A DNA stretch of 64,000 nucleotides from Polytrichum commune (taxonomy: Eukaryota > Streptophyta > Polytrichopsida > Polytrichales > Polytrichaceae). Shown here piece after piece: positions 1 through 64,000 of this stretch. Location of the stretch: the NCBI GenBank assembly GCA_950295325.1, contig OX485808.1:40323180-40387179 (forward strand), in the 5' to 3' direction. Made by a program: the position numbers and the translations under genes. How positions within the stretch are numbered: position 1 is the first letter of the stretch; each line of letters opens with the position of its first letter. The notes beneath the pieces were generated by a model that made no database searches, was not told the DNA's origin, and was given only the letters and a program-made list of their open reading frames with translations.

Positions 1-26
1 CCATCATTGTCCCCCTTGCCGATGCA

Positions 27-2141
27 ATGCCGCACAAAACACGGACACTCGCAACCGGTGAAAAGGTTGTGGAGAAGGTTCTTCCTACAGGCACGAAATG
101 GAAAGACATATTGTTGGACGTAAACGCAGTTGGCGAGAAGGCCGGGTTGGACCCTATTTCGTTGTCGAAATTGAGTGCTATCAAAAAATCTCACTTTAGC
201 GAATACATCACAAAAAGACGAGGCGACAAATTTGCCCGTTGTTCCAAATGCGAGAAGTTGAAACGCCTTCGAGATGCACACACGATGGGGACAAAGTCCT
301 ATGCCGCACATCAAATGAACTATTTCAAGCATGTGAACATGCAAGAGGCACACCGTAATGATTACTACACAAATAGAGCTTTGTCCATCTCCAGGCCTTT
401 GGAAGTCCTTACAATCATCCATGACAAAATGGACCATGCCAAAACAGCCTCACCATGTTTTGCAAATCGAATAAAAGCCACGGACGGCCTTTTTAAGCTT
501 CCTGTTTCGGTTACAGGTGATTTTGATAACAATTGCATTGCATTACCTAAACACAAATTTGTGCGTTTAGGTTTGTACTTGGGGCCATACATGTACACCA
601 TGTGAATTTTTTGGTGTTATAGTTGAATATTAAACCATTGGGTTGCCTTTGCAGGAATGATTGCACATGGGCATGGAGATGTCAAGTATGCTCATTATGC
701 TCTTGATTTGTATCCGGGGGATTCAAACCACACGATAGGGTCATTTGCAAAGCTTTTACGTGATTTGGAGAAACCGCCGTCCTATTCATCAAGATTGCTA
801 TTTGAAAACTCGGGATCAACACCTCTATATGAAGCGGTCTTGGATGGAAGAGATGTATGCGTGCACTCATTGCCGGAGCCACCAAGTGAAGATGTGATTG
901 CCAAGAATTTGCCCCCAACTCTGCGTGTCCAATTGGACAATTGTGCGAAGGACAATAAAAGTAGATATGTTTTTGCATATTGGTCGTTGTTGGTTGCGAA
1001 AGGCATTTTCAAGGAGGTTTTTGTGTCCTTTCTATTGGTAGGCCACACGCACGATGATATTGATGCGTCCTTTGGGCGGTGGAGCATGAAGTTGCGCGAG
1101 GAGGATTTTCCAACAATCCCATTGTTGATGAAGTCGTACATGGATTTGGAGAACATTCCCGTCATCCCACATATGATTGAGGAGGTTCCAGACTTCAAGG
1201 CATTTATAGAACCGTATATTCGAAGCGGAGCTCACCGATTGATCGGGCATACGAAGGCACAACAATTTCGGTTCTACGTGCGTGACGATGGTGTCCCCGC
1301 CATGCAATACAAGTTGTTGTGCACATCACAAGACTGGAGCCCGCCGGAGGGTCTCCTTGTATGGCGTGTTGATGGGGAAGGAAGGACGATGTTGCCTGAC
1401 GGAGAGCCTAAGCCTTGCAAACCAATACCCATGAAGAATTTGGAGGACATTTGTAAAGGCATATCAGGCTTCATACAATATTGGGAGAGTTTGAGGGTAG
1501 CGGATGTTGGTGGATCGTGTTGGCTTCGTTACGGAAGTTGGATACAATATTGGACACGTGTTCGTGGCGCTTTGGCAAACCTTCATGAAGATACACCCCT
1601 TACTTTAAGGCATGGGTTTTGGCCACAAACACGTGTCAATGTACAAGCTTCGGAGGCTAGTCTTTTGGGAAATGGAGAGGTTCGAGAGGAGTTTGATGTG
1701 GACGACCATTACGTGGGGCCTGCTAGTAGTCGTCCGCCACCATCTTTCCGCATTGCAGTAGATTGTCATGAAGGTTATATGCTCATTTTGCGTCCTGGAG
1801 ATGAGACATATGCAAAGCCAGTGTGGGTGGCAAGAGCTTTGTCCAAACCAAATTTTGTAACTTCCAGCCCTCATTTTCGACAAATACAAGTAGAGTACTA
1901 CCGACCGACATCACGGAATGAAGATGTTGTTCGGCATTATACAGGCTGGGATACAAACCCTAACTTTCGGTGGAAGGTGGATTCTGAGCATGGTCCATCT
2001 TGGATAGATACAGATTCCATATTCATAGCATGGAAACCACGGAAAAATCATAGTAGATCGGTGTCCATCCCTCAAAAGTACATAACTTTTGCAAAAGACA
2101 ACCTTGCTCGGATCGCAGAAGAAGCAACCCACGTTAAATGA
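27..2141 (+). CDS. DUF7869-type protein, probable transposase (2 exons)
   Basis: Two exons joined by a 138-bp intron at 517-654 (donor ACAG/GTGATT, acceptor TTTGCAG/GA) give a 658-residue protein; the reading frame is open to the window edge, so the N-terminus may be missing. A CxxC pair lies near residues 72-75 and a conserved-looking HDKMD at 132-136. The second exon holds LDNCAKDNK (about 257-265) and VGHTHDDID (about 293-301), the signatures I associate with the DUF7869 family, which is multicopy in many plant and animal genomes and looks like an RNase H-fold transposase. Catalytic assignment of the acidic residues is inference. It lies about 500 bp inside the right terminus of E0. No internal stop is seen, so it may be functional. 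Confidence 0.6.
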
Positions 2142-2635
2142 GAAGTTGGTAGGATTGTGTTAGCATGATTATAGTGTAATATGTAATTCGACGAATATAT
2201 ATTACTCATATGTGTGCTCCTCAAACTTGGGGCAAAGTTTGGGTAGAACTTGCGAATGCTATATTGTTTGGGGTTGGATGAATATTCATTTACTATATTT
2301 CAATACAAATGTGAAGTTCATTTTTTTATTAAGTTTGGGACTAAATTGTCCATTGAAGAAAAATGCATTTATTGCATGTACTTTGTATGTTGCAATGTCT
2401 ATATTTTATTGACCATGCTAATAATATAAACCATTTTATATGTTTATTGGATGAAACTAGTTTGGAGTGCTCTACCCAAAGTGTTTTTGTTGATGAAGTT
2501 GGTGTTGAGTGCTCTACCATATGTGCTTATGTCCACACATAATAGATTTGGGATATTAGAACATATAATATATTTGAGATTGTTCGCAATATAGTTTCGG
2601 AACACGGAATGTTGTTTGATCCATATATTAATTTG

Positions 2636-2672
2636 AGACTAGAGAAAGTCTCAATTTAACGAATATAGTGTT
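2636..2672 (-). repeat. Right terminal inverted repeat of E0
   Basis: Read from the end inward on the minus strand it begins AACACTATATTCG and matches the first 28 bases of E2 and E3 exactly. Further in, TTGAGAC and GTCTCAA face each other across eight bases and can form a hairpin. The two outermost bases differ from the native sequence at 40255-40256, so AA belongs to the element and the terminus is AACACTA rather than a bare CACTA. Confidence 0.75.
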
Positions 2673-3360
2673 CAATTCATTCAACAAATGTGCAATAAAA
2701 AGTTGCAAGCGCTCAATCTCTGTTTTGGTACTGACATTGTCGTCTAATACTTTCTGCTGAAGAATTCTCACAAAGTTGGTGCTATATCCATCTGGACCAC
2801 CCAACTTCTCGACATACCCTAAAAGACCTGTTTGTCCATGACATACAAATTCTAAAAATGACTTTAGTGTCCTGAACGGTGGAGGCATCCCAGTGGAAGG
2901 ATCTGCCGGATAGATGGATCCATCAAGCCACAGGTCGATATTGGTGTCACCTGCTTTGCGCTTGATTGGAAAACAAGTCTTTGGATTTTGCCCCTCCATA
3001 ATTCAACTACCTCTTTTAAAAACAGGTGCATACTTTGAATCAAGAACCACTGATGGAACATAGGCGCGACAAATGTTGGCCTCATCAAGCAATGCCATTA
3101 GAACATCCAACAAAAAAGTGGAACAACTGCAACTGATTGAATTTTTGACACAACAGAGGGTCTGGTTCTCCCATGTTGATGGAGGGGAAACCATACAACC
3201 GTCATCCAAGATTCGAATAGTGGATTTTGGGTGGGAAATTGGGCCAATTGGTCGCAGTTCATCCACATCAGAATGAGTACATTTGGGGGGAATTAGAACT
3301 TGAACAACACTTTGTACTGGAGGGTGAGGACACCATACAAGTATGAATGGTTGTTAATAG
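2673..3360 (-). pseudogene. 5' part of transposase-like gene, truncated by E0
   Basis: Identical in reading to the upstream exons of the gene at 37379-40950, including the stretch beginning MEGQNPKTCFPIKR and the upstream exon with DELRPIGPISHPKS. In the other copy the protein continues after ...LLNEL with DVVRKRWALEV; here it runs into the E0 terminus, which adds a short foreign tail and a stop. It is therefore a severed fragment with no route to a full product. No function can be assigned from this part alone. Confidence 0.6.
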
Positions 3361-3585
3361 ATCCACCGCCGCAATCATATTCCAATGTGAAATCTGATAG
3401 ATGAAGCAAACATATACAAATAAACTCATTTCTATGATAATGCCAATTGTGCACCGAGACGCAATGAAAAATTGGGAGCCATCAACTATGCTGATCAAAC
3501 CCGGGCCTATAGTATAGTTGCAGTCGTGATGAAAGGTTTTTTGTTTGATTAATGGATTCCAACATAATTTCCTTGGCAACCCCAA

Positions 3586-6280
3586 TTATGAAGTTCACTC
3601 AAATATTCAAAACAGGGAGCATGTCTTCAAATTATCATATATTAATATTTGTCACATTTTGAATTGAGAAGAGCCGTGAATTGCGAAGAATCAACAACTC
3701 TAATCTAAATATTGTGGACATTGGACGTTAGAATATACGATCATCGTCCATGCAAAGGCCTATCTTGTATTAATATTGGTCATAACATTGTGGTGGGAGG
3801 ATCAAGCAAGTGGGGTGAATTAACAACTATGATATGATCCCACTAACTTGCAACAATAATGGCCCGGATTTTGCGATGGCAAGAATCAACGGCTTTGATC
3901 GGGCTATGATGTAACTAATGGGGGGAATGTTTAGTGAATCTCCCACTCAATCAACCCCACTTCAAGTAGTCATCACATGGACACACCTAGTGACACATAG
4001 CTTCACCCATTGTGGTACACCTCCCTTGGGCATGTACAGTTAGTACCAGCCTTGCCAATCCCTCACTCATTGGAAAGACTCCTCCTTAGCTCCACGTAGA
4101 TTTCCATCCCTCATCCATCCGCCATGCAAGCATTGAAGTGGATGATTTAAGTTGCCAACCGGGCAACCCAAACACCACCTCATCGTCCTTCACCTCATCG
4201 ATGTGACGCCGGCTGGACATTGTGGAGGCCACGGCATCCCCCCAAGTACCGGAGGAGTACACCATTTAATTGTAGTTTGTACGCCCAAATATTAGAGAAA
4301 AGCCTTTTTCTCGACCAAACTCGTGGGCACCTTTTGAGTCCATTCCTCCTCTAATGTATGTAGCACAACATGTTGTAAGAACGGATAATGATACTAAAAT
4401 TTTATGACAATGCAAACCAAATGCATTATATATAGAAAGAAAGCTTCACACTACAAACAGGGGTTTAAGTAAAATTAGAGTAAGTCCAAGTACATAATTA
4501 TAACATAATGAATTTTATCGTAAAATCTTCTAATAGAGTTGTATGGTGGGATTCTACAATAGAAGATGCAAAGTTCATCATGTTAAGATTATATTAGTTG
4601 TTATTATTACATTTTATTACTTATTATTTAATTGAATTTAATGGATCATTTACCGACATGTTTTATTAATGATAACATTCAAGTTTATAGTGAGGATTCA
4701 CATGATATCTCCCATAAGATCTACGTTTATCAAAAGTGGATTGACAGATCTGCCCATTGGATGGAGGCACCCCAAAAGTCTAGATTTTTAGAATATGTCT
4801 AAATATGCTTAAAAATGAGTTTACATAGCTCCCTCATTTATTAATTCTTTTCTTCTTCTGCTAGATCCAGCTCTCGTTCTAAACGCATGAAATTTGTACG
4901 GATAGTAGAATTCCAACTCATAGATTGCAAGATAAGCTAGGGACCTGATTGAAATAATTGACATTACCAATAACAATAAAGCTTATGATACTGGCACTAC
5001 TAGAATCTAATGGATTTAATGTCATATTCGTTTGTCAACTTTGTGACATTCTTAGTTTTCACTAAGAGAAAATGTCATATTTTTTTCACATTATTGTGCT
5101 CAATAAGTTGACATTAACACAGTCCAAACACATTAGTGTGGGATTCAAAAAGAGTTGAACTTGGGTCAACTCTTCACTCACCACAAGGCTCACCCACCAA
5201 ACCAAACTTGGTTTTTAAATCTTTATCCTTCAAATGTGCGCTTGTAGGACCAGTACGAGGTATGTGGGTGTTATTCGGTTACTTTTCAAAATGGGACCCC
5301 AAAACTTGATTGGTGTGTGGTACACCGATCAAGCATCAAAGAATAGACACCATAAAGGCACATGTTTAAAAGAGATTACACTATGTCTTCAAAGTTAATT
5401 AACTACTTCACAATCAAGAGTACATAAATCATATGTTTGCGAGAAGACCTATGTATTCAGTTGAGGAAACAACAAACATACACTTTCAATAAGCATAGCT
5501 AAATAGGGGAGGTCCGATGTTCAATCCGATCATCTTTGTTGAGGATTCATCATAGATCCACAACTGCAACACAAAGTTGATCACGTAAATCTGATCAATA
5601 GAAAAGACTCGGGAGCACAAGCTGAAAAACGAGCCACTTAACATCCGCTTACGTTGGAAACCTTTCTGGATACATCAAATGCACCTCCCGCGAAGACTGT
5701 TTGAAGAAGGCCCCAAATCCAAACTTGCTCAAAACATGCTCGCACATCCACTATAAGTATAGATCATGCTCAAGATGCCATGTGGTCCTGACAATTCGAG
5801 GACGAGGATGTACATGTAAAGTTCATTTCATCATACAATGTTGAGTTTCACACTCCGCGATATACATCTTGTAGAAAAACTTGCAGCACAGACATGAATC
5901 CACGGATCCCTCCACCATGATCGACCACGATGCCACCATGTATGTTGGTACCCTAAAGTGCGAGGATCCATGAAGTAGCTGCCGACATGTTGGCATGATT
6001 TCTTGAGACGGACGATAACGAGGACGTGGAAGCAGTGTCCGGGGAGATGTTGGGCATAATCGATCGAGATCCTAGTGTTTCCAAGTCCAACCCGTTACAT
6101 GTTGACACCTTTCAGCGTTTCTTCGTTATTTTGAGATAGAGTTCAGAAATTCCTCTGAAATGGTCGGTAATTTTTTTCCAGTCTTGAACTTGAACCGGTT
6201 ATTTTCAAAAGTCAACCGGTTCATCTGTAACTAGCTAGTAGCGGTCGGTTGTCCCCGTACATTGCGTGGAAGGCCGCAGG
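3586..6280. other. Gene-free AT-rich stretch in copy 1
   Basis: No convincing coding region, RNA gene or terminal repeat was found. The stretch has short AT-rich runs and frequent stops in all frames. It is repeated at 41170-43864 as part of the 7-kb duplication. Confidence 0.5.
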
Positions 6281-6290
6281 ATATCAACTC

Positions 6291-6297
6291 TATATAA
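6291..6297 (+). promoter_or_regulatory. TATA box of the secreted-protein gene
   Basis: TATATAA lies 115 bases upstream of the ATG at 6406. An AACCGGTT motif occurs with a second AACCGG(T) about 20 bases on (near 6193-6223), a possible site for a transcription factor; that role is inference. Confidence 0.55.
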
Positions 6298-6405
6298 CAA
6301 GCGTTGCGACCTCAGAGTTCATCATCCGCTCTCCAAGTTTCCACCGCAGCTTTAAGTCCTTTTGAGCTGCACTTCCCCTCCCAATTCGGTCCACCACTTG
6401 ATCAA

Positions 6406-6804
6406 ATGGCTTCCAACGCAAAGTTCGCTCTCGTGTTCATGCTCCTGTTGGCCACTGTCATGGCCGCATGTGCCTGCACAAATTGCCCCAAGTATGTGCC
6501 TTGCAAGAACGAGTATTGTGCGCCTATCACAGTGAACGGCATAGTGATCGATGCGAATGTCACAATCGATGTCCTTGTCGATGTTACTGGGGTAATCGAA
6601 TTGAAAGTGACGAACCTGTTGGGGGAGGTTGTCACAGGAACTTACACTTGCCCAGATGACGTGACCGCGCTCGTGTTCGTTCAGGTCGGCTTGGGTATCG
6701 CGGTGAAGGTGCTCGCTGCTGTGACTGCGTCATTGGTAGGCACGGTCCTCGCAATCCTTGACATCACCCTTGAGCTCTGCGCCCTCGTCACCATTAATTT
6801 ATAA
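6406..6804 (+). CDS. Small secreted cysteine-containing hydrophobic protein
   Basis: 132 residues. The ATG at 6406 has a good context (AAATGGC) and starts a classical signal peptide (MASNAK, then a leucine/valine/alanine core to about residue 21); reading upstream to 6304 lacks an ATG, so I reject the longer form. The predicted mature protein opens with a cysteine cluster C22-x-C24-xx-C27-x5-C33-x4-C38, followed by a valine/isoleucine-rich beta-like region (41-77), C82, and a hydrophobic C-terminal third (86-130) with C125. The product is probably exported to the wall or apoplast. I do not recognise the family; lipid-transfer and hydrophobic-seed proteins use a different eight-cysteine spacing. 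It has its own TATA box and an exact second copy at 43990-44388, and it is the most host-like gene in the window. Confidence 0.75.
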   Translation: MASNAKFALVFMLLLATVMAACACTNCPKYVPCKNEYCAPITVNGIVIDANVTIDVLVDVTGVIELKVTNLLGEVVTGTYTCPDDVTALVFVQVGLGIAVKVLAAVTASLVGTVLAILDITLELCALVTINL

Positions 6805-9184
6805 AGCTCGACTTCCCTGAGCAACTCTTGAGGTACCAACTACGAATGATATTGCATTGAGGCTCCGGCTGTGGAGTTCCTTTCAGAATGATCAACTTTT
6901 CCCTGACTTCCAGTGACAATCTCATAGCTCAAAATTGGATGTTAAATGTTACGAGTTATAGTTTGAATGTTCTCTCAGCATGTCAATCACATCCAACTGG
7001 TATATAGTCTGTTTTGCATTCATGGGACATGTTGGAGTTTAAACTGAGTCATGGAACGCAATTCATGAGGTCGTGCCCAGTGTAGCTAATCGGTATTGGT
7101 ATCATGGTATTCAAGCAATATTGATGATTGTCCGTGGAATTTTTTGTTGTGTTTTTATGTGGTATTTTACAGATGTCACGACTTGGGCTCGAATGGCAGG
7201 GAGCCTCGGATGACTTCTCATTCACACGAGTGGTTGAGAATGCCCTACAAAGAGCCGAAGAATGTGTCCCCATGCGGCCAATGATCTACGCCTACTTATA
7301 TATAGTTCCTGTTTTGCAACACCTTGAAATCCATAAGTTTTTGTGTTACAATTCCAACACAATAGATGGAATCCTACAATTCGACGAATTTGCGGATCCA
7401 CACTTGTGATGGAATTGGATACTATGTGACAAGCAGAGTTGGTAGAGGCTTGTGCAGCAACATGTTGCAAAAGTGGTCACGCATGTCATATCTTTTTAAT
7501 GTTCCCTTCAATCTCATGTTTAACAATGTGAGACTATTGAAATATTGAATGATAAACATGCGTTGAAGTTTTTGCATACCAATGGCCTAAATGTCATGAA
7601 GATGAGTTGTTCAAGTTTTGCAGCTCGATGGATACAATAATTGTCCATTCTCTTTGTGCTCACTCACGAGCGTTGTGAACCTGCACTCAAACTAATTTGT
7701 ATAGGGAGACATTGATGTAATGGTAGAAATGTAGTGCACAATCATGTTGATTTTCCTATTGAATGATTGTCTTTAATTTGGTTTGTTGGTCAAAAGTATT
7801 CATTATTTGAAACTTGGAAATAGCACTTTCTTTTACCTATTCTGGATAGTATCACCACCTCATATGTCTACAAATAGATATTGAATATTACAATTATATG
7901 GTTAAGCTCACTTTTCATGGTTCCATGATTATTGGGGTGCTTCACAAAAACACACATCATTGATCACATTCTTACTAAATCCACATCACATTGTATAAAG
8001 TATATTAATTTTACTACATACGCTCAGTTAGGGCTTATCAGTGTCTGAGTGAATTTTTTCATTCAGGAGGTAAAAATACAATGAGCTATTCTTTAGCCTA
8101 ACAATATTTCTAACCAAGTTGACTTTTAGTATTGGTATCAACAACCCTGAGCTGGTTGGGCCAAGAGCTTGCAATGCAGAGACAATCATAATGATTTGGC
8201 CCTCAACCTACATGGGGCTTTGTTTTACGAAGACCCCTTCATCAATGATGGTTGAGTTTACCAAGAGGCCACAAAGCCTGAGTTTATACACTCAAAACAT
8301 TTAAAAACATGATTGTGAAAAATTGTGAATCCTAATGTCTTGAGATTACCATCATTTATTAGTCTTTAGTTATATATATGAATTTAAACTCATGATCAAT
8401 TCTTCGAGTGAAGATTTTTGTAATTTTTTCATGGTATGTATAACAAACCAATCACTCATCCAAGTGGACAACATCGTTTCCATATCCCTTGTGTTTTTTG
8501 TATCCACATGCAAAGCACTTCATCCATAACCTATGATTTGTATCCATGTGACCCAAGCACTTATACCACATGAACATCTTGAGTAGGTCAATGTCTCGGT
8601 CGTATCTAAACTCATCGCATACCGTAAAGGGCTCTCTATCTCACCTTTGTATGTGCATGAATACAGTTTCCACGTGGATGCAAGTGGGTCTTAGCAAATC
8701 TAAGCTTGACACGTGGCAAAATTTGAGGGGAACATAATTCATTTATGTCGGAATAGAGAGCCCTCTACGGTAGTCTCCTCTTGCCAATCTTGTGGTCCCT
8801 ATGTCTTAGCACATTAGGGGAGGAATGCACTCAAAAGGTGCCCACGAGTTTGGTCCCAAAAAAAGATTTTCTCTAATATTTTGTCTTCAAAACTCAAATG
8901 AAAATGAGGTTCGGCTCAAAGGTACTAGAAACCGGAACCACTGAACTATTGACACATTAGGGTGTGGACTTGTCATGGTGTAGTCCTTTAGTACTTGTGA
9001 TGTTGCCGTGACCTCCACTATGTATTTCCGGAGTCAAATCAACAAGGTCGAGTACGCTAAGAACGACTCCATTGGCTTGGACCCATGGTCTAAAACCATG
9101 TTGCACCTAATGTGCCATGTGAGCTCATGGGTACGCCCTCGTACTACGGGGCTTGGCATATTAAGAATCTTATTTTTTGGTTAT
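6805..9184. other. Gene-poor stretch between secreted-protein gene and E1
   Basis: Nothing convincing is seen. One possible relic exon follows an acceptor TTTTACAG at about 7170 and reads MSRLGLEWQGASDDFSF..., but no partner exons could be placed. The remainder is AT-rich. The whole is repeated at 44389-46768. Confidence 0.4.
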
Positions 9185-9235
9185 AACACTATATTCGGTA
9201 ATTGGAGACTTTTTGTTGATTATGAGACTATATAA
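9185..9235 (+). repeat. Left terminus of E1
   Basis: Begins AACACTATATTCG and keeps the two spaced GAGAC motifs of the E2/E3 terminus, with several substitutions (TCGGTAATTGG for TCGTTAAATTG). It is repeated at 46769 in copy 2. X1 ends 340 bases further in, compared with about 550 in E2 and E3. Confidence 0.6.
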
Positions 9236-9574
9236 GGATGCACATTTCAAAATTGGACCAGTAATGACGACTAAAAATCCCATATGTATAATGGTATGCT
9301 ACTATTATTATACATAAAGGCATGGAAGTGAACAAAAATGTGAGGCATACATGAAAATAGTTGCGTATGAAATGACAACTCGTTATGAATGGAAGGGAAG
9401 GTGCGAAGAATGAATGGAAGTTTAATGAATTAATTGGGATTGAAATACAATTATAATGGAAATACCATCAATGTCTTGAGTAACTTGGAATAGCATACTA
9501 GAAAGTAAGCACTTAAATATGTTCTACACCTAAGCATTTAGGGAGTCCGTCCCACTAGTACGCTTCTAGTCACA

Positions 9575-10520
9575 CTAGTCCGACCCACTATTTTTTTTTG
9601 CGGCTAAGTCTTTTTTTTTGGCGGCCTCCATGGCTCTAAAAATCTCAGGCCCACGACTGTATCCTTGTGTGTTGCCTGGACAGGAATATGTGTCGTTCTT
9701 GCATGTTTCAGGACGCGCTCCCGAATTGTACGAGGTGGTATTATAAGTAGAATACGAGGGCGTTTGCGAAAGGGAACGTCTTGCGCTTCTCCGGAGGGCC
9801 AGACAACGATCGGACTCGGAAGATGCGGCCTTGAGGGCGTGCCTATCCAAGGAGGACGTGGAGGAGGGCCGGGCACCAAGCGAGCGGGTAGCCACTTGCG
9901 AAACAACGTCATAGGAAGATAAGAATAGGAATGGAGTGGGGAGAATAATGAGGGCGGTTTGGGATGGGCGCTCGTAAAGAGAACGGCACGCACACGGAAG
10001 ACAAGGAAAGCAAAAGCGGGAAAGGGGTTTAGGGTTGAGGAGGGCACCTTGGCTTTGGGGACATCCATGCGGGGAACGGTGGGAACGAGGGGGGCGTCGA
10101 CGGGAGCATCCGGAGCCGATGGAAATATTGCACTGTTGGATGGCGGGGGGGAGTCGAGGCGTGGAGGGCCCACGATCGCGGAGGACGTTGCGGGGGGAGG
10201 AACGGAGTCGGCGGGGGAGGTGTGGCAACGGGGGCCTTCCATGCGGAGACGCCGGCTCGGCCCACGACGAGCGACGGCGTCGTCCCTCGAGGGTGAGAGG
10301 TGTCCCAAACAAACGAACGTCCGTTTCTCCTTGGAGAGGGGGGAGGGCGACGGGGCGTACGCGCGGGGGACAAGTGCTGGGGGCGGGCTGTTGACGACGC
10401 CGTCGTCGATGCCGACGTCGCGGGAGTAATCCACGGCCGAGGCCGCGTCGACCGCCGAGAAGTGGTAGAGGGATGGCATTTGGAAGTCCGTGACGTCGCG
10501 AGAAGGGGATGCCGGGGGCG
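9575..10520 (-). CDS. Gene X1, unknown element cargo gene (2 exons seen)
   Basis: Homologous to X2 (25663-26463) and X3. The upstream exon ends at 10048 with AAG/GTGCCC and the last exon starts near 9894 after CGCAAG. The protein shows a conserved VDAAS.VDYS segment, SPPP and SPSPSPL in a proline/serine-rich region, and near the C-terminus GYSRGPEIFRAMEAA followed by a short lysine-rich tail. The same landmarks in X2 and X3 read GYSRGAEIFRNVEA. I do not recognise a domain and assign no function. The first coding exon is uncertain. It lies between the element terminus and HAD1, 165 bp downstream of the HAD1 stop, on the same strand. Several overlapping open frames here are composition shadows of GC-rich DNA. 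Confidence 0.45.
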
Positions 10521-12050
10521 AGAGGGGACGGGAAGGGCCATCGACTACAGGGGCGTCGCATATGGGGGCAGACTATGGGCAAGAACAAGAACAAGAACAA
10601 CAAAAAACAAAAACAGACATCCAAAAACGAAGGAAGCATTAGTAAATGTGAACCACATGATACAAGCAAAGACATGGAGGCATTTCAAATCAATTTATTG
10701 AGTTTGGCGAGCCTCATGATGCTCTTGAATACATTATCGCGGGGGCTTAGTGCCGCATTGCCGAAGGGGTTGGACCTAACAAAAAATGGGATGCTACCGG
10801 CGTGGAGCACGAGCCTTCTAAGGTAGGGGGCTAGCCTATCGACCAAAAATGTGTCTTGCCTATCGCCGGTCCAAGTGTCCGGGAAGATGACGTTGCCCGG
10901 GGGGTTCAAGACGCTCTTGGTGGGGCTGTCCTCGATGAGGAGGGTGTTCTCAGGAGTCGGCCACCACCCGTGGGGCGTCCCATGCAGACGGGGGACGCCT
11001 TGCCAGAGTCTTGAACGGAGGACCTTGAGGAACTGTTGTCCTCCGCCTCGACCGCCAAACTTGGGCACCGGTCGGCCTTTCTCGTCGAGCAGCTCGTCGC
11101 AGTCCTCTTGGCCGAGGACGAGGCAAGGGCTCGGGAGATCACGGAATAAGAAGTGGACGATGGGCTCCGTGTTGTCCATTACCATGGAGCTCCACACAAC
11201 GACGTGGGCGAACTCGACCACCTCGCGAAGGAAGTCCCGCAGGCCGGGACGGGCGCGGACAGCCTTGCGGTTAATGAGGGTGTCGAGCTCGCCGTCGTAG
11301 TCCCTTTCGTCGGGGTGACGGAAGGGACGCGTGGGGACCCTTGGGATGTTGTGAGCCCAAAAGGGTGCCCACATTTAGTCTTAGACCCTTGAAACGTTAG
11401 TTGATGCACTTTGAAGTAGCATGTTACTTCACAAAAATATAAAAAGAGTGAAATGTTAGTCTTAGAAGTACCATGTTGTAAGAGGCTAGGATGTGAGTTG
11501 TTATTGTGTTTTTACCTTCGGAAGGATTTGAGTGAATGAGGATAAGTAAGGAGAACTTGGATTGAGTAGTTAGTGAGTAGGCTAGTACAAATGGATGGAG
11601 ACAACCAAAGTGACTCAAGAGGCAAGTGCATTCAAATTGGGATGAATGGAGGATCACATGGAGCGCACAAGTGGACCACCTCATCATGGCCACTTAATGG
11701 GGAAGGCCCAAGGAAGAATGCAAGGTGGAGGATAAGCAAATTCTCAAAGCACCAATCAAATCACGAGTTAAGCATCGTGGTTTGGATTAAGTGGTGAGCG
11801 ACGATTTGGGAAAGTAAGGGGAGAAAGTTATGGCGGCGGAAAGCGAAGGAGGCTAAGTTTGGGTTGAAGCATCCCAAGTTTGGTAAAGTGTGGTAGGTAG
11901 AAAGCCAAGGCTAGTTAAATGTTCGAATTAGGATCCTTGTTGATCATTTGAGGGAGGAAGGCTTAGAAGATAGGATTGGCGCCTACTAAGTAGGAGGAAA
12001 TCTCAAGGGCTTATCGTGAGCCTTGAGGGTGCTCACCCCCTCAAGCTTAC

Positions 12051-12058
12051 TATATAAT
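12051..12058 (+). promoter_or_regulatory. TATA box of the LTR
   Basis: TATATAAT about 700 bases into the LTR, in the sense orientation of the gag-pol gene of the family, followed by a pyrimidine-rich stretch where transcription could start. The same box is seen in the 5' LTR on the minus strand near 24122-24130. Confidence 0.5.
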
Positions 12059-12569
12059 CCCTCATTCTTCCCTCACTCATCCTCTCTTTCCTTTGTGCTC
12101 CAAGGCACCCCACGAGTTATAAGTGTGGGTGTGGGAAGCCATATTGGAGCACATGTGTGTGCTTAGTTTTTAGTTTGAGAGCCAAGGCTTGTTAGCCTTG
12201 AAGAGGGCTTGACCTCTTGGTAGAATTAGTGTTGACGTGAAGGATTTTAAAGTTAATTCATGATTCCAATTTGTGGTACTTTAAGTTCATGTTTTGAATA
12301 CACGTGGTTGCAAGTTCCATGTTTAAGAGTTGAGCACTTGATGTTGTGATGAGTGCAAAAATATACTTGTGTGGATTAGTTAGTCTTAGTGAAGTTAGGA
12401 AATTCTCTCTCCCCCTCTCCTCTCTAGGATTTTAGGATTTTAGGATTAGAGAAGAATTGTGTGATTAGAAAGGGGTTGTTAGTAGAATTAGGGAAATTAG
12501 GTAGGAAGATTAGTTAAGGGCTTGAATAATTAGTGAGGTAGTTGGGGATTACAACTACAAAGTTGTGGG

Positions 12570-12845
12570 TTCATGAAGGAGCTGGGTTTATGAAGGAGCT
12601 GGGTTTGTTTAGTTAGAAAGTAAAGAGCTGGGTTTATGAAGGACCTGGGTTTGTTTAGTTAGAAGCTAAGGAGCTGGGTTTATGAAGGAGCTGGGTTTGT
12701 TTAGTTAGAAGCTAAGGAGCTGGGTTCATGAAGGAGCTGGGTTTATGAAGGAGCTGGGTTTGTTTAGTTAGAAGCTAAGGAGCTGGGTTTATGAAGGAGC
12801 TAGGTTTATGTAATTAGAAAGTAAAGAGATGGGTTCATGAAGGAG
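12570..12845 (+). repeat. Minisatellite in the LTR (GGAGCTGGGTTTATGAA unit)
   Basis: Repeats of GAGCTGGGTTTATGAAG alternate with TTTGTTTAGTTAGAAGCTAAG. Copy number differs in the three LTRs of the window: the 3' LTR at 15352 lost part of the array with its neighbouring sequence, and the 5' LTR at 22910 has the longest array (about 23270-23615). Confidence 0.8.
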
Positions 12846-13456
12846 CTTAGTAGATAGCCTACCTAATTAGCTCATAGACAAGTAGTTAGTTACATTATGC
12901 TAGTTAGTGTTATGTGTGGCTTTCACAAGTAAATGTATTTGAGATTGACTATAGAGAATAGTGTTTTTTTTAACACTTGCATCCTCTCTTTAAAAATAAA
13001 CCACGTGCACAACTTAATGGAGAATGTGGAGCACTCTCGCGATGGCAAGACAAAGGAAGCAAAGACCAAAGTTAAATCCAAGACCACTTGAAGGGTGAAC
13101 CTTGCACTATGGACTCATCCAAGTCCAAATCCAATACCGCGGAGGAATGTGAGCCCAAACCCACTACTCGGACTACGGACGCTTAAGGGTGGGGGGTTTG
13201 GCCTCACAGATGTGTTGGGTGTGACACAACACCCCGTTGAGGTCAAAAACGAGGAACGGTTTGTTCCGGGTTCGAGGTCCACTGGTCGAGGGGTTGCGAC
13301 CTATCTCCGGGGGGTCCTGTGATGAACAACGCGACTAATTTAATTCTATGATCCAATAAAGAAATTGTTGCGTTGAAAATAAAGACGATGCATTATGGGA
13401 AAAGAGGAGGAAGTGAGGAGGGTGCAAGGAAAATGTTCAGAGGGGCACAATTGCAA

Positions 13457-14355
13457 ACGACCGTTCGTGAATGAAGGCTGCGGGGCGGTGCGCATCATTT
13501 ACGAACGCTCGTTCGTGAGCGCGGATGCATACATATACGAACGCTCGTTCGCGAAGGAGGTCAAGACGGGGTCGCACAGTTTTACGAACGAGCATTCGTG
13601 AGTGAGGTGTGCATGCAAAGAATGCAAGGACGCGCAAGAACACAGACAACACAAGACGCGAGAATATGCAATAAGTTGAGGGGATGCGAGCAGAGATCGT
13701 CTGCTCATATATTAATTTGGTGAATATGTACATTTGTCTCGCGTGATAATCTATCACAATTTCCTAAGGAAAAAATGCAGTGTCCTACAAAATTGATCGG
13801 CCCAAGCGATCACGTAGAAAAATGCTCGCGCGGGCAACGTGATGTCGATGGAGTTGAAGCGCCAAGAACACAACGCGGGGGGTTAGTGATGTTACGAACG
13901 CGCGTTCGTAAAACATTTGGCATTCTCAGAGATGAGTTACCTCTTTGATTAACGAACGTGCGTTCGTAATATCCATTGGGGAAGCAGCCTCTGCTTCCAT
14001 GACCTCCGCTGGACGCTCCTCCTGAGACGACTGGGTCTGTTGGATGAGCTCCACGTCGTCGTCCCCGCCCAGGTCGAGTCTCTCCATGCGGACATCCTCC
14101 ATGTGCGCGGACGGATGTCCTTCCTGGTCAGGGCTCTCCACGACCATCCCACGCGGACCTGCCGAGTCATTGGGGCTCCCCTGCGTTTCCTCCACAATGA
14201 CCATGTCAGTGTGTTGCGCAATGTCATCGCCCCGCCTATCTAGAACCCTTGGGACGACGGTGAAAGAGGCCGTGTCGGTGTCTGTGGGCAGTCCTACCCT
14301 TGAAGGGGGAGGGGTGAGGACTGCCGGACCTGAAGATTCACGAACGCGCGTTCGT
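13457..14355. repeat. Palindrome class 2 of E1 (ACGAACG-NN-CGTTCGT)
   Basis: Six sites: 13501-13516, 13537-13552, 13584-13599, 13894-13909, 13952-13967 and 14340-14355, plus a degenerate one near 13457. The centre varies (CT, CT, AG, CG, TG, CG). Some extend to 9-base arms (TTACGAACG). The first sites lie between HAD1 and the end of the ParB/methyltransferase-like gene; those at 13952 and 14340 lie within its coding exon, where the last encodes LRTRVRE. In E3 the corresponding places hold class-1 palindromes. Confidence 0.85.
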
Positions 14356-14648
14356 AAATCTTCGTCCTCCCTTAGCGCCGCCGTGATTGCATCGTGGGAG
14401 GTTGAGGCGGCCGCCGTCACTTCGGGGGGCAATGGACTTCCCGCCGGCGTTGGGTGTGGCGCTGTTTGGTGGGAAGGCCCTCCTTGGTACATGACTGGAG
14501 GTGGGGGCTGTGAGGGGTATCCTCCAGGGGGGAAGGGGTAAGGTTGCTGGACCGGCGCAGAGAGGCTCTGCATGTTTCTGAGCATCTCGAAGATGGCGTC
14601 GGTTTTGGCCGTTGAATCCCTCAGCTGCTCTTGCAGCCTGGCCAGATG
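13926..14648 (-). pseudogene. Last exon of the E1 ParB/methyltransferase-like gene (upstream exons absent)
   Basis: An open stretch of 241 codons after a good acceptor (CTCTTTCAG/CATCTGG), in phase 0 as are the E3 introns. It starts with a coiled-coil-like helix (HLARLQEQLRDSTAKTDAIF), then a proline/glutamine/glycine-rich region and an acidic tail rich in M, E and D. This matches the arrangement of the last E3 exon, where a coiled coil (ELRALLLEQERLR) precedes a PPG/QPVP-rich region and an MPDVEGP-like tail. Similarity is by architecture and short blocks, not close identity. The exons with the ParB-like and methyltransferase-like domains are missing because E2 cuts the upstream intron at 25105, so this is a fragment. 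Confidence 0.5.
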
Positions 14649-15351
14649 CTGAAAGAGACATTTTGAGAGAGGCGAGGTTCTTGATTTCTCAAACTAATGG
14701 AATGTCGACTTTCTTGCTTTCTTGATTCCTTGCTCTCGGCCATTTCTTCTATTGTGTAGTGCATAAGTGGGAGCCATAGGAAGAGGCCTCGGATCCGAGG
14801 CCTCTTATTTGTGGGTAGGTTTGTGCTTGAAAATCAAAATGTTATGTGCACATCAATTGCTCTCGGCCTTGGCTCTTTTTGTGTAGTGCACAAGAATGAG
14901 CTAGGGGAAGAGGCCTCGGATCCGAGGCCTCTTATTTGTGTAAGTTTGAGTATGTGAGAGGTAGGGTTTTGAGAGAGGTGAGGTTCTTGATTTCTCAAAC
15001 TAATGGAATGTCAACTTTCTTCCATTTTTGATTCCTTGCTCTCTGCCTTGTGCCCCACGGGCGAACGCCCGTGGGCCATGTAACAAGTAACTTGGCTAGG
15101 TTTTAACATCATCAAATGTGTGCCCCACGGGCGAACGCCCGTGGGCCATGTAACATGTAACTTGGTTAGGCATGTCTTTATGAGGCACTTTGGTCTGTTC
15201 TGAGTATGTAAACTAGTTTGTGCGTGAGGCCTCGGATCCGAGGCCTCTCGGCCGAGGCCACTTGAGGTTTTTTGATTCAAAGTACAACTTGTATGAATGA
15301 GGCACTTTGCTTGTTTTTGAGGATGTAAACTACTTTTGTGAATGAGGCCTC
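14649..15351. repeat. E1 intron with palindrome classes 3 and 4 and a 300-bp tandem duplication
   Basis: Class 3 has arms GAGGCCTCGG and CCGAGGCCTC around AT, at 14783-14804, 14910-14931 and 15226-15247. Class 4 has arms CCCACGGGCG and CGCCCGTGGG around AA, at 15054-15075 and 15124-15145. A block starting TTTTGAGAGAGG(C/T)GAGG occurs at about 14663 and again at 14963. Short modules reading GAGGCACTTTG and GTATGTAAACTA recur between the class-3 sites. No coding capacity is seen. Confidence 0.8.
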
Positions 15352-16896
15352 TGTGAGGCCAAACCACCCACCCTTAAGCGTCCGTAGTCCGAGTAGTGGG
15401 TTTGGGCTCACATTCCTCCGCGGTATTGGATTTGGACTTGAATGAGTCCATAGTGCAAGGTTCACCCTTCAAGTGGTCTTGGATTTAACTAGCTCCTTCA
15501 TAAACCCAGCTCCTTCATGAACCCAGCTCCTTAGCTTCTAACTAAACAAACCCAGCTCCTTCATAAACCCAGCTCCTTAGCTTCTAACTAAACAAACCCA
15601 GGTCCTTCATAAACCCAGCTCTTTACTTTCTAACTAAACAAACCCAGCTCCTTCATAAACCCAGCTCCTTCATGAACCCACAACTTTGTAGTTGTAATCC
15701 CCAACTACCTCACTAATTATTCAAGCCCTTAACTAATCTTCCTACCTAATTTCCCTAATTCTACTAACAACCCCTTTCTAATCACACAATTCTTCTCTAA
15801 TCCTAAAATCCTAAAATCCTAGAGAGGAGAGGGGGAGAGAGAATTTCCTAACTTCACTAAGACTAACTAATCCACACAAGTATATTTTTGCACTCATCAC
15901 AACATCAAGTGCTCAACTCTTAAACATGGAACTTGCAACCACGTGTATTCAAAACATGAACTTAAAGTACCACAAATTGGAATCATGAATTAACTTTAAA
16001 ATCCTTCACGTCAACACTAATTCTACCAAGAGGTCAAGCCCTCTTCAAGGCTAACAAGCCTTGGCTCTCAAACTAAAAACTAAGCACACACATGTGCTCC
16101 AATATGGCTTCCCACACCCACACTTATAACTCGTGGGGTGCCTTGGAGCACAAAGGAAAGAGAGGATGAGTGAGGGAAGAATGAGGGATTATATAGTAAG
16201 CTTGAGGGGGTGAGCACCCTCAAGGCTCACGATAAGCCCTTGAGATTTCCTCCTACTTAGTAGGCGCCAATCCTATCTTCTAAGCCTTCCTCCCTCAAAT
16301 GATCAACAAGGATCCTAATTCGAACATTTAACTAGCCTTGGCTTTCTACCTACCACACTTTACCAAACTTGGGATGCTTCAACCCAAACTTAGCCTCCTT
16401 CGCTTTCCGCCGCCATAACTTTCTCCCCTTACTTTCCCAAATCGTCGCTCACCACTTAATCCAAACCACGATGCTTAACTCGTGATTTGATTGGTGCTTT
16501 GAGAATTTGCTTATCCTCCACCTTGCATTCTTCCTTGGGCCTTCCCCATTAAGTGGCCATGATGAGGTGGTCCACTTGTGCGCTCCATGTGATCCTCCAT
16601 TCATCCCAATTTGAATGCACTTGCCTCTTGAGTCACTTTGGTTGTCTCCATCCATTTGTACTAGCCTACTCACTAACTACTCAATCCAAGTTCTCCTTAC
16701 TTATCCTCATTCACTCAAATCCTTCCGAAGGTAAAAACACAATAACAACTCACATCCTAGCCTCTTACAACATGGTACTTCTAAGACTAACATTTCACTC
16801 TTTTTATATTTTTGTGAAGTAACATGCTACTTCAAAGTGCATCAACTAACGTTTCAAGGGTCTAAGACTAAATGTGGGCACCCTTTTGGGCTCACA
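15352..16896 (-). repeat. 3' LTR (1,545 bp)
   Basis: Plus-strand reading TGTGAGGCC to GGGCTCACA. It is shorter than the 5' LTR because a block between about 15488 and the minisatellite (present at 23047-23340 in the 5' LTR) is missing; the rest looks nearly identical. Confidence 0.9.
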
Positions 16897-16957
16897 TAAT
16901 TGGCGACCATCGGGGGATGAATCCAAACATCTCTTGCTCCAAGGGTAAGTTGCCTAG

Positions 16958-19900
16958 TCAAGCTCGGTACTCCTTACATCTACTTCCCGATGTACGGGTA
17001 GGAAAGAGCTCACCATTCAACGTTTCCAATTGAATTGAATTATTAGGAAAGACCTCATAGACAAGGTAAGGTCCTAACCATACCGCATTGAATTTCGCCG
17101 GAAATTCAAGCTTTCGTGCGTCTTGAATCATGACCATCATTCCCGGTGTTAGGGCCCTTCTCTTATGTCGTTTGTCGAAAGTAATTTTTCTCCTTCTTTG
17201 GATTGCCTCAATATGTTGAGCCGCCATGCTCCTCCCTTCGTCAAGTGCTTCCAAATCGGTTAGTCGATTTCGTAAGGATTGACTTTCGGTAAGTCTCGTA
17301 CTCACGGCCACCCTAAGTGACTCGACTTCATATTCGATTGGTAGTGTCGCTTCAAGACCATAGACTAAGGAAAATGGTGTAGCACGCGTAGTTACCTTAT
17401 AGGTTGTACGGTATGCCCAAAGTGCCGCCGTTAGTTTCGTATCCCAATCCCGCTTCGAGTCTATAACCGTCTTGCGTAGTATACTCACCAAAATTCCGTT
17501 AACCCTTTCCGTTTGTCCATTGGTTTGTGGGTGGTAGGGAGTAGTCTTCCGGTGATCAATTTTAAATTTCTCTGTCATCTCTCGAATCAAGTCATTCAAA
17601 AAGTGAGTACCCCTATCGCTTACTAGGATCTTCGGCACCCCGAACCGCGAAATTATGTTTTCGTACATAAATGTTGCCGCGTGTTCCGCCGTGTCGGTCT
17701 TCACCGCTTTGGCTTCCGCCCACTTGGTGAGGTACTCGGTTGCCACCACAATATATTTCATTCCTTTTGAAGATTGGGGATGGACCTCACCCACATAGTC
17801 GATGCCCCATTTTTCGAAAGGAATTAAGGGTAATGATACATGTAAAGGCATCTCCATTCTAAGGTCGTCTCGGGCATACCGTTGGCAAGCGTCGCATTTC
17901 CTTACATAGTCATGGGCACCCTTAAATAGTGTAGGCCAAAAGTAGCCCGCTCTAAGTATTTTTTGCCCGGTGAGTTGACCCGAGAAGTGACCGCCGCAAG
18001 CGCTATCGTGGCAAGCGATTAAAATCGCTTCAACCTCCGTTTTTGACACGCATCGTCGTAAAATACCATCGGACCCCCTTCTAAACAACCTATGGCCCAC
18101 TACAACAAATTGCCTACTATTTACCCTCACCTTCCTTCTCTCTTCTTTTGTCCACTCTTTGGGCAACTTGTGGGTTGTTAGAAATTCCACTATGCCCGCA
18201 TACCACTCCGGTGTAGAAGTGACCACAAAGAGGCTATCATCTACTAACATATCATTTACCGGATTTTTTCCTATCTCCTCCGACAACCTAGACAAGTGGT
18301 CCGCTTGTAAATGCATCCTCCTCTCCTTTTGTCTAATTGGCCTCGCCCCCGGAATTAAAGGAATCCGGTGCTCTACCATTTCCCTAGGAATTCCCTTAAG
18401 CTCATCGTAGGACCATGCAAAAGTATCACTAAACTCATCCACCAAAATGCTATACTCCCTAACCTCTTTCTCCCCCAATTTGGAGCCCATCTTCATTTGT
18501 CGGGTTTTTCCATTCTTTAATTTCACATCCACGTACCGCCAATCCGCTTCCGACACATGTGCTTGTTCCTCTTTGTTCCGATACCAATCGGAAGGCACAT
18601 TGGGGTAATCTTTCACATCTTGACCTACAACTATCCCCGTAGACGTGGTCTTGAAATGTAAAGGCTCCTCCAATTTCGATGACTCAATAATCACATCCTC
18701 CTCTTGAGTCCCATCTACATGAATTAAACTAACCTCACCCTCTTCCACGTCATCTACCCAAGGTGTTAACCCACCGCTAACCCACTCTTCCTCGGTGAGC
18801 ACCTCACATGGCTCCAACAATGAGCCCTCTCCTAAACTAACACTAGGAAATTCACTCCCTAAGCCTACTTGGTGAAATGTAACCATTACATCAACCTCGG
18901 ACTCGGGGTACTCCCTTAGCCATTGGGCATAATCCCCATTATCCCCATAATTGTAAAAATTAGGACCTAGACTTCCCGAGCCCGAATCTATAACAACCCT
19001 TTGACCTTCGGGATGGACGACTCCCACCAATGCCTTGCCAATCTCATTCTCGTTTAAGTCATCAATTTCCTTCTCCAATGGCAAATACATCTCCTTCTTC
19101 ATCCATCCTTCTAATGAACCAATGGACACTATGACCCTATTACCCTCCGGACCATAAGTGATGGATGGTTTAGGTCCACCCCAATTGACCATAGCATTCG
19201 CCATCCGCAACCAAGGCCTACCTAGCAAAATGGGGAAGGTGTCCTTGTTGGAGTGCATTTTAATGACATGGAAGGTGACCAAGTACTCCTCACCTCCCGT
19301 AGTCATTCTACAATCCTTGATCATCCCCAAAGGCGTAGTCGAACTTTGATTTGCCATATTTATGACCAAAGGTGAAGGCCCCGTGAGTCCAAGTCCCAAT
19401 TTTTTCATAGTATCCTCCGGTAGTATATTTAGACTACTCCCTCCGTCGACTAGCACATTAGGAACCACCTTATCTACTATAACAACTTCTATTTCTATAG
19501 CTTTCACGTCTCTTCCACCTTGTGATTGGATCCTAGCGGCTATTTTAGCTTTCACCTTCCTCATCCTCTTGTGTACCGGCATTCCCTCCTTTAATGTTTT
19601 CCTTGCCGTGGGTGAAATTTCCAATAGTTGGCCGAAAGTAATATCCGCCTTGAGTGTACTAAGGTCCGCCCACAAGTCGTACCCGGTAGATCTTTCCACC
19701 TTAGAATTACCCACTACGTCGAATTCGTCTACGGGAACCCCCGGTCCTTCCCATTCACCCACATCGCTATTATCCAAGTCATGTACCGCATTAGTCCTCT
19801 CCCTATCTTGTAAAATTATATTTTCCCTCTCCACATCCTTAGTAGCTCTTCTAGCTACCCTATCCAACTCGGAGAGATTAATCTCTTCATCCGAAGAGTA

Positions 19901-22000
19901 ATTTCCTTGCTCTCCTATTCCTACCTCCAACGGGGCATCCCCTCTCCTAGCCCTAGTAGTTACCGCTAGTGCAGGTGCTTCTTCAACCACACCCTTACCC
20001 TTCACTAACTCATATGTAATAGCATTGGTGTGAGGAGGCCATTGACTTTGCTCCTCTCCAATTCTCGTTGGGAGAGGAAGCATGTCATCACATGTGGCTT
20101 CCAACACTCCATCCATGAACCTAACATCTTGGGAGTTAGATGGTCCCGGATCCGTTGGAGGCGCTTGTCTCCCGTTACTACCATTAGGTGGAACTCCTTG
20201 TCTATTTTGTATTGGAATGTAACCGGTTGTAGTTTGCAAGCCCGCCGGTGGATGAAAAGTTTGCCTAGCATTACTATGGTCATAGTATAAGTTAGGTGGC
20301 CTAAGTTCATTGGCCGGTACTCCTTGTGGCCTAGCACCTCGCATATTATCCCTTGCTTGTTGTTGTGGATTAGCCACCGGGTAAGGGACATTAATTATTT
20401 TGTCCGGTTGGCGACACGTATCCGAGGGATGACTTCCTCCACAATTGCTACAATTAAACTCTTGACCTTCGGACCAACATTGTCCTTGAGCGTGCCACCT
20501 TCCACAAAAGGGATGAAATTCCTTCTTCTCTAAATTTTGGCCACCTTGCCCTCTAGGTTGTGGTCCTCTATTGCTTCCATTTCCATAGTGAGGTGGCGCT
20601 TGACCTCGTTGATTTTGTTGAGGTGGGTTACCGTTTCCTCTTTGGTCACGGTTTTGTCCACTTCTACAAAATTGACGCGTGTGGCCCGGTTGGCCACATT
20701 GGACACACCATAATCCGGAAGAATGCCTACCCGACTCAACCGGGGGTGGAGGCCCCGGTTGTTGACTCCGGATCATTAATGACATTTGATCCGTGAGGCT
20801 TTGCATTTGTTTTATCATAGCCTCTTGGAATCCTAGTTGGCTAGCACCTAGTCTTCTCTCAACCTCCTCCAAGTGTGGATCCGTTCTAGGGGCCGGTAGT
20901 GCCAAAAGAGGTGCCGGTTCCCTAACCGCTAAAGGTCGGGGACCGGTGTCCACAATGGCATATGGAATTTGGTTCTCATACTTAGCGGGTTCTACCGCTA
21001 CCACCCTAGGGCGTATGGGGATGAATTGTGGGATCAATTCATCCTCCCTTCTCCATAGCCTTTCGTGATCTTTATCCAAGTTTTCAATATCTCTAGCCGC
21101 ACGCTTGGCATCCGCCAAGGTCAAGGGATTCCTTTCTAGAACACCCCTAATAGTTCCGGACTTAAAAAACCCTTGAATGAAAAATTGCTTTAGCGTGTCG
21201 TCGTTGAGCATGGTACCCACAAATCTAGTGCACACTAAATCAAACCTCCTAATGTAAGCCGAAATTTCTTCCTCCCTTCCTTGCTTCAATGACGACAATG
21301 CCCTTAATGCGGTACTTTGACCCACTTCCGGCCTAAATTCGTTAAGAAACTCCCTTTGTAATTGTTCCCATCCCCTAAAATGTCCCTCGGCATGATCCCG
21401 ATACCATTCATAGGCTTCCCCCTCTAGAGTGGTAGGAAACCACACTAACCAATAACCCGGGTCGGTTATGAGGAAGCTAGCCAACCGTTCGATATACCGT
21501 TCCATGTGCCGAGAGGGGTCCTCATCCTTGGTCCCATAAAATTTAGGGAGATGAGATGGCATATCCATCGCCGCTAAATTTTGTGGAACCACAATTGGTA
21601 GGCCTCTTGGCCTAACCAATGGGTCTATTGGAGGTATAGGAGGTATGGGCGGAATTGGGGGTATGGGTGGTGGATCCATCCCCCGTTCCTCGGCCATGGT
21701 GACCGGTGAACTATTCAACAATCCCCTATCAACTTCTACCGGGAATTCTTCTCTAAGTGTGTAATTTTCCGAAGAAGTTTCACCACTCAATTTGGAGGGA
21801 GTGATCTCCTCTTCAAGTTGAGCTCCAAGTTCTAAGGTGTCTAGAATTGACCTAGTCCTAGGTTCGACGTTCAAACAACTCTCTATTCTAACATTATCTT
21901 GTTCTAATCTATCACTGATTTTAGAGGACCGCCTCTTTCGAGTAGATTTCTCTAGTCCTACTATCAAACTTGGTTTTTGTGAGCGAGTCCTACCTTGCAT
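16958..22000 (-). CDS. Gag-protease-integrase polyprotein of the Ty3/gypsy element, RT/RNase H deleted
   Basis: One uninterrupted frame of 1,680 codons. Approximate order: Gag core (150-330), a CCHC knuckle CVQCGQPGHTRQFC (near 433), a second Cys/His cluster CSNCGGSHPSDTC (near 517), and an aspartic protease-like VDGGSSLN (near 852, DGG where DSG or DTG is usual). At about residue 1228 the start of an RT domain (IPGARPIRQKERRM) passes directly into the end of an RNase H domain (HLQADHLSRL). Integrase follows, with an H..H..CxxC zinc site (near 1330) and a D,D35E triad in WGIDYVG, SDRGTHF and TERVN (1399 to 1499). Losing about 450-500 residues while keeping frame marks a non-autonomous element that could still supply Gag and integrase. 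Confidence 0.85.
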   Translation of the reverse strand: MQGRTRSQKPSLIVGLEKSTRKRRSSKISDRLEQDNVRIESCLNVEPRTRSILDTLELGAQLEEEITPSKLSGETSSENYTLREEFPVEVDRGLLNSSPVTMAEERGMDPPPIPPIPPIPPIPPIDPLVRPRGLPIVVPQNLAAMDMPSHLPKFYGTKDEDPSRHMERYIERLASFLITDPGYWLVWFPTTLEGEAYEWYRDHAEGHFRGWEQLQREFLNEFRPEVGQSTALRALSSLKQGREEEISAYIRRFDLVCTRFVGTMLNDDTLKQFFIQGFFKSGTIRGVLERNPLTLADAKRAARDIENLDKDHERLWRREDELIPQFIPIRPRVVAVEPAKYENQIPYAIVDTGPRPLAVREPAPLLALPAPRTDPHLEEVERRLGASQLGFQEAMIKQMQSLTDQMSLMIRSQQPGPPPPVESGRHSSGLWCVQCGQPGHTRQFCRSGQNRDQRGNGNPPQQNQRGQAPPHYGNGSNRGPQPRGQGGQNLEKKEFHPFCGRWHAQGQCWSEGQEFNCSNCGGSHPSDTCRQPDKIINVPYPVANPQQQARDNMRGARPQGVPANELRPPNLYYDHSNARQTFHPPAGLQTTTGYIPIQNRQGVPPNGSNGRQAPPTDPGPSNSQDVRFMDGVLEATCDDMLPLPTRIGEEQSQWPPHTNAITYELVKGKGVVEEAPALAVTTRARRGDAPLEVGIGEQGNYSSDEEINLSELDRVARRATKDVERENIILQDRERTNAVHDLDNSDVGEWEGPGVPVDEFDVVGNSKVERSTGYDLWADLSTLKADITFGQLLEISPTARKTLKEGMPVHKRMRKVKAKIAARIQSQGGRDVKAIEIEVVIVDKVVPNVLVDGGSSLNILPEDTMKKLGLGLTGPSPLVINMANQSSTTPLGMIKDCRMTTGGEEYLVTFHVIKMHSNKDTFPILLGRPWLRMANAMVNWGGPKPSITYGPEGNRVIVSIGSLEGWMKKEMYLPLEKEIDDLNENEIGKALVGVVHPEGQRVVIDSGSGSLGPNFYNYGDNGDYAQWLREYPESEVDVMVTFHQVGLGSEFPSVSLGEGSLLEPCEVLTEEEWVSGGLTPWVDDVEEGEVSLIHVDGTQEEDVIIESSKLEEPLHFKTTSTGIVVGQDVKDYPNVPSDWYRNKEEQAHVSEADWRYVDVKLKNGKTRQMKMGSKLGEKEVREYSILVDEFSDTFAWSYDELKGIPREMVEHRIPLIPGARPIRQKERRMHLQADHLSRLSEEIGKNPVNDMLVDDSLFVVTSTPEWYAGIVEFLTTHKLPKEWTKEERRKVRVNSRQFVVVGHRLFRRGSDGILRRCVSKTEVEAILIACHDSACGGHFSGQLTGQKILRAGYFWPTLFKGAHDYVRKCDACQRYARDDLRMEMPLHVSLPLIPFEKWGIDYVGEVHPQSSKGMKYIVVATEYLTKWAEAKAVKTDTAEHAATFMYENIISRFGVPKILVSDRGTHFLNDLIREMTEKFKIDHRKTTPYHPQTNGQTERVNGILVSILRKTVIDSKRDWDTKLTAALWAYRTTYKVTTRATPFSLVYGLEATLPIEYEVESLRVAVSTRLTESQSLRNRLTDLEALDEGRSMAAQHIEAIQRRRKITFDKRHKRRALTPGMMVMIQDARKLEFPAKFNAVWLGPYLVYEVFPNNSIQLETLNGELFPTRTSGSRCKEYRA

Positions 22001-22887
22001 TCCATAAGAATCGATCGACCCTCACTTGACCACACATAATCCTAGCAATTCCCCTCTTAATATTTTCACTTGTCTTGGTGTGGTTATAATTTTTTTAGGA
22101 GGTGAGGAAAAGAACCTGCAAGCCCACTTAGGTGAAAGAATCCCAATAGAGGATAGGCATGTTCATGTTAATTTTTTGGTTAAGTCGGAGCATCACCTCC
22201 GCACCTTCCCGCAAATTAACACTCACCACAATACCGATTGTGAGGGGGTGACCTTCCGAGTAGATTATGTTAAAAGTCGAGGCTTCATCCTTCAACTTCT
22301 CACACCATCCACAATTCGGGAATTAACCTCTACAACGGATAACAACAATCACGAGTACAAAAGGCATTCCTTAATTAGTTAATGAGTTCACTTTGAAGAA
22401 ATAAACATACCTTGAGCAATCGCATCCCCCTGTGAGTTAGCACTCCCCTCAATCGTGACTCAATGTAACAACACCATAAACTTTGTGAAATATTAATTTA
22501 ATCTAGAGCATGAAATGACAACTCCCAAAACTTTGAGACTCACCCCGAGGTGAGTGTCAAAGTTCAATGTCCTAAGGTGAATTTACCCTCTAATGTTTTA
22601 ATGAGCTACTCGGTTATAGGTTCCTTTTAAGTTCTTAGCAAATCCCCAAAAAGGTTGAGGACGTACCTTCGCCGCGCTCCTTCCTCAAAAATGAATTTGC
22701 GTAATTGACAATGCAATTCATTCCAAGGAATAGTTGAAATACAATGAATTCAAATGTAACCCAAAGAGAGAATACTTACCGAGTTTCGGGTGCTCCTTCC
22801 CTTCTCTCAAGTTTGTGTCTCCAATTTTTCCTAGTTGCCTCCAAGTCTCCTAGTCGCCTCCAAGTCTTGTAACTACCTTCCGCTTCG

Positions 22888-22909
22888 CTCCCGGCGGACG
22901 CACCAATTA
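22888..22909 (-). other. Presumed primer-binding site of the Ty3/gypsy element
   Basis: On the minus strand the bases after the 5' LTR read TAATTGGTGCGTCCGCCGGG, the expected place for a tRNA primer site beginning TGG. The matching tRNA was not identified. The opposite internal edge next to the 3' LTR reads TAATTGGCGACCATCGGGG on the plus strand, an odd near-mirror of this site. Confidence 0.4.
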
Positions 22910-24831
22910 TGTGAGGCCAAACCCCCCACCCTTAAGCGTCCGTAGTCCGAGTAGTGGGTTTGGGCTCACATTCCTCCGCGGTATTGGATTTGGACTTGGA
23001 TGAGTCCATAGTGCAAGGTTCACCCTTCAAGTGGTCTTGGATTTAACTTTGGTCTTTGCTTCCTTTGTCTTGCCATCGCGAGAGTGCTCCACATTCTCCA
23101 TTAAGTTGTGCACGTGGTTTATTTTTAAAGAGAGGATGCAAGTGTTAAAAAAAACACTATTCTCTATAGTCAATCTCAAATACATTTACTTGTGAAAGCC
23201 ACACATAACACTAACTAGCATAATGTAACTAACTACTTGTCTATGAGCTAATTAGGTAGGCTATCTACTAAGCTCCTTCATGAACCCATCTCTTTACTTT
23301 CTAATTACATAAACCTAGCTCCTTCATAAACCCAGCTTCTTAGCTTCTAACTAAACAAACCCAGCTCCTTCATAAACCCAGCTCCTTCATGAACCCAGCT
23401 CCTTAGCTTCTAACTAAACAAACCCAGCTCCTTCATAAACCCAGCTCCTTCATGAACCCAGCTCCTTAGCTTCTAACTAAACAAACCCAGCTCCTTCATA
23501 AACCCAGCTCCTTAGCTTCTAACTAAACAAACCCAGGTCCTTCATAAACCCAGCTCTTTACTTTCTAACTAAACAAACCCAGCTCCTTCATAAACCCAGC
23601 TCCTTCATGAACCCACAACTTTGTAGTTGTAATCCCCAACTACCTCACTAATTATTCAAGCCCTTAACTAATCTTCCTACCTAATTTCCCTAATTCTACT
23701 AACAACCCCTTTCTAATCACACAATTCTTCTCTAATCCTAAAATCCTAAAATCCTAGAGAGGAGAGGGGGAGAGAGAATTTCCTAACTTCACTAAGACTA
23801 ACTAATCCACACAAGTATATTTTTGCACTCATCACAACATCAAGTGCTCAACTCTTAAACATGGAACTTGCAACCACGTGTATTCAAAACATGAACTTAA
23901 AGTACCACAAATTGGAATCATGAATTAACTTTAAAATCCTTCACGTCAACACTAATTCTACCAAGAGGTCAAGCCCTCTTCAAGGCTAACAAGCCTTGGC
24001 TCTCAAACTAAAAACTAAGCACACACATGTGCTCCAATATGGCTTCCCACACCCACACTTATAACTCGTGGGGTGCCTTGGAGCACAAAGGAAAGAGAGG
24101 ATGAGTGAGGGAAGAATGAGGGATTATATAGTAAGCTTGAGGGGGTGAGCACCCTCAAGGCTCACGATAAGCCCTTGAGATTTCCTCCTACTTAGTAGGC
24201 GCCAATCCTATCTTCTAAGCCTTCCTCCCTCAAATGATCAACAAGGATCCTAATTCGAACATTTAACTAGCCTTGGCTTTCTACCTACCACACTTTACCA
24301 AACTTGGGATGCTTCAACCCAAACTTAGCCTCCTTCGCTTTCCGCCGCCATAACTTTCTCCCCTTACTTTCCCAAATCGTCGCTCACCACTTAATCCAAA
24401 CCACGATGCTTAACTCGTGATTTGATTGGTGCTTTGAGAATTTGCTTATCCTCCACCTTGCATTCTTCCTTGGGCCTTCCCCATTAAGTGGCCATGATGA
24501 GGTGGTCCACTTGTGCGCTCCATGTGATCCTCCATTCATCCCAATTTGAATGCACTTGCCTCTTGAGTCACTTTGGTTGTCTCCATCCATTTGTACTAGC
24601 CTACTCACTAACTACTCAATCCAAGTTCTCCTTACTTATCCTCATTCACTCAAATCCTTCCGAAGGTAAAAACACAATAACAACTCACATCCTAGCCTCT
24701 TACAACATGGTACTTCTAAGACTAACATTTCACTCTTTTTATATTTTTGTGAAGTAACATGCTACTTCAAAGTGCATCAACTAACGTTTCAAGGGTCTAA
24801 GACTAAATGTGGGCACCCTTTTGGGCTCACA
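22910..24831 (-). repeat. 5' LTR (1,922 bp)
   Basis: Same termini as the 3' LTR and the longest of the three copies in the window, with the complete block that the 3' LTR has lost and the longest minisatellite. The gag start lies about 900 bases further in (22000). Confidence 0.9.
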
Positions 24832-25104
24832 GCCTCGGATCCGAGGCCTCTTTTATGTGTTCCAAAACAAGTGTACGGATGAGGCACTTTGGTTTGTTTT
24901 GAGTATGTAAACTAGTTTGTGAATGAGGCCTCGGATCCGAGGCCTTTTTTATGTGTTCCAAAACAAGTGTACGGAAGGGGCACTTTGGTTGGTTCTGAGT
25001 ATGTAAACTAGTTTGTGTGTGAGGCCTCGGATCCGAGGCCTCTCGGCCGAGGCCACTTGAGGTTTTTTGATTCAAAGTTTAACTTGTATGAATGAGGCAC
25101 TTTG
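24832..25104. repeat. Continuation of the E1 intron with class-3 palindromes
   Basis: Carries the right part of the palindrome split by the LTR element (24832-24850), then sites at 24925-24946 and 25021-25042, the latter overlapping a second palindrome GGCCTCTCGGCCGAGGCC. It ends exactly where the E2 terminus starts. Confidence 0.8.
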
Positions 25105-25155
25105 AACACTATATTCGTTAAATTGAGACTTTTTGGGCATTTTGAGACATTCACA
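25105..25155 (+). repeat. Left terminus of E2
   Basis: Identical over about 51 bases to the E3 terminus: AACACTATATTCG, then ATTGAGAC, then TTTTGAGACATTC. The spaced GAGAC motifs also occur in E0 and E1. Confidence 0.85.
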
Positions 25156-25267
25156 GAAATAAGAACAAGGATAAATGGAACACATATTGGAGAAAGTTGT
25201 AAGATGCGAACAATTTGAAGCGGGTGTTTAGAACAAGAACCCCATTAATAACTCATATATTGGGATT

Positions 25268-25478
25268 GTTTAGGGCGGGCAATCCAAACCTTAGGCCAAG
25301 TTGAAGGGGAAATCTTAAAACATTCATATTATCGCACAAAAACTTGTATGAATATGGTTTAGGTAGGGCAATCCAAGCCATAGATCATATTGAAGGGGAA
25401 ATATGTGAACCAATATAATATAACATACAAAATATTCCAAACTCATATTTGTGATGGTTTAGGTAGGGCAATCCAAAC
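25268..25478 (+). repeat. E2 subterminal repeats holding a degenerate class-1 palindrome
   Basis: Three units about 90-100 bp apart, each with GTTTAGGTAG, two bases, CAATCCAAAC (25268, 25357, 25457) followed by a TTGAAGGGGAAAT-like module. The core differs from the class-1 palindrome of E3 at about four positions. Confidence 0.7.
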
Positions 25479-25662
25479 CTTAGACCATATGGAAGGGGAA
25501 ATCATGTGACACTTATATTATTGCAAAAAAAAACATACAAAGTGTGGCATGTAAAATGCATAGCATGCTAACACCACACATCCATTGGATAGTGCGACCA
25601 AAAATGTTCTTGCCTATGGCCCAAAACCCTACGCCTACTATGGCCTATCTAGCCCTCGAAGA

Positions 25663-26463
25663 CTACCTCTTTTTCTTTTGCTTCATTTTCTTTTGTTTTT
25701 CTTTTTCTTTTGCCTCTTTTTCTTTTGCATCTTTTTCTTTTGCCGCGGCTTCTTTTGCTCGCATTGCTTCAACATTCCTGAAAATCTCCGCCCCGCGACT
25801 ATAGCCATTCTTGGGGTGACCGCCATCAATAACACATTTTGGATTCCGTCGGCCGCCCAAATTATACGACGAAGAATTCGAATACGATGAAGTGGACTGT
25901 CTTGCATTTCTGGTCATGGAGTAGAAACGCTCCAACTCGACGGACACACTAGCCCGCATAGGTTTACGGGTGGGAGCAACCTGCAACGCGTCAAAGCAAG
26001 AACACATGTGTTAGTTTAGGGAGGAAGACCCAAACGTGTCACACGTTCAATTTTTTAGCCCAAAATGATTGTAATGCGCGGTTAACCATGTGGGGGGGGG
26101 GGGGTTCACCTTGTGACCGGGGGTGTTCGTGTCGGAGTTGGCGAGGAGGGGCAAGGCGTCCCGCAAAGGAATGGAAAGGGTTCCACTCTTCGTTGGCCGA
26201 GCGTCCATCTGCAGCCGCCGTTGAGGTGTAATACTGCCGCCGGGCCGAGAGGGGGACGTCCGGACGCATTTGCGATCTATGCCCTTGAGCGGCGACGGGG
26301 ACGGAGAATGCCGGAATATTTGCTTGGGTGGGGGGCTATCCACGACGCCGGCGTCAAGAGGCTCCTTGGAGTAGTCGATGGTGGACGCGGCATCGTAGAC
26401 GGTCTCGTAGAAGAAGCTCCCCAAGTTTGATTCGCTGACGATCTCAATCGAGGGCTCCAAACG
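25663..26463 (-). CDS. Gene X2, unknown element cargo gene (2 exons seen)
   Basis: Exon 26110-26463 (354 nt) starts after GCGCCAG and ends CACAAG/GTGAAC; the last exon 25663-25980 starts after CGTTGCAG. Together they give about 223 residues, but no convincing start codon was placed. The order is a VYDAASTIDYSKEPLDAG segment, a proline-rich part with SPSPSPL, a serine-rich linker, GYSRGAEIFRNVEAMRAKEAA, and a basic tail of alternating K and E written by a CTTTTT/CTTTTG microsatellite (25673-25757). The same exon length and splice sites occur in X3, which supports a real spliced gene. It starts 112 bp downstream of the HAD2 stop and could be cotranscribed or alternatively spliced with it. Function unknown. 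Confidence 0.5.
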
Positions 26464-26574
26464 CTGGCGCAAAAAAAGAAACAAAACAAAACCCAAGGGG
26501 AGGGGGGAGCATGTGAAAATCGATATACATTTGAGGCATAATATATCACACACAATGGCACACCATGTAGTATC

Positions 26575-27339
26575 TCAAATGAGTTTATTATATTTCGCGT
26601 GAGCGTACAACTCTCTGTACATATAGTCCTTCGGATCCATGTATCTTTCGCCTATCGGATTACAACTAAGGAACCGGGGCACGGGTAGTCCGCTCCCCAC
26701 GAGCGTTTGAATGTACTTAAGTAGGTCTAACAAAAAGCGGTCTCGGACCTTCTCGACCGTCCACGTGGGGCAAACGATGAAGTTGGAGGTCGGGTTCAAA
26801 ATGTTTTTGGAAGCGTTGTCGTCCACCATCAACGTGTTGTCACGGGTGGGGCGAGCGTCGTAGGGACAGCCGACCATGTTGGGACGCTGGTCCCATACGA
26901 CTGGCTTCAAGACCTTAAGAAATTGGTTTACAGCGGGGTTGTTGGGCTTCTTCACAACCCTGCCCTCGGGGGTGTATAATGTTTTACAAGAATCCTGTTT
27001 TAGGACCAAGCACGGGGGTTGGAGTCCCTTGAAGATGAACTCCACGACGGCCTGGGTGTTCTCGGATTTCATGGAGTTCCAAACGATCACCCACCATTTG
27101 GATAGGGCGACCTGTAGGAAGCGCCAAAGCCACGGGCGGAGGTACACTAGCTTGATTTTGATGTACGCGGGGGGTCCATCGTAGTTGGCGTCCTCGGGCT
27201 TGCAGAAAGGTACCGTGGGGACCCTCGGACAATGTACGCACAGGACAAGGACCCCGTTGAGGTCTAGCACCAGGAACCGGGTCTTGGGAGGCGAAGGTGG
27301 CGAGGGCAAAATCGCGGGGACCAGCACGCTGTCTTCCAC
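26575..27339 (-). CDS. HAD2: intact FCP1/NIF-like HAD phosphatase
   Basis: 254 residues in one frame. The HAD motif I segment is FLVLDLNGVL with D26 as candidate nucleophile and Asn at 28 where catalytic FCP1 proteins have Asp; plant DLNG members share this change, so activity is uncertain. VIVWNSM (about 87-93) fits motif II of the FCP1 family and LMVDDNASKN the acidic motif III. It ends KYNKLI, shared with HAD1 and HAD3. FCP1-like enzymes dephosphorylate phosphoserine, classically on the RNA polymerase II tail; a role on that substrate here is only a possibility. Position between X and the ParB/methyltransferase-like gene is conserved in E1 and E3, so I treat it as element cargo rather than a host gene. 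Confidence 0.75.
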   Translation of the reverse strand: MEDSVLVPAILPSPPSPPKTRFLVLDLNGVLVLCVHCPRVPTVPFCKPEDANYDGPPAYIKIKLVYLRPWLWRFLQVALSKWWVIVWNSMKSENTQAVVEFIFKGLQPPCLVLKQDSCKTLYTPEGRVVKKPNNPAVNQFLKVLKPVVWDQRPNMVGCPYDARPTRDNTLMVDDNASKNILNPTSNFIVCPTWTVEKVRDRFLLDLLKYIQTLVGSGLPVPRFLSCNPIGERYMDPKDYMYRELYAHAKYNKLI

Positions 27340-27436
27340 ACTCCTCGGGGAGGATCGGTGGGGAGCCGCGACGCTATGCTCCGAACCCTGCGGCGACGAG
27401 CGAGAGAAGGCGGCGAGGACTATGTTATGCTATGTC

Positions 27437-29890
27437 CATCTCAACGCTCTCATGGCTCAACATGGAGTGGACAAAGTCAATTTTAAAGGTTTCATGGCCG
27501 ACAGTGCCCAAGCCAACTGGAATGCTGTTCGAATCACATACGGAAGTGGAGATGCGTCTGAGAAGATGGTGGACAGAGAAAGGACTTGTCTTTTCCATTG
27601 GACGCAGTCCTTGGAGAAACATACCAAGGCCGATATCCGTCAAGACCTGCAATATTAGCATCGAATACTATGCCAGCAATACAAGAATGCAAAATCGATG
27701 GCGGAGGCCGAGACAAAGTATCTGGCAATTCGGGCATGGTGGATGTCATCAGGTGCAGCAACTGAACAAGCTCTACCTCGATTTGAGCTCTGGCTGGCCT
27801 TCTGGCATTTTCGTTACCGCCAATGGGGTGGATTTATGGAGTTGGTAAGTCTATACTTGCCTCTATATTTCCTGTATAGTTCACTCTTTATAGTTCAACT
27901 ACATTGATTCCGCCATTATTCTAAATCGTATTGTATGGACATTGCAGGATCTAAGTGAAGCTGAACTAGCGGAAATGCCATCCTGTAACCTTGCTGAATC
28001 TATCCATAACAAGTGGAAGTAGCAGTCTGGCGATCGAGGTAGCGACCTTTATGTGGCAACAGTCGATGACTTCGTGCGTGCTTTCATGTAGTGCTCAGCA
28101 TATTCCCAATTCCTGAAGGGAGAGAACCCTGGAACTGGACCGTCGAAAGAGGAATTGACACGGGTAGGTCACTCTAAGGCATTTTTGTGCACCACGTGCG
28201 GCTGGGGGTTTTTTGTTTTGGGGCTATTTACCTTCAAGGGTTGAATTAAAGCCTCCCTATAATTACTTAAATTTCAAAAATGGCCCATTTGTTTGCACCC
28301 TTCCATTACTTATATTGTCCAAGTCACTGCAATTTTTTGTACTCTATATTCCTTTTAAGTAATAAAAGCTAATCTACTTCCTAACGCATTGACGAGTGTT
28401 TAGGGAAACCATGGAAACAAAGAAGGGTGCAAACAATAATATCATTGCAAACAAAGTTATGAAGAAAACACATAGGAGACCATAGCAAACATACTAAACA
28501 TACCTTCTAGGAACCTTATCTTCAGCCCCTATATTAATTTTACAAAAAAATAGTGGCCCACATTTTATGTCCATCTAACTTACTTATAATAGGATTGTCT
28601 ACATTTAATGGCCCCTTCATTATTTGGAATTCCTTTATAATTTTTATTTCAAATGATTTTAATCCTCTCTATATTATGCCGCACGTCGTTTTTAAAATGC
28701 ACTAAGTGACCTACCCGTGGGAATTGAAGCTGAGACGTGCTCAAAGGTCAGCCGCAAAAACAGGAATCTCGAAACGGCTGCATGAGGCCATCTTGAAGAT
28801 GCCTGGCAGTGACGAGTGGTGCACCAGGACTCCCCACCTCGAAGGGGAAGAGGTATTTGTTTCTCTGAAGCGTAAACCGGATACTGCTTTCGGTGACGAA
28901 CGTGAATCTCACAGGCCAGACAAGATCAGTATATCCCAACCACGCGTCCAAACCAGATCTGCCCGACTGAATGTTTCTCCACCTCCCGTGACAATTCCAG
29001 ATTCTCCCACGACTCCACATTCTCCTACAACTACATATGAAGAGCAGCTGCAAATTCCAACACACGACGTTCCGTAGGAGGTGGATCGGCACCACGTCAC
29101 CGCGATTGAGGAGACATTATGCAACCCTGCCCAGTGGCACATCGCACGGCTGCCTAAGACATCTGCGAAGGCTTGCTTTGCTCTACAAGCAATCACCAAG
29201 AAGAAGTGCGTCGCTCGGATTGTACAAGACGGGAAGAGCACCGCTGCACCTACCTACTCATGCCTCATGGATAACTATCGGAAGAAGAGATTGGACCCTC
29301 AAAACTTCTTTTTCTGCAATGACGACATTGAGAGATGCGTTAAGGGTACAAAAAGGAGATGGGTGGTCTCAGTCCCGAACGTTCCGGAGGTATGGCCGGT
29401 TAAGTTGGGGACCAACTTAACCTGCAAAGAGATCCTCTCTTTAGAAAACGCAGGATTTAGACTGCCCCAGTGGAAGGAGATGACACCTTCTAGAATTTTT
29501 CAGGACCACCCGTTACCTTTGGACTTAGCAAGCTACACGATTCCTGCATATCCGGATGAGTTTTCTACCCGGCGTTCAGGGAAGTTGATTAGGCGCAACA
29601 AGAAGGCCCCATCAACAAAACACGCCAATAATTGTGCCTCAGCCCTATCACTCAAAGCCAAAGTGCACAAATTGTGTATGCTTCCAGCCCCTGCCTTAGG
29701 ATGCATCGTCTCGTTGGATTCTGGCACGCCCCCAAAGGTTCAGCAATACTACTTGACGATTTCGCAGCTGCCAGCATGCACTTGTCCTAACTTCAAGGAA
29801 ATGGCCACTAAAGCAATTGGAAAAAAAGATCAATGGGCCAACTGTAAGCATTTGTACTATTTGTTTACAGTAGTGTGTGGTTTGGACTGA
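27437..29890 (+). pseudogene. MULE (Mutator-like) transposase fragment with four in-frame TAG stops
   Basis: The 5' end is missing and starts at the E2 border. Coherent exons are about 27437-27846 (donor TTG/GTAAGT), about 27949-28163 (acceptor ATTGCAG) and about 28706-29890. The first encodes FMADSAQANWNAVR and RTCLFHW, typical of the MULE transposase core; the last ends in a SWIM zinc finger CTCPNF...NCKHLYY. Reading is interrupted only by TAG codons, at 27656, 28020, 28089 and 29075, all in one continuous frame per exon. Each could come from CAG by a single C to T change. The DDE N-terminal part and terminal inverted repeats are not present. Confidence 0.75.
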
Positions 29891-30850
29891 GATTCAGACA
29901 CGTTCATTCATGCAGCAAGTTTTAGCTTCAACGAAGTGAAGCGAGTTTTGGAGGCCGGTTTATTGAAGTACCTTGACTCTTAGAGTTTTCTGTTTCTTTA
30001 AAGAAACATATGTATGCAAGATTTTTTATAATCATGATGTAGTGAGACTAAAAGGGCCACTACAAGACATTTGACGCACCACATGTATTTCTCTTTTCCA
30101 AAGTTGCGTGACCCTTTTGGAGTACCACTAATTCTCATTATACTGAAACAGTACGTGTTTGACTTGACCTAAACCCATATTTATTACTGATATTAGTTCC
30201 AAATGTTCAATTTAACACCCTAACCCATATTTTTCACTGATACAATAACATTTTTTCCTGTATCAGAGCCTTTAATTGTCCACGGTCATAGGTTCCACTG
30301 TCCACTAAGTTTAGAAAAAAAATACTAAAAATATATTTAGTCCAAAAATACCGTAAACTTACTGCTTAAAATAACATTTTAATCAAAATATCTCGGAAGT
30401 TACCGCTCACCGCTCGCAAAATAGCTTCGTCCGACCGAACGATTAGCTATGTTGATTTACTTCGGCCGAATCCTCTTCCAAAAATGGACCCTCGCCGGAA
30501 GCCATGAGCATCTACGAGGTTGGCATAACGGAAGTCAAGTTGACGGAATAAAGTAGAATATTAGAGTTTGCATGGTTTGTTCATGTATATGATTAATAAA
30601 GGGCATTTGTACCGTTGTCGCAATAATAAAGTTATGACTTGTATAATATGTTGTACCACTTCTATGATTTTTTTTATTTTTTTTTAATTCACCAACCGAT
30701 TATTACTGCATACTTCTATGACTATAGTACATCGTAACACCTATCAACAACAACCCTTAAAGTTCTCCCTTGGCCCCAAATTCCATCGAAAGTATTGAGG
30801 GGGACCTTAGCGAACATGGTCTACTCCTCACCTACTTAACCCTTAAAGGC

Positions 30851-31100
30851 AAATGTGGAGATCTAATACCACACCAAAATCTCTTTCAAATATACAACAC
30901 AGTTGTATTTTGCTTTGTGTTTGTTCATCTCAACAGAAACTGTTCATCTCAACAAGAGAAAATGTTGAGATGAACAAGCACAAAGCAAATTACAATTATG
31001 TTGTATATTTGAAAAAGATTTTGGTTGTGGTATTAGATCTCCACATTTTCTCTTGTTGAGATGAACAGTTTCTGTTGAGATGAACAAGCACAAAGCAAAA
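30851..31100. repeat. Nested foldback with kinase-gene sequence in its arms
   Basis: 30851-30935 is the near-perfect inverse of 30963-31048, and 30935-30965 that of 31042-31072, so a transcript could fold into a long hairpin. The arm stretch 30901-30933 matches 32731-32763 inside the kinase gene with three mismatches in 32 bases (the coding segment MNKHKAQYN). No promoter is obvious. Confidence 0.75.
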
Positions 31101-31626
31101 TGAAACTATGCATCAACTTCTCAGTTCCAAGAGAAATTTTTTTTAACGACTTTACTTTCACCCTTAGTTTATTATTGCTATTCTAGTGTACTTTATTATG
31201 TGGATGTTAACTATAGTTATATGTATATAGTTAAACTATAGTTTTTTTTTCCATAAAATGTGATTGCAAAACATCTAGTTAACTCAAGTTATTTTGACAA
31301 TTCATAATCATATATGTGCTATGATGAGATGAATGCGATGTCGAAGGATGAGGGTTGGATGATTCTTATCCATGTGAAGAAATAAAGAAGTAATTCAAGC
31401 ATATAGAAAGGAGAATTAAGTTTATATATAGAAATACTTGAGACTTCTTAAAGTAGCTAAATATAGAAAGACTTGAGACTTCTAAAAGTATCTCATAGAA
31501 CGCTATGGGGGGGGAACGCTAGGGAACGGGTGGGAGCGGGGAGGGAACGGGGTCGGACGGGAGGCTCGGACGGGGGGTAGGGAGCGGGGGGGTGAGTGGA
31601 TGGGGGGACTATTATATAGAGGACTG

Positions 31627-31946
31627 TTATTGCATATTCATGTAGAGGACTTCATTACCTATTCATGGATACCAAGAACTCATTTTTTGGACTTCATATG
31701 AATTTTTGAGAGCCAGAAAACCGAGACTATGTCCAAACTTCCAAAAAATAGTGACAAAGTGCAGATTCAAAGGGAACAGCGTAGAATTGCAACCATATAT
31801 TTTTTTGCAGTAGAAATATTATTGCATATTCATGTAGAGGACTTCATTACCTATCCATGGATACCAAGAACTCATTTTTTGGACTTCATATGAATTTTTG
31901 AGAGCCAAAAAACCGAGACTATGTCCAAACTTCCAAAAAATAGTGA
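31627..31946 (+). repeat. 128-bp direct duplication
   Basis: 31627-31754 and 31819-31946 differ at about two positions. Nothing coding. The preceding stretch 31507-31600 is very G-rich (runs of GGGG and CGGACGGGG), as is 34557-34611. The rest of 29891-32395 holds no gene I can support. Confidence 0.8.
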
Positions 31947-32395
31947 TTGTGAATTATATAATTATAAATATAAGCAATTGTGAATAGTCCTTGTGAGAGA
32001 ATACCATTCATAAAATTGTACACCCAATCAAAACTTTATTCAATATCAAGTTTACAAATCACGAGTGAATATGAATCAATGTAACTGGATGTGTAGTTTT
32101 TATCATCCATATTATGGTTGAATTTCATCCGTTAACGTTTATAGAGTCAGATTTACAAAGAAGGGAGTACCATTTTGTTGACAGTTAACACGTGGCCTCA
32201 CGAGAGGCGAGAACCTTGCTTAGCATCCCATAGACTTCTTCTCGATTATGAAGCAAAAGCTTCATGGAGTACAAACATTCCATAAACCTCATATAATATA
32301 CAAGTTTTGTATGCAAAATTGATGGCTTTATTTACATCTCCAACGGTTACAAAATTGGTATGATTCAAAATTGATGCAAAAAAAACAAAAAAAAT

Positions 32396-34328
32396 CTATT
32401 TTGCAGTGTCTCGGAAGCACATTGTCGGGTTAACCATATTGTATGGAGGCGACTTCAAAATGTTCACTTCGTGTGTGACGGTTGACCTTTCCGCTGGATT
32501 GGTCTTCGTTAATGCATCCAATGCTACCTCAAACCGCATCTTCAAGGCATTTGGATCACGATTTAGCTGAAACAAGGGGGAAGTCGAATCCTTGTGATAA
32601 ATCTTCTTTGCCAAAGCACCCACTGAGAAGGACTCCGAGAGATATGTGTGCCTATGTTTCCGAGCCATCCTCATTGGAGAGGTCGATGTTCCACGCTGCC
32701 CTCGTACATGGAATAATTCAGGACCAGCACAATTGTATTGTGCTTTGTGCTTGTTCATCTCATCCACTGAATATTTTCCATAGTTAGAGGGGGCGTCCTC
32801 ATCTCCCCATGATGCCATGCCCCAATCACACACACCAATGAAAACCGTGCTCTCACGGTCTTGTGGAAAATGCAACATGACATTGTTGGAATTAAGGTCA
32901 TTGTGCAACACGTCCTGCTTGTGCACTACATCCACAATGCACATTAGAGCCCATACCAAATAAGCTCGATGCTTTCGATATACAACCAAGCGTTTTCGTG
33001 AATCAAAGTTGAGCCCTGACGCTTCAAGGATTGTGCTCTCGTGGACATCCGGAACTTGGTAGTCATAGACCCTCATGTGCTTCAAAGAGCCTCCATTCCA
33101 CCACAATAAATAGGATTCGTATGTTTTCACATGGATGTACTGTATCTTGATTACCCCAGGATGATCTACAGGACATGCCAATGCTTCAAGTGAACGCTTC
33201 TTTCGATTCTCCAAACTATTCGTGGCCTTCATAGTCTTCCCAGCCCACTCTATCCAGCTAGGGATGAATGATGCTCCATGAATTGTGACCCTCCGCACCA
33301 CTCCGTAGGACCCTTGGAAGATTTCCTTATCCAAGGCTTTGATCTCCACATCTCTAGGCAACCATATGACACCATGTCGGCCCTGAATGGCAATGTTGTC
33401 TGCCATTTGTCTGTCAATGAAAACGGGAAGGGTGCGGGCGGATGTTCCTTTTGCGCTTATTACGCCTCTTCTCCAATTCTCTAGCTTCTCGTACAGCTCA
33501 GACTTCCTGCCACCACTACTTCCCTCACCGGGATGCACAGCATCATATGTCATTGTTGGATTGTAGATTGCTTCCCTGGCTTGAGATTCAATCCATGTGC
33601 CCCAATCGCTCATGCCCCTAGCTTCTTCAAACTCAGCTCCAGCCATGCCTTCCGTGAGAAGAAAAATCAACTTGTTCTTCACCAACTCTAAACCCTTTGT
33701 ACCATCATTGAGGTATTTTTTTTTCCAAAAAAACCATGTTGTGCTTGTTAAACCATTCCAACACCAATATCCTACAATGGTTTCGAGCCTCATCGATATG
33801 TTTATCGCGTTTGCCTCTATGTCTCTTTTTCTTTGATTGAGAACCTGATGCCGTAGACCCCTCCTCCATCCCTTCCGATTCTGCTGCGCGTTTCAATCCC
33901 CGTCTTTCATCATGCTCCGAACCCTGAGGTACATCTCGAGCAGGGCTATGCGGTGTTGATGTCCACGGTGTCGGAGATTGTGGTGGCACGTTCTCCGAAC
34001 GAGTGGGTGCATTTATACCTGTGGAACTGCCTGAGCTTGGTCCCCTTCCTGTTCTCCCTCTATGTCCACTATTTCCCCGACTCCCATGTGTTCCACGGCT
34101 TCCCCGTGTTTGGTTGCCTCCTGAATGACCAACAACAAAGAACTCCTCATCAAACTGAAAAGGATCTGGACGTAGATTACGTGCTGTAGTACTTCCACTT
34201 CCGGGATCGCTTCCTGTACCCTCGCCAGTATTCGCGGATGCCTTGCTTTGGAGCCAATCACGGTGCAGCCTTGAATCCTCGTCTTGGTAAGGAGCAATGG
34301 CCTCCCCCTCCATCAAGAAAAAAATCAC
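32396..34328 (-). pseudogene. Protein kinase-like gene with one frameshift
   Basis: The N-terminal part (33705-34328) is low-complexity (SRG, TPHSPARD) with a basic KKKRHRGKR cluster. It runs into a second frame at the run of nine T at 33716-33724, after which the kinase domain continues for 465 codons. The domain has a glycine loop FQGSYGVV (about 159-166), the lysine in WAGKTM (186), HNDLNSNN in place of HRDxxxxN (297-304) and CDWG in place of DFG (322-325). HND and DWG are unusual but keep the catalytic Asp residues. It is either a pseudogene broken by one indel or an intact gene with a homopolymer error. Family not recognised; similar kinase-like genes occur in large plant repeat families. 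Confidence 0.6.
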
Positions 34329-37300
34329 GTGAATGAGTGAGTGAGTGTAAAAACGAGTGCGTGAATATGGAAAAAAAATTGCGAGGGTTACCCCACAATT
34401 TGCCCTAACCTCCCAAAACCACTAAGACCCGCGCGGTGCCACTGTCCCTTGGGATGCAACAAGGTCTCGGGTCCCTAAGTGGTGGGAAGAGAGGAAAGTG
34501 ATTATAAGTAAAGCCCCCCCGGCTTTATATAGGGAGAGGGGAGCCCAATCATGAGGTACGGACGGGGGGAAGGAAGGACGGGAGGGTCGGACGGGGGGGG
34601 GGGGGGGGGGACGGTAGCCATTTCCACTGCCAACCGTGACTTGTCTTTTTAAGTTTTAATTGGCAACCAATTATTTGTGCACATTAATTGCACAGGGTAC
34701 TCCTAATCACATCCAACACCTTTGGATGTGATAGAAATGCAAACGAGTCTAAATCAAAACTTGTCGTCGCGTCATGGTTGAACGAGTACAAACAATTCAT
34801 AATTATGTGATGGCATGGTGGATTGGAAGTAAATATTTAATAGCATTTAACATTACTCCCCCCCAGGCAAATCATGGTTTGAATTCGTACCGCTTCATAC
34901 AAGTAGGGGGGGCCATCCACGGTTAGGGTACTACTTTTGGCTGTCTAACGGAAAACGGATTTTTTTGGATAACTTCACATGCTTGGTATGCTTAGATTTG
35001 TATTGTGAAGCATATTTTGGATCATACCTACATTTCATACTCTATATCAAGTACACTAACAAAGTTAATTTAGAAGGAATAGGGTCATCTAAGATATCCT
35101 TTTGATTCCTTAAAGGACATTCAGGAGTGTTGTCTTAATTGTTCACCTTAGGATCAAGGAATGAAAAGGACAACAAGAATCAATCGAAACAATCCCAAAT
35201 TTTTTCCTCACACTCATCGTTCAAGTGTGTACCAATAGAACCAAATATGTATTGAATAGCAATTGCCCAACTTTACATGTGGCACCAAACATGTCCAAAT
35301 ATACATATACTCACGGCCACACGTAAAAGGAACGTCTAGTATTAGAATTGGACAAAAAAAATTATATGAATGTACACATGACACTTTTACCAAGGTACCA
35401 AGATACATAACAGGAAATAATTGACCACCAATGCACACCTAAATAGCAAAAAAATGCCACTGATGTGGCCTAGGGTTTAGGGTTTAGGGTTTAGGGTGAT
35501 TATTAAATAATAATAAAAATATTTCTTGATAAAGATTATGAACTATCTACTTGTTTATGTAAAATTTATTGATCAAATAATAATAAATCATGATAAAAAC
35601 CAAGATTAATGCGACAAAGTCCTTAAGTCCTTTGTCTCGAAAGTAGTACCCTGATCGTGAATGGCCCCAGGGCTAAATGGTTACTTACATACTAGTAGGT
35701 CCACTCCGAAGGGCCTAAATGGTTATGTTTGCCAAGTAGTCCACTACTTGGGGATATCAAACACCTAACTAGTATGTTATGGCTTTGAGTGTCCAGGTTA
35801 TGGTTGTAGCCATTTCCACACGCAACCGTGATTTGTCACTTCGAGCTTTAATTGGCAGTCAATTATTTGTACAAGGAAACTACTAATCCCATCCAACACA
35901 TTTGGTTGGGCAAGAAGTACCAACTTCTCTAAATCAAAAACTTGTCACGTCATAGCCCAATTCATACAAGACGGTCATAATGTCTAACATTATGGTGGAT
36001 TGGAAGTAAATATTTAATGTCACTTGACTATGGTTTGGTTAGTCAAAACATGTAATGGTTGGGTCCATGACCATGGTTAGTATCACGTCCACCTCAAGTA
36101 GGCATGGCGGATGTCAATGCAAGCAGGGACACAAAGATGTGCCTACATGTAGGCATGTCGTCACATACAAGTATCACTACCAGGTTATTTACATATTAGT
36201 AGACTTAAATGGGTCTAAGTGCTTATTTTGCCCAAATGGTCCACTACTTGGGGATATCAAACACCCAACTAGTATGGTATGGTTGGAATTGACGTTTGGA
36301 GCTTTAAGTGGTAATCAATTAGTTGTACACAATCATCGTACAAGGAAACTACTAAACACACCCAACACATTTGGTTGGGTAAGAAATGCCAGCTTGTCCA
36401 ATCCAAGGTCTTGTCACGTCATGGATTGAATTTATACCGATCCACCACTAATACACAATAATTATGGTGGATTGGGTGTAATATTTAATAACAGTTGACT
36501 TTGGTGTGGTTAGTCAAACCATGTTGCTTGAATTAGTTCCGAAATGTTCCGGATGACCAAATACAAACATTGATGAAACATACATTACATAATGACATGT
36601 ATTGTATATTAGGCCACTGGTGTTGTATATTAGGCCACCGATCATGGATACATATCATAACAAATTAGTTCCGAGATGTTCCGGATGACCAAATACAAAC
36701 AATTGATGAAACATACATTACATAATGACAGGTATTGTGTATTAGGCCACCGAGGTTGGATACATATCATAATGACATGTTGGCTCCATCATCCCATTTG
36801 GGCAGACGTAAAAGGCAATTGATGGTGATCCCCGATATGGGTGTACAATCCCGCGGCAACCGCCAATGTTTTAGGTAGTTATTAGCCCCTACACCTTCGG
36901 ATGTACCTAATATTATGATGAACTAAAAGATTTAAATAAGTGACTTGAAGGGCAATCTTACAAGTGATCCTTACAACAAACGCGGTGGCACCAAATATCA
37001 TTGGGGCTAGGACCCCAAACTGTGATGAGAGCGCATGATTAGAGTCGCACGACACTTTTGACATGTGCCACATGAGGCATATTTATTATCGCCAGGGTAG
37101 GGGATTAGGGTGGTTCACTACATCGCAATATTAAATTGGCAGTGGATTCAACACTTTGGGACTAAGTACGGGGAGGGGGGGGGAGGGTTGTAGCTTCCAG
37201 TTATACTTTAAGATGTTTGTGGTGTGAGAATCCACTCATCCATTAATACATAGCTCCATACACATCCAAATTACTCAAATATGGACCCCACCTTTTGAAT

Positions 37301-37378
37301 TAAAGGTACCCCCTACTTTATATCACTTAGCTTCACCCAAGTATTTCCAAACCTACATCCTAACATGTTGGCTCCATA
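34329..37378. repeat. Gene-free region of diverged repeats
   Basis: Three diverged copies of a 200-250 bp block start near 34655, 35840 and 36310 and share CATCCAACAC(A/C)TTTGG and TATGGTGGATTGG. Two near-tandem copies of a 120-130 bp block begin at about 36535 and 36666 (TTCCGGATGACCAAATACAAAC). A short TAGGGTT array of about four units lies at 35471-35497. No coding region is supported. Confidence 0.7.
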
Positions 37379-40300
37379 TTATCCAATAGCCCCTGAAATT
37401 TCATTCACCGCTTCAACTGGGATTGTTGAGTCTGAAGTAGGGGGCTCGTCAACCACTCTACCAACCCACCTGCTACCTACACGAGTTCTGGTTGCAGTCC
37501 ACGCAGCATGGGCAACATTCGCCACCGATGAATGATAGGCTAGGCGTTTACGCTCTGACATTTGGGCTTTGTTTGCATCAACAATGGGCGAATGCAAAGA
37601 TAGCTCCTTCAATTTTGCGGCGTTTGCAAACCTATGCTGGATATTTCGATACCAGTGTTGGTATTGTTGTACAATAGGACTAGACTTTCGCCCGGTGCCA
37701 CCATGTTGGGTGTGGTGTTGAAGACTGGACTTGGCCGCATGGTGGGATTTTTCCATCCCCTGGTTGTTCCAAACAACCAAACTTCCATATTCTTGAACAA
37801 ACCATGGGGCGTGCCTTATAAGAACATGTTGCAAACCATAAACAAAGTGTCCAGTCAATGATATGGACCCTGCTTGAACAATACGGCAATGGCATAACAA
37901 AACCGATTTCAGGATATAAATGACTCACCATGTAGTGGGTGATATGTTCCTCTCCAAAGTTTCGTATGAACAACCTTCCGAACTCTTCCACCTTTGTTTG
38001 GAACACAGATCGTTGATTGTCTGTGAGAGTCAATCCACACAAATATGGGTAGATTTGTTCCAACGCAATCCATGTTGCCACCCTACCAAGATAGGCTTGC
38101 CCTCGCTGCAGCTGGTTGTCCTCTGAACGAAGGATATCTTTCCACACTCGATCCTGGCCCGACCAAGTCGATGGTTGGAACAACCTCCCAGCATTAACTC
38201 CACTTAGAGAGGGTTTTTTTGGTATGTTGCTGTTGGGTCCACTGCGGTCAATGTCTTTGCTAATGACCACATTCCCACCGTGCATGCCTGTAGCTGATAG
38301 AAACTTCTCCATTCTCTCTATTGCTACTTCATTTCTTGATGGGTTGGACATGTTCCAAATGAACATAATATGCAAATGTATTAGCTTTTCGGTGATCCTG
38401 GTTAGAGCATGTAGGGTGCAGATGTGAACTCTCTCCAACGGTATGGGCAAAATAGGGTTCCACCTGTCTCTATTGCCAACCTCAATTGGCCCCAAGCTGA
38501 CACTACATGCAAACAACCCACCATTCCAGTTGTTTTTGGCTCTGCTTTTTGCTACAAGTAAAGCTGTTGGAGCGGACACAACCGAAGATTGCTCCCTTTC
38601 TTGATTGCAGTAGACGCACGCGAACTTGGACATGGCACCACCCTTAAGTCCATACATGCACTTGATGGTCTTCATATCAGCACTCAAATGCCATTCCACT
38701 TTGAATGTACCTATGTTTAGTACCACCAAAGGTCGCCCTAATTCTTGGGCAGCAATCACCTCCGGGAATTTTGTTTGGGCAAATGTCCACTTTAGAACCT
38801 CATATGACTCCTTTGCAATAAGGAAACATGCTATCGGCCAAATCTCTTGCTCTGATTGCACAGAGAAATATCTTTCATATGATTTTATGACCTCTGGATC
38901 TAAGGCACGATTCATGAGGGTTATGGAAACTCTCTCATACTTTTTTCCATGCATAATCTCGGCCTCATCAAGTTTTAGCACAAACTTGAGTGGATCATCA
39001 CCAATCTCTGCAAATATAGAGAACCTCACCCAAGTCAGTTTCTACCCTAACCTCTTTTACAAAAAACATTGAAACACTCAGGATATGGTGTCAGAAGCTC
39101 CACCACATACCTTCCTCTGTGATCCCATACAATGCCACCATAGTCCGCTGAACAACTTCAATGTCGGCAAAAAATGTGTTTTTGTCATTCAGAACAATCA
39201 TCTTGTCCTTCTCATGCTTTGACTTCGATGATGTCCTAGCTGGTGCTACCTCATGCGTATTGTTTATGTGGTAGTAGTCCCCCACAAAATCCTTAAGCTT
39301 CATGTTCAAGTCCACTCTCAACATCCTCACCTATCACAACAATCACCAATCCATTACGTAAGTTCTTGTGACAACAAAATTTGGTGCCCAAGACAAAATC
39401 AAATATGAAGGAGGCAGTGGGACCAACATACCTTGTTAGGAGTAGGTAGGAAGTTGGCTTTCAGGTCTTTGTCGACAATACCAACTCGACCTTTGATAGT
39501 TTTATAGATTTCTCCATAACCACGTTGGGACACCCCTGTCATGTCACATGCTGCCAAGATTGACTCGGTGTCAATCTCAGCACCAATCTTCTCTAAGTAG
39601 TAATTGGCCATTCTTTTTGCAACAAAACTCAATTTTGTTGTGGATCCAAGAGCTAATGCTTCATCTCTTGATAACATCCCAGCAAGCACGGTAGCAATTC
39701 CTTCTTGAGAGGATTTGTCCCCACACAATCTCTTCCTACCACCACTTCCCTTGTTGCCATCAACCACCTGGTGGTGAGTGTTGGGTTGCAACAAACGTCT
39801 AATTGCTGAAATACGAGCACGTCTTTGACCTCCTTTTTGTGCCAATTGGTCCAAAGACCGAGTTTGGCGAAGTTGGGACCTTGTACCAAAGGGTGTCATC
39901 ACCAACTTCTGTAGTTTCTGTTGGAGCTTCACGATTTCGTTTTTTGCATCTGTTAATTCCATTGTAAGGGTGTCAAGAACATGTAGGTGTTCTTGGCTCA
40001 ACATTGCTAGGCGCTCGTCTGATTCTCTCTTACCCTCCTCTAAAATTCGTTCATGAGCCAGTGTTGCCTCTGTGGCTTGACACTCATATACATGCAGATG
40101 TTGCTTGTATGCATCCAAATTGATTTCCAAATCTCGTTGCAAGGTTAAGCATTATTCTCTCAAGTTTTCACTCTGCAGCTGGTAGGATTTCATCTCATCT
40201 GTTCTACCCTGTTGCAATTCAAGCACTTCAAGAGCCCAACGTTTTCTCACTACATCCAATTCATTCAACAAATGTGCAATAAAAAGTTGCAAGCGCTCAA

Positions 40301-40950
40301 TCTCTGTTTTGGTACTGACATTGTCGTCTAATACTTTCTGCTGAAGAATTCTCACAAAGTTGGTGCTATATCCATCTGGACCACCCAACTTCTCGACATA
40401 CCCTAAAAGACCTGTTTGTCCATGACATACAAATTCTAAAAATGACTTTAGTGTCCTGAACGGTGGAGGCATCCCAGTGGAAGGATCTGCCGGATAGATG
40501 GATCCATCAAGCCACAGGTCGATATTGGTGTCACCTGCTTTGCGCTTGATTGGAAAACAAGTCTTTGGATTTTGCCCCTCCATAATTCAACTACCTCTTT
40601 TAAAAACAGGTGCATACTTTGAATCAAGAACCACTGATGGAACATAGGCGCGACAAATGTTGGCCTCATCAAGCAATGCCATTAGAACATCCAACAAAAA
40701 AGTGGAACAACTGCAACTGATTGAATTTTTGACACAACAGAGGGTCTGGTTCTCCCATGTTGATGGAGGGGAAACCATACAACCGTCATCCAAGATTCGA
40801 ATAGTGGATTTTGGGTGGGAAATTGGGCCAATTGGTCGCAGTTCATCCACATCAGAATGAGTACATTTGGGGGGAATTAGAACTTGAACAACACTTTGTA
40901 CTGGAGGGTGAGGACACCATACAAGTATGAATGGTTGTTAATAGATCCAC
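37379..40950 (-). pseudogene. Multi-exon transposase-like gene with a premature stop
   Basis: Supported exons in transcription order: a 5' exon ending near 40587 (DELRPIGPISHPKS); 40583-39433 (MEGQNPKTC... through a long coiled coil, ending PTPNK/GTATGT); about 39321-39111; 39013-37937 (EIGDDPLKFVLK..., ending HITHYM/GTGAGT); and 37877-37379. The main exon has WHLSADMKTIKCMYGLKGG followed by CVYC and later HALTRITEKLIHLH; the last has NNQGMEKSHHAAKSSLQHH. This resembles a widespread family of transposase-like proteins with a D..K...G...CxxC core, which I cannot name. A single in-frame TAA at 40152 interrupts the coiled-coil exon and is the only clear lesion. Copy 1 (2673-3360) retains only its 5' part. 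Confidence 0.5.
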
Positions 40951-43874
40951 CGCCGCAATCATATTCCAATGTGAAATCTGATAGATGAAGCAAACATATA
41001 CAAATAAACTCATTTCTATGATAATGCCAATTGTGCACCGAGACGCAATGAAAAATTGGGAGCCATCAACTATGCTGATCAAACCCGGGCCTATAGTATA
41101 GTTGCAGTCGTGATGAAAGGTTTTTTGTTTGATTAATGGATTCCAACATAATTTCCTTGGCAACCCCAATTATGAAGTTCACTCAAATATTCAAAACAGG
41201 GAGCATGTCTTCAAATTATCATATATTAATATTTGTCACATTTTGAATTGAGAAGAGCCGTGAATTGCGAAGAATCAACAACTCTAATCTAAATATTGTG
41301 GACATTGGACGTTAGAATATACGATCATCGTCCATGCAAAGGCCTATCTTGTATTAATATTGGTCATAACATTGTGGTGGGAGGATCAAGCAAGTGGGGT
41401 GAATTAACAACTATGATATGATCCCACTAACTTGCAACAATAATGGCCCGGATTTTGCGATGGCAAGAATCAACGGCTTTGATCGGGCTATGATGTAACT
41501 AATGGGGGGAATGTTTAGTGAATCTCCCACTCAATCAACCCCACTTCAAGTAGTCATCACATGGACACACCTAGTGACACATAGCTTCACCCATTGTGGT
41601 ACACCTCCCTTGGGCATGTACAGTTAGTACCAGCCTTGCCAATCCCTCACTCATTGGAAAGACTCCTCCTTAGCTCCACGTAGATTTCCATCCCTCATCC
41701 ATCCGCCATGCAAGCATTGAAGTGGATGATTTAAGTTGCCAACCGGGCAACCCAAACACCACCTCATCGTCCTTCACCTCATCGATGTGACGCCGGCTGG
41801 ACATTGTGGAGGCCACGGCATCCCCCCAAGTACCGGAGGAGTACACCATTTAATTGTAGTTTGTACGCCCAAATATTAGAGAAAAGCCTTTTTCTCGACC
41901 AAACTCGTGGGCACCTTTTGAGTCCATTCCTCCTCTAATGTATGTAGCACAACATGTTGTAAGAACGGATAATGATACTAAAATTTTATGACAATGCAAA
42001 CCAAATGCATTATATATAGAAAGAAAGCTTCACACTACAAACAGGGGTTTAAGTAAAATTAGAGTAAGTCCAAGTACATAATTATAACATAATGAATTTT
42101 ATCGTAAAATCTTCTAATAGAGTTGTATGGTGGGATTCTACAATAGAAGATGCAAAGTTCATCATGTTAAGATTATATTAGTTGTTATTATTACATTTTA
42201 TTACTTATTATTTAATTGAATTTAATGGATCATTTACCGACATGTTTTATTAATGATAACATTCAAGTTTATAGTGAGGATTCACATGATATCTCCCATA
42301 AGATCTACGTTTATCAAAAGTGGATTGACAGATCTGCCCATTGGATGGAGGCACCCCAAAAGTCTAGATTTTTAGAATATGTCTAAATATGCTTAAAAAT
42401 GAGTTTACATAGCTCCCTCATTTATTAATTCTTTTCTTCTTCTGCTAGATCCAGCTCTCGTTCTAAACGCATGAAATTTGTACGGATAGTAGAATTCCAA
42501 CTCATAGATTGCAAGATAAGCTAGGGACCTGATTGAAATAATTGACATTACCAATAACAATAAAGCTTATGATACTGGCACTACTAGAATCTAATGGATT
42601 TAATGTCATATTCGTTTGTCAACTTTGTGACATTCTTAGTTTTCACTAAGAGAAAATGTCATATTTTTTTCACATTATTGTGCTCAATAAGTTGACATTA
42701 ACACAGTCCAAACACATTAGTGTGGGATTCAAAAAGAGTTGAACTTGGGTCAACTCTTCACTCACCACAAGGCTCACCCACCAAACCAAACTTGGTTTTT
42801 AAATCTTTATCCTTCAAATGTGCGCTTGTAGGACCAGTACGAGGTATGTGGGTGTTATTCGGTTACTTTTCAAAATGGGACCCCAAAACTTGATTGGTGT
42901 GTGGTACACCGATCAAGCATCAAAGAATAGACACCATAAAGGCACATGTTTAAAAGAGATTACACTATGTCTTCAAAGTTAATTAACTACTTCACAATCA
43001 AGAGTACATAAATCATATGTTTGCGAGAAGACCTATGTATTCAGTTGAGGAAACAACAAACATACACTTTCAATAAGCATAGCTAAATAGGGGAGGTCCG
43101 ATGTTCAATCCGATCATCTTTGTTGAGGATTCATCATAGATCCACAACTGCAACACAAAGTTGATCACGTAAATCTGATCAATAGAAAAGACTCGGGAGC
43201 ACAAGCTGAAAAACGAGCCACTTAACATCCGCTTACGTTGGAAACCTTTCTGGATACATCAAATGCACCTCCCGCGAAGACTGTTTGAAGAAGGCCCCAA
43301 ATCCAAACTTGCTCAAAACATGCTCGCACATCCACTATAAGTATAGATCATGCTCAAGATGCCATGTGGTCCTGACAATTCGAGGACGAGGATGTACATG
43401 TAAAGTTCATTTCATCATACAATGTTGAGTTTCACACTCCGCGATATACATCTTGTAGAAAAACTTGCAGCACAGACATGAATCCACGGATCCCTCCACC
43501 ATGATCGACCACGATGCCACCATGTATGTTGGTACCCTAAAGTGCGAGGATCCATGAAGTAGCTGCCGACATGTTGGCATGATTTCTTGAGACGGACGAT
43601 AACGAGGACGTGGAAGCAGTGTCCGGGGAGATGTTGGGCATAATCGATCGAGATCCTAGTGTTTCCAAGTCCAACCCGTTACATGTTGACACCTTTCAGC
43701 GTTTCTTCGTTATTTTGAGATAGAGTTCAGAAATTCCTCTGAAATGGTCGGTAATTTTTTTCCAGTCTTGAACTTGAACCGGTTATTTTCAAAAGTCAAC
43801 CGGTTCATCTGTAACTAGCTAGTAGCGGTCGGTTGTCCCCGTACATTGCGTGGAAGGCCGCAGGATATCAACTC

Positions 43875-43881
43875 TATATAA
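43875..43881 (+). promoter_or_regulatory. TATA box of the second secreted-protein gene
   Basis: TATATAA, identical in sequence and spacing to the box at 6291. Confidence 0.55.
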
Positions 43882-43989
43882 CAAGCGTTGCGACCTCAGA
43901 GTTCATCATCCGCTCTCCAAGTTTCCACCGCAGCTTTAAGTCCTTTTGAGCTGCACTTCCCCTCCCAATTCGGTCCACCACTTGATCAA

Positions 43990-44388
43990 ATGGCTTCCAA
44001 CGCAAAGTTCGCTCTCGTGTTCATGCTCCTGTTGGCCACTGTCATGGCCGCATGTGCCTGCACAAATTGCCCCAAGTATGTGCCTTGCAAGAACGAGTAT
44101 TGTGCGCCTATCACAGTGAACGGCATAGTGATCGATGCGAATGTCACAATCGATGTCCTTGTCGATGTTACTGGGGTAATCGAATTGAAAGTGACGAACC
44201 TGTTGGGGGAGGTTGTCACAGGAACTTACACTTGCCCAGATGACGTGACCGCGCTCGTGTTCGTTCAGGTCGGCTTGGGTATCGCGGTGAAGGTGCTCGC
44301 TGCTGTGACTGCGTCATTGGTAGGCACGGTCCTCGCAATCCTTGACATCACCCTTGAGCTCTGCGCCCTCGTCACCATTAATTTATAA
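43990..44388 (+). CDS. Small secreted cysteine-containing hydrophobic protein, copy 2
   Basis: 132 residues, identical to the product of 6406-6804: signal peptide to about residue 21, cysteine cluster at 22-38, C82, C125 and a hydrophobic C-terminal third. Promoter and downstream sequence are duplicated with it, so both copies should be expressed alike. Two intact copies in an otherwise decayed region may give a dosage effect, but they may also be one gene seen on two haplotypes. Confidence 0.75.
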   Translation: MASNAKFALVFMLLLATVMAACACTNCPKYVPCKNEYCAPITVNGIVIDANVTIDVLVDVTGVIELKVTNLLGEVVTGTYTCPDDVTALVFVQVGLGIAVKVLAAVTASLVGTVLAILDITLELCALVTINL

Positions 44389-46768
44389 AGCTCGACTTCC
44401 CTGAGCAACTCTTGAGGTACCAACTACGAATGATATTGCATTGAGGCTCCGGCTGTGGAGTTCCTTTCAGAATGATCAACTTTTCCCTGACTTCCAGTGA
44501 CAATCTCATAGCTCAAAATTGGATGTTAAATGTTACGAGTTATAGTTTGAATGTTCTCTCAGCATGTCAATCACATCCAACTGGTATATAGTCTGTTTTG
44601 CATTCATGGGACATGTTGGAGTTTAAACTGAGTCATGGAACGCAATTCATGAGGTCGTGCCCAGTGTAGCTAATCGGTATTGGTATCATGGTATTCAAGC
44701 AATATTGATGATTGTCCGTGGAATTTTTTGTTGTGTTTTTATGTGGTATTTTACAGATGTCACGACTTGGGCTCGAATGGCAGGGAGCCTCGGATGACTT
44801 CTCATTCACACGAGTGGTTGAGAATGCCCTACAAAGAGCCGAAGAATGTGTCCCCATGCGGCCAATGATCTACGCCTACTTATATATAGTTCCTGTTTTG
44901 CAACACCTTGAAATCCATAAGTTTTTGTGTTACAATTCCAACACAATAGATGGAATCCTACAATTCGACGAATTTGCGGATCCACACTTGTGATGGAATT
45001 GGATACTATGTGACAAGCAGAGTTGGTAGAGGCTTGTGCAGCAACATGTTGCAAAAGTGGTCACGCATGTCATATCTTTTTAATGTTCCCTTCAATCTCA
45101 TGTTTAACAATGTGAGACTATTGAAATATTGAATGATAAACATGCGTTGAAGTTTTTGCATACCAATGGCCTAAATGTCATGAAGATGAGTTGTTCAAGT
45201 TTTGCAGCTCGATGGATACAATAATTGTCCATTCTCTTTGTGCTCACTCACGAGCGTTGTGAACCTGCACTCAAACTAATTTGTATAGGGAGACATTGAT
45301 GTAATGGTAGAAATGTAGTGCACAATCATGTTGATTTTCCTATTGAATGATTGTCTTTAATTTGGTTTGTTGGTCAAAAGTATTCATTATTTGAAACTTG
45401 GAAATAGCACTTTCTTTTACCTATTCTGGATAGTATCACCACCTCATATGTCTACAAATAGATATTGAATATTACAATTATATGGTTAAGCTCACTTTTC
45501 ATGGTTCCATGATTATTGGGGTGCTTCACAAAAACACACATCATTGATCACATTCTTACTAAATCCACATCACATTGTATAAAGTATATTAATTTTACTA
45601 CATACGCTCAGTTAGGGCTTATCAGTGTCTGAGTGAATTTTTTCATTCAGGAGGTAAAAATACAATGAGCTATTCTTTAGCCTAACAATATTTCTAACCA
45701 AGTTGACTTTTAGTATTGGTATCAACAACCCTGAGCTGGTTGGGCCAAGAGCTTGCAATGCAGAGACAATCATAATGATTTGGCCCTCAACCTACATGGG
45801 GCTTTGTTTTACGAAGACCCCTTCATCAATGATGGTTGAGTTTACCAAGAGGCCACAAAGCCTGAGTTTATACACTCAAAACATTTAAAAACATGATTGT
45901 GAAAAATTGTGAATCCTAATGTCTTGAGATTACCATCATTTATTAGTCTTTAGTTATATATATGAATTTAAACTCATGATCAATTCTTCGAGTGAAGATT
46001 TTTGTAATTTTTTCATGGTATGTATAACAAACCAATCACTCATCCAAGTGGACAACATCGTTTCCATATCCCTTGTGTTTTTTGTATCCACATGCAAAGC
46101 ACTTCATCCATAACCTATGATTTGTATCCATGTGACCCAAGCACTTATACCACATGAACATCTTGAGTAGGTCAATGTCTCGGTCGTATCTAAACTCATC
46201 GCATACCGTAAAGGGCTCTCTATCTCACCTTTGTATGTGCATGAATACAGTTTCCACGTGGATGCAAGTGGGTCTTAGCAAATCTAAGCTTGACACGTGG
46301 CAAAATTTGAGGGGAACATAATTCATTTATGTCGGAATAGAGAGCCCTCTACGGTAGTCTCCTCTTGCCAATCTTGTGGTCCCTATGTCTTAGCACATTA
46401 GGGGAGGAATGCACTCAAAAGGTGCCCACGAGTTTGGTCCCAAAAAAAGATTTTCTCTAATATTTTGTCTTCAAAACTCAAATGAAAATGAGGTTCGGCT
46501 CAAAGGTACTAGAAACCGGAACCACTGAACTATTGACACATTAGGGTGTGGACTTGTCATGGTGTAGTCCTTTAGTACTTGTGATGTTGCCGTGACCTCC
46601 ACTATGTATTTCCGGAGTCAAATCAACAAGGTCGAGTACGCTAAGAACGACTCCATTGGCTTGGACCCATGGTCTAAAACCATGTTGCACCTAATGTGCC
46701 ATGTGAGCTCATGGGTACGCCCTCGTACTACGGGGCTTGGCATATTAAGAATCTTATTTTTTGGTTAT
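44389..46768. other. Gene-poor stretch, copy 2
   Basis: Counterpart of 6805-9184; no supported gene or RNA. Confidence 0.4.
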
Positions 46769-47291
46769 AACACTATATTCGGTAATTGGAGACTTTTTGT
46801 TGATTATGAGACTATATAAGGATGCACATTTCAAAATTGGACCAGTAATGACGACTAAAAATCCCATATGTATAATGGTATGCTACTATTATTATACATA
46901 AAGGCATGGAAGTGAACAAAAATGTGAGGCATACATGAAAATAGTTGCGTATGAAATGACAACTCGTTATGAATGGAAGGGAAGGTGCGAAGAATGAATG
47001 GAAGTTGAATGAATTAATTGGGATTGAAATACAATTATAATGGAAATACCATCAATGTCTTGAGTAACTTGGAATAGCATACTAGAAAGTAAGCACTTAA
47101 ATATGTTCTACACCTAAGCATTTAGGGAGTCCGTCCCACTAGTACGCTTCTAGTCACACTAGTCCGACCCACTATTTTTTTTTGCGGCTAAGTCCTTTTT
47201 TTTGGCGGCCTCCATGGCTCTAAAAATCTCAGGCCCACGACTGTATCCTTGTGTGTTGCCTGGACAGGAATATGTGTCGTTCTTGCATGTT
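46769..47291. mobile_element. Remnant of E1 in copy 2, cut by E3
   Basis: Holds the E1 left terminus and the 3' end of X1, then is cut after GCATGTT by the E3 terminus. E3 therefore inserted into the cargo gene of a related element. Confidence 0.6.
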
Positions 47292-47674
47292 AACACTATA
47301 TTCGTTAAATTGAGACTTTTTGGGCATTTTGAGACATTCACATAAATAAGAACAAGGATAAATGGAACACATATTGGAGAAAGTTGTAAGATGCGAACAC
47401 TTTGTGTCGGGTATTTAGAACAAGAACCCCATTAATAACTCATATTTGGGATTGTTTAGGATGAGCAATCCAAACCTTAGGCCAAATTGAAGGGGAAATC
47501 TTAAAACATTCATATTATCGCACACAAAATATGAGATCTTGTATGAATATGTTTTAGGTAGGGCACTCCAAACCCTTAGACCATATTGAAGGGGAACTAT
47601 GTGAACCAATATAATATAACATACAAAATATTCCAAACTCATATTTGTGATGGTTTAGTTAGGGCAATCCAAAC
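47292..47674 (+). repeat. Left terminus and subterminal repeats of E3
   Basis: The terminus AACACTATATTCG... occupies about 51 bases. Three subterminal units follow, with degenerate palindromes at 47454-47475, 47551-47573 and 47653-47674, each near a TTGAAGGGGAA(A/C)T module, collinear with E2. Confidence 0.8.
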
Positions 47675-48101
47675 CTTGGACCATATTGAAGGGGAAATCA
47701 TGTGACACTTATATTATTGCAAAAAAAACATACAAAGTATGGCATGTAAAATGCATAGCATGCTAACACCACACATACATTGGATAGTGCGACCCAAAAT
47801 GATGTTGCCTATGGCCCAAAACCCTACGCCTACTATGGCCTATCTAGCCTCGGAGATTGCCTCTTTTTCTTTTGCTTTTTTTTCTTTTGCCTCTTTTTCT
47901 TTTGCCTCTTTTTCTTTTGCTGCGGCTTCTTTTGCTCGCATTGCTTCAACATTCCTGAAAATCTCCGCCCCGCGACTATAGCCATTCTTGGGGTGACCGC
48001 CATCCATAAGACATTTTGGAGTCCGTCGGCCGCCCGAAATATACGTCGAAGAATTCGAATACGATGAAGTGGATTGTCTCGCATTTCTGGTCATGGCGTA
48101 C

Positions 48102-49075
48102 TGTCGCGCACCTCTCCATGAGGAGTGCCCGAAACACCATGGGCACAAGGGGGACCCCGGAGTGACACCCGGGACTTGTGGCGCCGTTGGTGAGAGGGCC
48201 CAAGTGATCCTAGTGTGGGTGAGGGCCCCGGGCGTTGGGAACGCCTCCCACCCACGGAGACTAGGATGCACAAGGGTAAGGCCATAAGCTATGCGTAGCT
48301 CATGACGTGGTGATTCTAGAATGCTCAAGAACACCTCAATCGGAGGTGTGAGCTAGGAGTTATGGCCATTTGAGTGGGGTGCTGTCCCGGGACAGCGCCC
48401 TGGTACAGCAGTGCCTGGGAGGGATTCCCGGGACTGCCAAGGTTCAAACAGGCATAACTTCCTCAAGACTTGCTCGAATGGAGCAAGTGAGGAGTCCATC
48501 GGCATCTACGTGAAGCGTAGATGAGGATGGAGTGGTTGGTTGTTATGATCAGACATCATACAAGGAAGTTATGATGGTCTGAAGCTGCTGGGGGGTTCTA
48601 GGCCCAGCAGCTAAAGGAAAATGTCCACTTGGCCCCAACTCTTGGTAGGGAGACAAGAGGTTGGTTGACGGTGGGGTAGGGGCCCCGCGTGAAGTCCTAG
48701 AGGCTTATATGGGTGAGGTGGTGTGGCCTCACCCACCCGAGGCCGAAAGGCAAGGCCTCCATGGGCATTGGCCCAATGTGAGGCCATAGTTGCCTAGTAT
48801 GGTTCGGGTTGTTGTAGTGTTGCTCCGGCAATGCGATGATCAACATAAGATGGGACTTCCATGGATGGAAGTCCACATCGAAGAAATGGGTTACCGATTA
48901 AAGGGTGAGTCCCAAAAGCAAAGTAGGAGGGTTGGTTCCCTCCTATGAACTATAAGGTCCGGGGTAGGAGGAGCTAACCATTAGCATGGCGGAATGCGAA
49001 TGGTTAGCGCTCGTAACCTTTGCTAAAATTGAAAATTGGCAAGATTGTCAAAGGGGCTTAGCAAGGGTTGCGACA
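48102..49075 (+). repeat. 5' LTR of the chromovirus (974 bp)
   Basis: Starts TGTCGCGCACC and ends GGGTTGCGACA. It contains local inverted repeats such as TGTCCCGGGACA near 48383 and GCTGCTGG...CCAGCAGC near 48585-48612. Confidence 0.9.
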
Positions 49076-49077
49076 CG

Positions 49078-49089
49078 TGGTATCAGAGC
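49078..49089 (+). other. Primer-binding site for initiator tRNA-Met
   Basis: TGGTATCAGAGC two bases after the 5' LTR is the complement of the 3' end of plant initiator tRNA-Met, the usual primer for many plant LTR elements. Confidence 0.9.
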
Positions 49090-49722
49090 AGGGTTCCAAA
49101 TTTTGAGCTCGCACTTTGAGGGAAACATGGCTATCAAAAAAATGCGGGTTGTGATGGTGAGCCCGTGGTTTCCAAAAGGTTGTGAGGCTTAAATTGGAAC
49201 AAGGATCATGTGCAAGTGGAGTTTGACCATACCATTGGTTCTAATGACAATGGTGGGCACTAAGGTGGATTCGGTAAGGAAAATGAAGGAGTGCTTTGAA
49301 AAGGGCTCCCACAAACCTCCAAAAGTATTTGGGGCCTAGAATACCGAATGCACCTAAAACCTTGGAGGGTATTAATTTTGGATTGAAATTCCAATTTGAA
49401 ATGCTTAAAAGGTGGTGATGTTGGAATTGGTGCAAATGAGGCACCCGGGGCCTCTTAAGGCCTATGTGCGCTATTCAAACGCACAAGTGAAGGATACACC
49501 TAAAATGGACGACCTTGTGAGACATGCATCGTTTTAGGTGGGAATTCAAAAGCGGGTGGTGAATTTCATGTCCGAGTCCCCAAAGCTTCTTGAGGACGTA
49601 TCGGGAATCTTTAAGATTTGAAGAACATTGAAGTCGATGGTCCTAAAAAGAAGTTCGACGGCGTACCACCATGAAGTGGGTTTAGCCGAAAAAGGTCTCA
49701 AGGAAATGGGCGTAAGTAGTGT

Positions 49723-49996
49723 GGCCGTTATACCAAGGCAAATCATGCTCGTTCCACGGACGCAATGTGGGAAGGTGGCTTTGTGGTACCAAGCCAAATC
49801 ATATTTGTGCCGTATGCGGAATGTTAGAAGTTGGTTTTATGTTACTAATCCATATAATGTTTGGGCCGCGGACGGAATGTTACAATGTGAATTGGTGGTA
49901 CCAAGCTAGAACATATTTGTGCCGCGGACGGGATGTTAAAAGTTGGCTTTGCGGACCAAGCCAAAACATATTGTTGCCGTGGACCGAATGTTAGAC
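49723..49996 (+). repeat. Internal tandem repeat of the chromovirus (about 65-bp unit)
   Basis: About four to five diverged units containing ACCAAGCCAAA(A/T)CATATT and GCCG(C/T)GGACGGAATGTTA. It lies where gag should be; no gag domain is recognisable. Confidence 0.7.
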
Positions 49997-50238
49997 TATG
50001 GCTTTGTGGCCAAGGCTAATAGCCTTAAGCCAAGGCCAAGTCTTTTATACCTTGAGGCGCAAATAATCGGAGATATGTCTCATGAGTTGACAAAGAGGCA
50101 ATGGACTCTTTCATGAGCCCAAAGCTCATAAGGGGGTTGGGGCTTGTCGACGCATAGAGCGGGCAAGCCCACCAAGGTGCGGTTTGCAAAGGGCGAACCG
50201 CATGAAGCAAAGGAAGCCGCGATGCATGTAACCTTTCA

Positions 50239-53040
50239 ATGTGGGACATTGAATTTTGTCAAAATTTCACACCATGTGAAATTAATAAGGTGCATGTCAT
50301 TGTAAAGGTCACCTTCTTTGAAACTCACATGATAGATGTGAGGTGCAAGCCGGTGAGCTTGCGGTGCATTATGATGTGTCATAATGGCAAAGAATTGAAG
50401 TTCAAATTGACAAGGACTCCTATGGTAGGAGGACCCAAGTTGAATTTGGTCTTATTGGACCAAATGAAAAATAGAAAACATAATGGTCGTGGTTCAATTA
50501 GAGCAACTCCAAGGAATGTATGGGGAGGCTAGGAAAGATGGGCCTCCTCCAAACCACATTGGTGGGATGTTGGTGAGATACAAGGATGTATTCACCAATG
50601 TGTTGCCCAAAAAGTTACCGCCAAGAAGTGAAAACTAACTTTGCTCAACGAGAGATTAAGTTCTTGAGGTATGTGGTGACAAAAGAAGTTGGTGGACGAA
50701 CATGAAGAATGTTAAGGCAATCCAAAAGGAGAATTGGCCCTTCATTCAAAAGGGCTTAGGTCATTTGTTGGCCTAGCCAATTAGTACCACAACTTCATTC
50801 GAGAGTTTTCTAAGGTTCCTAGGACCTTATTCAACTTATTGAGGAAAATGGCTATCCCAAGAATGGGATGAGCCTTGTCACCAAGCCTTTGGGGGGCTCA
50901 AAAACAAGTTCTCTTCGCCGCCTGTGCTTAAGTTCGCGGATTTTAACAAACCTTTTGAGGTGCATATGGGGCGAGTGACTTTGCCATTGGCGGATGGTTA
51001 ACGTAAGATGGATGGCCATTGCATATGAGAGCGTTAAGCTTGATGGTTATCCGACCTTATCCGACTTGTGGAAGAATTGGCTATCCCAAGAGTGGGAGGA
51101 GCCTTGCCACCAAGTCTTTGGGGAGCTTGAGAGCAAGTTCTCTTAGACGCCCGTGCTCAAGTTCGCGGAGCTTGACAAAACTTTTGAGGTGCATACGGGG
51201 GTGAATGACTTTGCCAATGGCGGATTGTTGATTTAAGATAGATGGCCATTGCATATGGGAGCATGAAGCTCGATGGTTGTCAAAGAAGACAACCAACTCA
51301 TGCCAAACAACTTCTTTGCCGTAGTGCATTACTTGAAGATGTGGCGACACTATTTGGGGTCGCACAAAGCAAAGGTCTATATGGACAATGTGTCCTAAAA
51401 GAATTATGACATTCAAGCGCAAGTGAGCGCCAAGTCATTGCGGTGGCATGATAGTTTGGCGCTTATGAACGTGGATTTGATCCACAAACCGGACCGTGGA
51501 AATGTGGTGCCGGATGCGCGAAGTAGACCGGAAGAGTTCCAAGCAATGAGAACCATCCAAACCTTGTGGCTAATGTGTGCCGGCGAAGGAAACTTGTAAT
51601 GCAAGATACGGGAGGGGTAAATTAACTACCCCAAAGCACAAAAGCTTTTAGGTGAGCTTCGCAAGAGCAAGGTGCTCAAAGAGGTTAAGTTGGTGGACGG
51701 ATTGTTCAAGTGCAAACAAAGTCGGGTATTTGTGCCACAAGGCAAGTTGAGGCTATCGGTTTTGAAGGAAAAATGTTATAGCCCTATTGCCGGCCATAGA
51801 GGAGAAAGGAAAAAAAATACCGCCATAGAATGGTGTCATGGAGGTACCATTGGCGGTGCGTAAAGGAAGATATAGACCACTTTGTGAAGGCGTGAATAAA
51901 GTGCCAAGTGAACCGAGCCTCTTACCAAAAGCAAGGCGGTTTCTTGCAACCGTTGCCTATCCCGTCGGCGTCATGGCATAGTATGTGCATGGACTTGATC
52001 ACAAGTTTGCCGGAGTCACATGGGTATGATGCCATCTTGTTGATGGTAGAGCGGTTTGCCAAGTTGGCACACATGGTGCCGATTGTGGGAACCGCCATCG
52101 CGTTGGAGACCGCATAGCCTTTTCTCAAAGGATGGTTGAGGCACCACGGGTTGCCAAGAGTGATTGTGTGGGATCAAGATCCAAAGTTCACAAGTGCATT
52201 TTCAATGCATTTCTCTAAGGAGGTCGGAATGAAACTAAGGTTTAGCACGGCCTTGCATTCCCAAATGGATGAGAAAACGGAGCGTGTGAATGGAGTCTTG
52301 AAGCAATACTTGAGGAACTTGGTGGGGGCGGACCAAGGAGATTGGGCGGACTATGTGGGTCGAGCGGAGTGTAATTGCAATGTAGCCACGCACTTGGCTA
52401 CCAAGGGGTGGTCTTTGGTGGTGGCTTATGGAGTGGATGCGCTCCAACCTATTAACCTAGCTCTCGAGGGGGCACATTCAACACTAGAGTTCAACCAAGA
52501 TGGTGAGGACTTGGCCAAGGATGGTAAACAAGTCTTGGAGATGACCAAGTTGTTGGTGGAGAAAGCCCGAAGGTGCAACGGAGTGCAAATCAATGCCGGA
52601 AGACGCGAAGTGGAGTATGAGGTGGGCCAATAAGGTGTTGTTGAATGTGGACAACTTCACCTTGCCCAAAGGCCTTACTCCAAAAGTTCATGTCCAAAAT
52701 TGGAACTTCGTTTTCCATTGTGGAACAAGTGTTCAAGGACATGTATAAGTTGGAATTACCGCCGGAGATCAAAGTGCATCCGACATTTCATGTCTCATTA
52801 CGAAAGTTATTTTAGGACGACACCTTGTGGCCCGATCACAAGCAAGTGATTAGGCCACGTCCCGACCTCGTGGAGGTCATTTGGAACATGAGGTAGGAGG
52901 GCATCCTCAAGTGTAGGAAGCCCAAGTGAAAATGAAAGAAAATGTACAAAGGAGTACTTGGTGAAATGGTGAGGATACCATGAGAAACAAACCGTTTGGG
53001 TGGCGGCAAGAGACATGGTGAACACTGGTTCTTTGGCTTG
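50239..53040 (+). pseudogene. Decayed pol region of the chromovirus
   Basis: Fragments in order: an RNase H start (FNKPFEVH near 50945), present twice because a 206-bp stretch is duplicated (50845-51051 and 51073-51280); an integrase zinc region (CYSPIAGHRG near 51776); an integrase core with MDLITSLPESHGYD (about 51990), VWDQDPKFTSAF (52169) and TERVNG (52278); and a chromodomain-like EYLVKW.GYHEKQTVW near 52950 with a TGA in place of one residue. Stops and frameshifts separate the pieces. The chromodomain remnant places it among the chromoviruses. Confidence 0.75.
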
Positions 53041-53741
53041 AGGGAATAAAGTCCAAACTTTAGTGGTGCAAAGAGAAAAGTATGAGATGAGGTCCTAGTC
53101 TTGTACTTGTGCTTGGTTAATGGAAGAGGGGGAATAGATATGCCAAACTAGGTTGGGTAAGCCGAGTAATTGGGGGCCATGGCTTGGAGGGGCCTTGGAT
53201 AAAACCAAGAAACTTCTTAGTTGTGGGTTTGTCCGGGCGGGGACAAGGTGATGGCGCGTGCTCATAAAAGTGCTACCCGCGAGCTAACGAGAGTTGGCGC
53301 ATGGGAGTCATGAACCCATGTCTCGAAAGAGCAAAGTGGGAACCGAGTCGGGCGGGACTTGGCATCACCCCCGTGCGATCGAGGCGTGGCTTAACAATGG
53401 AAAGCCATCTCGGAGTTGCAACCGAGACAACTTAGTGGAAGCGTTGAGGTCTCGCCTAGATGTGTCACGTTAGGCTAGTGGAGCCTAACGGGGGAGGCCC
53501 CAAAGGAGGGGCAACCCAAGTGAGTCCCAAAGTAGGTGGGTCTAGTATAGGTTGGGTCCTTGGAGGAGTTCCAAGATCGCTAACGGACCACCTAGTAACG
53601 ACACCTTTGGGACTATGCCAAATTTGAAGATGCATTGTGGGGGTCGTGCCCTAAGGTAAACACAATGCCGCACCATAGAGGATGGCAACTTGAGAATTGG
53701 TGTGCCGACTACGAGTACAGTCGATGAGGGCATCGACTCCG

Positions 53742-53756
53742 TTTGGTGGGGGTGAG
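53742..53756 (+). other. Polypurine tract
   Basis: TTTGGTGGGGGTGAG directly before the 3' LTR, the usual plus-strand primer position. Confidence 0.7.
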
Positions 53757-54730
53757 TGTCGCGCACCTCTCCATGAGGAGTGCCCGAAACACCATGGGCA
53801 CAAGGGGGACCCCGGAGTGACACCCGGGACTTGTGGCGCCGTTGGTGAGAGGGCCCAAGTGATCCTAGTGTGGGTGAGGGCCCCGGGCGTTGGGAACGCC
53901 TCCCACCCACGGAGACTAGGATGCACAAGGGTAAGGCCATAAGCTATGCGTAGCTCATGACGTGGTGATTCTAGAATGCTCAAGAACACCTCAATCGGAG
54001 GTGTGAGCTAGGAGTTATGGCCATTTGAGTGGGGTGCTGTCCCGGGACAGCGCCCTGGTACAGCAGTGCCTGGGAGGGATTCCCGGGACTGCCAAGGTTC
54101 AAACAGGCATAACTTCCTCAAGACTTGCTCGAATGGAGCAAGTGAGGAGTCCATCGGCATCTACGTGAAGCGTAGATGAGGATGGAGTGGTTGGTTGTTA
54201 TGATCAGACATCATACAAGGAAGTTATGATGGTCTGAAGCTGCTGGGGGGTTCTAGGCCCAGCAGCTAAAGGAAAATGTCCACTTGGCCCCAACTCTTGG
54301 TAGGGAGACAAGAGGTTGGTTGACGGTGGGGTAGGGGCCCCGCGTGAAGTCCTAGAGGCTTATATGGGTGAGGTGGTGTGGCCTCACCCACCCGAGGCCG
54401 AAAGGCAAGGCCTCCATGGGCATTGGCCCAATGTGAGGCCATAGTTGCCTAGTATGGTTCGGGTTGTTGTAGTGTTGCTCCGGCAATGCGATGATCAACA
54501 TAAGATGGGACTTCCATGGATGGAAGTCCACATCGAAGAAATGGGTTACCGATTAAAGGGTGAGTCCCAAAAGCAAAGTAGGAGGGTTGGTTCCCTCCTA
54601 TGAACTATAAGGTCCGGGGTAGGAGGAGCTAACCATTAGCATGGCGGAATGCGAATGGTTAGCGCTCGTAACCTTTGCTAAAATTGAAAATTGGCAAGAT
54701 TGTCAAAGGGGCTTAGCAAGGGTTGCGACA
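53757..54730 (+). repeat. 3' LTR of the chromovirus (974 bp)
   Basis: No difference from the 5' LTR was seen by eye over its full length. Confidence 0.9.
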
Positions 54731-55385
54731 CGTACATACGCTCGAACTCGATGGACGCACTAGACCGCATAGGTTTACGGGTGGGAGCAACCTGCAACGC
54801 GTCAATGCAAGACCACATGTGTTAGTTTAGGGAGGAAGACCCAAACGTGTCACATGTTCATTTTTTAAGTGCGGGATGATTGTAATGCGCGGTTAACCAT
54901 GTTTGTGGGGGGGGGGGGTTCACCTTGTCACCGGGGGCGTTCCCGTCGGAGTTGGCAAGGAGGGGCAAGGCGTCCCGCAAAGGAATAGGAAGGGTTCCAC
55001 TCTTCGTTGGCCATGCGTCCATCCGCAGCCGCCGTTGAGGTGCAATACTTCCGCCGGGCCGAGAGGGGGATGTCCGGACGCATTTGCGATTTATGCCCTT
55101 GAGCGGCGACGGGGACGGAGATCGCCGTAAGATTTGCTTGGGTGGGGGGCTATCGACGACGCCGGCGTCAATAGGCTCCTTGGAGTAGTCAATGGTTGAC
55201 GCGGCGTCGTAAACGGTCTTGTAGAAGAAGCTCCCCAAGTCTGACTCGCTGACGATGTCAATCGAGGGCTCCAAACGCTGGCGCAAAAAAGGAAACGAAA
55301 CAAAACCCAAAGGAAGAGGGTTTGCTAGAGCGCGTGAAAATCAAAATACATATGAAGCATATATTACACAAAGTGGGTGGGCGCA

Positions 55386-55412
55386 TACACACACACACAC
55401 ACACACACACAC
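55386..55412 (+). repeat. AC dinucleotide microsatellite
   Basis: About 13 AC units between X3 and the HAD3 stop; absent from the matching place in E2. Confidence 0.9.
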
Positions 55413-55420
55413 GTGCTGCC

Positions 55421-56170
55421 TCAAATGAGCTTGTTAAATTTCGCGTGAGAGAACAACTCTCTGTACAAATGGTCTCGTGGATCCAAGTATCTCTCGCCTA
55501 TTGGATTATTCCTAACAAAATTGTTTACAGGTAGTCCGCTTCCCCTGAGCGCCTGGAGGTATTTACTAAGGTCTAACAAAAATCGGTCCCGGACCTTCTC
55601 GACCGTCCACGTAGGGCAAACTATTAAGTTGGCCGTCGGGTTCAACATGTTCTTTGCGGCGCTGTCGTCCACCATGAGCGTGTTCTCCCGGGTGGGACGG
55701 ACGTCGTAGGGGACACCTATCAATGACGGACGCTGGTCCCAAAAAATGGGCTTCAAGACCTTGAGGTATTGGGGGGAAGCGGGGTTGTTTGGTTTTTTGA
55801 CGACTTTGCCGTCCGGTGTGTACAATATTCTACAGGCTTCCTGTGCTAGGACCATGCAGGGGGGCTCGATGCCCTTGAAGATGAACTCCACGACTGCATT
55901 GGTGTTCTCGGCCTTCATGGAGCTCCACACGACCACCCACCATCGTTGTTGGGCGATCTGGAGGAAGGTCCGAAGCCACGGGCGGAGGTGAACTAGCTTG
56001 CTCTTTATGAACGTGGGCGGCCCGTCGTAATTCGCGTCCTCGGGCTTGCAAAAGGGCACCGTGGGGGTCCTCGGGCAATGAACGCATTGGACGAGGACCC
56101 CGTTGAGGTCTAACACCAGGAACCGGGTCTTAGGCGGCAAAGGTGGAACGGGTAAAATGGGGGGGACCAT
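55421..56170 (-). CDS. HAD3: intact FCP1/NIF-like HAD phosphatase
   Basis: 249 residues, collinear with HAD2 and ending KFNKLI. Motif I is FLVLDLNGVL (D21, N23), motif II-like VVVWSSM, motif III-like LMVDDSAAKN; the CPTWTVEKVRDRFLLDL segment is shared exactly in type with HAD2. The second Asp of DxD is Asn as in all three copies, so the substitution is ancestral to this family rather than random decay. The reading frame is open in E2 and E3 despite differences between them, which suggests selection on the protein. It lies 541 bp downstream of the ParB/methyltransferase-like gene on the same strand. Substrate unknown. Confidence 0.75.
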   Translation of the reverse strand: MVPPILPVPPLPPKTRFLVLDLNGVLVQCVHCPRTPTVPFCKPEDANYDGPPTFIKSKLVHLRPWLRTFLQIAQQRWWVVVWSSMKAENTNAVVEFIFKGIEPPCMVLAQEACRILYTPDGKVVKKPNNPASPQYLKVLKPIFWDQRPSLIGVPYDVRPTRENTLMVDDSAAKNMLNPTANLIVCPTWTVEKVRDRFLLDLSKYLQALRGSGLPVNNFVRNNPIGERYLDPRDHLYRELFSHAKFNKLI

Positions 56171-56678
56171 CGCGCTACCTTCCTCGCTTCTTGGAGAGGC
56201 CCGGCGGGGAGCCGCGACGCTATGCTCCGATCCCTGTGGAGACGAGCGACATAAGGCGGGGGAAGACTATGTCATGCTATGTCCACTTAAAGTGAATACA
56301 ATATTTTCTGTGAAAAATACAAGAACCACTATGCATAGGCGGCCATACAAATGCAAGAGGGGGCAAGAGGAAAAAATATACATTTGAACACGAAAACAAA
56401 CATAAGGGCACAAAATAATAATTTTATTGTTTGCAATGCTCTATGTACAAAATGCCTAGGGGTGCGAAGCCGCGTTGAACGATCCGTTCAAACTATCCTA
56501 ATTCAACATCTACAAAATTGTGTGCACGCCTCCAAGTTCGAGTAAAATCGTGGGACGGGCGACGTTAGTGATCGTCGGGGGGGGGGGCTGAAGGGATGCG
56601 AGAGCGGATGGACGGGGTGGGGGCAGTTCCTCCTAGCTAGGGGGGACACGACCACGGCAACAAGACAATAGACCAGGA

Positions 56679-59600
56679 GTTTGGATCGAGCGACCCAAAC
56701 TGAGGAGGTCTCAGTGTATTACCTCTCCCTGGTCATGCCTGGACGCCATGGAAGCCTCCACCGCCTCCGCTTGTCGTTCTCTCTTGCCACCGCCTTCTCC
56801 GACGATGTCAGCACCCCTCTCCTGCAAGCGCTCAGTGTTAGGACCTTCTCCTAACCCAACCTCCGCATGTGCATCATGCATAGGTTCATCGATTGGGATA
56901 GGAGTAGAGGTATCACCAGGCCCTCGAGGACCTTCAACATCAGGCATGGGTGTGTCTCTTTCAGACCCATGCTGGTCCATTGAAGACTGAGCGGTAACGG
57001 AGTTTGGGTCGGCCGACCCAAACTCTCGTGCATCATGAGATTGGCCTTGTTGCACTGTAAGGGGGGGCGGGTTTGGGTCGGACGACCCAAACATGTGGGG
57101 GTCGTCCTGCTGATGGGGCGGGGGGATCACCAGGGGCGGCCGAAGTGGTGGGGGGGTCACAGGTCTAGAAGACCCGGGAAGGCGCCATATATTGGGGTCA
57201 TCCGCTTGTTGAACCGGCGGATACGGACGGACGTGGGGGGGAACCATGTGCTGAAAGCTGAAGGAGGATTGCGGCACGGGCTGCGGAGGAATGTTCTGGG
57301 GAGGGAAGCCGGGGGGCAAGTGTGGAAATGAGCCCGGGGGAGCCACCACCAAACCCTGCGCCCACATGCCTTGAATCACTTGCGTGATCAAGTCCGCACT
57401 AGTTGGAGGTTGCGCCAATACCCGCAGTCGCTCTTGCTCCAATAAGAGAGCCCTTAGCTCTGCCACTTCGTTCCGCACTGAGGGTTCTTCAGCAGCGGCC
57501 TTTTGCAAGCGGACGCGTTGTTCTTCGTCCCTTAACATCTTCTCGTTGGCTTCTTGCACGGTGAGGACTTCCGGCTTCACCTTCACCATCCCTGCGAAGG
57601 CACCTGGAGAGGGAGGGTCTGACCTGAGCCGTTTCGCGAGCTCCATGTCGTCCTCGTCTTCGCTGCTAATGGCAATTGTCTCCTCGATGGCATAGTCGCC
57701 ATAGAGTTTCTTGCCTTTTAGTTTCCTCCTCTCCCTGAACGCGGCAGTCGCATCCCTGGAGTACATGTCGCGGGCATCATCAACCGTCAGGACGGGCACC
57801 AACTTACTTTGTGGAGTTGCTACCCGCATTGCCTTCTTTCGTTGAGGGGCTTCAGATTCCTGAGTGAAGCCTGTTCCCCCTTCTTCGACCTCGCCCTCCA
57901 CTTTAGCCTCTTCTTCCTCCTCTTCCACCTCCTCATCCTCCTCCTCCTCCTCCCCCTCCTCGTCACGCGGTCGCCGAGAGGATGTGCCTGGATGCACTTG
58001 GACCAGAGGCTCTGGTACAGCAACTGGAACCTTTATGGCCAATTCTTCAGGGTTGACACGCCTCGCCTTATCCAGCGGGCTCTCACCCCCTTCAACAGTC
58101 TCCTCGGCGTAGCTCCCAGGGATCCAGTCTAGTATATCCATCTTCTTTGCCAATGATTTTTGGGCCTTGTAGAATTGGATGTCATTAAGGTCTACATAGC
58201 TGTACACGTTCAGCCCCAGCATCTGCAGAAATCCCATCAGATGTTATTATATGGCATAACATGTGATTCCACCGAAAAGGGGAAGTACATACAAGACCTA
58301 ATATCAATTGCAAAGGTTATAGTTTGGGTCGAGCGACCCAAACTAGCATCAGTGTTAGTTTGGGTCGAGCGACCCAAACTAGCATCGGTGTTAGTTTGGG
58401 TCGCTCGACCCAAACTATGAAAACAATTATGGTAATGAGCTTACCATGCCAGCGAAGACGGGCTTGGTGCCGCCGAAGACGTTGAATATACAGTCCCCTC
58501 TTCTCGTCAAGGCCCTCATTATTCGGAGATAGAATTCCATCCGCAACTCGTCCGAATGGTATATGGCATATTTTGCCTCGTCGTAGAGGGACTTACTTGC
58601 GCCCAGGCCTTCTGGAACTTGGAATAGTTTCTGCATCCGGGTTATGGGGTGGTTCTCCACCTTCAGCAAGGTTGCTTTGAACACAAAGTACAAGCACAAC
58701 AAATTCATGACTTTGGTTTTCTTGTCCTTTAGTGTCGTGTACACCCCCTCTGCCGGTGCAGCAATGTAGTGAGACTTAGACACCGCATACTCAGGCTGCA
58801 ATTTCCTCACAATTTCATACACCTGCTCTGCTCTCCTATCCTCTACTATCCACAGCCACATATCGACCTCCCTAAGCTTAGGGCTTGCATACTCCACGAA
58901 CTTCGACATGAAGGGCTCGTAGAAGGGTGTACCCATTGTGCCCTCAAACGTACTCCCAGGAATGCTCCGGAAGTCTATTATACCAAAGGGGAACCGGTCC
59001 GCTGCTCTTACTCGTATTTCTTTCCTGGAATCAAGGCCGGGCCATCCCTGGATTTTAATAGGGTCAAAAGCGACAAGGTTGAAATGCGCATCCCCCTCAA
59101 AACTTACAATCTTCTTCTCCTTTATAAAGTTTGAGAAGGCACGCGTCGAGTGTTCTGGAAGAGCCAGGTTCTTCCCACCCTTCACCAGTTTTGACTTTAG
59201 GAAGTCTTCTCCTGCCTCCCTGATCAGAGCTGCCATGGATGCACTGGTGAAGTTGTATTCAGCCTTGAACGCTCTCCAGTTCACCTCGTTCACCTCGTCA
59301 TCGACAAAAATGTTCTTTTCCGGGATTAGCTTCTGCAGCTCCTGGACGATCGTTGTTTTCTTCTTCCTATTCTCCGCCCATTCCTTCATTGTGTAGCATG
59401 AAGGAACAAAGGATTTCGGCTTGGTGAAGACTATTTTGGGGTACACCCAAAATCTCTTAGGGGTCGGGTTGTTGTGCAAGATGTGCGTTGCCGCCTTCCC
59501 CATTTCCGCCTCCGAAAGACCCTGCAGACTTCTAAAGAATTCTCTCATGAGAGGCTTCATCGCCTTGAATCGAGAGGACGAGTTGAAGAGGTTGCATGTG

Positions 59601-62087
59601 TCAGGATCCATGAGATCCCCTGTCTCGTGTTTCTCAAACACTGTCTTCCACTTCTGCCAAACCATGTCGGATGATGTAATCAAGTAGATCTCTCCTCTTA
59701 GCTCATTGTACTTCTTTTGCTTGTGACTTGAATTGTCAATTGAGGAGAACTTGTTTATCATTTGATATTTGAAAAGCTGCACAAGAGCATAGAATGCGTG
59801 TTAATTCTCAATATGTTGTTTCCAAACAAAGAAGAAAAATGATGAACAACAAACTGCGTAGACAAACACAAACTAAAACACAAGGTTTGGGTCGAGCGAC
59901 CCAAACTGTATGAAGAAACACAAGGTTTGGGTCGAGCGACCCAAATTGTATGAAGAAACGCAAAGTTTGGGTCGAGCGACCCAAACTCTGTTTGAGAAAC
60001 AATGCTCACCTCCCACTTTGGATTCTTGTCTTTTGCATTCTCCCTTTCCTTGGGAGGCCGGCCGTAGAACTCCCACACATCCCGCGATGCCATGATGTTC
60101 CTAATCCAAGAAGCTTGATATGCCCGCTTCTTGTTATTCATGTTGAAATAGCGGGAGATATCGCTCAGCCGGGTTTCGTCGTCCGACCACACGACCAATG
60201 CCTTCCATACCTTCAATTTTTCCTTTAGACCATTAGGATCATTCCACTCCGTCATCAGTTGAAGTTTCTTTGAAGCTTCAACACTGTGCTGACCGTCAAT
60301 CAGCCAAAAATCGCCTTTCTCTATAGAAGGCCACATATCCGGTGTAGGCATTCTTTTGTGTCCCTGAGGCATGACAACAATAGTCTGCCTATCATGTTTA
60401 AACTGGTCGCTCACCATCTGGGCGATTAACCAATCAACATACGCATCTTCCTTTGCCCGAACGCACTTCTCTGGTGGCGCTAGGTGGCATTGTGCGATGT
60501 TGACATCAAACTTGAATTCTCTGCCCATGAAAAAACAATGTAAACACTTGGTGTCGAAATTGTTGAGTATTTTCTGGATCTCCGATGGCTCCACTCCTTC
60601 CCCGGGCTTGGGCATACGTAGCTCCGGTGAAACAGGCTCATCTGTCATGGCAGATACTGACTCTCTCGGCCTCTTAGATGGTGTCGTCTGCCGGCTTTGT
60701 GATGGCGTCGGTGTTTCACTATCAGCAGGAGTTGCCGTAGGTGTTGTTCTCCTCGAGTCAGCTGGAACCGGTCGGGGCTTCCTCACTGTTTGAGGTCTTG
60801 ACGACCCTGCGCCCTCTTCAGCAGTCGCCTTGCGCCTCACAGCTTGTTGAGATTTTGACTTGCTTTGCTGGGTCTTGTTTATTGCGTTGATTGCCTGCTT
60901 AAGTTTAGTGAACATGGTTGCAACCTTCGTGTTTGAAATGATCGCATCTATGAAGATTGTATCCGGTTTAACAATGTCTGGCTCAGCGCAGGATTCCTTC
61001 ACGTATACCGGATCGAATGGCTCGGCTTGCTCATGCATGAACATGTGCACATTTTCCAGAGAAGAGTTTTCCAGGATGACGTCAACGTGCTCTCCTAGAG
61101 CATGAACTGATGCCACCTCCCATCCCGTCAAAGCATCCCATGTGTGTTGCTCCTCCGTGCCAACCTTCAAAACAAGGAGGATTTTGAATTGAGCTGCCTT
61201 TACTACAAGAAAGGACCATGCAATTACAAGGTCTTCTTTTGCTACGTAGGATTGGTTTTTAGGAGTTTCGTGCTCCTGCCAGATCGCGTCTGGTGCCGGC
61301 TTGAACCATCGTTCTCCAGGTCTTTTCTTTGGGGGCATCTGCAAGTAGAAATACATATGTTAGTTTCGGTCGGGCGACCCAAACTCTTTCAAATCATATA
61401 GGCTTATGTCTGGGTTTAGTAACATTTATATATGGGGTTACTTTTCACAGGTTTGGGTCGAACGACCCAAACCTGTGCCTACAATGGCTAATGAATAATA
61501 TATTATTTGGCTACGAAAACCAATCTTTAAGTTCATGGATACAACAATCATCACGAGCTATTGTTCTAGTTGTGGGTCATTTCATTATTGCTTGGGTGTT
61601 TGAGTTGTTGTTTATAAGTGTAAGTATTGTTCGTAAGCAGTAAAAATTTACGCAGAGTTTGGGTCGTTCGACCCAAACTTTGTAGCGGTATGGAATGATC
61701 GGCTATGGCCTTAGATCATACCCAAGATGATGATTACCTAAATTATGAATTACCATTTCATGCGCTGTTTGGGTCGAACGACCCAAACTCTGCAGATGGA
61801 TTGGGTCGATAGGGTTAGATATTCACCCAATATGATGATTAAATTAATTATAAATGAACATTTGATGCGGAGTTTGGCTAAACCCTAGACCCAAACAATG
61901 CTTATGGTTTGGGTCGAGCGACCCAAACTCTGCAGATGGATTGGCGCCCACGACCCAGAGCATCTGCTAGTTTGGGTCGAACAACCCAAACCATCTTTAG
62001 AGTTTGGGTCGAACGACCCAAACCATCTTTAGAGTTTGGGTCGAACGATCCAAACCAGCTGGAGAGTTTGGGTCGCCCTACCCAAAC
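56679..62087. repeat. Palindrome class 1 of E3 (GTTTGGGTCG-NN-CGACCCAAAC), about 17 sites
   Basis: 22-bp sites start at 56679, 57002, 57071, 58322, 58358, 58394, 59885, 59925, 59965, 61363, 61451, 61657, 61767, 61907, 61970, 62002, 62034 and 62066. Most have perfect arms; a few carry one change. The two central bases vary (AG, GC, GA, CT, GG, AA, TT). Two lie in the last coding exon, three in each of the two coding-region introns, nine in the long upstream intron and one just past the stop codon. A half-degenerate site is at 63752. Confidence 0.95.
56711..61338 (-). CDS. ParB-like plus DNA-methyltransferase-like protein (3 exons, 1,390 residues)
   Basis: Coding exons 60010-61338 (443 codons), 58445-59776 (444) and 56711-58222 (503 plus stop); both introns are phase 0 with GTGAGC/GTAAGC donors and GTGCAG/CTGCAG acceptors. 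The ATG is the first base of its exon after CTTGCAG, so the 5' UTR is spliced. Residues about 275-400 resemble a ParB-type domain: a polar first half, then FWLIDGQHSVEASKKL (DGQH 348-351) and VWKALVVW. Residues about 650-910 resemble a methyltransferase of the IV-then-I order: IIDFRS (709-714) in the place of DPPY, then RGDCIFNVFGGTK (869-881) and YVDLN (about 896-900) in the place of DxFxGSGT and the ribose-binding acid. The key residues are altered, so catalysis is doubtful. Acidic, coiled-coil and proline-rich regions follow. Domain calls are by pattern only. Confidence 0.6.
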
Positions 62088-62266
62088 CAGCTGCAGAGTT
62101 TAGTGTTTTAGGGTTTCAAACTGAAGTTTGGGTCTTCTCTCGAAACACTTTTGATTCCAGAGACCTTTATAATGTGTTTACGCAGCATATACAATGCTTA
62201 TGCATTGTAGATGCTGCGAAACTCTAAAGAAATTGACACACATAAAGAAGTTGAAGAAATCACCTT
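61339..62266 (-). other. Long 5' intron of the ParB/methyltransferase gene, dense in palindromes
   Basis: Acceptor CTTGCAG at 61339; likely donor near 62266 (GCAAG/GTGATT). Nine class-1 palindromes and diverged tandem modules (CTGCAGATGGATTGG and nearby) fill it. No coding sequence is supported. Confidence 0.55.
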
Positions 62267-63200
62267 GCTTTGCAAACTACACAACAAGCTGCTGTTGGAA
62301 GCAGTTCTAACAAGCTAGTCTTGGAAGCTGATTCTAGAAAGGATTGGATATCAGAAAACTAAGAACACCTCACAAACATTCACTCTGAATTGAAGAAGCT
62401 TTCACAAACATTCACTCAGAATTAAACAATCCCTCACAAACATTCACTCAGAATTAAACAATACCTCACAAACATTCACTCTGAATGTAACAAGTGTTTA
62501 CAAACATGAACAAAGAAGCTATCTGAAGGCCACACATGCATCCTGATTTTCGAACAATCATTCTAATTCCGAAATCACTCTACACTCACACATGAATGTT
62601 TCTAAGACCAGGAGGAACTGACACAACCACTTTGAAACAACACTCACACTCCAAAACAACAAAGACGTTCTGAAATGGCTAAAATGTATAGACTTTAATA
62701 CAAAAACAAACCCTAAACTCATACTACACTCAGAACTCGGTCAATGCGCACTCAATGAACAACAAAATAGATCAAAAGAAGAGGAGGAGTGAAAGAGAGA
62801 ATGAGATAATGATGAAGAGGGAAGGAGAGAGGGAATGCGAGTTCGACAAGGAGAGAGAGAATGCAAGGGAGGAGGCGGCGCTTTCAAGAGCGGCGGCGCC
62901 TCCAGAAAGTATGAGGAACGTACAAAGGAGGAGGAGCTTGGAGCGGAGGAGAGAGAAGGAGAAAGTGCGGAGGGGAGAGTGAAAGGGGGAAGGTCACTCA
63001 AGGGCGGGACCCATTCGGGCCGGCGCCTTTCGTGTCCGTTCGGCTCATGGCCGCCACGTGTCACGGGGCGCTCCATGGCCCAAATGAATACACAATCTGA
63101 GCCATTGGAGAGCCCCAGGCCCATCGACGGTCGATAGACCTCGCAGGTGGGTATCCTTTAGCCACCTATCCCATACCATCCTTGAGGATACTAAAAAACC
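62267..63200 (-). promoter_or_regulatory. Presumed 5' UTR and promoter region of the ParB/methyltransferase gene
   Basis: Four imperfect repeats of TCACAAACATTCACTC(T/A)GAATT lie at 62371-62510. A long stretch at 62765-62960 is CT-rich in the sense of transcription, common near plant start sites. The next candidate TATA is on the minus strand at about 63202-63208 (CTATAAA). Overlapping open frames at 62741-63137 are low-complexity shadows. Confidence 0.35.
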
Positions 63201-64000
63201 TTTATAGCCTAAGGTTTTTAATTTAATGGTCCCCCGATGGATTTGCTAATATCAAATAATGAAACTGTATTGGTTTTGTAATTTTAGTAATCTACACATA
63301 TGCATGAATCGAGAATGATAGATACTAGACTAAGAGGAGTATTTAATAATTATATTGCAATCCTCGTAGGCAATTACATAATGGAATAATATAACTATGG
63401 TAACCATTTACACAATGAATGGTTTCGAGTTATATATTGTAATTATCTATGAAGGTTGTTGGTAAAGGACAATGCTATAGCCTACGATGGATCCGTTAAC
63501 ACATACCATTGAACTAAATCTAATTATACAAGTTTATGTAGTGTCATTCATTATAATATGGAATTATGCAATATTAAGTGTTGACAACTTAATATCATTG
63601 TTGTTTGCGAAAAGCAACAAAGATGTTGTTTGATTTATAGCATGATGGAACATTAACATACTTATTTACAAGTTTACATATTTATGAGATACAAATATAT
63701 TGAAGCGGGTGTTTTTGCTGAAGAACCCAATTAAGAACTCATATGAAGATGGTTTAGGTAGGACGACCCAAACATTAGACAATGTTGTTGTTGTTCATAT
63801 ATTTAGTTGAGACAAGATAAAGTCTACAAATATTGAATATAGTGATAGTAAATGAGAGAAGCACCATGTATACAAATATGAAGCTATCAAATACTAATAT
63901 GTGGAGTTCAACATTATATGAAGCCATTTAAGCAATCACTTTGTTGTTGGATGATCCCTCCACATATATTAAACAACATATCTTATTAGGAAATGAGGCA
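63201..64000. other. AT-rich stretch with a degenerate E-type right end
   Basis: At 63690-63775 the sequence resembles the E2/E3 subterminal block (GAAGCGGGTGTTT, AAGAACTCATAT, then GTTTAGGTAG, two bases, CGACCCAAAC). At 63780-63846 it resembles the E0 end (GTTGTT, CATATATT, GAGACAAGATAAAGTCT, GAATATAGTG). No gene is seen here. Confidence 0.4.

Follow-up and report, generated by a model that had tools for sequence, protein, structure and literature searches.

The window, the whole 64-kb stretch of DNA that was analysed, contains a transposon-like element, B, which opens with a 28-bp terminal inverted repeat and carries a NIF (FCP1/SCP-like) phosphatase-like gene and an accessory gene of three exons coding for a 1,390-aa protein (Table 1). 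The 28-bp repeat is identical to a right end at 2645–2672 (minus strand) and to a left end at 25105, and recurs with three mismatches at 9185 and 46769, the latter being a copy of the former; AACACTATATTCG lies at 9185, 25105, 46769, 47292 and, reversed, at 2672, and the 28-bp terminal repeat was found in none of 100 shuffles. No element has both ends within the 64-kb window, so a target-site duplication is not visible. An LTR retrotransposon is nested in B, and the last three bases of its 977-bp repeat are target-site sequence. Judged from sequence, the palindrome-bearing accessory gene lies in element B: the initial annotation had placed the palindromic sites inside one element, whose left end is clear whereas its right end is a candidate only.

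Table 1. Features of elements A, B and E, with positions in the window.
Feature	Position	Strand	Evidence or detail
Left terminal repeat of element E	9185..9212	+	3 mismatches to 28-bp repeat
NIF-like gene of E, upper limit approximate	10688..13340	-	PF03031, E 7.6e-12 on 10688-11374
Solo LTR splitting E's NIF-like gene	11350-13208		TSD GATGT
Second palindrome set, TTTACGAACG-NN-CGTTCGTAAA	13450..14358	.	13498, 13534, 13581, 13891, 13949, 14337 with <=3 mismatches; 13450 with 4
Last exon of E's accessory gene, stop included	13926..14648	-	acceptor TTTCAG read by eye
E-intron 10+2+10 palindromes, GAGGCCTCGG-AT-CCGAGGCCTC	14783, 14910, 15226		elsewhere 24925 (1 mismatch), 25021
E-intron palindromes, CCCACGGGCG-AA-CGCCCGTGGG	15054, 15124		span of E-intron set 14783..15247
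Three subterminal palindrome relatives, GTTTAGGTAGGGCAATCCAAAC type, element A	25268, 25357, 25457		
Left end of element B, 28-bp terminal inverted repeat AACACTATATTCG...	47292..47319	+	sequence identity
Three subterminal asymmetric palindrome relatives, GTTTAGGTAGGGCAATCCAAAC type, element B	47454..47674	+	47454, 47552, 47653
LTR retrotransposon nested in element B	48102..54730	.	977-bp repeat, 100% identical, TSD CGTAC
NIF (FCP1/SCP-like) phosphatase-like gene of B	55424..56266	-	PF03031, E 1.6e-15
Palindrome just past stop codon, 1 mismatch	56679..56700	.	motif search
Exon 3 with stop codon, accessory gene (1,390 aa)	56711..58222	-	coding palindromes 57002, 57071
Intron 2	58223..58444	-	palindromes 58322, 58358, 58394 (36-bp array)
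Exon 2, residues 444-887	58445..59776	-	accessory gene
Intron 1	59777..60009	-	palindromes 59885, 59925, 59965 (40-bp array)
Exon 1, residues 1-443	60010..61338	-	accessory gene
Nine palindromes upstream of ATG	61363..62087	.	61363, 61451, 61657, 61767, 61907, 61970, 62002, 62034, 62066
Hybrid site, 2 mismatches	63752..63773	+	left half subterminal-type GTTTAGGTAG, right half internal-type CGACCCAAAC
Degenerate terminal repeat, candidate B right end	63819..63846	-	repeat search; 7/28 mismatches

A search of the 64-kb window for GTTTGGGTCG-NN-CGACCCAAAC allowing up to three mismatches returned 19 places, 18 of which fall within 56679–62087 with at most one mismatch each (12 perfect, six with one); none was found in 100 dinucleotide shuffles, and a chance origin was rejected on this ground. 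This confirms the 18 copies and the nearly perfect arms described in the initial annotation (mismatches to the consensus at 6/360 arm positions), and the centre, for which at least seven combinations had been claimed, takes eight dinucleotides (AG in seven sites, AA in five, and GC, GA, CT, GG, TT and CC in one each), or five classes if both strands are counted as one. Because three tandem arrays (36, 40 and ~32 bp) hold 10 of the 18, the sites do not represent 18 independent events; keeping one site per array left 11 contexts, and the independent contexts come to ~10 with the right flank common to 61767 and 61907 (17/20 bases). Across the 11 contexts, with no small-sample correction, arm columns carried 1.56–2.0 bits and most flank columns a near-random 0.06–0.51 bits, the exceptions being the columns immediately next to the arms (0.68 and 0.90 bits) and two more to the right (0.76 and 1.13 bits). 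All six arm mismatches were single-sided (four break the pair, two leave G-T): in the B arms the letters are kept, rather than pairing alone. Decay of the arms at the neutral rate, named earlier as contrary evidence, is not what the window shows, because the arms stay constant and the sequence flanking them varies from site to site. Element B looks young, and its age may explain part of this constancy. The window held 104 near-palindromes, with just three families of at least four members, all in the B and E loci, and those of 9 or 10 pairs numbered 34, whereas 20 first-order simulations averaged 2.35 and never exceeded 5. The B word had no exact match in IMG/VR or in GTDB contigs.

By compartment, nine B palindromes lie upstream of the ATG, three in intron 1, three in intron 2, two in exon 3 and one past the stop codon, in agreement with the earlier description of sites in introns, on the UTR side and in coding sequence of one gene. 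Exons 1 and 2 contain none. Coding sequence makes up 77% of the stretch, yet 16 of the 18 sites are noncoding and only two coding, an avoidance with P ~5e-9 if all 18 are independent, 6e-5 for 11 contexts and 0.003 for 8. Both coding sites translate as F-G-S-[SA]-D-P-N. Since an acceptor-like TTGCAG directly adjoins the ATG on its 5' side, the upstream sites possibly lie in a 5' intron. CpG observed/expected was 0.73 for the gene, 0.70 for the window and, with the sites masked, 0.57 upstream of the ATG, giving no sign of methylation escape over the accessory gene and its upstream part.

Element E is broken and related to B: in both, a terminal repeat is followed by the NIF gene and then by the accessory gene, the two genes lying on the minus strand, and the NIF proteins are identical at 94/216 positions. 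The last exon of E's accessory gene reached a Smith-Waterman score of 107 with exon 3 of B, whereas the top scores among 300 block shuffles, run with three block sizes, were 93, 100 and 97; this pair was not reported by phmmer with E up to 10. Gene order and the Smith-Waterman score suggest that the accessory gene of E is likely a paralogue of that of B. The word in E differs from that in B, the 10+2+10 design is the same and the positions are 3' and coding; new here is a related element with a different palindrome in its accessory gene at the equivalent place. The E palindromes at 13949 and 14337 are coding in different codon frames, indicating that the DNA word, not the peptide, is kept in E, and a peptide-level repeat was rejected accordingly; B alone could not decide between the two because its coding sites share one frame. 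E's intron harbours two further palindromes, of which our model gives no account.

Pfam searches with the whole 1,390-aa protein (E up to 1) returned only SPX (0.82), with no DUF1985/DUF287 and no ParBc, and searches with pieces of it (E up to 10) gave no VANC-domain or ParBc match. NCBIfam and PDB sequence searches with the presumed domains yielded nothing usable (for example cystathionine gamma-lyase at 0.026, fitting no motif). Near residue 348, in exon 1, a stretch weakly resembles ParB (phrog_1033, E 0.042 and 0.012; 10 shuffled peptides reached E 0.053 against PHROG by chance). The CTP-binding motif of ParB is GxxRxxA; G..R..A is absent throughout the 1,390-aa protein, which reads DGQHSVEA. 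The end of exon 2 and the start of exon 3 can weakly be read as a degenerate motif I region of an N4/N6 methyltransferase, enzymes whose motif is (D/N/S)PP(Y/F/W), and the catalytic [DNS]PP[YFW] is absent from the protein. In phages, tblastn with residues 640–887 gave nine records (E 2 to 7), four of which, from two phages, are DNA methylases matched where motif I would be expected; the phage methylase match (E 7) and phrog_6952 (E 0.31) lie inside shuffle noise, and the Smith-Waterman score of the protein with the phage methylase (75, maximum 51 in 500 shuffles) is no independent proof because the search itself picked the pair. These methylase relatives were too few for a profile. Residues 250–443 had no tblastn match in phages, residues 262–443 no relatives in viral contigs, and exons 1 and 2 no second copy in the window (tblastn, phmmer). 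Two AlphaFold models made without an alignment were too poor for use (pLDDT 37 and 35), and no paper on DUF7869 was found in the literature. On these readings, the protein bears a weak resemblance to a ParB-like domain combined with a methyltransferase without catalytic motifs.

We consider it probable that the palindromes are self-targeting, subfamily-specific candidate sites for a DNA-binding protein that the element itself encodes, which would work in the manner of Arabidopsis VANC or maize TnpA. Because of their fixed arms, variable centre, clustering at one gene and conserved letters, we regard them as putative sites of a dimeric protein; these features fit the selection by such a protein proposed in the initial annotation, whereas its binding and dimerisation, here attributed to the 1,390-aa protein, are what we infer, together with the effect (autoregulation or anti-silencing). 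The palindromes would be bound by a homodimer of the 1,390-aa accessory protein, or of a partner with which it works. Their mostly noncoding placement within the protein's own gene would direct its action to the element that encodes it; once bound, it would regulate its gene and probably prevent silencing of the element. Sites and protein would change together, so that every subfamily has a word to itself: the arms are GTTTGGGTCG in B and TTTACGAACG in E. A further reading, which we hold to be distinctly unlikely, is that a eukaryotic transposon lineage has converted a ParB plus DNA-methyltransferase protein of bacterial type into a catalytically dead, sequence-specific loader, which would dock on private palindromes distributed along its own gene, spread across the element and protect it from silencing, with subfamilies avoiding cross-talk by new 22-bp 10+2+10 words. 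If self-targeting is true, the locus would add a second, independent example in which a transposon protein marks its own element by private, fast-switching DNA words, in this case built on palindromes and a protein without VANC domains, and such protein-site pairs could be tools for steering silencing at chosen loci. Co-change of protein and sites could readily be tested here, since the related elements B and E carry different words and lie within 50 kb.

The sites might instead serve transposition, with a TnpA-like protein binding ends and interior to assemble a transposition complex and the internal copies being secondary. Diverged relatives of the palindrome are subterminal in A and B (three each), another with four mismatches lies at the right end of element C (2460), and the site at 63752 is a half-and-half hybrid; in excerpts of PMC2613891, the subterminal repeats of the soybean CACTA element Tgmt* also form palindromes and differ between subfamilies. 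However, the subterminal sites are asymmetric and no better kept than their surroundings (7/66 positions differ between A and B, which stand at 91.6% overall), and the dense, near-perfect sites are internal, the first lying ~9.4 kb from the left end if the nested LTR element is counted, and track gene structure, which makes this explanation unlikely. Functionless spread of the word, by a selfish short palindromic repeat or by tandem duplication and gene conversion alone, would fit the tandem arrays with 10 of the 18 sites and the common flank of 61767 and 61907, and little arm decay is expected in an element that looks as young as B. It is nevertheless improbable, as ~10 unrelated flank contexts have the arms alone in common, exons 1 and 2 are free of sites, and E repeats the design with another word and with coding sites in two frames.

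With 15 of the 18 sites either intronic or 5' of the ATG, the latter perhaps within a 5' intron, RNA hairpins (8-bp stem, CGNNCG loop) could control splicing or yield small RNAs from the transcript, but none of the six single-sided arm mismatches is compensated, on which ground hairpins were rejected as the main reading, and the stem letters are constant where pairing would permit others; we judge this extremely improbable. That a host transcription factor, instead of the element's protein, binds the sites would agree with the nine copies upstream of the ATG, and the tie between accessory protein and sites is one that we infer; it is made very improbable by the sites in introns, in coding sequence and past the stop, and by the replaced word in the related element E, which implies a co-changing partner.

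Among the known systems, bacterial ParB/parS also combines a palindrome cluster with the nearby gene of a possibly ParB-like protein, but the 1,390-aa protein has neither a ParBc match in Pfam nor the G..R..A motif, and no ParA was found among 10 Pfam-scanned proteins, two of them from B; for the ParB/parS parallel drawn earlier, membership is not supported, the sole ParB signal being the sub-significant PHROG match. CACTA elements encode the Tnp2 transposase, and have terminal repeats that begin CACTA and a 3-bp target duplication. The terminal repeat of B begins AACACTA, and the empty site of B is without the AA; no Tnp2 was found among the 10 Pfam-scanned proteins, two from B, the right part of which may extend beyond the window. 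The locus resembles TnpA of maize En/Spm and the TNPA-like protein of soybean Tgmt* in a putative element-encoded DNA-binding regulator, palindrome-forming repeats and subfamily-specific words, and TNPA regulates its own element both positively and negatively (excerpts of PMC2613891), whereas TnpA sites are subterminal and the main cluster of B is internal, around a gene. Accessory proteins with ParB-like and DNA-methyltransferase parts occur in algal transposons (Ectocarpus Sola1-1, red and green algae; excerpts of PMC12477816), and the product studied here is likewise a large DNA-transposon protein with, on a weak reading, the order ParB-like then methyltransferase-like; it differs from them in having no catalytic [DNS]PP[YFW], and the excerpted description of the algal proteins is one without binding-site arrays. 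In Arabidopsis VANDAL elements (MULE), expression of VANC proteins removes DNA methylation from the copies that bear the motif. VANC proteins have DUF1985/DUF287 domains and short motifs (YAGTATTAY; AGTTGTCC/AC) in frequently tandem arrays, which occupy introns, upstream regions and further noncoding stretches of the element encoding the protein, and related VANC proteins and elements use different motifs (excerpts of PMC5735166). The sites of B are instead 22-bp palindromes, and its 1,390-aa protein is without DUF1985/DUF287, so that membership among VANC proteins does not follow from the VANC parallel of the initial annotation. What stands of that parallel is that the motif arrays of B lie noncoding in their own element (16/18) and in tandem (10/18), and that the related elements B and E, with likely paralogous accessory genes, carry different words.

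A pattern search of the window for the palindrome of element B, GTTTGGGTCG-NN-CGACCCAAAC (two 10-bp arms around a 2-bp centre), returned 18 sites with at most one mismatch and none in 100 dinucleotide shuffles; one further match, at 63752, carries two mismatches. The initial annotation had described eighteen copies with nearly perfect arms, and both count and arms held, only 6 of 360 arm positions departing from the consensus. Its free centre held in part: eight dinucleotides occur among the 18 sites (at least seven had been claimed), but they are limited to AG, AA, GG, GC and GA with their complements, and the centre is not fully free. Since three tandem arrays contain 10 of the 18 sites, 11 contexts, with one site kept per array, were also counted, although two of these (61767 and 61907) share 17 of 20 bases of their right flank. 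In the 11 contexts (values uncorrected for sample size), the arm columns carry 1.56–2.0 bits, the centre columns 0.76 and 0.32 bits and the flank columns mostly 0.06–0.51 bits, with 0.68 and 0.90 bit directly beside the arms and 0.76 and 1.13 bits in two other outstanding columns on the right side. Given the information in the columns adjoining the arms, the true length of the site may be 24 bp. When the 104 near-palindromes of the window (8 of 10 pairs or better) were clustered, three families had at least four members: B's palindrome (19, the 18 sites plus 63752), an intron palindrome of element E (5) and an exon palindrome of E (4); smaller groups were mostly copies within LTRs or the duplication described below.

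Under the predicted splice model of the accessory gene of B (GT-AG introns, 1,390 aa), nine sites lie 5' of the ATG, three in intron 1 (233 bp), three in intron 2 (222 bp), two in exon 3 and one ten bases beyond the stop, which bears out the claim that introns, the UTR side and coding sequence are all occupied; exons 1 and 2 (2,661 bp together) contain none. Both coding sites encode F-G-S-[SA]-D-P-N within the proline-rich tail. A 32-bp tandem array (CTCACAAACATTCACTCAGAATT type) upstream of the gene is without the palindrome. The left ends of A and of B each hold three asymmetric relatives of the palindrome (GTTTAGGTAGGGCAATCCAAAC type), and the right end of C holds one that is four mismatches off. 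The subterminal and internal kinds are linked by 63752, a hybrid with one half of each type. Between A and B the subterminal sites differ at 7 of 66 positions, no fewer than their surroundings, which counts against their importance.

Features of the window and of its related transposon-like elements A, B, C and E
Feature	Position	Strand	Remark
DUF7869 protein	627-2138		PF25273, E 1.3e-41; adjoins right end of C
28-bp terminal repeat, right end	2672		C
Direct repeat, 7,035 bp	2673-9707; 40257-47291		
28-bp terminal repeat, left ends	9185; 25105; 47292		E; A; B
NIF phosphatase-like genes	55424-56266; 26578-27429; 10688-13340		B; A; E
E accessory gene, last exon	14648-13926	minus	
E intron palindromes	14783-15247; 24829-25042		in tandem repeats
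LTR retrotransposon in E	15352-24831		TSD GCCTC
ORF	29078-29887		
Protein-kinase-like gene	32399-33892		PF00069, E 6.2e-06, below Pfam's cut-off
B palindromes	56679-62087		18 sites
B accessory gene, exons 1 to 3	61338-60010; 59776-58445; 58222-56711	minus	
32-bp tandem array	62361-62520		

Element E shows B's arrangement (terminal repeat, NIF gene, accessory gene) and has both genes on the minus strand, its NIF gene being interrupted by a solo LTR (TSD GATGT). Seven sites of a different palindrome, TTTACGAACG-NN-CGTTCGTAAA, extend across the last exon of its accessory gene and the downstream stretch, six with at most three mismatches and one with four, and the two coding ones differ in codon frame. 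Departures from the consensus affect 16 of 140 arm positions, a higher divergence than in B that fits decay in a broken element, although this consensus was built from E's own few sites and B may simply be younger. B's NIF protein has identical residues at 94 of 216 positions in comparison with E's and at 209 of 278 in comparison with A's. The E exon aligned to the B tail with a score of 107, whereas the top scores among 300 block-shuffled controls were 93, 100 and 97 at block sizes 10, 20 and 40; as the pair was absent from the phmmer output, paralogy of the two accessory genes is suggested mainly by gene order.

A and B have 829 bp in common at 91.6% and 1,557 bp at 82.3%. In B, where the NIF gene precedes the 1,390-aa gene, an LTR retrotransposon with identical LTRs (TSD CGTAC) splits the element. 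A degenerate terminal repeat (7 of 28 mismatches) lies at 63846, and since the flank predicted from the near-identical stretch is absent after it, we think that B may extend beyond the window. All three NIF-like genes encode DLNGVL at the position of the textbook signature DxDx(T/V), and their products are therefore possibly inactive or of a plant-type subclass. The DUF7869 protein is possibly a transposase of this element family; a literature search found no paper naming the domain. The ORF beyond 27438, where the match of A to B ends, has a terminal cysteine/histidine pattern resembling a SWIM zinc finger by eye and gave no match in a Pfam scan. The two copies of the direct repeat differ at 2 positions; the first copy adjoins C's right end and the second copy B's left end, and each of these ends is missing at the other copy; E's left end recurs at 46769 inside the duplicated stretch. 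The simplest reading is that the stretch was duplicated very recently and that two insertions came afterwards, although, judged from one window, misassembly may account for the repeat.

Read by eye, the 1,390-aa protein looks like a ParB/Srx N-terminal domain over residues 250–443 (DFWLIDGQHSVEASKKL) and like the motif I region of N4/N6 DNA methyltransferases (TRRGDCIFNVFGG...LGLNVYSYVDLND) over a stretch at about 840–920 that is encoded across the intron 2 junction. Matches were obtained to phrog_1033 'ParB-like partition protein' (E 0.042 and 0.012) and phrog_6952 'DNA methyltransferase' (E 0.31), with phage DNA methylases at the same spot as the latter (E 7). Shuffled controls reached 0.053, which places the methyltransferase match within noise and leaves the ParB one barely outside it; both are weak. 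The motifs [DNS]PP[YFW], F.G.G and G..R..A occur nowhere in the protein, making methylation and CTP binding of the usual type doubtful even if the folds are right.

On balance, we favour the palindromes as probable sites of the element's own protein. Docking on its own element would bring about autoregulation and probably also anti-silencing, and protein and palindrome would change together. Both the binding and its effect are inferred, and the two E intron palindromes, tandemly repeated 10+2+10 sequences with an invariant centre and with a retrotransposon inserted in one copy of their repeats, remain unexplained by this model. The CpG observed/expected ratio lends no support to an escape from methylation (0.73 in the gene vs. 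0.70 in the window).

Of the two parallels drawn initially, ParB retains the marginal phrog_1033 match and lacks the G..R..A motif. One report (PMC12477816) gives the accessory protein of Ectocarpus Sola1-1 as ParB-like plus methyltransferase, the pairing read by eye in B's protein, and refers to cases in green and red algae. In its proposed mode of action B's system would work like VANC of Arabidopsis VANDAL elements, the other parallel, and TnpA of maize En/Spm; because VANC domains are absent from the 1,390-aa protein and CACTA features are not established, B is assigned to neither. A limited literature search (titles and abstract beginnings) found no palindromic VANC-like system. New here are the palindrome design, the switch of palindrome from one element to a related one nearby, and a protein that is possibly of bacterial type.
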